A DNA stretch of 37,020 nucleotides from IMG/VR virus record IMGVR_UViG_3300030382_002436, positions 1 to 37,020 of that record; one strand, written 5' to 3'. Source of the stretch: a virus. A program made the translations under genes and the position numbers. Shown here piece by piece: positions 1-37,020 of the stretch (positions are counted from its first letter, which is position 1; every line of letters starts with the position of its first letter). Below the pieces are notes generated by a model. That model was not told the origin of the DNA. It searched no databases and saw only the letters and a program-made list of their open reading frames with translations.

Positions 1-80
1 CTTCGGGTAAATGTGTAGGAGCTAAGAAAACGAAATTCAAGCCAGGATCAAAAGTAAAAGACCCTATTTCAAAACGATAA
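1..80 (+). CDS. C-terminal end of a small Lys-rich protein (5' truncated)
   Basis: An open frame enters from the left edge (first full codon at base 3) and stops at 78-80. The 25 visible residues contain GKCVGAKKTK and are strongly basic. The GKC followed by a small or hydrophobic residue resembles the GGKCIP motif of the two small basic proteins at 33683 and 33991, so this may be a third member of that family. The stop overlaps the next start as TAATG, indicating translational coupling. The function is unknown; a virion or DNA-binding role is only inferred from the position beside structural genes and the charge. Confidence 0.6.
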   Translation, partial: SGKCVGAKKTKFKPGSKVKDPISKR

Positions 81-286
81 TGGCAGATACAATCAATCTA
101 AGTGATGTATCTACTAAAGATGATAGTGAACTAAAAACGGGAGGAAGGAGAAAACATACAATGCCAACACCAAAAGAATGTAACAAGATAAAAGACCCAG
201 CAAAGAAAAAAAGATGTTTATCTTATGCTGGGGAGTATGCTAAAAAGAAAAAGAAGGTGAGAAACATTAAATGGGTAAGCGAATAG
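80..286 (+). CDS. Small Lys-rich two-Cys protein
   Basis: This 68-residue basic protein has a cysteine pair with 11 residues between them, ECNKIKDPAKKKRCLSY, followed by aromatic residues and a KKKKK run. The same layout (C-x10-C-x3-Y-x3-F then a basic tail) is seen in the 70-residue protein at 33441-33653, so the two look like paralogues. The start overlaps the previous stop (TAATG) and no separate SD is visible. The tail overlaps the next start at 271. The function is unknown; a basic virion or DNA-associated protein is an inference. Confidence 0.75.
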   Translation: MADTINLSDVSTKDDSELKTGGRRKHTMPTPKECNKIKDPAKKKRCLSYAGEYAKKKKKVRNIKWVSE

Positions 287-444
287 ATTTATTTGGACAT
301 GATAGAGGTATTGGAGATACTATCAGTCGTGTTATTAGTAAAGTTTCAAAAGGTAAAATAAAGGAGTGTGGCGGATGTACGAAGAGAAAAGAAGTCCTGA
401 ACCGAATGATTCCATTCAGGGACGTGGAGTCGAGGAAGCGTTAG
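271..444 (+). CDS. Small CxxC phage protein with RKEVLNRMIPF tail motif
   Basis: This 57-residue frame contains ECGGCTKRKEVLNRMIPF at about residues 32-49. From memory, small phage proteins with a Cys cluster followed by RKE-x-LN-x-x-(F/I)P(F/Y) are common in tailed phages, usually near head or neck genes; their function is not known. The start lies inside the end of the preceding gene (16-base overlap). The last 70 bases overlap the start of the gene at 375 in another frame. The motif makes a real gene likely even though it is short. Confidence 0.7.
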   Translation: MGKRIDLFGHDRGIGDTISRVISKVSKGKIKECGGCTKRKEVLNRMIPFRDVESRKR

Positions 445-590
445 AAGGCGGTAAATTAGAAGGAGTAGAAGGTGGTCTTCGTGCAGATTTATTTGACCAC
501 GATGAAGAAGGAGAAGGCACTTGTATATGTGACCTTCCAGAACATGCACAAAATATAATTTGGGATGAAATAGAACAGGATAATGCCTAA
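375..590 (+). CDS. Small acidic protein, unknown
   Basis: This 71-residue, strongly acidic protein is rich in Glu and Gly and has CICDLPEHAQNIIWDEIEQDNA at the C-terminus, in contrast to its basic neighbours. I chose the ATG at 375 because AAGGAG lies at 361-366 with an 8-base spacer; the upstream GTG at 366 has no SD. The first 70 bases are read in a second frame by the CxxC gene at 271-444. The stop overlaps the start of the 1071-residue structural gene. The function is unknown. Confidence 0.7.
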   Translation: MYEEKRSPEPNDSIQGRGVEEALEGGKLEGVEGGLRADLFDHDEEGEGTCICDLPEHAQNIIWDEIEQDNA

Positions 591-3500
591 ACAAATTCTT
601 AAAATAGATCAGTTTCATGGTGGACTGAGTAGTAATTCAGACCCTAGGGATATTGCTGATAATGAACTATCTGCTGCTACTGATGTAATGGTAGATGAAT
701 TAGGTAGGATCAGGACCATGGGAGGTACTGCAGTTCATGAGTCAAACTCTTCTACTGCTCTTGCAATTAATCCTGGTTATGGATTATTTCATTTTGCACA
801 TGATAGAATTGGTGGTCATTTAGGAGAGCATTTAGCTGAAGGAGATTTTGCTTCTCATGATAAATGGACTGGTGGTGGAGTATGTGTTGATACAGGTGGT
901 AATCTTACATTTACATTTGGTAGTGATACTTTAGATGGAACTGCTACACAGACATATGGTAATAGATTAGAGCTTGGTATAGGAGGTATTACTTACGCAT
1001 TTACATATACTGTTGCAGTTACAACTGCTCCTGATTTTTTTACTCTTGCAATAACTACTTTTCCAGCTTCAACAACATCATTACCGTTTACTGCTGGTAC
1101 TCATACAGTTACCTTTGTATCGCACGCTGATGCAGCTACAAAGCATTTTATTATAACAGGAACTGATGATGTTGGAGGAACAACAACTCAGGGCGTGTTT
1201 TCTATTGATAATGTTTCACTTTACATATATGATGCTGCTGAAACTGGAGATGATTATTTAGCGTTAGCTGATAATGAGAGCACTGATCCTGCTATTTATA
1301 TATATAGTAAGAATGAGGATGCATGGAGTGAATCTCAAACTATTACTCTTGGTGAAACTACTGGATTGGAAGCTAACTTTTATTATGTAGATGGAGCTTT
1401 GAGAATAAGTGATGGAAATTTTGGGATAGAAAATTTAAGTCAATGGCATGGATATATAAAGAATACTTGGTTTCCAAATATAGGCAGTGGTTTTTCTATT
1501 GATCAATGGTATCGGAATGAACAGAGAATTTTACCTCCAGATACTTCTTATTTTCAAAAAGATTGGGTAAGGACAAGCGGAGAAACGACTACATCTGATA
1601 CAATACCAAAAGGTTCACCAGTAACATTTGCTTCTACTGGAGCACATGCTGAGAAAACTAAGTCTAGTATACATACTGTGTTTGCGGCTGCTGATGACCA
1701 AACCAACGCTGTAGTTAGATGTGTGGCTGGTTTCGAGGTTGCTAGTGCATTTGGATCAACAAATATAAGTTTAACGCTTAAAGTTGGGTTTTGGAATGAT
1801 AATGGCGATGGAGTAGGAGGACCTGGTGTGTGGTCTCCTTACGCTCAAGAGGTTCTAGTTTTGGACCATGTGACCAATAGTGGTGCCAAGACTTATTTTC
1901 CAGAATTTAGTTTTGATGCTGCTGTAACTGATACTGATGATGCAAATTTACCTGGAGGTGGTGGAGATGATTACTTTAGGATTGAAGTGATTAGTTTTAC
2001 TCTTCACAGTGGAACATCTTTAGGATTCATAACAGTTCTTGATTCCCCTATTTACGAAGGAACTACCACTTCATTCCCAGCACTTGATAGTGGAGGTCCT
2101 TTTACTAATGGATATTCTACTGGAAATAATGTTTGTATGTTGTGGTCTTGGGATGGTGCTTTTTTAGATGCTGTCGATACATCATGGGTTCCTGCTGATA
2201 ATGCAGGATTATGGGGGATAGGAGCAACTTTTATATATGATGGGGTGCAAGAAAGCCAATTAACTGAACTTCTTGATGAATCAGATAATTCAATAGGTGG
2301 TATGAGTCTTGTTGGTTTAGATGGTGGTGATCTTGTGACAGAAAACCGTCCTGCTATAGTTATAGCTATTGCTGATCCTTCTCATGATGGGGATGGTAAT
2401 GGAGATGGTACAATATGGAATAAAAGAGTTACAGGGTGTAATATATATTTGAAAGATATGTATGCTGCTGGTATTGAAGGAGATGTTCCTAATGCATGGA
2501 TTTTACAGTATAGTGCTAATTTTTTAACAGGCAAATTAAGGGTTGAAAGTACACAAGCTGAGTTTGATGCTAGTTTTCAAAGTGACCCTACTAATCAATC
2601 ATATTATTATTGGTTTCTAAATACAACACACTCAACATCACCATCTGTAGTTACTAGTTATGAAATGAATACTGGATATGATAGTACTTCAGAAGATTAT
2701 GTATCTGCATATAAAACGGCTGTAGTAGCTAATAGAATAGTTTACATTGGCAATGTACAAGTTACAAAATCTGATAATAGTAAAGAGATATTAGGAGATG
2801 CTATGATTAAGTCACTTGTTGGGAAGCTTGATGCGTTTCCAATGAGCAGGTTAATAGAAGCTTCAATAAGAGATGGAGATAATATTGTTAAACTTGAAGA
2901 ATATGCAGATAGAATACTACAATTTAAGAAAAATAAAATGCATATTATTAATGTTTCACAGGAAATAGAATTTTTAGAAGATACATTTATGCATAAAGGA
3001 GTATCACATCCTGCTGCTGTATGTAAAACTGATTTTGGCATTGCATGGGTTAATAAACTTGGATGCTATCTATATGATGGACAGACTGTTAAGAATTTAC
3101 TTGAGAAAGGTGGCAGACAGATAATAAAAGAGAGTGACTGGGCAACCTTTACTGCTAATGAACCTATGATTGGGTATATACCAAAGAAAAGACAGTTACT
3201 TATTGTAGATGACAACAGTGATACTGGTTATGGTAAGACATTTTTATATGATATAGTTACACAGTCTTGGGTTAAAGGGTCTAATGGTACGATAACATCT
3301 AATGATTTAACAAACTTTGTTACAGATTGGAATGGTGATTTAATATATGCCCATACAGCTGGTACTGTATTAAAGTGGGTAGATGATTTGGCAGATGCAA
3401 CTGTATCTGAATCATCTGCTGTTGATATTAATACAAAAGATTATGATTTTGGATATCCTGGACAGAGAAAGAAAGTATATAGAGTTCGTATTTCTTATAA

Positions 3501-3798
3501 GGGAGATGCAGATACATTAGCAGTTAAGTATACTGTAAATGGAGATACTAATAATTTTTTTGGATTTGAAGGAACTACATGGTCAGATGGAGTAGGAACT
3601 CCTAGTGGAAGTCTTGATCCTAATCCATTAAGGGATGCATCTGATTTAACATATTGGCATCATGCAGAATTAAAGCCATCAACTTTATCTGAAGCAAGTA
3701 ATATATACAGTTTTCAATTACATATGAACGGAACTGCAGATGATGATTTTGAAATTAATGATATATCAATAGTATATAGATTAAAACCAGTTAAATAG
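583..3798 (+). CDS. Large beta-rich virion protein, probable tail hub/nozzle or stabilisation protein
   Basis: The 1071-residue product is rich in Gly, Ser, Thr and Asp. It opens with QFHGGLSSNSDPRDI and then DNELSAATDVMVDELGRIRT (residues ~9-48), an opening I associate with phage neck or tail proteins resembling P22 gp10 or T7 gp12, where a beta-propeller scaffold forms the tube end. The middle (~90-560) has jelly-roll-like repetitive beta segments. The section from ~700 to 960 has repeated short beta motifs with YDG and KLG turns. The C-terminus has KKVYRVRISYKGDAD (~965) and ends in a basic strand. The start overlaps the previous stop. Membership of this broad family rests on sequence style, not on a defined motif. 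Confidence 0.65.
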   Translation: MPKQILKIDQFHGGLSSNSDPRDIADNELSAATDVMVDELGRIRTMGGTAVHESNSSTALAINPGYGLFHFAHDRIGGHLGEHLAEGDFASHDKWTGGGVCVDTGGNLTFTFGSDTLDGTATQTYGNRLELGIGGITYAFTYTVAVTTAPDFFTLAITTFPASTTSLPFTAGTHTVTFVSHADAATKHFIITGTDDVGGTTTQGVFSIDNVSLYIYDAAETGDDYLALADNESTDPAIYIYSKNEDAWSESQTITLGETTGLEANFYYVDGALRISDGNFGIENLSQWHGYIKNTWFPNIGSGFSIDQWYRNEQRILPPDTSYFQKDWVRTSGETTTSDTIPKGSPVTFASTGAHAEKTKSSIHTVFAAADDQTNAVVRCVAGFEVASAFGSTNISLTLKVGFWNDNGDGVGGPGVWSPYAQEVLVLDHVTNSGAKTYFPEFSFDAAVTDTDDANLPGGGGDDYFRIEVISFTLHSGTSLGFITVLDSPIYEGTTTSFPALDSGGPFTNGYSTGNNVCMLWSWDGAFLDAVDTSWVPADNAGLWGIGATFIYDGVQESQLTELLDESDNSIGGMSLVGLDGGDLVTENRPAIVIAIADPSHDGDGNGDGTIWNKRVTGCNIYLKDMYAAGIEGDVPNAWILQYSANFLTGKLRVESTQAEFDASFQSDPTNQSYYYWFLNTTHSTSPSVVTSYEMNTGYDSTSEDYVSAYKTAVVANRIVYIGNVQVTKSDNSKEILGDAMIKSLVGKLDAFPMSRLIEASIRDGDNIVKLEEYADRILQFKKNKMHIINVSQEIEFLEDTFMHKGVSHPAAVCKTDFGIAWVNKLGCYLYDGQTVKNLLEKGGRQIIKESDWATFTANEPMIGYIPKKRQLLIVDDNSDTGYGKTFLYDIVTQSWVKGSNGTITSNDLTNFVTDWNGDLIYAHTAGTVLKWVDDLADATVSESSAVDINTKDYDFGYPGQRKKVYRVRISYKGDADTLAVKYTVNGDTNNFFGFEGTTWSDGVGTPSGSLDPNPLRDASDLTYWHHAELKPSTLSEASNIYSFQLHMNGTADDDFEINDISIVYRLKPVK

Positions 3799-3807
3799 GA
3801 GGATAAT

Positions 3808-3999
3808 ATGGGAATGACAAGACAAGAAAGAGTATCACTACATAAGAAGCAGGAAAGACTGCAAGTTAAAGATGGTTTTCCCAGTTCTAGAGATTTGAAA
3901 GAAGGTGTCCCAGTTTTAAGAAATGTACCAGGAACTGGTGTTGTTGAGTTTGTTAAGTTTAGGGGAGTTCTACACAAGAAAGTGTTAGATAAAGGTTAA
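3808..3999 (+). CDS. Small conserved virion-module protein
   Basis: This is a 63-residue protein preceded by a perfect AGGAGG at 3797-3802, overlapping the stop of the structural gene. After a charged N-terminus it carries PVLRNVPGTGVVEFVKFRGVLHKKVLDK. A short beta-hairpin ending in (F/Y)-x-G-x-L-(Y/H)KK recurs in small phage proteins near tail genes. It may be a structural linker or adaptor peptide; no firm function can be given. Confidence 0.7.
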   Translation: MGMTRQERVSLHKKQERLQVKDGFPSSRDLKEGVPVLRNVPGTGVVEFVKFRGVLHKKVLDKG

Positions 4000-4040
4000 T
4001 GAATTTTGTATATTTAAATGTAAAAATGGGAGTGATTTAG

Positions 4041-4529
4041 ATGGCTAAAAGTTTATACGGTGCTTATAGGGCTGCTGGAAGAGCTGGCGGTGCATATAGA
4101 TCAAGTTTACAAGATATACAAAATGTTGGGTATGAGATGGAGGCAAGTACACAAATGTTTGAAAAGGAATCAGATAGGAGGGAAGAACTTTTTACAACTC
4201 TTGGAGAAGGAACTGTTCTTGCAAGTAACATATTAGAAAGGGCAAAAAGCAGTGCTGAATTAGAGAGAGGTATGGAAAACCTTGGTAAAGAAAAATATGA
4301 AAAGCTTGATCTTGATGAACCATGGGAAGATTTAGATATTAAAGAGAAAGCTAAGTATATGCCAATGCAAACATATGGTAAAGGAAGTATTTGGGAAAAG
4401 GCAGCTATTTTGGGAGGGGGAGTAGACCCTTTATATGAATTTGAAGGTAAAGAATATTCAAAATCAAAATTACAAGCTTTAATTGATATTAAAGAGGCAA
4501 ATACACTATGGTCAGAAACAAATCAATAG
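4041..4529 (+). CDS. Virion-module protein, helical, unknown
   Basis: The product has 162 residues. The N-terminus is Ala/Gly-rich (MAKSLYGAYRAAGRAGGAYR), followed by a long helical, charged stretch with coiled-coil character (residues ~25-100). GGAG sits nine bases before the ATG. It overlaps the next gene by 22 bases. It lies first in the block of probable internal or ejection proteins, so a minor internal virion protein is the best guess from position. Confidence 0.65.
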   Translation: MAKSLYGAYRAAGRAGGAYRSSLQDIQNVGYEMEASTQMFEKESDRREELFTTLGEGTVLASNILERAKSSAELERGMENLGKEKYEKLDLDEPWEDLDIKEKAKYMPMQTYGKGSIWEKAAILGGGVDPLYEFEGKEYSKSKLQALIDIKEANTLWSETNQ

Positions 4530-5275
4530 CACAGAATCATTTATCAGGACTTGCAAGGCAAGGTAGAGGAGGAGATACTGAACTTGCTCATGTAAATCCA
4601 CGAGAGAAATCTATGTTAAAAGCTATGGGTGGTTCTGGTGGTATCAATCCTAATACTGGATTAAGAGAGTATCAAATTCCTGCTTATACACCTATGTCAG
4701 GAGGGTTCGGAACAGGTTCAGGTGCATTAAGTCTTGGGACTAGTGCCTCTACTACTGCCGCTGGAGGAGGACTTATGGCAGGTATAGGGGCAGCAATGCC
4801 TTTTATAGGATTAGGGTTACAGTTAATTGGTGGAGCTTCAGCAGCTAGCGAGGCAAGAGATCAAGCTAGAAAACAATCGAAATTATTAGCGTTACAAATT
4901 AAAGAGCAAGAAGGAGCTTTAAAAAAGTTAGAACCAAAAAAGCAAGCTGAAACAGTTGTTGCATTAGGTGAATATCAAACAGCTGGAGAATCTCTTGGAT
5001 TAAGTAAAAGTGAAACTGAGAAACAGTTGGGTGAAGTTGTTAAAAAAAGCGGACTTGTTACATCTGCAGGTGTTACAGAGAAGAAATCAATAGCATATAA
5101 GCAAATAGGAGCAGCGGAAAAGGGAATATATGGCAAGCTTGGTCAGAAATTAGGTGGTATCGAAGAATGGTTTGAAGGTGAGACAGCAAGGATTCAGGGA
5201 ATGATTAAGAGCGCCACACTTCAGAAAAAAGCTGCTGACAGGGCGTCTGGTAAGAAATATTTAGGAATATTTTAG
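4508..5275 (+). CDS. Probable internal virion (ejection) protein with hydrophobic segment
   Basis: The protein has 255 residues. Residues ~27-55 read AHVNPREKSMLKAMGGSGGI followed by NPNTGL, a motif I associate with phage virion proteins in the ejection or internal-core block. Residues ~88-112 form a Gly/Ala-rich hydrophobic stretch (GGGLMAGIGAAMPFIGLGLQ) that could insert in a membrane. A long Lys/Glu/Gln coiled-coil follows (~115-250). The architecture, one pore-like helix and then a coiled coil, suits a protein ejected into the host envelope. Its position just before the giant proteins agrees. The exact role is inferred. Confidence 0.65.
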   Translation: MVRNKSIAQNHLSGLARQGRGGDTELAHVNPREKSMLKAMGGSGGINPNTGLREYQIPAYTPMSGGFGTGSGALSLGTSASTTAAGGGLMAGIGAAMPFIGLGLQLIGGASAASEARDQARKQSKLLALQIKEQEGALKKLEPKKQAETVVALGEYQTAGESLGLSKSETEKQLGEVVKKSGLVTSAGVTEKKSIAYKQIGAAEKGIYGKLGQKLGGIEEWFEGETARIQGMIKSATLQKKAADRASGKKYLGIF

Positions 5276-5284
5276 GGTAATATT

Positions 5285-6916
5285 ATGGCAAATGGAGTAT
5301 TAGCAAGTTTAAATAGAATATTAGAGTCTCAAGAACGTAGAGAACAGACTAAATTACAAACATCTTTAGCTATGATGGAGATGTCACAGAGAAGAAGAAT
5401 GCAAGACTTTGAAATGGTAACAAAACAGTTAGAGCAGGGAACTAATGTTAATAAGGAGTTACGGTTAAAAGTAGTTAATAATTTTTTAAATAAATCAGGT
5501 TTTAATTCTTTAATAGGTATAGATTATACAACTCCTAAAGATGACAGGGACCCTCCTGATCTAAATAAAGCTGTAAAAGACCTTACAAGGGCTGAGTGGG
5601 GAAAGTTTAGTGAATCAGATGCTCAGAGGATTGTAACTGCTGTATGGACTCATAGAGCTTCACAAGACCCAACTGAAGTTATTGAAATTATGAGTGACTT
5701 GAGGAATCAAATGGATTCAGGCGAAGGTGAACTGTTTAAAGCTTATCAAAGAGGCAGTGGTAAAGGTAAGAATTTAATAGGTTATAAAGGGATTGATGAT
5801 GATGTATGGCAAGCTCAAGAGTCTTTAAGGATTGGTGAGAATATATTTCAGGAGAGGCGTGAAGTTTCTGAAGGAGACTTTAAAATTGATTTAGATTTAG
5901 GATTAGCAGAAGAACAAATTGCTCCTACTTTGCCAGAGGGTGTTTCTTTGACAGGAGATGTGTCAGGCATATCAGATCAGAGTAAATACCAAGAGGTTAT
6001 TATTGACGATATAAGAGATAAGAATGAACAGATAGTAGCAAAACAGAGGGCTAAAAGAACAGCAGAAATTTTAGAACAAGAGATACTTGATAAAATTAAG
6101 TTAGGAACAGCAAGTGATAAAGAAAAAGAACAATTATTAAAGATACCTTCAATTCAGGATGAATTTGACGAAGATATACGAGTACTTCAATCTGGGATTG
6201 CTCAAGTCAAATCAAGTGCTGATGTTCTTGCTGAGATGGAGATAAGAGAATTAGTACGGCAGGTTGGTAAAAAATCTTTTCAGTACCCGTCTGGAGTTGG
6301 AGCTGCGGGAGACTTCAGACCATCTGAACCAAGATATGGTGAAAAAATACTTGCATCTTTGACAAAAGAAGGTACATTCGATTTATTAGAACAATTACCT
6401 GATGAATTGGTTGCATCTATTGTTGCAGGCGATAAGAAGGATGTAAAAGATAGACTAGGAACTTGGGCTAGTAGAAATTATATTGATGACACAGGGACAA
6501 GGAAATATATTTCTGAAAAACAATATAGAAAACTAGTAGAACTATCAGATATAGTATCAAGATCAAGAGCATTAGAAGCTGGTGAGGTTGGTACAGGACT
6601 TGTTAAATCAATAGACCTTCCTTATGTGTCACCTCCTCCTGCACCTGTTGTTGCACCTACTGAACAGCCTTTGTTAATACCAAATATATATTTTAAAGGG
6701 CAAACCCCTATTGATGATCCTGATGATTTTGAGTTTCCAGTAAAACAGGGGATTCCATTTGCTCCTAAATTAGGACAGCCTGGATTTACAGCAGTCCCCT
6801 CTGTTTATCAGCCGTCACCTGACCCAACTACAGGCATGTTACCTGACCCTATTACAAGTGCTTTAAATGCTCTTCTTGTTCCTCAATCTCTTGGTCTTCC
6901 TCCCCCAATTAAATAA
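5285..6916 (+). CDS. Internal virion-type protein, coiled-coil with Pro-rich tail
   Basis: The protein has 543 residues. An N-terminal charged helix rich in Met, Gln and Arg (residues 1-60) is followed by mixed helical sequence. Residues ~220-300 form a predicted coiled coil, and the last ~110 residues are proline-rich and low-complexity (VSPPPAPVVAPTEQP). There is no catalytic motif I recognise. It is transcribed with the ejection-type genes on either side (9-base gap upstream, 2-base gap to the giant gene), so a structural or chaperone role for internal proteins is plausible but unproven. Confidence 0.6.
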   Translation: MANGVLASLNRILESQERREQTKLQTSLAMMEMSQRRRMQDFEMVTKQLEQGTNVNKELRLKVVNNFLNKSGFNSLIGIDYTTPKDDRDPPDLNKAVKDLTRAEWGKFSESDAQRIVTAVWTHRASQDPTEVIEIMSDLRNQMDSGEGELFKAYQRGSGKGKNLIGYKGIDDDVWQAQESLRIGENIFQERREVSEGDFKIDLDLGLAEEQIAPTLPEGVSLTGDVSGISDQSKYQEVIIDDIRDKNEQIVAKQRAKRTAEILEQEILDKIKLGTASDKEKEQLLKIPSIQDEFDEDIRVLQSGIAQVKSSADVLAEMEIRELVRQVGKKSFQYPSGVGAAGDFRPSEPRYGEKILASLTKEGTFDLLEQLPDELVASIVAGDKKDVKDRLGTWASRNYIDDTGTRKYISEKQYRKLVELSDIVSRSRALEAGEVGTGLVKSIDLPYVSPPPAPVVAPTEQPLLIPNIYFKGQTPIDDPDDFEFPVKQGIPFAPKLGQPGFTAVPSVYQPSPDPTTGMLPDPITSALNALLVPQSLGLPPPIK

Positions 6917-6918
6917 GT

Positions 6919-9900
6919 ATGGCTGACAATTTAACTCTTCAGTTTAAAGAAGAATTAGAAGAAAGAGCTAGGAAAAGTAGCTCACAATCTGTATTTACAC
7001 CTACGGCTCCATCTGGTACTCAAGGAGGAGGAAGCATGTGGGAGGCATTGCAAAGACCAGAAGCTGATGATGGTATGAGAAAAGAAGGAGCTCTAAATGC
7101 ATTAGGAGCAGGATTATGGAGTTTTGCTGATACATATGCTTTTGGAGTTCCTGGAGCGTTTGTAGAAGAAGAAAAATTTATAGATTTTGAAGACCCGTTA
7201 GCTAAATGGACATCTGCATTTGGTGGATTTATAGGGTTTGTAGCTGGGGCTCCAATGAAAATAGGTGCTAAAGTAGTAGCAAAAGTTGCTCAACCATTCA
7301 TTAAAAAAGCTGGAAGAAGGTCAATTGATTCTGTTGTCAGGGAAATGAAGACAATAGGAGTTGATCAGAAGCTTGGCAGAAGTACAATTAGAGAAGCAAC
7401 TACTGGGTATAGAACATTAGCCCTTAAATCTGGAGTTGATAAAAGATTAAGAGGTGAAAAGTTTACTGAAGCTGCTGAAGATTATTTATCAGCTTTCCTT
7501 GATAAGGCACGAATAGGTGAATCCGCTCTTACAATGGGACAAAAAGTATCTGTTTCAAAAATGTTTGGAAATGCCATTAAGACAAGACCTATTAATGATT
7601 TCAAAGGATTAATGGCTCTAAGAGGAGTTGATAGTAGGTTTCAAAGAGTTATAGGGCATGCATTGAATGATGCTGTAATGTTTGGGGCTATTGATACTAT
7701 CTTTGAAGGAGTCTCTACAATAGAAGACCATGAGTTTGATTGGACTGCTCCTTTATGGGGAGTTGCTAATGGTATTGCGTTTTCTCAGTTATCATGGTTG
7801 AATCCAAGTGGCAAAAGGGCTAAATGGAATGTTGATTTTAAATTAGGATTAAAGGCGGCTTTCAGTAAAGATATATATACAAGAATGGGGAAAACTGAAC
7901 TTGCAGCATCTGCTAAGTTTATGGGTGAATCATATTTTCATAATGGGGCAAAAACAGGGTCTCGTAAGATTTTATTTAAAGGGGAAGAAAAAACAGTTAA
8001 TTTATTAGCTGATGATCTTTTACAAGAGATTAAGCAGTATTTTCCAAAAGCAAAGCCAGAAGACGTATTAAAGTCTTTCTTGAATAAAGAGAGAGTAAAG
8101 TGGGGCAAGGATATGATGAAGTGGTCTACGATTGAAGAGGCTGACGCATTACGGGAGAATTGGATGAGAATGATAGCTGGAGGACTATTATTTAATGCTC
8201 ATTCATTTGTTGATATGTATATGCATGGCTACGAACCAGATGTAAGTGACATACTTCCTCACTTCTTAATTGGAGCTTATGTACAAAGGAAAAGCAATCC
8301 TTCTAAGTTTGATATGAACGATGCAAAGATGACTAGGATGAGACAGAATATGATGATTCTTGGGTTCCACCCTGATCAGTTGGCTGATATTCCAACATTT
8401 ATGTATAAGAATACTAGGTTTAAGAATTTCTTTAATGATCCTAAGAATAAATCTATTTTAGATTTAATGGAATCAGAAGGACTTATTAGCGATAGTTATG
8501 AGGCAGTGTCTGAGAAATCTCCGCCAGGTGAAAAAACATTAGGTATTCCTGAAAATATTAATCCATTATTTGAAAACTTATATAGAGAGATGATTGGCAG
8601 GCAAGGGTTTCCAAAAACATTTGGAGCTATAACAGTAAAAACACAGAATAAAATTTTAAAAGAATTCCGTAAAATACATGGTGACGTAACTGAAGTTGAA
8701 GCTTCAGAAATATTTGAAAAATCATATGATGAAAGTACAGAGAATTTTGATAGAGAGTTTATTAACACATTAATTAAAATAAAAGATGCTGCTGTTAATA
8801 ACGAGCCTGATATGGATATGACATATAATCCAGGTAATCCATCAAAAAGTAAAATGCCAGCATATGTTGGGATAGATGAAGCTATAATAAATAAAGCTCG
8901 TAAAGGGGAATTAAAATTCCTGAAAGACCCTAAGGATAGAAGAAAGACTTTAAAAGGGGAAGAGGCAGTAGAAGAATTAAAAAATAAGATTGAGGGATTA
9001 AATAAGATAATATTAATGACTAATTCATTAAATCAAACAACACCACTTCCTGGAGGAGAGCAAAGAACAATCAAAACTGAAGCTTTCACAGAATCAATGT
9101 ATAAGGAAATGAAGATTGCAGAGTCCAAAATAAATAGTTTGTTCCCTGATAAATCTCAATTAGCAGCTCCATTTACATTTTCTGAATATTGGAATGACTA
9201 TAATAGAATTTTATTAGATAATCATACTAAGAAATTTTCTAAAGGTATTCAGAAGGTATTTAAGCAAGATTATGTTGAGAAAGATAAATTAGCTACAAAG
9301 CTGTTTAATGCTGGAGTTCTTCATAGAACTGGAGAAGGTGAGCCAAACAGGTTAATAGATTCTGTTATGAAAATTAAAATAACTGGGACAGAGGATGCAG
9401 AGAGGATAGCAGAAGCTTTAAGAGTTATTCATAGAGCACTTAATCTTCAGACGAATTCAGGGGGATATCATGTTATTGAAGATACTCTTTTTAAGAAGGG
9501 GGGAAAAGAGGTATCGATAGATGATGTAGATGCTTTAAATACTTTTCTTAGTGAAAGAACAGGAGGAGCTCTTGATCTTAAAACAATAAATGATAGACTT
9601 CATCATAAAATTGCAGATTTTATTCTTAAAGATGCTATTGAAGGTTCTGGTCTAAGAACTGATCAAGCTGATGTATTTTTCAATTTAGCTGGGACTGGGT
9701 TTGCTAGGTTTGAATCAGCTGTTAAAGGAAAGGCAGGAGGATTTCAAATAAGATTAGTTGATGAAAAGACTCTACCAACAAGTGCTGATGAAAATGCTTC
9801 ATTAAAAGAAAGTGCTATTGAATATAATAAGTATGTTAGAACAATGATTCAAGATAGTAAAGGTCTTGTTGCTGAATGGGGAGACCCAATTCAGAGAGTT

Positions 9901-12900
9901 GATAAGACTGTAATGCAGGATTTGTATAATACAGTAACTAAAAATTATGATGTTAAGTATCTTGCCAGAGTAGAATTAATGAAACTTGCTAATATTACAT
10001 CCGTGAATTATGCTGAGTTTAGTACTCGACTATCAGCTTTTGCAAACGCTGGTCATGAGAGTTATGCTTTTAAATGGTTAACTCAGATGGGAGTCTTTAA
10101 ATATACTGGAAAGGATAAGACAGAAATTCAAATTATTGAAGAAAAGTTTAATAAAGAAATAGAAAAGAAAATGCTCGATATAATGAGCAGGCATGGAGTT
10201 TCTGCTAAATATTCAGAAAGAATATATAAAGAACATGAAGAGATTGCTCGTGAAAGTATCATGGCTGAAGAAGATATGATAGATTATAATCCTAGAATGG
10301 ACATGCAGACATTCTTTTCTAGGTACAGAATAGGCAATGAAACTAGTTATGAGGAAATGTCAGATCGTGATTTAAAGAAGATGCAATCAAGTTTTGATGA
10401 TATGATTTATGTAGGAGCTGACCAGGAATCAAGGGTATTGCATATAGATTCTGTGAGGAAAGTTCTTAAAAATATATGGGTAGAGCATAATGGAGAATGG
10501 AAACATCTTGATACACTAGCAGAGCGTGATCAGTATAGACCTCAACTGACACGAGATATGATTGGACTTCTCTGGCAGCAAAGTGCACAAATGAAAGTAA
10601 AAGTAGTCGGATATGAAAGAGGTTCTTTAACGTCAAGAGAAGAGGTAATGAACAAGACAAGGTTTACTGAACTAATGTTGGATGTTGATATTCCGTTTAC
10701 TATTGTTGATCCTACAGCTTTTGTTTATGAAATGGTTGATAATAGGTATATGCGTAGAAGATACTTAAATATGTATGGAGATTCAGGGAATCTTACTAAA
10801 AAGGAAAGGGAGTTTGTAGAATTACATCAAAAGAAATTTGAATCTCTTTTAAAGAACCGAGAGTCTTTTGAGGGAGAACCGACAAGAGGAGAAGATGAAA
10901 CTGAACTAGGATTGCATATTGTGGCTCTTTCTAGGGGCATGTCAACAATAGCAGTCCTTGCAAGAAACCTTCATAAGATTTATAATCCATTTAAAGAATT
11001 TGTTAAGAGGTATGATATTGAGGCAGTAGAGCCTAATGAGACAAAAAAATATAGAAATCTTGTTGAGAAGATTAACGCAGAAGAGGTTCTTACACCTCAA
11101 GAATACTCATATATGTTAAGAAGAATTATGTTTGAAAAGATGCTTGTAGGGTCAGATGGAAATAGAACATTCTTAGAATTTCTTAATGGCGAACGTGTAG
11201 AAAAATTAATGTCAAGATCAAAGTTATTTAATACTAAGAAGTTTGTACGTACAGGTAAACAATTTATTGATGACGCTAGGGTTGCATTACTTGAAACTGC
11301 TATAACAAGTTCTCAGAAAAGAGCTGCTAATGTTTTAAGAAAATATTCACATAAAAATGGGTTTGGTGTAGCAATATGGAATGATGTTGAATATGCTCCT
11401 TTAATAGCTTCTGCTGATGCATGGGCAAAGAAATTAAAGCTTGACTGGAGAGCTAGTGATATAATAGGGGATGCTCATGCTGAAAAGTCTAAATATGATA
11501 GTATTGGGTTTATAAGTAGAGATATGATGACATTGTTACATACACTGCTTGGACATAAGTTTAATTCAACGAATCCTTTGAAGCCTGTTATAACGTCAGG
11601 AGGTCCAGATTCTCCTCTTTTATTAGGGAAAACATTATTTATATACAGTCCAGCAATGAATGCTACGTTTGGCAGGAACAAAAGTGTTGATATTGTAATA
11701 ACAAAGAGTGGATCAAAAGTTTATAATCCTAAAGGAGTTGAAGGAGAAGGACCTGCATGGGATACAAGTATAATTAATAAGGAAATATCTCATTTAATAA
11801 CTGAAAATGGATTACATATAGGTTCTGGTAAGATTAGGAAAATTACACTTGAATCTCTTGGTGTTATGCCAATGAAAGATACATACGAATCATCAGCCTC
11901 TGAAGGCATGAGTGATTATAATTATGCTAGCAATAAAGAGCATGGCAGAATTTTTAAGGAAATGTATGAAACTCAAATGAATACTAATATGGATTGGTTT
12001 GTGAAAGTTGCAAAAGACCCTATTCGTATGCGACAATGGATATTGAGTACTATGGGAGACGAAGGAGTTTCACCTAGTCCTGAATCTGGGGAAGCCATGA
12101 ATCATCTAAGCAATATGCATTTGTTTTCATCTCTTACAAGAGATGCTAATCCAATGAGTTTTAGTGAAAATATTCTTAAAAATAAGATGTACGGAATGTA
12201 TATGCATGGGGTTTTAAACAATAAGCGTTCTGTTATAAATCAATGGACTCAAAAAGAAGTGCAATCTGCAGAGAACTATTCACCAAGATATGGAGGTCAA
12301 GCATATTTTATGCAGGCTCCTGAACATGACCTAAGACCAACTTTAATAAATCGAGATGGTGTAATGCTCGCAAGAGGAGAGGCAATGCTACCTTTTGCAG
12401 ACATGGAAACTAGAATAGCCGATTTGGTATCAACTCATGGGATGGAGTTTAGATTTGTAAAAGGGACTGAAATTTTAAAACCTGAGGATGCTCTTGGTTC
12501 TGATATTATAACTGTAAAAGGGAAAAAGAAAACTGTTTCAAAATGGCAACTATTTTTGGATGGTGATGGGACTTTAGGTACTTTATTTAAAAGTATTGAG
12601 CTTGGAAAAAAGAATAATTTATATGATAAAGATTTACAAATAGGTGTTATTGTTAAAAGATTCCCACGAACAAGACCTAATGATATGTCAGTACTTGCTT
12701 TAAAAGGTTTTTTAGCAGAAGAATATGGAAGAGCTATTGCAGTTAATAGCTTAGATGTTGCAAATGTTTATGAGGGTGACTACGATGCTGATAAAGCAGA
12801 TTATTTATTTGCAGCTAAAAAATCATTTTATGCTCACGTAGAAAGAGCGTCTCAATTTTTAGTACAAGGAATAGATGTTGAAAAACTGCAAACTCGAAAT

Positions 12901-15465
12901 AGATTTGTTTTTAATGGGGCTCCCGCTACAGAAGATGCAGCAATCAGAAAAATGATAGCTGATGATAATGTTTGGAAACAGTCAATAGGAATTGTTCAAA
13001 AGATTCCACGTAAACTTAGTTTTTTAAGTCATCTTGGTTCCGTTGAAGCTAAACCTAATTTAGACCCATACGTTAGGGATTATATAAGAGATGTAAAGGG
13101 AGAATCGTTTGTTCCTAGGTCATTACTTAGAGGAGAAGGTAAGGATGGTCCTTATAAAATTATTATGGACTTTAATAATCTCGATTTTTATACAAGATCA
13201 GCTCTTGAGACTCAGTATATAATTGATGGTAAAGGAGATTTAAATAAGGATATTGCATCAAGCATTAGGCATTGGGGTGATACGTTTCTTTTTCCTAAAA
13301 TAGAAGATTCAAAGTCATCATCAGAAATAGAAAAGATAGGCGTGGGATTTGTCAATGATATGAGAGTAAAAGGTAACAGTTTTGAAAAAAGAGTTAGGAT
13401 TTTTAGAAGAATTGAGATGAATGAAGAGGGTAATTTTGTTGAAAAAGAGCTATCATCTCTTGACAAAGCAATGATAAAAGAACTTATGTCTGAATATGGA
13501 AATTTTTTAAACTCCACAGGCAAAGAGAATTTTGGGAAAGCTGGTGAAAAGAACAGGGCAACATTTGATGGAGTAATGTCTGGTTCTCATAAATTTTTTA
13601 CATTTAATGAAAATATTAAAGATGGTCTTTATTATAGATTGAGAAATAGAAGAATTGATCCTTCAATTGAAAAAAGTAAGAAGTGGTCTGAAGATAAAGA
13701 GTTTAAGAAACTTTTTGGAGTTAAGGAACAGCCGAAATATAAAGATAAGTCTGGTAAAGAGGTAAGATGGTGGAAGTCAGAGGAATCTCCAATAGAAGAG
13801 TCAGTTTTTCAAAATGCGAAAGAAATTGCAGTCGGTAAGAGAGGTTCTGTTCTCGAAAGAATGCTATACAGAATGTATGATGCCGATCCATTTGAACAAA
13901 TTCATCTTAAAGGATTAACTGGTGAAGTTAGGGGGATAATGAATGATTGGTATAATCAGATAGTAGAAGGCACATATGGTGATTATGGAAATGCTACTAA
14001 AATTTTACGTGAAAAGGTAACAACAGCAGCGTTTAAGATTAATGATGCAATAGATACTATTGCCTCAATGCAGAAGCAGGTAATGCTGATTCAACATAAT
14101 AGTAGTATTCCATATAAGATTAAAGCTCAAAAAATAGATGATGCTAATAAAGTTATTAAAGAGATGCTATCTAAAATTGAACCGATGATTCCTAAGAGTT
14201 ATTGGAAATCAAGGAGAGCAAAAGAGTTATTTAAAGCTAAAGTAAAATTTGTTTCAGTTGAAGAAAAGAACCTTATTGAGGGTGCTATACATTATGCATC
14301 TATAAATAATTTAAGACAGGCTCTTGGTGGTAGTCCTACTTTTGGATTAAATACTGATGCAATAGCACTTTTAAAAGAAATAAAACACGTACGAAAACTT
14401 TTTTATGGGAATTTTGATAGCCTGAAAGATGTTTTAAAATATAAAGACACTACAGTCCTTAGTGAGGAGATGCAAGAGTTTTTATCAAAAATGCCAGAGT
14501 TATCTACTGTTCATGATATTGAAAATAGTTTGCTTTTAAAAGGGTATAATGCGCATCATATTAAATTTATATATGCATTTATGGACCCTGGAGCTGATCC
14601 AACATCTATTGGAGTTTTCGATAATCAAGTAGTCCCAGTCCCTTTTCAGGCTTCTAAGAGATATAGTAGAGGAATTAAATTTTTAACACAAATGATGACT
14701 GGTTTTGATAAAGAGGCATCTCCTGTTGCAAGGGAGCAGTGGGTTAAAGAAAAAGGGAGTGTAGCTGAGTCAGCGTTGAAAATGCTTCAAACAGTCGAGG
14801 GTGATTGGCGTAGATTCTATACTAGAAAAATTGATCAGAGAGGTATATCGGAAACAATTGCAAATATAGGAGCTCCTGAGGTAGGAGACCTTGCATTAAG
14901 TCATGTAAAGATGCCTGATTTTCATAGAGATTTTACTAAAACATTTACAAGTTTCAGCAGGATTGATTGGAGAAGGGATACTGATAGAATTGGAATTGGA
15001 TCAGGATTGATGAATGACCATCTAATACAGTTTTATTCTGATATTATGAATTTAGCTGGGAAAGGTGATGACTTTACATCGTATTTACAGAGAATGAATG
15101 CTTTACAGTCTGATATGATGAGTAACAGGACAATGCATCCTATTAAATATCTTTCAATAAGGTCTCTTATGGATAAAGAAGTAAGGGAAATCGCAGAAAG
15201 AGTTCTTACAGGAGGGTTGGTAGATAAGAATAATACATATGTAAAGAATATTATTAATAATCCTGTCTATGCAATTATGGGAGGGGTAGGTCACTATAAA
15301 GGATTAAGTCTTGAGAAGCGTAATTTTCTTGACAGGAATGAATTGAAAGATATTATAAGAATGAATGAGAATCTTAAAGGGTATGATAAAGATTTAAATG
15401 TGAAGTCTTCATCATCTAAAAAACAAATTAGAGAAGCAATAGCAAAATGTTTAGAAGGTAAATAA
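6919..15465 (+). CDS. Giant virion protein, candidate virion-packaged DNA-directed RNA polymerase (DxDxD type)
   Basis: The product has 2848 residues. The N-terminus has a WSFADTYAFGVPGAF segment and a hydrophobic helix at ~95-125, as seen in large ejected virion proteins. The key feature is EGDYDADKADY at residues 1952-1962. The three aspartates D1954, D1956 and D1958 match the DxDxD metal-binding loop of two-barrel RNA polymerases (NADFDGD in bacterial beta-prime). About 40 residues before it lies VKRFP (R1914, P1916), matching the R-x-P strand of beta-prime, which precedes its DFDGD by about 35. Upstream, LNNKR (K1769) could supply the first-barrel lysine. Crass-like phage phi14:2 packages a 2180-residue RNA polymerase with this motif. 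No T7/N4-type motif C (HDS) was seen. The remaining ~2000 residues are unassigned. The start follows the previous stop by two bases with no SD, which suggests coupled re-initiation. Confidence 0.65.
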   Translation: MADNLTLQFKEELEERARKSSSQSVFTPTAPSGTQGGGSMWEALQRPEADDGMRKEGALNALGAGLWSFADTYAFGVPGAFVEEEKFIDFEDPLAKWTSAFGGFIGFVAGAPMKIGAKVVAKVAQPFIKKAGRRSIDSVVREMKTIGVDQKLGRSTIREATTGYRTLALKSGVDKRLRGEKFTEAAEDYLSAFLDKARIGESALTMGQKVSVSKMFGNAIKTRPINDFKGLMALRGVDSRFQRVIGHALNDAVMFGAIDTIFEGVSTIEDHEFDWTAPLWGVANGIAFSQLSWLNPSGKRAKWNVDFKLGLKAAFSKDIYTRMGKTELAASAKFMGESYFHNGAKTGSRKILFKGEEKTVNLLADDLLQEIKQYFPKAKPEDVLKSFLNKERVKWGKDMMKWSTIEEADALRENWMRMIAGGLLFNAHSFVDMYMHGYEPDVSDILPHFLIGAYVQRKSNPSKFDMNDAKMTRMRQNMMILGFHPDQLADIPTFMYKNTRFKNFFNDPKNKSILDLMESEGLISDSYEAVSEKSPPGEKTLGIPENINPLFENLYREMIGRQGFPKTFGAITVKTQNKILKEFRKIHGDVTEVEASEIFEKSYDESTENFDREFINTLIKIKDAAVNNEPDMDMTYNPGNPSKSKMPAYVGIDEAIINKARKGELKFLKDPKDRRKTLKGEEAVEELKNKIEGLNKIILMTNSLNQTTPLPGGEQRTIKTEAFTESMYKEMKIAESKINSLFPDKSQLAAPFTFSEYWNDYNRILLDNHTKKFSKGIQKVFKQDYVEKDKLATKLFNAGVLHRTGEGEPNRLIDSVMKIKITGTEDAERIAEALRVIHRALNLQTNSGGYHVIEDTLFKKGGKEVSIDDVDALNTFLSERTGGALDLKTINDRLHHKIADFILKDAIEGSGLRTDQADVFFNLAGTGFARFESAVKGKAGGFQIRLVDEKTLPTSADENASLKESAIEYNKYVRTMIQDSKGLVAEWGDPIQRVDKTVMQDLYNTVTKNYDVKYLARVELMKLANITSVNYAEFSTRLSAFANAGHESYAFKWLTQMGVFKYTGKDKTEIQIIEEKFNKEIEKKMLDIMSRHGVSAKYSERIYKEHEEIARESIMAEEDMIDYNPRMDMQTFFSRYRIGNETSYEEMSDRDLKKMQSSFDDMIYVGADQESRVLHIDSVRKVLKNIWVEHNGEWKHLDTLAERDQYRPQLTRDMIGLLWQQSAQMKVKVVGYERGSLTSREEVMNKTRFTELMLDVDIPFTIVDPTAFVYEMVDNRYMRRRYLNMYGDSGNLTKKEREFVELHQKKFESLLKNRESFEGEPTRGEDETELGLHIVALSRGMSTIAVLARNLHKIYNPFKEFVKRYDIEAVEPNETKKYRNLVEKINAEEVLTPQEYSYMLRRIMFEKMLVGSDGNRTFLEFLNGERVEKLMSRSKLFNTKKFVRTGKQFIDDARVALLETAITSSQKRAANVLRKYSHKNGFGVAIWNDVEYAPLIASADAWAKKLKLDWRASDIIGDAHAEKSKYDSIGFISRDMMTLLHTLLGHKFNSTNPLKPVITSGGPDSPLLLGKTLFIYSPAMNATFGRNKSVDIVITKSGSKVYNPKGVEGEGPAWDTSIINKEISHLITENGLHIGSGKIRKITLESLGVMPMKDTYESSASEGMSDYNYASNKEHGRIFKEMYETQMNTNMDWFVKVAKDPIRMRQWILSTMGDEGVSPSPESGEAMNHLSNMHLFSSLTRDANPMSFSENILKNKMYGMYMHGVLNNKRSVINQWTQKEVQSAENYSPRYGGQAYFMQAPEHDLRPTLINRDGVMLARGEAMLPFADMETRIADLVSTHGMEFRFVKGTEILKPEDALGSDIITVKGKKKTVSKWQLFLDGDGTLGTLFKSIELGKKNNLYDKDLQIGVIVKRFPRTRPNDMSVLALKGFLAEEYGRAIAVNSLDVANVYEGDYDADKADYLFAAKKSFYAHVERASQFLVQGIDVEKLQTRNRFVFNGAPATEDAAIRKMIADDNVWKQSIGIVQKIPRKLSFLSHLGSVEAKPNLDPYVRDYIRDVKGESFVPRSLLRGEGKDGPYKIIMDFNNLDFYTRSALETQYIIDGKGDLNKDIASSIRHWGDTFLFPKIEDSKSSSEIEKIGVGFVNDMRVKGNSFEKRVRIFRRIEMNEEGNFVEKELSSLDKAMIKELMSEYGNFLNSTGKENFGKAGEKNRATFDGVMSGSHKFFTFNENIKDGLYYRLRNRRIDPSIEKSKKWSEDKEFKKLFGVKEQPKYKDKSGKEVRWWKSEESPIEESVFQNAKEIAVGKRGSVLERMLYRMYDADPFEQIHLKGLTGEVRGIMNDWYNQIVEGTYGDYGNATKILREKVTTAAFKINDAIDTIASMQKQVMLIQHNSSIPYKIKAQKIDDANKVIKEMLSKIEPMIPKSYWKSRRAKELFKAKVKFVSVEEKNLIEGAIHYASINNLRQALGGSPTFGLNTDAIALLKEIKHVRKLFYGNFDSLKDVLKYKDTTVLSEEMQEFLSKMPELSTVHDIENSLLLKGYNAHHIKFIYAFMDPGADPTSIGVFDNQVVPVPFQASKRYSRGIKFLTQMMTGFDKEASPVAREQWVKEKGSVAESALKMLQTVEGDWRRFYTRKIDQRGISETIANIGAPEVGDLALSHVKMPDFHRDFTKTFTSFSRIDWRRDTDRIGIGSGLMNDHLIQFYSDIMNLAGKGDDFTSYLQRMNALQSDMMSNRTMHPIKYLSIRSLMDKEVREIAERVLTGGLVDKNNTYVKNIINNPVYAIMGGVGHYKGLSLEKRNFLDRNELKDIIRMNENLKGYDKDLNVKSSSSKKQIREAIAKCLEGK

Positions 15466-15467
15466 TA

Positions 15468-18400
15468 ATGGCAATAATTGATTGTAGCATTGACAAAAAG
15501 AATTATGTTGAAATAGCAAAATCTATTGACGAATGGGCAAGCAAACAATCTAATAGAGGTATGTTTAAAGACCCATGGGAAGCTGGTCTTAGGTTAGTTG
15601 AGACTGAATTTATGTTTGATTTTGAATCTGCCCAGAATATTCCAATTACTGATGGTCAAGTAGGTTCTTTTAAATCAAGACTAAGGGAACTTACAAGGTC
15701 TGTTGAGAGAGGGACAATAGATAGTGACTTTGCTAAATTCTTCTGGCAGACATCACATTATGGGAAGAAAGACCCTGTTATTGGTAGGCTGTTAAATACA
15801 ATGCAAAGGTCTAGCCATACATTTAGATATAATGAGCACAGAGATAGGTCATTATCATCGGCTATGTTTGAGGATTTAAAGGGTGAATCTTTATCAAGGG
15901 GGCTTCAGACTAGACTTGGATTGAAAAATGCTGATAAAGAGATGAGAAAGCTTGATGAAGAATGGCAACAAGAATTTACTAATTGGAAGAATGGAGTAAA
16001 AGGAGCAGAAGATAAGATTCAAGATGTTGATTCAAGGATTGAAGAATTAGTAAAGAGTACTCATTTGCAAGTTTATGAAGACATGATTACAATGATTGAA
16101 GGCAAAGGTAAAATGAGAGATGGTAAGATGATATGGGAATCTGGACTTCCTAAGATTGTACAGGAGAAATATAAAACAATGACTCCAGAAAAACAATTAG
16201 AAGTTGACGAAGGAAAGAGAATTGTTCCTATAACAGAGACTGACTTAACTGCTTTAAGAACACAAGATGGCAAGAAAGTATCTCCTCGTATGTACGATGC
16301 TATTGTAAAGTATAAAAATTTAATGGATAACCTTAATAAAACATTAAGATATTCTGTAGATACTAGGATTAAAAGTATTATTAAAAGAAATAAGATTAAT
16401 GATAATGAACAAACAAGTGCACAATTAGAAGAGATTAGAAAGAAGATGCAAGATTTATTCATGCCGAAGTATGAACAAGGATTTTTTCCTCATTATACTA
16501 GGGATTTGAATATTGATATACTTGGAGGTGCTCCAGATGCTAAAGGACTTCAGAGTGGCATAGGGAAATACTTTGAAGAAATGCAATCTGCTGTTAATCC
16601 TTATGAGAAAACTAAGGTTAAACGTACAATTCAAGATATAGCAAATGATATGAATCTTTATATTTCAGGGCATGCACAAAGAAGAGCAGAAGTTACGGAA
16701 ACAGGAGAGGCTTCATACGGGTACAGTCGTGATTTCTTCAATACTATAAATAATTATATATTTGATATTAATAGATTTAATTATATCTCTTTTATGGATT
16801 CACATATGCTAGACGGATTGTCATCTGTTGAGAAAATATACAATACTGAAGGTCATGCTAAAGGCTATGCAGAATCACTTACTAATTATATTAGAGACTT
16901 GCATTTAGCTTCTAATGGAGATTCTAGTATAGAGCCTGCTACAAGAAACTTTATGCGTACCATATTAGGATTTGAGTTTATCAGTAAGTTGGGTATTAAT
17001 CCTAGAGGTGCAGCTAGAAACTTTACACAGAGAGCTTTAGATTATATAGAGTGGGGTCCAGTCCAAGTTAAAAGGATGAAAAAACAGTTAGATACAATTG
17101 ATTTAGGTGGTGATGCTGAATCATATGTAACAACTTCACTTAAAAAAGCAGGTCTATTATATGATGAAATATCCACACAACTACTTGAGAGTCAGCTACA
17201 GGCTCCTGGATCGGTGTTTAAGGTCGTTAATTGGAACGAGGCAGAGGGTAAATTTGAATTTAATAAAACACCTCGCATGGAGAAGGTTGCTAACGCTGTG
17301 TCGTGGGCTGCTGGTAAATCAAGCTTATTGCATAGAATGGCTGAAAACTCTAATAGAAAACATACTTTTAAACTTGGGTTTGCTCAGATGCATGGATGGT
17401 TATATAATCCCGAATACAGGGCAAAACTTAGAGATAGAGAAATTGAGAAAAGAAAAGAGAAGGGAAATGATAATCCTGTAACTGAAAAATTTATTAATAA
17501 TATAATAGCTGCTAAATCAAGAAATTATGCTATTAACATGGTAGTATTAAATCATTTTGATTATGCTGACTATGCAAAGAGCAAAGCATTAAGATCAAAA
17601 GCTGGAAGGTTTTTAGGTCAATTCCAACATTATAGCTTTGAATTCTTTGAACGTAATTTAAGGATATTAAGGGAAGCTAAGCATGATGTTATAGCAGGGA
17701 ACCTTCTTCCTAATGGTGATGCTAGGGGTCTTCAGAAAGCATATAGAATGGGATTAGTATATTTCATGGCTCCTGTAATTGCAAGTGCATTGACTGGTGT
17801 AAATTTCTCAAATCTACTAGAACATGATTCAGCTGAGAGAGTTAAGCAGCTTGCTACATTATTAACAGGCGATGAAGAAGATATTAAGACTGCCTTTTAT
17901 GGGAAAGGACCTATCATATCTACATTTGGAGGACCTATTACATCTGACTTAATTGATATAGGTATGATGTTAGATTTAATAGACTTAGATGAAGATTCGT
18001 TAATGACTCTAATAACTGGAATGGAAAAATATGATCCATCAGTACAGTCTACTGAACTTAGCAAGAGATTAAGGATCATTAATACATTTTTAGGAAGAGC
18101 TACTGAAAGACATATTCCTCAACTTACTAAAGGTAGAATTGGATGGGCTGTTCAACAGGAATTTGGATTATATCCTACTAAGGAAGCTCGCCAGAAACAA
18201 AAGAAATATAAGAAAGCTAGAAAAGAATTACTTCCATCTGATATTGAATCTGCATTAGCAGCTCTTGAATCAGGGAAAGGTGTACGTTCATTTGCTAAAG
18301 GTGGTCAATTTATAACTAAAGGTCCAGAGACTATTGTAGTAGGTGATAATCCTTCAGGTAGAGAAAGGGTAACTGTTGAACCATTAGGTAAAATACCTAA

Positions 18401-18548
18401 GAGTAAAGGACCTGCTAAATATAATAAATTTGATATGAAAAATCTAGATTCAGCTTTATCTGAACTTGCTGAAACTAAGAAACGAGAAGATAAAGAGTTT
18501 GTCCCTGGTAGAAAAATGACTTTATCTGATAATGATGAATATGCATAG
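15468..18548 (+). CDS. Large internal/ejection virion protein with tape-measure-like C-terminal motif
   Basis: The product has 1026 residues. It is helix-rich with coiled-coil stretches (residues ~150-200 and ~290-330). A conserved-looking block LGINPRGAARNFTQRALDYI lies near residue 507, and a hydrophobic region YFMAPVIASALTGV near 765-778. Residues ~940-966 read FAKGGQFITKGPETIVVGDN and continue SGRERVTVEPL. That GG...GP..(I/V)VGDN-x-x-GRE-x-V pattern is typical of the tail end of phage tape-measure and related proteins. It is separated from the giant polymerase-like gene by two bases, with GAAGGTAA as SD. It may assist injection or delivery of the giant protein. The stop lies inside the convergent hairpin. 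Confidence 0.6.
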   Translation: MAIIDCSIDKKNYVEIAKSIDEWASKQSNRGMFKDPWEAGLRLVETEFMFDFESAQNIPITDGQVGSFKSRLRELTRSVERGTIDSDFAKFFWQTSHYGKKDPVIGRLLNTMQRSSHTFRYNEHRDRSLSSAMFEDLKGESLSRGLQTRLGLKNADKEMRKLDEEWQQEFTNWKNGVKGAEDKIQDVDSRIEELVKSTHLQVYEDMITMIEGKGKMRDGKMIWESGLPKIVQEKYKTMTPEKQLEVDEGKRIVPITETDLTALRTQDGKKVSPRMYDAIVKYKNLMDNLNKTLRYSVDTRIKSIIKRNKINDNEQTSAQLEEIRKKMQDLFMPKYEQGFFPHYTRDLNIDILGGAPDAKGLQSGIGKYFEEMQSAVNPYEKTKVKRTIQDIANDMNLYISGHAQRRAEVTETGEASYGYSRDFFNTINNYIFDINRFNYISFMDSHMLDGLSSVEKIYNTEGHAKGYAESLTNYIRDLHLASNGDSSIEPATRNFMRTILGFEFISKLGINPRGAARNFTQRALDYIEWGPVQVKRMKKQLDTIDLGGDAESYVTTSLKKAGLLYDEISTQLLESQLQAPGSVFKVVNWNEAEGKFEFNKTPRMEKVANAVSWAAGKSSLLHRMAENSNRKHTFKLGFAQMHGWLYNPEYRAKLRDREIEKRKEKGNDNPVTEKFINNIIAAKSRNYAINMVVLNHFDYADYAKSKALRSKAGRFLGQFQHYSFEFFERNLRILREAKHDVIAGNLLPNGDARGLQKAYRMGLVYFMAPVIASALTGVNFSNLLEHDSAERVKQLATLLTGDEEDIKTAFYGKGPIISTFGGPITSDLIDIGMMLDLIDLDEDSLMTLITGMEKYDPSVQSTELSKRLRIINTFLGRATERHIPQLTKGRIGWAVQQEFGLYPTKEARQKQKKYKKARKELLPSDIESALAALESGKGVRSFAKGGQFITKGPETIVVGDNPSGRERVTVEPLGKIPKSKGPAKYNKFDMKNLDSALSELAETKKREDKEFVPGRKMTLSDNDEYA

Positions 18549-18583
18549 TAACTGAGGAAGTTTATTTTCCCCAGCTACTATGC
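18543..18583. terminator. Bidirectional hairpin between convergent operons
   Basis: The arms 18543-18557 and 18569-18583 pair as 8 bp, mismatch, 3 bp, mismatch, 2 bp around an AT-rich loop. It lies at the only convergent junction in the window. It contains the TAG stop of the 1026-residue gene in its 5' arm and ends 17 bases from the stop of the opposing gene. There is no strong U tract after the + strand hairpin, so efficiency is uncertain, but the position argues for transcription insulation in both directions. Confidence 0.6.
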
Positions 18584-18599
18584 TTCAGCACAGGAGTAA

Positions 18600-18794
18600 C
18601 TATGCAAAATTTATATTGTTTGATTTTAATATAGGTATTGCTGTTTCGCAGAGTTTTTTTAGTTCATTTGTAACTAATAGTAAATAATGTGTTTTATCTT
18701 TTTTATTGCTAGAATGTAGCATATCTAATACTTTTACATTTGCTTTTAAAGTGTCTATTAATATATCTATTTCTTGATCATCCCTCTTATGCAC
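18600..18794 (-). CDS. Small hypothetical protein, last gene of the leftward operon
   Basis: This 64-residue helical, Lys/Asp-rich protein has no motif I recognise. The longer frame could begin at ATGs at 18833 or 18824 inside the RuvC gene, but a GTG at 18794 follows a perfect AAGGAG with a 7-base spacer. That AAGGAG is formed by the last codons of the RuvC-like gene. The GTG start makes the two genes nearly abut instead of overlapping by 26-35 bases. Confidence 0.6.
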   Translation of the reverse strand: MHKRDDQEIDILIDTLKANVKVLDMLHSSNKKDKTHYLLLVTNELKKLCETAIPILKSNNINFA

Positions 18795-18798
18795 TGAT

Positions 18799-19275
18799 TT
18801 ACTCCTTTTCTTTTTGTTGTTCATGAACTCCATACATTGCTATTAATATAGCATCTGAATTATATAATGTTACTCTTTTATCTGTATATTTAGTTGCCAG
18901 TTCTTTTAGTTTTCTTTTACGTTCAGTTTTATTTTTAGGAAGTTTAAATTTAAATTTTTCTTGAAAGTGTTTCATCCATTTTTGTGGAGATACTAATATA
19001 GTTTCAATATTATATGCTCCTAGTATTCCTAACCATTTACCATAGTTAGCTCCAAACTTAAATGCTGATGATCTGGCATCAGTTGGGAAAGCATGAACCT
19101 GTTCGATATATGCTACTATACCATCATTTTCTAATACCCAGCTAGTAGTTTTAGAGCTGTTAACGATACTAGCCATTTTTAATACATCTTTAGGGCATTT
19201 ATATATGTCTTGAATACCTTTGTTCCATATTGCGATGCCACCTGATGCTCCAGGATCAATTGCTATAATTACCAA
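18799..19275 (-). CDS. ruvC: RuvC-like Holliday junction resolvase
   Basis: The protein has 158 residues and an RNase H-like fold signature: IAIDPGASGG with D7, IEQVH with E58, and a C-terminal NSDA with D141, giving the acidic metal-binding triad of RuvC-type nucleases. FKFGANYGKWLGI and VSPQKWMKHF fit the phage branch of the family. It would cut four-way junctions made during recombination-dependent replication or before packaging. The only start that keeps the first beta strand is a TTG at 19275, overlapping the stop of the upstream cysteine-rich gene, with GGAG upstream. It sits two genes downstream of the helicase. Confidence 0.85.
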   Translation of the reverse strand: MVIIAIDPGASGGIAIWNKGIQDIYKCPKDVLKMASIVNSSKTTSWVLENDGIVAYIEQVHAFPTDARSSAFKFGANYGKWLGILGAYNIETILVSPQKWMKHFQEKFKFKLPKNKTERKRKLKELATKYTDKRVTLYNSDAILIAMYGVHEQQKEKE

Positions 19276-19550
19276 TCTTTTCTTTCTCCATATTTGTTTT
19301 TAGATTTATGATATTTATGTTTGTATGTGTTTTTATACTCATGTACATATATCATTTCTCCATCAAATTTCTCTATTAACTCAGCTATTATGTCTGAAAC
19401 TTCCATTTTTAGTATTTTTGGGGATTGGAATTTACAACCTTTATCAAGTATCTCTTTAGGTATATTTTTTGCAGGTCTGAACCACCAGCATTTAGACTTA
19501 AAGTAATGCTTACATCCATAGCAACTGTTACATTTACTTTTAACAATCAT
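19269..19550 (-). CDS. Cysteine-rich (zinc-binding-like) small protein
   Basis: This 93-residue protein has an N-terminal cluster CNSCYGCKHYFKSKCWWF (C7, C10, C13, C21) and another Cys in KGCKF near residue 39. The spacing suggests one metal-binding site, zinc or iron-sulfur. The C-terminal half is Lys/Tyr-rich and probably basic enough to bind nucleic acid. It overlaps the helicase stop as ATGA and the RuvC start, so it is translationally tied to both. A helper role in replication is inferred from position only. Confidence 0.7.
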   Translation of the reverse strand: MIVKSKCNSCYGCKHYFKSKCWWFRPAKNIPKEILDKGCKFQSPKILKMEVSDIIAELIEKFDGEMIYVHEYKNTYKHKYHKSKNKYGERKDW

Positions 19551-20896
19551 GCACCATTCTTAGGTATATCTCCTTGAGCCATATCAGAATTCATATAGAA
19601 CTTACATCTGTTTCCATTGAATCCTATCATATGTGTACCAATTCTTCCATATCTACTCTTACTTACTATGATTTCACTTTTATATGGAGAATATCTTTCG
19701 CTGTCAAAGTTATGTCCATAGAATACAAACATAGCTGATTCTGCTGTTTGTTCAATTACGCCTGATTCTGAATAGTCACTCATCCTTGGTCTTGGGTCTA
19801 ATCGTTTTTCAATTTCTCTATTTAACTGTGATACTAATATTGAAGCACAATTTTCTGACTTGCATATCCATTTATATTCTTGCATAATCTTTTCAATTTC
19901 AAACCTTCTGCCTTCTTTAACTCCATCAACTTTTATTAACTGTATATAATCATCTATTACTACATCAGGCTTATGCTTTGCTACTTCTCTTAAGCTGTCT
20001 GCAAGTGTTCTAATGTTATCATACATCATTAGGTTTTTATACATTACTTTAATTCTATCAGATACTTTCTCAAATTCTTTTTTGCTTAAATCTGATAAAT
20101 CATTTTTTCTAATGTATGTGTATTCAAGACCTTTGCTTTCCATCACTACCATCTTTTTCATCATTTCAGTATTGCTCATTTCTCTATTGAATAACATTAC
20201 ATTATATCCTTGTTCAATTAATCCTCTAACCATATTAATAACAAGTGTTGTTTTCCCATGTCCTGGTCTTCCTCCTAGAACTGTTATTTCTTTTCTGGTC
20301 ATTCCTCCTGCAAAAGCATCTAAATGTGCCAGATTAAAGGGAATTAGATTAGAATCTTCTTTAACAACTTGTTTCATTTCCTCTACGATATCTTCGATAT
20401 CTCGTTTCTTTGAAGGTTGTATTTCTTTTAATTCTGTAATAAGCTTGTTATGTTTTTCTAAAATGTTATCAACTTCTTTATAGTCATCATAGCTTGCTGT
20501 TACAAGTTTATGTGCCGACTTAGCTGTTTCTCTTTGTATGTATTTTTCCCATACAATTCTTGCATATTGTTCTACATTTGTTGTAGATGGAACCATATCA
20601 GCTAATCCAGTTATAAAGTATGCTTCGCTCTTCCCAGTCATATCTTTAACTTTATCTGATAGAGTAATGAAATCTATTTCTATCCCATCTTTATATAAGT
20701 CTTTTATAGCAATCCATACTTGACGACAATTACTACTATAAAAAGCATTATTATCACGTATCCATGCCATTCCTATTTCTTGTTCTCTCTCTCCTCCTGA
20801 AATCATACATCCCAGTAAGGCTTTTTCAGCATCTTCTGAATGGGGTAATATATATCCATTTTTTAATTGCTCTTTGTTAATAGTTTCTTTTTCCAT
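19547..20896 (-). CDS. dnaB: Replicative DNA helicase, DnaB family
   Basis: The protein has 449 residues, normal for DnaB. The N-terminal domain begins HSEDAEKALLGCMI (~19-32). A linker follows at ~150-190. The RecA-like domain has Walker A GGRPGHGKTT at 208-217 (K215), FNREMS at ~236-241, and Walker B DVVIDDYIQL at 311-320. SQLNREIEKR and the SDYSESGVIEQTAE segment match the DnaB arginine-finger region. It would unwind DNA 5' to 3' at the fork. No primase or loader gene is certain here; the protein at 22532 has a zinc finger and might be a loader. The SD is AAGGA before ATG. Confidence 0.93.
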   Translation of the reverse strand: MEKETINKEQLKNGYILPHSEDAEKALLGCMISGGEREQEIGMAWIRDNNAFYSSNCRQVWIAIKDLYKDGIEIDFITLSDKVKDMTGKSEAYFITGLADMVPSTTNVEQYARIVWEKYIQRETAKSAHKLVTASYDDYKEVDNILEKHNKLITELKEIQPSKKRDIEDIVEEMKQVVKEDSNLIPFNLAHLDAFAGGMTRKEITVLGGRPGHGKTTLVINMVRGLIEQGYNVMLFNREMSNTEMMKKMVVMESKGLEYTYIRKNDLSDLSKKEFEKVSDRIKVMYKNLMMYDNIRTLADSLREVAKHKPDVVIDDYIQLIKVDGVKEGRRFEIEKIMQEYKWICKSENCASILVSQLNREIEKRLDPRPRMSDYSESGVIEQTAESAMFVFYGHNFDSERYSPYKSEIIVSKSRYGRIGTHMIGFNGNRCKFYMNSDMAQGDIPKNGA

Positions 20897-20912
20897 TATT
20901 TTTCCTTTTTTA

Positions 20913-21746
20913 TTAAAAGTTTATTTTTACTTGTACAGTAGGCTTGTAATTCATGATTACACATTCTTTTCTTTCTTTGCCTCTGTTCTCTCCTGTAGCT
21001 CCTGCATATGTCATGTCGATAGTTTGCACATTATAATCACTATACAAATCGAAGACTTCTTGCCTGTAATCATAACTTATCATGAACAAACCCCCTCCTT
21101 TATCAATCTTATCAACAGCTTCTTTGAATCTGGAGTGATCATCTATTGAAAAGTTATTCATGTAATAGTCCTTTTTTTCCGTTGCTACGAAATAAGGTGG
21201 GTCTAAGTACCAAAAATCATCTTTGCGGGGACCATACCTATCTATAAGCTCCATAAAGTCTATATTTTCAATAGTAGTACCTCCTAAAAACTTACGTGAA
21301 TACTTTAATTCAACTTCCCAGTCTTTATTCATGTCTTTTGCTATTGCAAATGGAGTATGTACAAGCTTATTAAAACTATATCTGACACAGTAAAAATACT
21401 TAGCTGCCTGTAACGGGTCTGGTATTATGAATTTCTCTTTATTCTTTATTTCATCACGAAAATCTAAGAATATTTTACGTGATTTTGGAAGCCAAAATAG
21501 GTTCTTAATTAATTCATCATACTCATTTAAGACACACATATATAGATTAACTATATTGTTATCTATGTCATTAATTACATTCCATTTTGCTTTTTTCTTC
21601 CTAAAGAACATAGAAAGCCCTCCAGCAAATACTTCAAAATATCTATCATGAGGGGGAATCCATTGAACAAGTTTCTTGCTTAATGTATTCTTCCCCCCAT
21701 AATAAGGTATTACGATAGGACATTCATACCAGTCTAAGCTAGGCAA
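20913..21746 (-). CDS. dam: DNA adenine N6-methyltransferase, D12 (Dam-like) class
   Basis: The protein has 277 residues. It shows the class signature in order: PYYGGKNTL (residues ~14-22), motif I YFEVFAGG (36-43, binding S-adenosylmethionine), then motif IV YLDPPYF with DPPY at 182-185. The helical target-recognition segment lies between them. Such enzymes methylate adenine, often in GATC, and phages use them against restriction or to mark DNA. Specificity cannot be read here. The only in-frame start covering the full motif is a TTG at 21746, overlapping the DUF932 gene by eight bases. Confidence 0.9.
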   Translation of the reverse strand: MPSLDWYECPIVIPYYGGKNTLSKKLVQWIPPHDRYFEVFAGGLSMFFRKKKAKWNVINDIDNNIVNLYMCVLNEYDELIKNLFWLPKSRKIFLDFRDEIKNKEKFIIPDPLQAAKYFYCVRYSFNKLVHTPFAIAKDMNKDWEVELKYSRKFLGGTTIENIDFMELIDRYGPRKDDFWYLDPPYFVATEKKDYYMNNFSIDDHSRFKEAVDKIDKGGGLFMISYDYRQEVFDLYSDYNVQTIDMTYAGATGENRGKERKECVIMNYKPTVQVKINF

Positions 21747-22512
21747 CTGCTACTTCTCTCTTAGCCCATTTCTTTATTGTAGGATACAATGAACTCTCAA
21801 GTTTGTGAGTAGCTTCTGTATTTCTATTCATGTTATGAGTAATTATACTGGTTCCTACATTAAACAAATTCCAGAATGTTTTAGGTCTTTTAGCTATTAA
21901 CATTTGTGTAACTATCTCATTAGCCTGTAACGGAAACATCTCTATAAACTTCACTATATGTTTTTCTTGTATGCTTGTTTCAATTAGAGATGGGAAATCT
22001 TCTTTAACAGCATATTTAGTTTTACTAATAGTGTCTGTAATTATTTCTTCTAACTTATCTAATGCCATATTATAAACACTATGTTTGTTTTTATAGTCAT
22101 CTAATACAACTCCAATAACCATTCCATTGCTACATACTAGCCTGAATGCCCCTGCCATTACATTTACACCTATAGTGCCATCATAGCTATTTCTAATTAT
22201 AATTTCAGGATTTATTAAATCTTTAGGTCCAACTTTAACAGTATCATTAGGGAATGTCCATTTCATAATAGTTTTAGCTCCATTATTTAATGTTCTTACT
22301 TCCTTTATTTTACCATCATTTTTCTTTATTATTGGGTTTGCATAGTCAATGATTGTTTTATTTGTAACAAGTTTATAATCATTTGTCATACAGCTTAGTA
22401 TCTTATTAGTATCTTTTCTTACTATCAGCTTATAGTTAGTTGGAACATCACCATTAGGTGTGTCGTATGTAACTGCTGCCTCAAATACTGGGAATGTTGC
22501 TTCTTGTAACAT
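21739..22512 (-). CDS. DUF932 family phage/plasmid-like protein
   Basis: The protein has 257 residues from the ATG at 22512, which has AAGGAGAGA a few bases upstream. A longer frame from 22560 lacks an SD and would overlap the previous gene. The family pattern is visible: MTNDYKLVTNKTIIDYANPI, then NPEIIIRNSYDGT and GAFRLVCSNGMV, then VKFIEMFP. DUF932 proteins are common on phages and plasmids and have no settled function. Its SD is identical over 10 bases to a + strand segment of the hairpin element at 24938-25001, that is, complementary to a - strand transcript of that element. Confidence 0.85.
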   Translation of the reverse strand: MLQEATFPVFEAAVTYDTPNGDVPTNYKLIVRKDTNKILSCMTNDYKLVTNKTIIDYANPIIKKNDGKIKEVRTLNNGAKTIMKWTFPNDTVKVGPKDLINPEIIIRNSYDGTIGVNVMAGAFRLVCSNGMVIGVVLDDYKNKHSVYNMALDKLEEIITDTISKTKYAVKEDFPSLIETSIQEKHIVKFIEMFPLQANEIVTQMLIAKRPKTFWNLFNVGTSIITHNMNRNTEATHKLESSLYPTIKKWAKREVAVA

Positions 22513-22531
22513 TTTATCTCTCCTTTTATTA

Positions 22532-22903
22532 TTATGTTTTAATAACAGGCGGAACTCCACCTATTCTTTTTCTTTCATTCTTTTTTAAAGTATCCATATT
22601 TTTATCTCTATTTTGTATCATACTTCTTAAATATGAAAATCCTTTTCCATTTATATAATGTCTATTTTGATAGAAATTTTCTATTGCCCATGATACTATA
22701 TGGTCATCAGTTTCTTTTATGCTATGTAGAAATCTAAAATAAGACTGTCTGTCTGATGAAGGCACATGCTTATTAATTAGCACAGCTATCTTTTTAAGAG
22801 AATCTTTTAATCTTTTGTTTCTTTTTTGAACAAGTTCTGTTATTTCAACAGATGCATTGTATTGTTTATTAAAATTATATCCGCAGGCGGGACATTTATT
22901 CAT
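22532..22903 (-). CDS. Zinc-finger N-terminal protein, possible replication accessory
   Basis: The protein has 123 residues. It begins MNKCPACGYNFN, a half zinc ribbon; no second Cys pair is evident. The rest is helical and basic, with FSYLRSMIQNRDKN near residues 88-101. The latter resembles short helical elements of phage replication accessory or helicase-loader proteins, but the match is weak. AGGAG lies before the ATG. It is two genes upstream of the methyltransferase and three upstream of the helicase in transcription order. Confidence 0.65.
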   Translation of the reverse strand: MNKCPACGYNFNKQYNASVEITELVQKRNKRLKDSLKKIAVLINKHVPSSDRQSYFRFLHSIKETDDHIVSWAIENFYQNRHYINGKGFSYLRSMIQNRDKNMDTLKKNERKRIGGVPPVIKT

Positions 22904-23109
22904 TGACGGTCTCCTGGTTTATACCAATTTGTTATTAATTTTATTTTCTTACTATACAGATTGTCTCTTTCTACAATCTTATCTCTTCTTCTCGATATAG
23001 CTTTCCATTTTATGTGAAATTTATCATCATCTTTATCTAAACCATTAAGTATTTGATCGTACATTAATACCAATTCTCTTTTGCCTATGCTTTCATCACT
23101 TGAATACAT
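22900..23109 (-). CDS. Small charged hypothetical protein
   Basis: This 69-residue Lys/Asp-rich helical protein contains KWKAISRRRDKIVERDNLY. It has an SD (GGAGG) within the end of the upstream gene. It overlaps that gene by one base and the downstream zinc-finger gene by four. No function is recognised. Confidence 0.65.
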   Translation of the reverse strand: MYSSDESIGKRELVLMYDQILNGLDKDDDKFHIKWKAISRRRDKIVERDNLYSKKIKLITNWYKPGDRQ

Positions 23110-23375
23110 TATTCATCCTCCATCTCTCCCTGATTTTTAGGTTTCTCAAATAGCCACTTCACTATAAAGTCTTTTATTTTATCTTCTGATGTTCTCCAAT
23201 ATTCTTTGGATTCATCCTCTTCAGGAGATATAAATTCAATAGAATCAATACTATAACCAAGTGATCTACTAGTCCTATATGATACTTCAACAATAAATGA
23301 ATGCTTTTCGTCTAACATTCCATTATAAGTTGTTACTTGACTATATTGATCATCCATTTCTATGTGTGTTGACAT
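23109..23375 (-). CDS. Small acidic hypothetical protein
   Basis: This 88-residue protein is acidic, with beta-like N-terminal two-thirds and an acidic EMEDE tail. It starts shortly after TAGGAGATAAAA, which combines the stop of the 58-residue gene upstream with an SD. It overlaps the next gene by one base. There is no motif I recognise. Confidence 0.65.
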   Translation of the reverse strand: MSTHIEMDDQYSQVTTYNGMLDEKHSFIVEVSYRTSRSLGYSIDSIEFISPEEDESKEYWRTSEDKIKDFIVKWLFEKPKNQGEMEDE

Positions 23376-23384
23376 TTTTATCTC

Positions 23385-23561
23385 CTAACTACAGTTTGGT
23401 GGTTTTTTCTTATATGTTATCATACAATCATCATTATTTTCTTCTTTATATCCCACTGCTTTCTTTAGTTCTTCCATAGATTCTTTTACTGCTTCTTTTT
23501 CTCTACCTCTTAGCTTATTATATTTATCAACTAGCTCATGTATTTTTTTCATTTGTCCCAT
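23385..23561 (-). CDS. Small hypothetical protein (58 residues)
   Basis: The frame reads MGQMKKIHELVDKYNKLRGR through to a C-terminus with CMITYKKKPPNCS. AAAGGAG lies at proper spacing before the ATG, and the frame fills exactly the gap between its neighbours (9 and 12 bases). It is helical and charged. No family is recognised. Confidence 0.65.
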   Translation of the reverse strand: MGQMKKIHELVDKYNKLRGREKEAVKESMEELKKAVGYKEENNDDCMITYKKKPPNCS

Positions 23562-23573
23562 TGTTTGCTCCTT

Positions 23574-23852
23574 TTATCTTATTTTTACTTCTGTTTTTAA
23601 TGCCCATCTTTGTTTCCCAAGAAAACCTTTATCATCAATTGGAGTTTCTGTTATAATAACAGACGCACTTGCATCTCCTTTATCAACTAATATTGCTTTA
23701 CAATTTGAACTTGTTAATACAAGCTCTCCAATGTTTACATCCTCGAGATAAGTATATCCTGATGATGGCTTCCATTTAGGCTTATTTTTCAGTGCTTTCT
23801 TTGTTAATCTTTTGATCCATAAGTCGCTTTTCTTTCTTTTCTTTAATGTCAT
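23574..23852 (-). CDS. Small basic hypothetical protein
   Basis: This 92-residue protein has a very basic N-terminus (TLKKRKKSDLWIKRLTKKALKNK) followed by a beta-rich part with EDVNIGELVLTSSNCKAILV. That part could be a small SH3-like barrel, but this is only a visual guess. GGAGAGG precedes the ATG. The first 71 bases overlap the gene upstream in a different frame. Confidence 0.6.
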   Translation of the reverse strand: MTLKKRKKSDLWIKRLTKKALKNKPKWKPSSGYTYLEDVNIGELVLTSSNCKAILVDKGDASASVIITETPIDDKGFLGKQRWALKTEVKIR

Positions 23853-24021
23853 TTGATATCCTCTCCATATCTTTTAATATTGCATCTAATGTTATAATCC
23901 AGTCTTGATCTGGCTTAATTTCAAATGCATTTAGTACGTTATGTATAGATTTAATACACCAAATTAATTTATTAATTTCATGTTCTGTTAGTTTTATAGT
24001 TGCTGTACATATTTCTTTCAT
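23782..24021 (-). CDS. Small helical hypothetical protein
   Basis: This 79-residue protein has amphipathic helices (LTEHEINKLIWCIKSIHNVL) and a Lys/Glu-rich C-terminus. AGGA precedes the ATG. Its last 24 codons overlap the next gene in another frame, an unusually long overlap for this compact operon. No function is recognised. Confidence 0.6.
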   Translation of the reverse strand: MKEICTATIKLTEHEINKLIWCIKSIHNVLNAFEIKPDQDWIITLDAILKDMERISNDIKEKKEKRLMDQKINKESTEK

Positions 24022-24023
24022 GA

Positions 24024-24260
24024 TTATTCCTCACATTCTGTACAAGTTTTTTTAGTACATCCTATTTTTGGGAATCCAATTAAATAATCTGAAAAGTTGC
24101 CATAGTCCCTTAAAGGTTGCCATACTTTGTTACATTTTTTACAATGAAATGGTTCTAAATGTTTATAGAACTTCTTTTTTTTGCTATCAACTTTTGAAGG
24201 TAATCCTATAGTAGCAACTTTTTCAAAGCTATAAGTCATTTTTAATATTTCCCATTCCAT
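24024..24260 (-). CDS. Zinc-ribbon-like small protein
   Basis: The protein has 78 residues with CKKC (C40, C43) and a second cluster CTKKTCTEC near the C-terminus (C68, C73, C76), which together can form a zinc ribbon. The start is uncertain: ATG at 24260 overlaps the upstream gene, and a second ATG at 24239 would remove most of the overlap but also lacks a good SD. A nucleic-acid or protein-binding role is possible. Confidence 0.65.
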   Translation of the reverse strand: MEWEILKMTYSFEKVATIGLPSKVDSKKKKFYKHLEPFHCKKCNKVWQPLRDYGNFSDYLIGFPKIGCTKKTCTECEE

Positions 24261-24432
24261 CTACCCTATTCAGCCTGTTTGCAAGTATTCTAATAGATGA
24301 TTCTATTGCATCTATCTTATCCATCATTTTAGTCATGTCATCTTTTATTTCATCTAATCCTACTTTTATATTTGGAATGTTTGATTTTTCTCCTGAATCG
24401 GTATTTGGTATTGTTTTTGTTTTCTTAGCCAC
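24229..24432 (-). CDS. Small coiled-coil hypothetical protein
   Basis: The protein has 67 residues. The N-terminus is polar, and residues ~25-60 form heptad-like helix (DEIKDDMTKMMDKIDAIESS). It overlaps both neighbours by a few to some 30 bases. The function is unknown. Confidence 0.55.
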   Translation of the reverse strand: MAKKTKTIPNTDSGEKSNIPNIKVGLDEIKDDMTKMMDKIDAIESSIRILANRLNRVDGMGNIKNDL

Positions 24433-24712
24433 GATAGCCTCCTTTAGTTAATGCATCTATTTGTTTTTGTATTTTCGTTGGTATTAGTGTTACTTCTTTT
24501 CTTAATGCTAAGATTATATCTACAGCTAAGTCTAGTTTCTTTGTAACATTTCTTACATCAGCTGCATATGATCTAACAGCATCTTGTGATTCTTTAAATC
24601 GTTTCTCATAATTATCCATATCACTTTCATCAATAGTATATTGTTTTTCATAATTATCATCTCCACCACCAGTAATAAAATTATTAAGATTACTTATTGT
24701 TTTAATTTTCAT
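24425..24712 (-). CDS. Small helical hypothetical protein
   Basis: The protein has 95 residues. The N-terminus is flexible and polar, followed by a long helix (residues ~35-90) ending KQIDALTKGGYRG. AGGAG lies before the ATG, and the start shares one base with the previous stop (TAATG). The function is unknown. Confidence 0.6.
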   Translation of the reverse strand: MKIKTISNLNNFITGGGDDNYEKQYTIDESDMDNYEKRFKESQDAVRSYAADVRNVTKKLDLAVDIILALRKEVTLIPTKIQKQIDALTKGGYRG

Positions 24713-24903
24713 TATTTACTCCTAAAATATTTATCAATTAATTTTTTACTTACATATAGTACTAAAATTATTGCTACTATTGTTATGCCATCCATAATAT
24801 GATTGCCTGAATCAGATTCTATTGCTCCCATTGGAGTTTCAATTTTAATTTTTGGCTCTATTATTTTATATGAAGCATGCTTAACAGAATCAATTGTAGA
24901 CAT
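24712..24903 (-). CDS. Small single-pass membrane protein
   Basis: The protein has 63 residues. A hydrophobic helix at ~39-54 (GITIVAIILVLYVSKKL) is flanked by a soluble N-terminal part and a basic C-terminus, consistent with N-out/C-in topology. AAAGGAA lies before the ATG. Its 5' leader holds two compact foldable elements. It is one of at least eight small membrane proteins in this operon; the role is unknown. Confidence 0.65.
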   Translation of the reverse strand: MSTIDSVKHASYKIIEPKIKIETPMGAIESDSGNHIMDGITIVAIILVLYVSKKLIDKYFRSK

Positions 24904-24937
24904 AAAAATTCCTTTCTTGGTTTTTTTTAAATGAGGG

Positions 24938-25001
24938 GGGCGACTTATATTTGAATAAGGAGAGATTATTCATGATAATTTGAGAAACCATGAAGCCGCC
25001 C
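24938..25001 (-). other. Structured intergenic element E1
   Basis: This is a 64-base foldable unit in the leader of the 63-residue membrane gene. A 9-bp closing helix is formed by 24938-24946 and 24993-25001. Its single non-Watson-Crick position becomes G-U only if the RNA is read from the - strand. Inside is a perfect 7-bp hairpin (arms 24952-24958 and 24966-24972) with a 7-base loop reading UCUCUCC on the - strand. It is much more GC-rich than the flanks at the closing helix. It is not a tRNA and has no U tract. Confidence 0.5.
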
Positions 25002-25064
25002 TTATAAGAATATAAATCTATTCATATAAATTAGTCAATATAATAACTTTTTATATAAAATTTG

Positions 25065-25129
25065 GGAGCCCTTTTCACCTCATACGGAGAATTATGAAGA
25101 TAATAAAATACAAGGCTACTAAGGACTCC
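25065..25129 (-). other. Structured intergenic element E2
   Basis: This 65-base foldable unit has a 9-bp closing helix (25065-25073 with 25121-25129) containing one position that pairs as U-G only in - strand RNA. An inner 7-bp hairpin (25078-25084 with 25093-25099) again needs one G-U of the same polarity, around an 8-base loop. Two independent wobble positions with the same strand preference support a - strand RNA. The rest of the gap (25130-25197) is AT-rich with a 12-base palindrome and no gene. Confidence 0.5.
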
Positions 25130-25197
25130 TTTATTCACTTGCCTATTTCCTCTATTAATAAAAAGTGCCAAATAAATATTTATCTATTGAGCTTTTA

Positions 25198-25833
25198 TTA
25201 AAAAGGAACGTCACCTTCAATTTCATCTGCCTGTAATTCAGGACCATCTGTCCATAGTGTTACATTAGATACTTTAAAGGTAGCGCGTTTTTCTTGTTGT
25301 TCAGGAGGAAGATGCTTGGTGTCAGCTGTAACAAATTCTTGTCTTTTAACTGTTATCTGAACTGGTTTGCCAACCACATCTGATTCTTCTAACAGTACAA
25401 GAGTTTTTACAGTTTTGCCGTCAACTTTCTCCTCTTCGCATTTTACTCCTAAGTTATCTAACAATTCAAAATATCTACGATTTTTTCCTTGTGATGACCC
25501 AGAAGTAAATATAAACCAACCATTATCTTGGAAATCTCTTCCTTTTAAATGGTCACAATTAGCATGAGATTGTTTACCATCGCCATTTGTTTCTGGCACA
25601 CGATTATGATTACTATCTTTAACATACTCATATCCATCCATTTTCCATAACGGTTGTGTAATATTTTCAACTTCATCTGCTACTTTATATGTCATATTAA
25701 CTACAATAGCTTCACCAGCTCTTGTATTAATTTCACGATGACTAATTGATTTTATATGAGCAGGGTACATCCCTTCTTCAATTGGTTTCCATATTGATTC
25801 AGGATCGAATGTTGCTCCTATTGATTTTGCCAT
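25198..25833 (-). CDS. Single-stranded DNA-binding-like protein with acidic C-terminal tail
   Basis: The protein has 211 residues. The body is beta-rich (IWKPIEEGMYPAHIKSISHR and GKPVQITVKRQEF), consistent with an OB-like fold as in phage DUF669-type or SSB-like proteins. The C-terminus ends LQADEIEGDVPF, closely resembling the acidic, Pro-Phe-ending tail by which SSB recruits partner proteins. It lies one to three genes downstream of the Rad52-like annealing protein, fitting a recombination role. AAGGAG lies before the ATG. The fold is inferred; the tail is seen. Confidence 0.65.
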   Translation of the reverse strand: MAKSIGATFDPESIWKPIEEGMYPAHIKSISHREINTRAGEAIVVNMTYKVADEVENITQPLWKMDGYEYVKDSNHNRVPETNGDGKQSHANCDHLKGRDFQDNGWFIFTSGSSQGKNRRYFELLDNLGVKCEEEKVDGKTVKTLVLLEESDVVGKPVQITVKRQEFVTADTKHLPPEQQEKRATFKVSNVTLWTDGPELQADEIEGDVPF

Positions 25834-25842
25834 TATATCTCC

Positions 25843-26124
25843 TTATTTGGTTGTTTGTGTTTGTGTGAAAGTGTACTTTTCAAGTAATTTATTATATGCA
25901 GTAGTGAATTCTTCCATCTTCTTACTTGGAGTTGAATTTTGCCCACCTCTGAAGTACATGAATGGAGTAACAAATTTACCATCAGCAGTTTTCATAAATC
26001 TTTTTGTAGTTGATTTACGACCTTTGCTTACAAGTCCTTTATTTTCCATTTCAGTTATCGCAGTTTTAGAAAGCACTCCACTTTCTTTTAATGCATCTAC
26101 ATCTTTTTTTGTTATTTTACCCAT
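25843..26124 (-). CDS. Small hypothetical protein
   Basis: The protein has 93 residues with a helix-turn N-terminus (ITKKDVDALKESGVLS followed by ITEMENKGLV), which could be a small DNA-binding domain. Then come a basic linker and a Thr/Gln-rich C-terminus. AGGAG is seen before the ATG, and it overlaps the upstream gene by eight bases. It lies between the annealing protein and the SSB-like gene. No family is named. Confidence 0.6.
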   Translation of the reverse strand: MGKITKKDVDALKESGVLSKTAITEMENKGLVSKGRKSTTKRFMKTADGKFVTPFMYFRGGQNSTPSKKMEEFTTAYNKLLEKYTFTQTQTTK

Positions 26125-26344
26125 TATTATTTTCTCCTATTGTTAGTGTGAATGTGTGAAATGATGGATTAACAGTTAATCGTTCATTATCTTCTGTTAC
26201 AAATACCATCATTGGTTTTCCATTTAGTAGTTTAGTACCTCTGTACAGAACTCTCCTAAATTCTTTTCCATCGTTAGTACCTATTGTATATGTTTTATCC
26301 TTATTTAACAGCCCGTCATCATATGATATGCTTGTTTTAATCAT
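26117..26344 (-). CDS. Small beta-rich hypothetical protein
   Basis: This 75-residue protein has short alternating strands (KTYTIGTNDGKEFRRVLYRG and KPMMVFVTEDNERLTV), which suggest a small barrel. It overlaps the stop of the Rad52-like gene as ATGA, so it is coupled to it. The function is unknown. Confidence 0.65.
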   Translation of the reverse strand: MIKTSISYDDGLLNKDKTYTIGTNDGKEFRRVLYRGTKLLNGKPMMVFVTEDNERLTVNPSFHTFTLTIGENNNG

Positions 26345-26967
26345 GCTGATTCCTCCCTTTGTAATTTTGCTATTGATGCTTTGTAGTTAGCTCTATGTAT
26401 TACCTGATCCTGAATCAGCTCTTTGACTTCTGATAGTCTATCTTCACTTACATTACTAGCAGAGTCTATTAATGAACTTTTCTGTTCATCTGATAATTCC
26501 ATGTCTTCTACTTGATTACGATATACATCATCTGCAATATTTAGATAAAAATTAAATGCTTTCTTAATACAATCTGTATTTGCTGATTTAATATCATTAC
26601 CTATGTCAACAAATTCATTTGTTCCACGTTTCTTCTGTATTCTGTGAGCTGCAGTCATATCTCCTTCTCTCCATATGCCTTCATCATACCATTTCAATCT
26701 TCCATGTATAACATAAGCTTCGCTGCCTAAATTTTCTGTATTAACTATTAGCCAACTCCAACCAGGATATTCTTTATCTGCAACTTCACGCATATATGAA
26801 TATTCTACATAATCTAATCCCATCTTCTTTTTAATAAAAGGTTTAGGTGTATTTATGTTAGATACTGATTTATGTTTCTTTGTTATAGATTTTCTTATTT
26901 TATTAATAGAACTTAGCATTTGACTATCAAATACCATTATTGCTCCATTTTTTTCTTCCTTTGCCAT
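26341..26967 (-). CDS. Rad52-like single-strand annealing protein
   Basis: The protein has 208 residues. Residues ~52-150 contain the family pattern: YVEYSYMREVADKEYPGWSW, then HGRLKWYDEGIWREGDMTAAH, then FVDIGNDIKSANTD and KKAFNFYLNIADDVYR. The NDIK-x-AxTDxxKKA segment is typical of phage Rad52/DdrA-like annealing proteins that pair complementary single strands. A disordered charged tail follows. AAGGAG precedes the ATG. The linked Cas4-like nuclease upstream could supply the 3' strands it anneals and the SSB-like protein would coat them. Confidence 0.8.
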   Translation of the reverse strand: MAKEEKNGAIMVFDSQMLSSINKIRKSITKKHKSVSNINTPKPFIKKKMGLDYVEYSYMREVADKEYPGWSWLIVNTENLGSEAYVIHGRLKWYDEGIWREGDMTAAHRIQKKRGTNEFVDIGNDIKSANTDCIKKAFNFYLNIADDVYRNQVEDMELSDEQKSSLIDSASNVSEDRLSEVKELIQDQVIHRANYKASIAKLQREESA

Positions 26968-27119
26968 TACTTTCTCCTTAGTATTTTATTTATTATGTTA
27001 AAATCAGATGATTTTTCAACTATATACATTAATAAAAGTATAACCATTGCTATTAATGCAATATCTATTAACGTATACATTACTGGTAACAGTATATTAT
27101 TACTAATCCATTCTCCCAT
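26967..27119 (-). CDS. Small membrane protein (50 residues)
   Basis: The frame reads MGEWISNNILLPVMYTLIDI and continues through a second hydrophobic stretch (LIAMVILLLMYIV) to a basic end. AAAGGAAG lies before the ATG, and the stop shares one base with the start of the Rad52-like gene. It has one long or two short membrane helices. The function is unknown. Confidence 0.65.
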   Translation of the reverse strand: MGEWISNNILLPVMYTLIDIALIAMVILLLMYIVEKSSDFNIINKILRRK

Positions 27120-27133
27120 GATACTTCCTTTCT

Positions 27134-27472
27134 TTAGCTGCTAGCATAATCTTTCCAATTTTTAAGTTCTTCTTTTACATCTTCTTGAATACGATGTCTT
27201 TCTGCCCATTTTTCACCTCGCAAATATGTATGTTCCTCTTGAAGTTTTCTACGGCATCTTGTTATTGATTCAGATGACATAAATTCTCCTCTTGATAATA
27301 CATGAAGAAACTCCTTTGCCGTCATTTTATTTACATCATGATTCTCACGAGATTGTACATACCATACATTTGCTACAAGCTGTTGATCATTATCTCTTAA
27401 CTTTGGTGATGATGTTAGTAGTTCCTTAACTATTTTAGAACATTGACTGATTATTAATAGTGGTCTTTTCAT
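27134..27472 (-). CDS. Conserved phage protein, unknown function
   Basis: The protein has 112 residues. LRDNDQQLVANVWYVQS, EFLHVLSRGEFMSSESITRC and RRKLQEEHTYLRG make a pattern I know from small phage proteins encoded beside replication genes, sometimes called replisome organiser-like. A helix-turn-helix is possible around the SESITRCRRKLQEE section. AAGGA precedes the ATG. It sits between the nuclease and the membrane peptide. Confidence 0.7.
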   Translation of the reverse strand: MKRPLLIISQCSKIVKELLTSSPKLRDNDQQLVANVWYVQSRENHDVNKMTAKEFLHVLSRGEFMSSESITRCRRKLQEEHTYLRGEKWAERHRIQEDVKEELKNWKDYASS

Positions 27473-27485
27473 TTGCTGATCCTTT

Positions 27486-28214
27486 CTATTTTGTTATACA
27501 TATTTCTTTAAACTGACAATATGAACATTCCCAACTTTGAAATGGGACTCCAACAGAATTACCATATTCTAAGTCTTCAGTAAATTTCTTGCCAGATTCT
27601 TCAAGTATTTCATTTAGTTCAACCCAATATTCATAAGATTTATCAATCCATTCAGGGCTGATGATCTGTTCTCTCATCATACTTGTATTTTTGTTATACC
27701 ATACTAAATACATCTCAATTTTATCAGGATTTAATTCTTCTTTAATTCCTAATGCATATGTTCCTATTTGGAGTTTATAGTTTCTATCCGAATCATTATC
27801 TCTATTAATCTTTCTGCCAAACTTCTTACTCCATTTATACGCAGCTGCAGTTTTAAGATCATATACTTTAAATATATTTTCTTTTAACTGCCAGTATCCT
27901 GCATCATATGTCCCAACAACATTTAAATCCTCAATCTTTATTTCTTCTTCAGTATAAACAATTTCTTTAGAATGATCAATTTCTTTATACCTCCAATTGA
28001 TTGCCTCTTCAATATCTTTATGAACAATAGTTCCTAGCCTAAGCAGTCTATATGATCTGTCGTCCATTGGTGTTTGAGGATAATCAAAATGCCTGTATAG
28101 GACTTTTTTATAACAACTTCCAGCTGATGATGCATGAAAGAAGCTATCTTTACCATGAGCTCTTTCAGTTTCTTTATATTGCAGATAGTTATGGTATAAT
28201 GACTTTATATCCAT
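27486..28214 (-). CDS. Cas4/RecB-like Fe-S exonuclease (PD-(D/E)XK)
   Basis: The protein has 242 residues. The signature is complete: C34, then H65 and E70 in VHKDIEE, GTYDAGY with D104, DLKT with D119 and K121, Q149 in the QIGTYALG helix, and C230, C233 and C239 in WECSYCQFKEIC. The 1+3 cysteine layout holds a 4Fe-4S cluster in Cas4 and AddB-type nucleases. It would resect DNA ends to make 3' tails for the annealing protein in the same operon. No CRISPR genes accompany it. AAGGAGAC precedes the ATG. Confidence 0.88.
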   Translation of the reverse strand: MDIKSLYHNYLQYKETERAHGKDSFFHASSAGSCYKKVLYRHFDYPQTPMDDRSYRLLRLGTIVHKDIEEAINWRYKEIDHSKEIVYTEEEIKIEDLNVVGTYDAGYWQLKENIFKVYDLKTAAAYKWSKKFGRKINRDNDSDRNYKLQIGTYALGIKEELNPDKIEMYLVWYNKNTSMMREQIISPEWIDKSYEYWVELNEILEESGKKFTEDLEYGNSVGVPFQSWECSYCQFKEICITK

Positions 28215-28239
28215 ATAATTGTCTCCTTATTCTACCCCA

Positions 28240-28268
28240 AATATAACAATATCTGAGTTTATGTTCAA
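28240..28268 (-). promoter_or_regulatory. Candidate sigma70-like promoter before the nuclease gene
   Basis: On the - strand, TTGAAC (28263-28268) and TATATT (28240-28245) are separated by exactly 17 bases, in the 60-base gap upstream of the nuclease gene. It would restart transcription of the recombination block. It is a pattern match only. Confidence 0.4.
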
Positions 28269-28274
28269 ATACAT

Positions 28275-28760
28275 TTATTCATCTTTTATTGAATTATATT
28301 CATCTTGAATATCATATTTAGTATCATCTTTGTTAAATTTTATTTTTTCTTTCCATTTTGAAGTATGTTTTTTAATTTTTTCTGCTGAAATTGTAGGTTG
28401 TTTAAGTAACTCATCTGGGTCAATGAACTCATCAAATGTATACGTATCATTTTCATCCCATCCTTTTACTATTACTTCTTGCCTGTTGCAATCAACTATT
28501 ATCTCTACTTCTGCATCACCTACATTATCTGTAAGTATTCCATAGTTCAGTTCACCATCTATATCATTTCTGATCATTCTACTGAATATCATTCTACTTA
28601 GATATGAAGGATCATTCCATCTTAGTTTTCTACTTAGTACATCTCTTAAATCATCTTCCATTTCTCTTGCTCCCCAATGAGTATATAATACCACTGGTCT
28701 TTCTTCTGATTTTGGTGCATCACCATTTTCCCATATTTCTATTGTTCCTCTACATCCCAT
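28275..28760 (-). CDS. Conserved MGCRGTI-type phage protein, unknown function
   Basis: The protein has 161 residues. It begins MGCRGTIEIWENGD and continues LYTHWGAREM, LRWNDPSYLSRMIFS and NYGILTDNVGDAEVEIIVD, a pattern I associate with phage and archaeal proteins of unknown activity. The C-terminal third is Lys/Asp-rich and probably flexible. AAAGGAG precedes the ATG. No catalytic signature is certain. Confidence 0.65.
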   Translation of the reverse strand: MGCRGTIEIWENGDAPKSEERPVVLYTHWGAREMEDDLRDVLSRKLRWNDPSYLSRMIFSRMIRNDIDGELNYGILTDNVGDAEVEIIVDCNRQEVIVKGWDENDTYTFDEFIDPDELLKQPTISAEKIKKHTSKWKEKIKFNKDDTKYDIQDEYNSIKDE

Positions 28761-28854
28761 GATTTGCTCCTTTTTCTGTTTTCAATTTATATTCTCTTGC
28801 CCTAACAGTTAATTGTGATTCTTTATATTGTTGTTCATAGTTTCCTTCAATCAT
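28750..28854 (-). CDS. Possible 34-residue peptide
   Basis: MIEGNYEQQYKESQLTVRAR is followed by a Lys-rich end. The start overlaps the upstream stop as ATGA with AGAGGTGA as SD, and the stop overlaps the next start by 11 bases, so it fits the coupling style of the operon. It may also simply relay ribosomes. No homology is recognised. Confidence 0.4.
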   Translation of the reverse strand: MIEGNYEQQYKESQLTVRAREYKLKTEKGANHGM

Positions 28855-29081
28855 TCTTCACCTCTATATCCTATACTTGAAATCATACTTTTACCCCTTT
28901 TATACTCAGGTGTCTTTTTAATCATCTCATTAACTTTTTTAACATCAAGAATAGGCTTTTTAAGAAGTTCTATTTCATCTTCGTCTTCTGCCCCTGCGTG
29001 TTCTCCACAGTCAGTACAAATATCATTATCTGGATAGTCTGGTTCATAGAACCTTGCCCCACAACAATTACTTACTAACAT
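28851..29081 (-). CDS. Small zinc-ribbon protein
   Basis: The protein has 76 residues from the ATG at 29081, chosen for the strong AAAGGAGG just upstream; a longer frame starts at 29108 without an SD. MLVSNCCGARFYEP (C6, C7) and ICTDCGEHAGAEDEDE (C22, C25) form a short treble-clef or zinc-ribbon site found in many small phage proteins. The C-terminus is helical and basic. The role is unknown. Confidence 0.75.
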   Translation of the reverse strand: MLVSNCCGARFYEPDYPDNDICTDCGEHAGAEDEDEIELLKKPILDVKKVNEMIKKTPEYKRGKSMISSIGYRGEE

Positions 29082-29335
29082 TTTTCCTCCTTTGTTAATG
29101 CAATACATTTTGATATGTCTAATTTATCCGCAGCTTCTGTTAACCTCTTACCTATCTTTGCTACATCTTCAGTAAGCACATAAGACATTTTGGTATCTTT
29201 TATTTCTGTATAAAGTATTTTCTTTGCATTTCTATCCTTAGCTATTTCTTCAAGACATACTGTTATTCTTGGTAAATATCTTATTATTGTTTCCATCATT
29301 TCTTTGCCATTTCTTGTTCTGTCCCAATCACTCAT
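29075..29335 (-). CDS. Small helical hypothetical protein
   Basis: This 86-residue helical protein begins MSDWDRTRNGKEMMETIIRY. AAAGGA lies before the ATG, and it overlaps the zinc-ribbon gene by seven bases. It is the first gene after the structured elements E3 and E4, which form its leader. Confidence 0.65.
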   Translation of the reverse strand: MSDWDRTRNGKEMMETIIRYLPRITVCLEEIAKDRNAKKILYTEIKDTKMSYVLTEDVAKIGKRLTEAADKLDISKCIALTKEEKC

Positions 29336-29360
29336 TGTTATATCCTTTCATTTAAAGTTA

Positions 29361-29429
29361 TAGGCTGGAGCCATAGCATATTCTAGCTGTCAGTTTCAGG
29401 TACCATGAATACTGGCAATACCCAGCCTA
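29361..29429. other. Structured intergenic element E3
   Basis: This 69-base unit is closed by a perfect 8-bp helix (29361-29368 with 29422-29429). It holds two inner hairpins: 29373-29377 with 29386-29390 (one G-U, in + strand RNA) and 29391-29398 with 29406-29414 (8 bp with a one-base bulge). The result is a three-way junction. Here the wobble favours + strand RNA, unlike E1 and E2. It lies in the 189-base gap downstream of the ParB-like gene; no gene is seen in the gap. Confidence 0.5.
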
Positions 29430-29432
29430 ATA

Positions 29433-29506
29433 TAGAGCAGTAAAGCGCATGCGACCTATTCCAGAGGACCTTATCCACCTTGCTGTGACTCAGCTTCACT
29501 GCTCTA
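29433..29506. other. Structured intergenic element E4
   Basis: This 74-base unit sits three bases from E3 and is closed by a perfect 9-bp helix (29433-29441 with 29498-29506). Inner hairpins are weaker: 4 bp at 29482-29485 with 29491-29494, and a short GGA/TCC stem near 29465-29475. It has tRNA-like length but no T-arm, no D-arm and no anticodon stem at the right places on either strand. Confidence 0.5.
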
Positions 29507-29524
29507 AGATTATTATTTTACAAT

Positions 29525-30283
29525 TTAGTCAACAAATTTTACTTTATCTCTTGAATTGTAATTATAGATATACTGAAACTGTTCTAAGAAACTTTCAGCA
29601 TCTGCACATCTATTGATCTTGTTTGATAGGTACTTAACTTTAGACATCATTCGTTTATGATCATATCCAGGATAATCATATACTGTTATAAATGCCTCAA
29701 GAAACCTTGCATTTCTATTGAATTTAACATATTTGTCAAAGTTACCTACGCTCACTCCGAAATCATGAGCTGAATCCCAACTTCTTTTAAACTCCATCTT
29801 ACCATTTTTAATACCTGATACAACAGTTGAACTTCTACTTCCTAAAAGAACTACAGCTGTTGTTGATGATGGGAACTTATTTGATTGCATATAGCTTTGA
29901 AATAATTGAAACTTTACATCACCTACTACTGCATAATGATGTATATAATCAATTAATTTCCATGAGTTTTGCAGGCTAGCAGCTTTTGGTATATCAATAA
30001 GATTAACATTATCATTTACAAGATAATATATCTTTTTACCTTCAGCTTTTAACGACATAAATCTATGTTGTCCATCTACGACTGGATACTTTTGTCCAGA
30101 AGTATTATATCGTTTTTTACCTGTTGCTTTGCTATTAACAATTACAACATATGCACTTGAGAGATTTTTCTTTCTCATTTCCTTGCGCATTCTTTCAACT
30201 TTCCTCATGTCAATTGGTCTATTAGACTTTATTATTTCAAAGTCATCATAGTTTTTGGTTGTTTTGATTGTCATACTATTCAT
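29525..30283 (-). CDS. ParB/DGQHR-like protein
   Basis: The protein has 252 residues. SNRPIDMRKVERMRKEM is followed by PVVDGQHRFMSLKAEGKKI (D70, G71, Q72, H73, R74). This is the ParB/sulfiredoxin-type core, in which the GQHR-like turn binds nucleotide. The C-terminal part is helical and lacks an obvious ParB HTH. Members act in partition, as nucleases or as CTP switches; which applies here cannot be read. AAGGAG precedes the ATG. It is the only gene in the operon bracketed on both sides by pairs of structured elements. Confidence 0.75.
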   Translation of the reverse strand: MNSMTIKTTKNYDDFEIIKSNRPIDMRKVERMRKEMRKKNLSSAYVVIVNSKATGKKRYNTSGQKYPVVDGQHRFMSLKAEGKKIYYLVNDNVNLIDIPKAASLQNSWKLIDYIHHYAVVGDVKFQLFQSYMQSNKFPSSTTAVVLLGSRSSTVVSGIKNGKMEFKRSWDSAHDFGVSVGNFDKYVKFNRNARFLEAFITVYDYPGYDHKRMMSKVKYLSNKINRCADAESFLEQFQYIYNYNSRDKVKFVD

Positions 30284-30331
30284 GGTTTCTCCTTTTGTTA
30301 TGGTTGTTATGAATTTGTTATTAAATATTTA

Positions 30332-30404
30332 TAGGGACTGCACATCATGAACGTAGACATCGTTTTACCATACGTGGTATGTGAGAGGGAGAGTACAGTC
30401 CCTA
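30332..30404. other. Structured intergenic element E5
   Basis: This 73-base unit has a perfect 9-bp closing helix (30332-30340 with 30396-30404). Inner parts are a palindromic ACCATACGTGGTATG section that can form either of two 5-bp hairpins, and a 4-bp AACG/CGTT hairpin. A purine-rich stretch (GAGAGGGAGAG on the + strand) stays single-stranded. It lies directly upstream of the ParB-like gene. There is no T run after the helix on the - strand. Confidence 0.5.
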
Positions 30405-30527
30405 AATTATAAAGGTGAACACTGCGTAACGCTACTGTATTCGTGTCCATTAAGCTGATATAACCTCGTCAGGAAAGTAGTCAGAAAGGAAAATCTACTT
30501 TTACACGCTTCAGCGCCTTTTTATAAA
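30405..30527. other. Structured intergenic element E6
   Basis: The outer helix TTATAAAGGTG...CGCCTTTTTATAA contains a two-base bulge and a U-G pair. Inside are a perfect 7-bp hairpin (30474-30480 with 30495-30501, 14-base loop), a CTGA/TCAG hairpin near 30455-30472 and an ACAC/GTGT stem. On the + strand the right arm runs into TTTTT and could terminate antisense transcription. On the - strand the 14-base loop reads AUUUUCCUUUCUGA, the complement of several operon SD sites. Confidence 0.5.
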
Positions 30528-30617
30528 TTATCTTTCTGCTTTCTGTATGAGTTTATATACTATATATACTGTTATAACTATTGCTGATCCGTAGATGACC
30601 TCGATTGGTAAGTCCAT
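30528..30617 (-). CDS. Possible 29-residue membrane peptide
   Basis: MDLPIEVIYGSAIVITVYIV is followed by YKLIQKAER: one membrane helix with a basic end. A perfect AGGAGG lies ten bases before the ATG. It is nested in the last codons of the upstream gene (40-base overlap). The SD and hydrophobic pattern favour a real gene. Confidence 0.45.
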   Translation of the reverse strand: MDLPIEVIYGSAIVITVYIVYKLIQKAER

Positions 30618-31099
30618 GGCGGATATCCCTCCTCTTTATAGTTAGTTGAATATATTTTATTTCTCCAAATAAAATGTTTATCAGGACCAAGATCATACCT
30701 TCCTTTAGCGAAAGCCTGTTCAAAGTCTGTAAACTGATCATCTGGATACTTAATTGCTATTATTTTAGATGAATCAGACACATAATGACCAATTGGATTA
30801 TTTAATATACTATCTAAATCAACAGATGTATCTTCCATTTCTCTAAATAAAGCTGATAGACTATCATTATGTGCTACTACATGAGCATATTTAATATCCA
30901 TTTGCTCTGTAAAACTTAGTTCTTTCACATTATTCTTTTTACCACCACAATTAAATCCTATAAATAACAACAATCCAGTTGATATTATTGCTAGAAATTT
31001 CATTTGTTCTCTCATATTTATTATCCTTTCTTTTGTTGTGTGTTCTATTATTACCCATGATAAATACCATGCTATCCAAAAGAGCCCTAAATCTGTCAT
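30578..31099 (-). CDS. Membrane-anchored hypothetical protein
   Basis: The protein has up to 173 residues. From 31099 (GGAG, four bases after the previous stop) it has two hydrophobic segments, LGLFWIAWYLSWVIIEH and FLAIISTGLLLFIGFNCGG. From the second good start, ATG 31015 with AAAGGA, it is a 145-residue protein with a single signal-like segment; FNC is a poor lipobox. The rest is soluble and acidic, with a YPPWTYQSR end. Both starts may be used, giving two topologies. The function is unknown; an envelope protein such as an exclusion factor is possible. Confidence 0.6.
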   Translation of the reverse strand: MTDLGLFWIAWYLSWVIIEHTTKERIINMREQMKFLAIISTGLLLFIGFNCGGKKNNVKELSFTEQMDIKYAHVVAHNDSLSALFREMEDTSVDLDSILNNPIGHYVSDSSKIIAIKYPDDQFTDFEQAFAKGRYDLGPDKHFIWRNKIYSTNYKEEGYPPWTYQSRSSTDQQ

Positions 31100-31102
31100 T
31101 AT

Positions 31103-31258
31103 CTACTCCCATCTCTTTTTATTTGATTCATAATAATGACTACCTGGTCTATTATCATGATGTTTAGGTTTATCAAATGGAGCTCCTAGTGTTAATACTA
31201 TTCCCCATAACAATGCTATAACAAATATTCCTACTATTATTACTGAGACCCAATACAT
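31103..31258 (-). CDS. Small membrane protein (51 residues)
   Basis: MYWVSVIIVGIFVIALLWGI begins one N-terminal membrane helix, followed by a polar tail with HHDNRPGSHYYESNKKRWE. The start shares a base with the previous stop (TAATG), and GGAG is upstream. It is encoded immediately before the two-segment membrane protein. The role is unknown. Confidence 0.65.
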   Translation of the reverse strand: MYWVSVIIVGIFVIALLWGIVLTLGAPFDKPKHHDNRPGSHYYESNKKRWE

Positions 31259-31440
31259 TACTTACTCCTTTTCTTTGCATAGTGCCTGCTAAGTATATCT
31301 TGTGATTGGTGTGATAATCCTGATTCTTCTAATAATATTCTAGTACCATTATTAAGAACAAACCCTTGTTTCTTATTAATTACGATAGGATAATCTATCA
31401 TACTAACCCATCTACTAATAATATCATCTATTGTGCTCAT
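31258..31440 (-). CDS. Small soluble hypothetical protein
   Basis: The protein has 60 residues: MSTIDDIISRWVSMIDYPIV, then a beta pair and a basic tail. It overlaps both neighbours (TAATG and ATGA). It is soluble, unlike its neighbours. No family is recognised. Confidence 0.6.
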   Translation of the reverse strand: MSTIDDIISRWVSMIDYPIVINKKQGFVLNNGTRILLEESGLSHQSQDILSRHYAKKRSK

Positions 31441-31613
31441 TTCCTTTCCTTTCTTAGTTTAAACCATATGATTGTGCCAAGAACTGCTGAGACTATCAGT
31501 AAGTCTTTAAGAATATAACAAATTAAGACTGTAGTTTCTAATCCTGATATCCCAGAGTTCTTAGCTTCGTTAACCATATTAAATGCCTCAACTATATCTG
31601 TGAATGATATCAT
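31437..31613 (-). CDS. Small membrane protein (58 residues)
   Basis: The ATG at 31613 with AAGGTG is preferred to a GTG three codons earlier. An N-terminal amphipathic helix is followed by a membrane helix (VLICYILKDLLIVSAVLGTI) and a basic KLRKERK end. It is part of the run of membrane genes. The role is unknown. Confidence 0.65.
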   Translation of the reverse strand: MISFTDIVEAFNMVNEAKNSGISGLETTVLICYILKDLLIVSAVLGTIIWFKLRKERK

Positions 31614-31618
31614 ACTAT

Positions 31619-31705
31619 TCACCTTGTTTCATCTATATATACTTTAATTAAAGCTGCTATTACTGCGAATAACACTGTTAGCATTACTATATCAAATATA
31701 CTCAT
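31619..31705 (-). CDS. 28-residue membrane peptide
   Basis: MSIFDIVMLTVLFAVIAALI is followed by KVYIDETR. It is a single hydrophobic helix preceded by GGGAG at good spacing. It is too short for most gene finders but fits the contiguous run of membrane peptides. Confidence 0.5.
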   Translation of the reverse strand: MSIFDIVMLTVLFAVIAALIKVYIDETR

Positions 31706-31706
31706 A

Positions 31707-31814
31707 TTATTCTCCCATTATCTTCATTAAAATCCATACAGATAGAAATATTAGACCCATTCCTACTGCAAACACACCCATTATCTTAATTCCTAGTACT
31801 AATGCTTCACTCAT
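31707..31814 (-). CDS. 35-residue membrane peptide
   Basis: MSEALVLGIKIMGVFAVGMG leads into a hydrophobic helix ending KIMGE. GGGAG lies before the ATG. It overlaps the upstream peptide as ATGA and is followed one base later by the next. It looks superficially like the first helix of small subunits such as OadG, but at this length that is not evidence of homology. Confidence 0.55.
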   Translation of the reverse strand: MSEALVLGIKIMGVFAVGMGLIFLSVWILMKIMGE

Positions 31815-31936
31815 CTTGTCCACTCCCTTATCTCTTTATCTTGTGATTTAAGAGTATTAGATATATCTATCATACACCACAGTATTAATGCCTGAAATGC
31901 AAATACTACTATCATACCAAGTTCTATTAATTCCAT
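31811..31936 (-). CDS. 41-residue membrane peptide
   Basis: MELIELGMIVVFAFQALILW forms one helix, followed by a charged tail SQDKEIREWTR. AGAAAGGAA is seen before the ATG. It is the first gene of the membrane-peptide run, preceded by structured element E7. Confidence 0.6.
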   Translation of the reverse strand: MELIELGMIVVFAFQALILWCMIDISNTLKSQDKEIREWTR

Positions 31937-31963
31937 TGTTATTCCTTTCTGTTTATTAAATTA

Positions 31964-32061
31964 AGGGGGCTACTCCCTCTTGATGGTTTCAACCCGTTGC
32001 ACACAGGTAAACCTCTGTCGGTCAGGTTATCTCAGTCAAATTTTTATGACTATCGCCCCCT
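31964..32061. other. Structured intergenic element E7
   Basis: This 98-base unit has a perfect 7-bp GC-rich closing helix (31964-31970 with 32055-32061). Inside is a 5-bp hairpin with an 8-base loop (32034-32038 with 32047-32051), and a 7-bp stem with one mismatch and a 4-base loop (32001-32007 with 32012-32018) extended by AACC/GGTT. It is a three-way junction larger than the others. The rest of the gap between 31937 and 32133 shows only an unconvincing 16-codon frame at 32080-32130. Confidence 0.5.
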
Positions 32062-32133
32062 CGTAAATTAAATAGCGTCTTACGCATTAATTGCTGTTTT
32101 ATCTGTTGCTACTAACTTAATGTGCGCCATTTA

Positions 32134-32295
32134 TTATGTTTTCCTTTCTTTAACTTTGATTGATACTAACGATCCATATTTATCACGCAATGCCTGTACA
32201 TACCCAGAGATATATGATATTGCATACTCTTTAGTACCTTTGACATTGATGACCTTTGAATTAATTCCACAAGTAATAACATATTGATGGTTCAT
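32134..32295 (-). CDS. Small hypothetical protein (53 residues)
   Basis: The frame reads MNHQYVITCGINSKVINVKG, then a helix KEYAISYISGYVQALRDKYG and a basic strand end. AAAGGGA precedes the ATG. The strand-helix-strand pattern is compatible with a small alpha/beta fold. No function is recognised. Confidence 0.6.
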   Translation of the reverse strand: MNHQYVITCGINSKVINVKGTKEYAISYISGYVQALRDKYGSLVSIKVKERKT

Positions 32296-32296
32296 A

Positions 32297-32473
32297 TTAT
32301 TCCCTTTCTATATGTTTATGTACAACTGCATCATACAAAGCAATAAGATCATTATCATCCAACTCTAATAAAGTTTTAAGCATTGGTTCACATGATTCAT
32401 GAACTCCAAAAGAATATGCATCATGTATTGCAGGAAAAAGAGTCTGAATTATTTTAATTGCAAGTGTTTTCAT
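32297..32473 (-). CDS. Small acidic hypothetical protein (58 residues)
   Basis: MKTLAIKIIQTLFPAIHDAY leads to a helical acidic protein with a TLLELDDNDLIALYDAV helix. CAGAAAGGAA precedes the ATG; it is one of three genes with this 10-base SD, which is complementary to the loop of element E6. It overlaps the upstream 26-residue peptide as ATGA. Confidence 0.6.
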   Translation of the reverse strand: MKTLAIKIIQTLFPAIHDAYSFGVHESCEPMLKTLLELDDNDLIALYDAVVHKHIERE

Positions 32474-32550
32474 ATTAGTTCCTTTCTGTTGAATATATGT
32501 TTAGCAGCGTTGTAACTATGTTTATCTAGCTTATTATGTTTATTCTTCAT
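32470..32550 (-). CDS. 26-residue basic peptide
   Basis: MKNKHNKLDKHSYNAAKHIF ends with NRKELI. GAAAGGATC precedes the ATG, and there are ATGA overlaps at both ends, so translation would be coupled through it. It may be functional or a relay between genes. Confidence 0.4.
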   Translation of the reverse strand: MKNKHNKLDKHSYNAAKHIFNRKELI

Positions 32551-32744
32551 GATGATCCTTTCCAGTTTCCTATTAACCATTTAGACTCTTTAGTACCATG
32601 ATTTATATGATAATTAATATCTATCCCAGTACCACGAAATCTTATTTCAAACCATATATCAGTACGCAATGGATATCCTCTCTTGTAAAAGAATCCAATA
32701 TCAATAAAGATATTTTTAGAATGATAGTATAAATTTTTTCTCAT
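32547..32744 (-). CDS. Small hypothetical protein (65 residues)
   Basis: This aromatic- and Gly-rich protein with beta character (FFYKRGYPLRTDIWFEIRFR) is the first gene of the long leftward operon after the terminator. CAGAAAGGAA precedes the ATG. The function is unknown. Confidence 0.6.
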   Translation of the reverse strand: MRKNLYYHSKNIFIDIGFFYKRGYPLRTDIWFEIRFRGTGIDINYHINHGTKESKWLIGNWKGSS

Positions 32745-32816
32745 AACAGTTCCTTTCTGTTAATGCCCAAGTTAATGTAAAATACTATTATACACTGATG
32801 TAATTATAAGTATCAC

Positions 32817-32825
32817 ATTATATCA
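32817..32825 (-). promoter_or_regulatory. Extended -10 promoter of the leftward operon
   Basis: On the - strand the sequence TGATATAAT matches the extended -10 consensus TGnTATAAT, in the 171-base gap between the terminator at 32862-32897 and the first gene. Two further TATAAT hexamers lie nearer the gene. The -35 region is poor, as is usual for extended -10 promoters. Two similar 10-base inverted repeats (ACACCAGTGT at 32838-32847, ACACTGATGT at 32792-32801) flank it and could be operator sites. Confidence 0.5.
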
Positions 32826-32861
32826 CACTTTATTAGCACACCAGTGTACAGTAGTAGTGTT

Positions 32862-32897
32862 AAAAAGGAGTAGAGGGGAGGCTATCACCTCTCCCCT
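32862..32897 (-). terminator. Intrinsic terminator after the first leftward gene
   Basis: A 10-bp GC-rich stem with one mismatch and one wobble (32872-32881 with 32888-32897) and a 6-base loop is followed, on the - strand, by ACTCC and TTTTT. It separates the 87-residue gene from the rest of the leftward operon. Confidence 0.65.
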
Positions 32898-32915
32898 GTC
32901 TACGTCCCTCTCGTT

Positions 32916-33179
32916 CTAGTCTATAGCTTCACCTTTCAGTTCTACATCTTCATCATCTGGGTCTTTCCATATAGGTTTGAACCCCATGGTTTCACATATA
33001 TTGTTTAACTCACGCAGATTAGATGTACATGCAGCAGTAAGGTCACGCTTACTTGGTACCTGTTGACCCGACAGTCTGTTGTACCCTCGCTTAACTGGTG
33101 CAGATTTAAATGCCCTCCAGTACTCAGTTAGAGTCTTCTTGCGTTCAGCAATGAAGTCTTCTCTTGATCCTAGTGTCAT
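32916..33179 (-). CDS. Isolated first leftward (probable immediate-early) protein
   Basis: The protein has 87 residues: MTLGSREDFIAERKKTLTEY, YNRLSGQQVPSKRDLTAAC, an acidic tail WKDPDDEDVELKGEAID. It has its own promoter, a good SD (AAAGGAG) and a terminator right behind it. Its codon use looks more GC-rich than that of its neighbours. This layout fits a highly expressed early protein such as a host-takeover factor, but no family is recognised. Confidence 0.65.
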   Translation of the reverse strand: MTLGSREDFIAERKKTLTEYWRAFKSAPVKRGYNRLSGQQVPSKRDLTAACTSNLRELNNICETMGFKPIWKDPDDEDVELKGEAID

Positions 33180-33204
33180 AGTTTACTCCTTTGTTAGTTA
33201 ATAG

Positions 33205-33232
33205 ATTATATCTTATAAAATTCTAAAATCAA
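33205..33232 (-). promoter_or_regulatory. Sigma70-like promoter for the first leftward gene
   Basis: On the - strand, TTGATT (33227-33232) and a perfect TATAAT (33205-33210) are separated by 16 bases, 26 bases upstream of the ATG at 33179. A host-type promoter here means early transcription may not depend solely on a virion polymerase. Confidence 0.6.
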
Positions 33233-33244
33233 AAATAACTAAAA

Positions 33245-33299
33245 TTCCATTTTGGAAAACCCGTTTATACGGGTGTATATGTGTAAAAAGGCTACACAT
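33245..33299. other. Three tandem hairpins in the divergent promoter region
   Basis: Hairpin 1 is TTCCA/TGGAA with a 3-base loop (33245-33257). Hairpin 2 is ACCCG/CGGGT with a 6-base loop (33259-33274). Hairpin 3 is ATGTGTA/TACACAT with a 7-base loop (33279-33299). All three are perfect, sit within 55 bases and lie upstream of the leftward promoter. They could be protein-binding sites or extruded hairpins. Between them and the rightward start there is only AT-rich sequence. Confidence 0.5.
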
Positions 33300-33404
33300 C
33301 AAAATCGTGCTATATTTTTCCTAGTTCACTTGGGCATTTAGTACTTGATTCTTAATTTTTAATCATTTAACTTACAGGGTGGTTTCAGGGGTGGGTAATT
33401 AATT

Positions 33405-33410
33405 TATAAT
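33405..33410 (+). promoter_or_regulatory. Candidate -10 of the rightward operon
   Basis: A perfect TATAAT lies 30 bases before the first rightward ATG. The expected -35 region (TTTCAG, 16 bases upstream) is poor. It is placed mainly by position. Confidence 0.35.
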
Positions 33411-33445
33411 AATGAGTAACTAAATTAAAATGGAGTGAATATGGC
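33408..33445 (+). repeat. Direct repeat of a gene leader, copy 1
   Basis: AATAATGAGTAACTAA followed by TTAA, an A-rich bit and TGGAGT-GAATATGGC. Copy 2 at 33649-33687 matches except for two substitutions and one indel. Each copy holds a four-codon mini-frame (ATG AGT AAC TAA) and the SD of the following gene. Confidence 0.8.
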
Positions 33446-33653
33446 TACTATTAAGAAAATGGCTGAAAGAAAGTGTGATTCATTTAAAGGAGATGCGAAA
33501 TCTAAATGCATTGATAGCTATGTGAGAGATTTTAAACAAGGTCGTAAGCGTAGACATCAAAAGGATATTGTCCAGACAAAAAAAATGGTAAAAAAATATG
33601 GTAAAGATGAAACAAAATGGCCTGGAGTTCATTTCGCACCTAAGAAGAAATAA
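33441..33653 (+). CDS. Small Lys-rich two-Cys protein
   Basis: The protein has 70 residues from the ATG at 33441 with GGAG five bases upstream; a GTG at 33435 is less likely. CDSFKGDAKSKCIDSYVRDF then a very basic stretch GRKRRHQK and a KKK end. The two-Cys-then-aromatic layout matches the gene at 80-286, so the two appear related. It is the first gene of the rightward operon. The charge suggests DNA or virion association. Confidence 0.75.
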   Translation: MATIKKMAERKCDSFKGDAKSKCIDSYVRDFKQGRKRRHQKDIVQTKKMVKKYGKDETKWPGVHFAPKKK

Positions 33654-33687
33654 TGAGTAACTAATTTAACAATGGAGTAAATATGGC
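33649..33687 (+). repeat. Direct repeat of a gene leader, copy 2
   Basis: This copy shares the stop codon of the first gene (TAATG) and supplies the SD of the second. See copy 1 at 33408. The duplication may have arisen together with the small basic gene. Confidence 0.8.
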
Positions 33688-33982
33688 AAAGAAAAGTATA
33701 AAGAAAAGTTTTAGGAAGAAACCAAAGTTTAAAAGTAGGGAAGATTTGTTAAATAAGGCATTTGTATGTCCTCCTGAAAAAGGATATATGAAAGGTGGAA
33801 AATGTATACCACATAAAAAGGCAAAGAAGCCAAAGGGTCCTTCTCTTAAAGAGAGTACTTTGAGAGTTCTTAAAAAAGCAGGATTGTTAGGTGGAGTTCC
33901 GATTAAACCTAAAAAATTGACTATAAGAGAAAAATTAGTGAAAGAAGGCATTCTTTCTAAGAAATCAAAAAAGAAGAAATAG
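33683..33982 (+). CDS. Lys-rich protein with CPxxxGGKCIP motif
   Basis: The protein has 99 residues, about one third of them lysine. VCPPEKGYMKGGKCIPHKK lies at about 28-46. A helical C-terminal part, STLRVLKKAGLLGGVPIKPK, is followed by KKSKKKK. It shares the two-Cys GGKCIP motif with the next gene. GGAG precedes the ATG. It may be a basic virion or DNA-compacting protein; a zinc site with only two Cys would need dimerisation. Confidence 0.75.
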   Translation: MAKKSIKKSFRKKPKFKSREDLLNKAFVCPPEKGYMKGGKCIPHKKAKKPKGPSLKESTLRVLKKAGLLGGVPIKPKKLTIREKLVKEGILSKKSKKKK

Positions 33983-33990
33983 GAGTAAAG

Positions 33991-34263
33991 ATGGCTGATA
34001 CAACTAAAGTTAAAATATGTCCAACAGGTCAGATTTTAAAAGGTGGGAAATGTATTCCAGGTATTAGGAAAACAGTTACTCGAAGTTTTAAAACAAAAGG
34101 ATTTGACGAAGTTAGTGCAAAGGTTAAGTCATCTTTTAAAATGACACCTCAACAAAAAATAGCTGCATATAAAGCAAAGAAAGCTAAGGCTGGTTCATCT
34201 AGAGGAAAATCAGCTTATCAGATTGCTAGAGAAGCAGCTGCAAGACATGAAAAAAGAAAATAA
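33991..34263 (+). CDS. Lys-rich protein with CPxxxGGKCIP motif (paralogue)
   Basis: The protein has 90 residues. ICPTGQILKGGKCIPGIRKT lies at ~9-28, then a basic helical part KMTPQQKIAAYKAKKAKAG, then ARHEKRK. It is clearly related in its N-terminal motif to the preceding gene, with an eight-base spacing and AGGAG as SD. The paralogous pair suggests local duplication. Confidence 0.75.
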   Translation: MADTTKVKICPTGQILKGGKCIPGIRKTVTRSFKTKGFDEVSAKVKSSFKMTPQQKIAAYKAKKAKAGSSRGKSAYQIAREAAARHEKRK

Positions 34264-34280
34264 GCGTCATAAGGATAAGC

Positions 34281-34490
34281 ATGGCTGATGAAATTAAATC
34301 AATATCAAACCTTTCTTTAGAGGATCAAGAATCAATTTTAGAGAGTATGTCTAAATCATTCCATCCTATTGAAATTGATGGGACAACATTTATGATTCCT
34401 GAGCAGGTAAATGATTTAATTGATAATCTCTTATCACAAATACAAGAAAAAAATTTAGCTTTAGATATTGTCGGAACGTCAGAAGATTAA
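34281..34490 (+). CDS. Small acidic hypothetical protein
   Basis: The protein has 69 residues. It is acidic and helical, with LSLEDQESILESMSKSFHPI and a Leu-rich second half. AAGGA precedes the ATG. It overlaps the terminase small-subunit gene by 23 bases. It may be a partner of the terminase or a chaperone; this is inferred from position only. Confidence 0.6.
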   Translation: MADEIKSISNLSLEDQESILESMSKSFHPIEIDGTTFMIPEQVNDLIDNLLSQIQEKNLALDIVGTSED

Positions 34491-35253
34491 AGGGATATCT
34501 CACTATGTCTATGATGATATAGATGAATTTCGTGAAGAACATCCTACATTAGTAGTTCATCCTGATTGGAGAGAAGCAGATGAGAATGATTGGGTATATA
34601 GTGACGATGAAAGAATTGTACAACTATTAAAAGTAAAAAAAGAAGTTAATCATCCAGGAGACAGAAAGAATTATAAGTATGCTCAAGGGTGGGTAAGAAC
34701 TGTAGTAGGATGTTTTTTAAACAGACCTAATATAAAGATGGATACTGATTTTAGTCTTCATGAGAGTAGATATACATTTGGTGGAAAACATGCAGATACA
34801 AAAAATCGAATTAAAAATAGAAAAAATACAACAAGGAGAGAAAAGGAATTTGCTACGAATGTAGTAGTTGGAATGGGAGCTGTAGATGCATATAAAAAAG
34901 CATATAATGAAATGTCAGACCAAAAAGCAAGAAAGAAAGCAACTTTATTATTAAAACAGGAGAGAGTTATGAGTGAAATTGAAAAGTCAGTACTTGATGT
35001 TGCAAAAGGAATGGGAATTGACCATGAATATGTGTTGAATAAACTAAAGAATCTTGCCGATTATAGTGAAGATGATAATATAATATTACAGTCAACAAAA
35101 GAATTAGGGAAAATTGTAGGGACAGCAGGTGTAACTGTAAAGCAAAGAGAAGTTGGTCTTGTAGGTATGTTCCAGGGATTTTCACAAGATGAATTACATG
35201 GAGCTAATAGGGAACAACCTCAATTAGAAGAAAAGATTGCAGAGGTGAAATAA
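34468..35253 (+). CDS. terS: Terminase small subunit-like protein
   Basis: The protein has 261 residues. Residues ~25-95 (HPDWREADENDWVYSDDER and KDMTD-like KMDTDFSLH) form a domain I associate with terminase-linked phage proteins. Residues ~118-175 (RREKEFATNVVVGMGAVDAY and KKAYN, then KATLLLKQERVMSEIEK) match the helix-turn-helix and oligomer region of Terminase_2-type small subunits. It would recognise DNA for packaging. The start is a TTG at 34468 without a good SD, in the overlap with the gene before. The large subunit is not in the window. Confidence 0.75.
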   Translation: MSERQKIKGISHYVYDDIDEFREEHPTLVVHPDWREADENDWVYSDDERIVQLLKVKKEVNHPGDRKNYKYAQGWVRTVVGCFLNRPNIKMDTDFSLHESRYTFGGKHADTKNRIKNRKNTTRREKEFATNVVVGMGAVDAYKKAYNEMSDQKARKKATLLLKQERVMSEIEKSVLDVAKGMGIDHEYVLNKLKNLADYSEDDNIILQSTKELGKIVGTAGVTVKQREVGLVGMFQGFSQDELHGANREQPQLEEKIAEVK

Positions 35254-35254
35254 T

Positions 35255-36136
35255 ATGGTATGTCCAAAATGCTGCAGTATGTTTGTAAAGAAAGATGGGA
35301 AGAGACCTTTAAAAGATGGAGGGATTACACAAACATATAAGTGTAATAGTTGTAAAAAGAAATTTTCTGTTCCCATGAAAGGTATAATTGAAGAGCGTAA
35401 GAATATTACTCCTGGTAAGGTCTTTAGATTTGAATCAGACAATGTAACGAGAGTTCACGGTCTAACAGATATCCATGTAGGAGCAAATGAATTTGATGTT
35501 AAGAAGTTTGAACAGGCTGTTAAAGTTATTGAAAAAGATGATAACGCAAGATGGTTTGGTAATGGTGATTTATTAGAATTAATACCTCCTCATTATAAGA
35601 TATCACAGAGAGGTCAGAATATACATCCTGATGAGCAGTACTTAGTCTTTATAAGATTAGTAAGTACAATAAAAGATAAGTGTTTATTTATTAGAGGAGG
35701 TAATCATGATTTCTTAAGGAGCTTTAATATACTTGATTTAGATATATGCAAGTTAATAGCTAGTGAATTAGACGTTCCTTATTTTAAGATGCCAGGATAC
35801 TCACAGATAGTTATAAAAGGGAAAGAATGGAAACTTGTAAGTGGTCATGGTAAAAGTGGAGCTAAGAATGGTGATTTAGAACTTGATAAGATGGCTGCTG
35901 TGTATTCAGATGGTGATTTATTCTTCTTAGGTCATAATCATCAACTGTATGCAAAACCAATAGATTCATTAAGAATTGATGAAGGTAAAGAAACATTACA
36001 TAGACGTTGGTATATAAGAGGAGGTTCCTTTTTAAGATATGCTGAATACGCAAGGTATTCAATGTTTCCAATTATAAGAACAGGATGGGTAACAATGGAA
36101 TTTACAGAAAGTGATATAAAATGCTGGGAAAATTAA
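35255..36136 (+). CDS. Zinc-ribbon/metallophosphoesterase fusion
   Basis: The protein has 293 residues. The N-terminal zinc ribbon CPKCC...CNSC (C3, C6, C30, C33) is followed by a calcineurin-like phosphoesterase: TDIHVG (D72, H74), GNGD (D105), GGNHD (N150, H151), GH (198) and GHNH (H227, H229), the complete metal-binding set. Such enzymes hydrolyse phosphodiesters (nucleases or nucleotidases). The ribbon suggests nucleic-acid targeting. It follows the terminase gene by one base after its stop. A role in DNA processing during packaging or replication is inferred. Confidence 0.85.
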   Translation: MVCPKCCSMFVKKDGKRPLKDGGITQTYKCNSCKKKFSVPMKGIIEERKNITPGKVFRFESDNVTRVHGLTDIHVGANEFDVKKFEQAVKVIEKDDNARWFGNGDLLELIPPHYKISQRGQNIHPDEQYLVFIRLVSTIKDKCLFIRGGNHDFLRSFNILDLDICKLIASELDVPYFKMPGYSQIVIKGKEWKLVSGHGKSGAKNGDLELDKMAAVYSDGDLFFLGHNHQLYAKPIDSLRIDEGKETLHRRWYIRGGSFLRYAEYARYSMFPIIRTGWVTMEFTESDIKCWEN

Positions 36137-36249
36137 AAGTTAATCTGCCATACAATGTTTCTAAGAAAAATACAAGCATTACTTTTTCAAAATATCTCCA
36201 TTCATGGGTGGGTAAATGGATAAAACATATAATATTCAAGAAAAAGTAG
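36121..36249 (+). CDS. Possible 42-residue basic peptide
   Basis: MLGKLKVNLPYNVSKKNTSI leads to a basic hydrophobic end. It fills the 79-base gap after the phosphoesterase but overlaps both neighbours by 16 and 34 bases, and there is no clear SD. The frame may be chance. Confidence 0.25.
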   Translation: MLGKLKVNLPYNVSKKNTSITFSKYLHSWVGKWIKHIIFKKK

Positions 36250-36410
36250 ATTTAAATCTTGATGAGAGTATAATAAGATTGAAGAAACTCTCATATCAGG
36301 TTGATATAGAGAGATTGTTTCCTATAAGGATAAAACAGTCAATGGTATTATACGAAATGTTTGATATAATAGAAAACATGGATATTCCTAAAAAAATGAT
36401 GGAGAGTTAA
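36216..36410 (+). CDS. Small hypothetical protein
   Basis: This 64-residue helical protein reads MDKTYNIQEKVDLNLDESII, RLKKLSYQVDIERLFP and a Met-rich end. GGTGGGT precedes the ATG. It shares one base with the next start (TAATG). The function is unknown. Confidence 0.6.
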   Translation: MDKTYNIQEKVDLNLDESIIRLKKLSYQVDIERLFPIRIKQSMVLYEMFDIIENMDIPKKMMES

Positions 36411-36619
36411 TGAAGAAGAAAAATACAGTTACAAAGCATGATATAAGAAGAGCTGTCTCTGATAATTTGTCTGGCTTAAATTATACTATGCAAAGATTAA
36501 GTAATCTTGAGAATATATTAAATTTCTATATTGAAATGAAGAAAGATGAAAAGAAGTTTACTAAGTTCTTAGATAAGAAAGCAGAAGAGTTTAAGAAAAA
36601 TGGCACATCCAAAAGCTGA
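36410..36619 (+). CDS. Small coiled-coil hypothetical protein
   Basis: The protein has 69 residues: MKKKNTVTKHDIRRAVSDNL, then heptad-like helix (SNLENILNFYIEMKKDEKKF). It overlaps the next gene by 20 bases. The function is unknown. Confidence 0.6.
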   Translation: MKKKNTVTKHDIRRAVSDNLSGLNYTMQRLSNLENILNFYIEMKKDEKKFTKFLDKKAEEFKKNGTSKS

Positions 36620-37020
36620 ACACATAAATCTTTTCCCTAAGAAAAGAGATAAAAAAAAGAAAGTAGATGACAAAGCATTTGATGCTATGACAGCTGTATC
36701 TGATAAGGCTAGTGTAGATATTATTGATAAAGGAAAGAAAAGCAGTACAAAAGGAATACATAATGCATTACTAGCTGCAGGAATGACACCTGCATATGGA
36801 AATATAGCTGATGTAGCAGATGCTACCTTATACGCATTAGAAGGTGAGTTTGGAGAAGCTGCATGGTCAATGGCAGCAGCTATCCCAGTTATAGGTCAGA
36901 TGGTGAGGGGAAAGAAAGCTTTAAAAGTTGCGAAGGAGGCTGGTGAAGAAATGGTTACTGTGTATAGAGGAGTAGATAAATGGTATCCTAAAAGAATTAT
37001 GAAGGATGGTAAAATTGTAG
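36600..37020 (+). CDS. Protein with pre-toxin-like linker and YRG motif (3' truncated)
   Basis: The frame stays open from the ATG at 36600 to the window edge (140 residues visible). The N-terminus is Lys-rich. Residues ~60-113 (TPAYGNIADVADATLYALEG, then FGEAAWSMAAAIPVIGQ, then GKKALKVAKEA) match the pattern of the pre-toxin linker of polymorphic toxins: P-x-x-G-x-x-AD, YxxxG, AxxSxxAxIPxxG, KxxK. This is followed by VTVYRGVDKWYP (122-124 YRG), as at the start of ADP-ribosyltransferase-like domains. It could be a virion-carried effector or ejected protein. The catalytic part lies outside the window. Confidence 0.55.
   Translation, partial: MAHPKAEHINLFPKKRDKKKKVDDKAFDAMTAVSDKASVDIIDKGKKSSTKGIHNALLAAGMTPAYGNIADVADATLYALEGEFGEAAWSMAAAIPVIGQMVRGKKALKVAKEAGEEMVTVYRGVDKWYPKRIMKDGKIV

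Follow-up and report, generated by a model that had tools for sequence, protein, structure and literature searches.

The giant gene and its neighbours

The window, by which we mean the whole stretch of DNA analysed here, comprises a complete IMG/VR record, 37,020 bases long. An open reading frame on its plus strand (positions 6919-15465) encodes a giant protein of 2848 residues, predicted to be a single-chain two-barrel RNA polymerase. The polymerase region occupies the middle of the chain and carries an N-terminal extension of ~1400 residues and a C-terminal extension of ~550 residues.

The late-strand genes before it (583-6916, plus strand) encode a tail-type protein of 1071 residues, small proteins (4041-4529 and 4508-5275) and a protein of 543 residues, all of which, judged from their position, are candidate tail and ejection proteins. 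Homologues of 583-3798 occupy the same neighbourhood in the related genomes G001, G002, G005 and G008, as do homologues of 4508-5275 and 5285-6916 in G001. Downstream, the polymerase gene is adjoined by a conserved neighbour of 1026 residues (15468-18548, plus strand), which had no family match in Pfam or PHROGs and has a 27-48% identical homologue beside the giant gene in G001, G002, G005 and G008. In the four long genomes compared, the giant gene is a late-strand gene with the tail-type gene and this neighbour close by. The shared order runs from the tail-type protein through small ejection-type proteins and the giant polymerase to the neighbour of 900-1000 residues, followed by early genes on the opposite strand; these include a DnaB helicase, a Dam-type methylase, a RuvC-type resolvase and a Cas4-like nuclease. 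On the strand opposite the early genes, the window also encodes a terminase small subunit (34468-35253, plus strand; PF03592, E 6.5e-7), with a homologue in all 13 related genomes tested.

Of the larger related records, mostly of 45-56 kb, all 14 encode a large terminase (phrog_38) as well as a P22-type portal (phrog_156), and a major head protein was found in the one larger record scanned for it. These three genes are missing from the window because the record is a fragment. The best matches of the large terminase, at 25% identity, are to an Alicyclobacillus phage and roseophages. No long tape measure protein was recognised in the related phages, which suggests that phages with this polymerase are short-tailed.

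The original prediction had singled out the sequence EGDYDADKADY, preceded about 40 residues earlier by VKRFP. Both are present in the reading frame, the former at residues 1952-1962 (12772-12804, plus strand) and the latter at residues 1912-1916 (12652-12666). EGDYDADKADY is the predicted magnesium-binding catalytic loop, with D1954, D1956 and D1958 as its ligands. Taken alone, a DxDxD motif is at chance level in the giant protein, occurring once against 0.73 expected (6.4% Asp); for an R-x-P at the correct distance from it, the chance expectation is 0.036. As the motif alone is near chance, the case was built from relatives and fold.

Relatives and predicted fold of the polymerase

Single-sequence searches with the window protein gave no match in Pfam, PHROGs or PDB sequences, and neither did tblastn of this protein (P0001) and of the divergent L093 against 50,697 annotated phage records (INPHARED), nor an hmmsearch of PDB sequences with the family profile. 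A scan of bacterial and archaeal genomes found no relatives of the polymerase, and a viral scan with patterns from the whole giant protein, drawn from unconserved stretches, returned none either. A 71-residue segment around the motif led to 20 IMG/VR contigs with relatives. Alignments from these contigs extended the family to 222 loci (several per contig) with 90 distinct core sequences, which sit on ~90 IMG/VR contigs and are 23-46% identical to the window in the core. The relatives are presumably marine, to go by the sample numbers that we recognised. With no description of this polymerase family found in the literature searched, the suggestion of a distant, undescribed branch fits these results.

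The long frames, found in 182 loci, encode 2724-3028 residues and place the motif at residues 1834-2142. EGDYD[A/V/I/F/Y]D is present in all 89 distinct cores that cover the site, far beyond what chance would give (the 90th, L222, ends before the motif), so the expected conservation of the three aspartates in close homologues was found; it is partly selected, because most relatives were retrieved by degenerate patterns containing EGDYD. Searches based on other blocks ([VPL][FI]KP..SxG and [YF][GA]KT.F) returned no relative lacking the Asp triad. Conservation is concentrated in residues 1487-2241 of the giant protein. Among 64 non-redundant relatives, the invariant columns of the first barrel are D1527 S1528, K1555 P1556, K1571 T1572, D1591 and K1600. 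Further along the chain they are G1820, P1916, T1918, D1922, F1931, G1937, D1946 and the catalytic loop itself (E1952 G1953 D1954 Y1955 D1956 x D1958), with a few more columns downstream.

These columns fall into blocks that resemble the parts of a two-barrel enzyme. A DPBB-A-like block, recognised from conservation and predicted strands, spans residues 1527-1605 (11497-11733, plus strand) and contains D1527-S, K1555-P, G-K1571-T and D1591-x8-K1600. Of its three invariant lysines (1555, 1571 and 1600), two may correspond to K743/K767 of QDE-1. The DPBB-B-like barrel covers residues ~1816-1963 (12364-12807, plus strand), as indicated by AlphaFold2 strands, the fold search and hhalign to crAss vRNAPs. 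Within it lies the strand R-x-P-R-T-R-P-N-D (residues 1914-1922; 12658-12684, plus strand), which is conserved and aligns with Y-R-[IV]-P-[TN] of crAss vRNAPs; R1914 is nearly invariant in the same 64 relatives, in which P1916, T1918 and D1922 are fully so. Directly after DPBB-B, a helix of 38 residues (residues 2002-2039, helix 563-600 of the model; 12922-13035, plus strand) is, from its position, a candidate bridge helix.

A first AlphaFold2 model, computed with 20 close relatives, was poor (pLDDT 58, barrel B below 50) and was set aside. With 64 diverse relatives, AlphaFold2 modelled residues 1440-2300 with a pLDDT of 86.1 and a pTM of 0.86, and placed the DPBB-B strands at model residues 377-385, 467-474, 484-492, 500-503 and 520-524. 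A Foldseek search of the PDB with this model returned the phi14:2 vRNAP (6vr4) as best match (E 8.4e-11), then Neurospora QDE-1 (2j7n; E 2.8e-7) and RDR2 from plants. The matches with E < 1e-3, 16 in number, all belong to single-chain two-barrel RNA polymerases, and ranks 17-50 are other two-barrel RNA polymerases, with no other fold among the matches listed. In BFVD, two unnamed proteins that resemble the family rank first and second (TMq 0.83 and 0.69; 18-22% identical), and crAss-phage RNA polymerases are among the matches ranked next. The superposition on 6vr4 is poor overall (TMq 0.32, rmsd 25.8 Å over 895 columns); such a weak global superposition is expected for multi-domain chains, yet it is no tight match. 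Since the global TM is low, the fold claim rests on the E-value, the exclusive match list and the profile match. The two-barrel fold that had been proposed around DYDAD thus agrees with a predicted region whose PDB matches, among those listed, are all two-barrel RNA polymerases, the phi14:2 enzyme best.

For the profile match, the family was compared by hhalign with a profile of eight crAss-type vRNAPs (phi14:2, crAss001, LMMB and others), giving P 3.5e-5 against 0.073 for a reversed control and aligning DYDAD with the crAss DFDID and R-x-P with R-x-P. Among 150 shuffles of the columns of the whole profile, one scored higher than the true comparison. For DPBB-B alone, P was 7e-6 and the score of 35.2 exceeded the highest value among 300 column shuffles (25.8). 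With DPBB-A alone, the hhalign score against the crAss profile was not significant, the hit pairing FDSIxFIS with TDAQAYIT. By inspection, the order K..K..D-x8-K is common to the family, the crAss vRNAPs and the DFDGD branch described below; a regular expression for this barrel-A lysine pattern was dropped as a test, as it matched 199 of 1200 shuffled sequences. Comparisons with RpoC, RpoB, gp64 and gp96, made with single sequences or shallow profiles, were not significant. The match to the crAss vRNAPs falls in the register expected. Separately, we noted a crAss-type vRNAP with a DYDID loop in Flavobacterium phage Fpv1 (L234, 40064-46548), a record that is not classed in Crassvirales.

A profile search led to a 104-kb record with a second giant gene and, through it, to a sister branch of the giant polymerase (L253:7987-17184, minus strand, and L257-L263; 2977-3066 residues). 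It carries the canonical QRDFDGDH, with AIPKK in place of R-x-P. Its hhalign match to the family (P 7e-12) extends from D1527 through both lysines and D1591-x8-K1600 to the catalytic loop. Because the alignment covers both barrels, we assign EGDYDxD and the canonical DFDGD motif to a single lineage. The 104-kb record itself (G006, IMGVR_UViG_3300030451_002683) contains two large terminases, two portals and two different giant polymerases ~55 kb apart; this doubling may stem from an assembly that joined two phages, or the tandem may be real.

A tandem inverted repeat before the early genes

Comparison of related genomes revealed a tandem inverted repeat, ACCCG[TATAAA]CGGGT-T-TTCCA[AAA]TGGAA (33245-33274, minus strand), that is kept in related genomes and is a candidate early promoter; the generic direct repeats of the early region pointed to no promoter. 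The first early gene (32916-33179, minus strand; 87 residues, preceded by AAAGGAG) starts 65 nt downstream of the inverted repeats. A first early frame of 78-97 residues with an AP-x-[KR]-x-G core is also present in the other 11 genomes aligned, and the noncoding stretch before it is conserved even where the giant proteins are 24% identical. GTTA (33236-33239 in the window) follows the element in every aligned copy. The element occurs once and lies 62-96 nt from the start codon of the first early gene, and its distance to the small terminase gene varies (~330-1200).

By inspection, the element is present in 12 of 14 genomes (the window, G001-G005, G007, G009 and G011-G014); in G010, a possible 13th, the first hairpin is present and the second repeat is different and weaker. 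The stems vary between genomes by changes on both sides, as in CCGCCC[TATC]GGGCGG with ATTTCC[AAAA]GGAAAT, CCCCCT[ATA]AGGGGG with TCGC[AAA]GCGA, CTCCC[TATC]GGGAG with TTCGC[AAA]GCGAA, and ACCCCAC[TATC]GTGGGGT with TTTTTGA[TTTC]TCAAAAA, among other variants. We also scanned the early strand of the 1.3 kb upstream of the small terminase gene in the 14 genomes with a fixed threshold, which 11 of them passed, compared with a mean of 0.29 (maximum 2) under a Markov null; the hit in G008, one of the 11, is a different sequence, and G009 and G012 were added by inspection. The same threshold was passed by 13 of 300 random windows. RNAalifold detected two-sided changes in two of four pairs, in an alignment that misregisters loops of different length.

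In phage N4, the ejected polymerase binds early promoters that consist of GC-rich inverted repeats, in which the variable bases of the stem need only pair (PMC4496689). The element fits the features of such hairpins, being a short-loop GC-rich inverted repeat before early genes in which pairing is kept. Each of the three early promoters of N4 has a single hairpin, whereas the window has one site with two adjacent inverted repeats. At an N4-type promoter, recognised by the virion polymerase, transcription starts ~11 nt from the hairpin centre. Since N4 promoters are inverted repeats bound by the polymerase, we propose the element as a promoter of the virion polymerase, a reading by analogy to which we give about even odds.

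Other roles for the element appear to us plausible and doubtful in equal measure: it may be an operator bound by a dimeric regulator, a structured RNA leader, or part of a packaging or end site close to the terminase. Perfect dyads with two-sided changes would suit dimeric binding proteins too, although operators less often occur as a single copy. A packaging or end site would agree with a small terminase gene 0.3-1.2 kb away; against this, the spacing is tight to the first early start codon and loose to the terminase gene. In the window, the element is closely followed by a sigma-70-like site, TTGATT-16-TATAAT, from which the early genes could be transcribed by the host enzyme. Sigma-70-like sites are not enriched (103 found, 104.8 expected).

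Two further features were observed around the early region. A noncoding stretch of ~105 nt (31950-32075, minus strand), closed by GGGGGC...GCCCCC, folds far more stably than shuffled sequences (z -3.8; 0 of 200 as good), and gave no Rfam match and no blastn copy among the related loci compared. A 39-nt repeat, 92% identical between its copies at 33408-33445 and 33649-33687, includes GAGTAACTAA and GGAGT. The second of these copies lies just ahead of the rightward gene at 33683, and the repeat is possibly a shared late or middle promoter with a ribosome site.

Interpretation and comparison with known polymerases

Sequence comparison and structure prediction support the identification of the giant protein as a two-barrel RNA polymerase related to crAss vRNAPs. 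We consider it likely that it represents a new family of two-barrel DNA-dependent RNA polymerases, nearest to the crAss enzymes, which is made late, packaged and injected and transcribes the early genes, probably from the tandem hairpin. In this proposal, D1954, D1956 and D1958 would hold the catalytic magnesium, and the invariant lysines of the first barrel (the region of K1555, K1571 and K1600) would contact substrate or nucleic acid. The polymerase would be made late and loaded into the particle alongside the ejection-type proteins encoded next to it, would enter the cell ahead of or together with the DNA, and would then transcribe the leftward early genes, probably from the hairpins at 33245-33274. 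We infer packaging from the position in the late operon beside tail- and ejection-type genes and from the examples of phi14:2, P23-45 and N4; injection, enzymatic activity and use of the element as a promoter are likewise put forward as expectations.

The best PDB fold match, the crAss-like vRNAP of phi14:2 (2180 residues, PDB 6VR4, AGO48955), shares with the window protein the register R-x-P ... F-L-P ... G ... D-[FY]-D-[VI]-D and the order K..K..D-x8-K, and both are giant single chains encoded in the late structural gene block. They differ in that identity is 11% in the structural alignment, with no tblastn match, and in the loop, which is GxDFD[IV]D in crAss vRNAPs and EGDYDxD in the window family. 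Crassviruses have genomes of ~100 kb, whereas the window-type records have ~45-56 kb and a P22-type portal. QDE-1 and the RDR enzymes, the second best fold group, also have both barrels on one chain, and conserved barrel-1 lysines are known in QDE-1 (PMC1750930), but they are cellular, eukaryotic enzymes of RNA silencing with ~10% identity. In the Thermus phage P23-45, gp96 is an RNA polymerase fused to a giant tape measure virion protein, and the reported promoters are AT-rich and GC-rich motifs, not hairpins (PMC10770324). Like the window protein, gp96 and gp64 are two-barrel single-chain RNA polymerases; the hhalign P for gp96 is 0.24, and its polymerase is N-terminal to the tape measure, compared with mid-chain in the window protein, and no tape measure was recognised here.

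The same polymerase could be a non-virion enzyme, made during infection for late or middle genes like gp64 of P23-45. With packaging deduced from context and no other recognised RNA polymerase in the window record, we regard this as unlikely rather than negligible: the gene stands in the late structural cluster, between tail- or ejection-type genes and a conserved neighbour and opposite the early strand, and its product of ~2850 residues, with ~1400 non-polymerase residues at the N-terminus, is giant like the N4 and crAss vRNAPs, whereas gp64 has 616 residues. A catalytically dead structural or ejection protein that retains the polymerase fold is very improbable. Activity is a prediction from sequence and models, yet no tool result favours a dead enzyme, the three aspartates and the lysines are invariant and R-x-P nearly so down to 23% identity, and the divergent branch retains DFDGD. 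Size, gene setting and the hairpin-like early element are shared with the virion polymerase of N4 (Schitoviridae), which is giant, ejected and of a T7-like right-hand fold (PMC4496689, PMC12633501). That fold is unrelated to the predicted two-barrel fold, and the fold search gave two-barrel enzymes only; a weaker point is that PF00940 was unmatched in 15 records, the controls being silent too. We therefore hold an N4-type right-hand polymerase to be exceedingly improbable. Scarcely credible, too, is a coincidental DYDAD in an unrelated virion protein: the chance expectation of DxDxD given above would allow it, and conservation, fold and profile match contradict it.

The predicted polymerase adds a family of virion-type two-barrel enzymes that has no annotated relative and is related to crAss vRNAP, though beyond pairwise reach. 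Together with its DFDGD sister branch, the family helps to place the root of the single-chain clade to which the RNA-silencing polymerases belong. New here as well is the tandem inverted repeat common to 12 or 13 of 14 related genomes before a conserved first early gene; through this element, promoter use by an enzyme of this kind can be put to a direct test. A hairpin promoter, if true, would be a striking parallel to N4. That widespread, uncultivated and apparently short-tailed marine phages use an injected two-barrel RNA polymerase to begin early transcription from an extruded tandem DNA hairpin is a possibility we place slightly below an even chance; if it is true, the N4 strategy of a giant ejected polymerase and a hairpin promoter would have arisen anew, with an enzyme from the superfamily of the cellular RNA polymerases.
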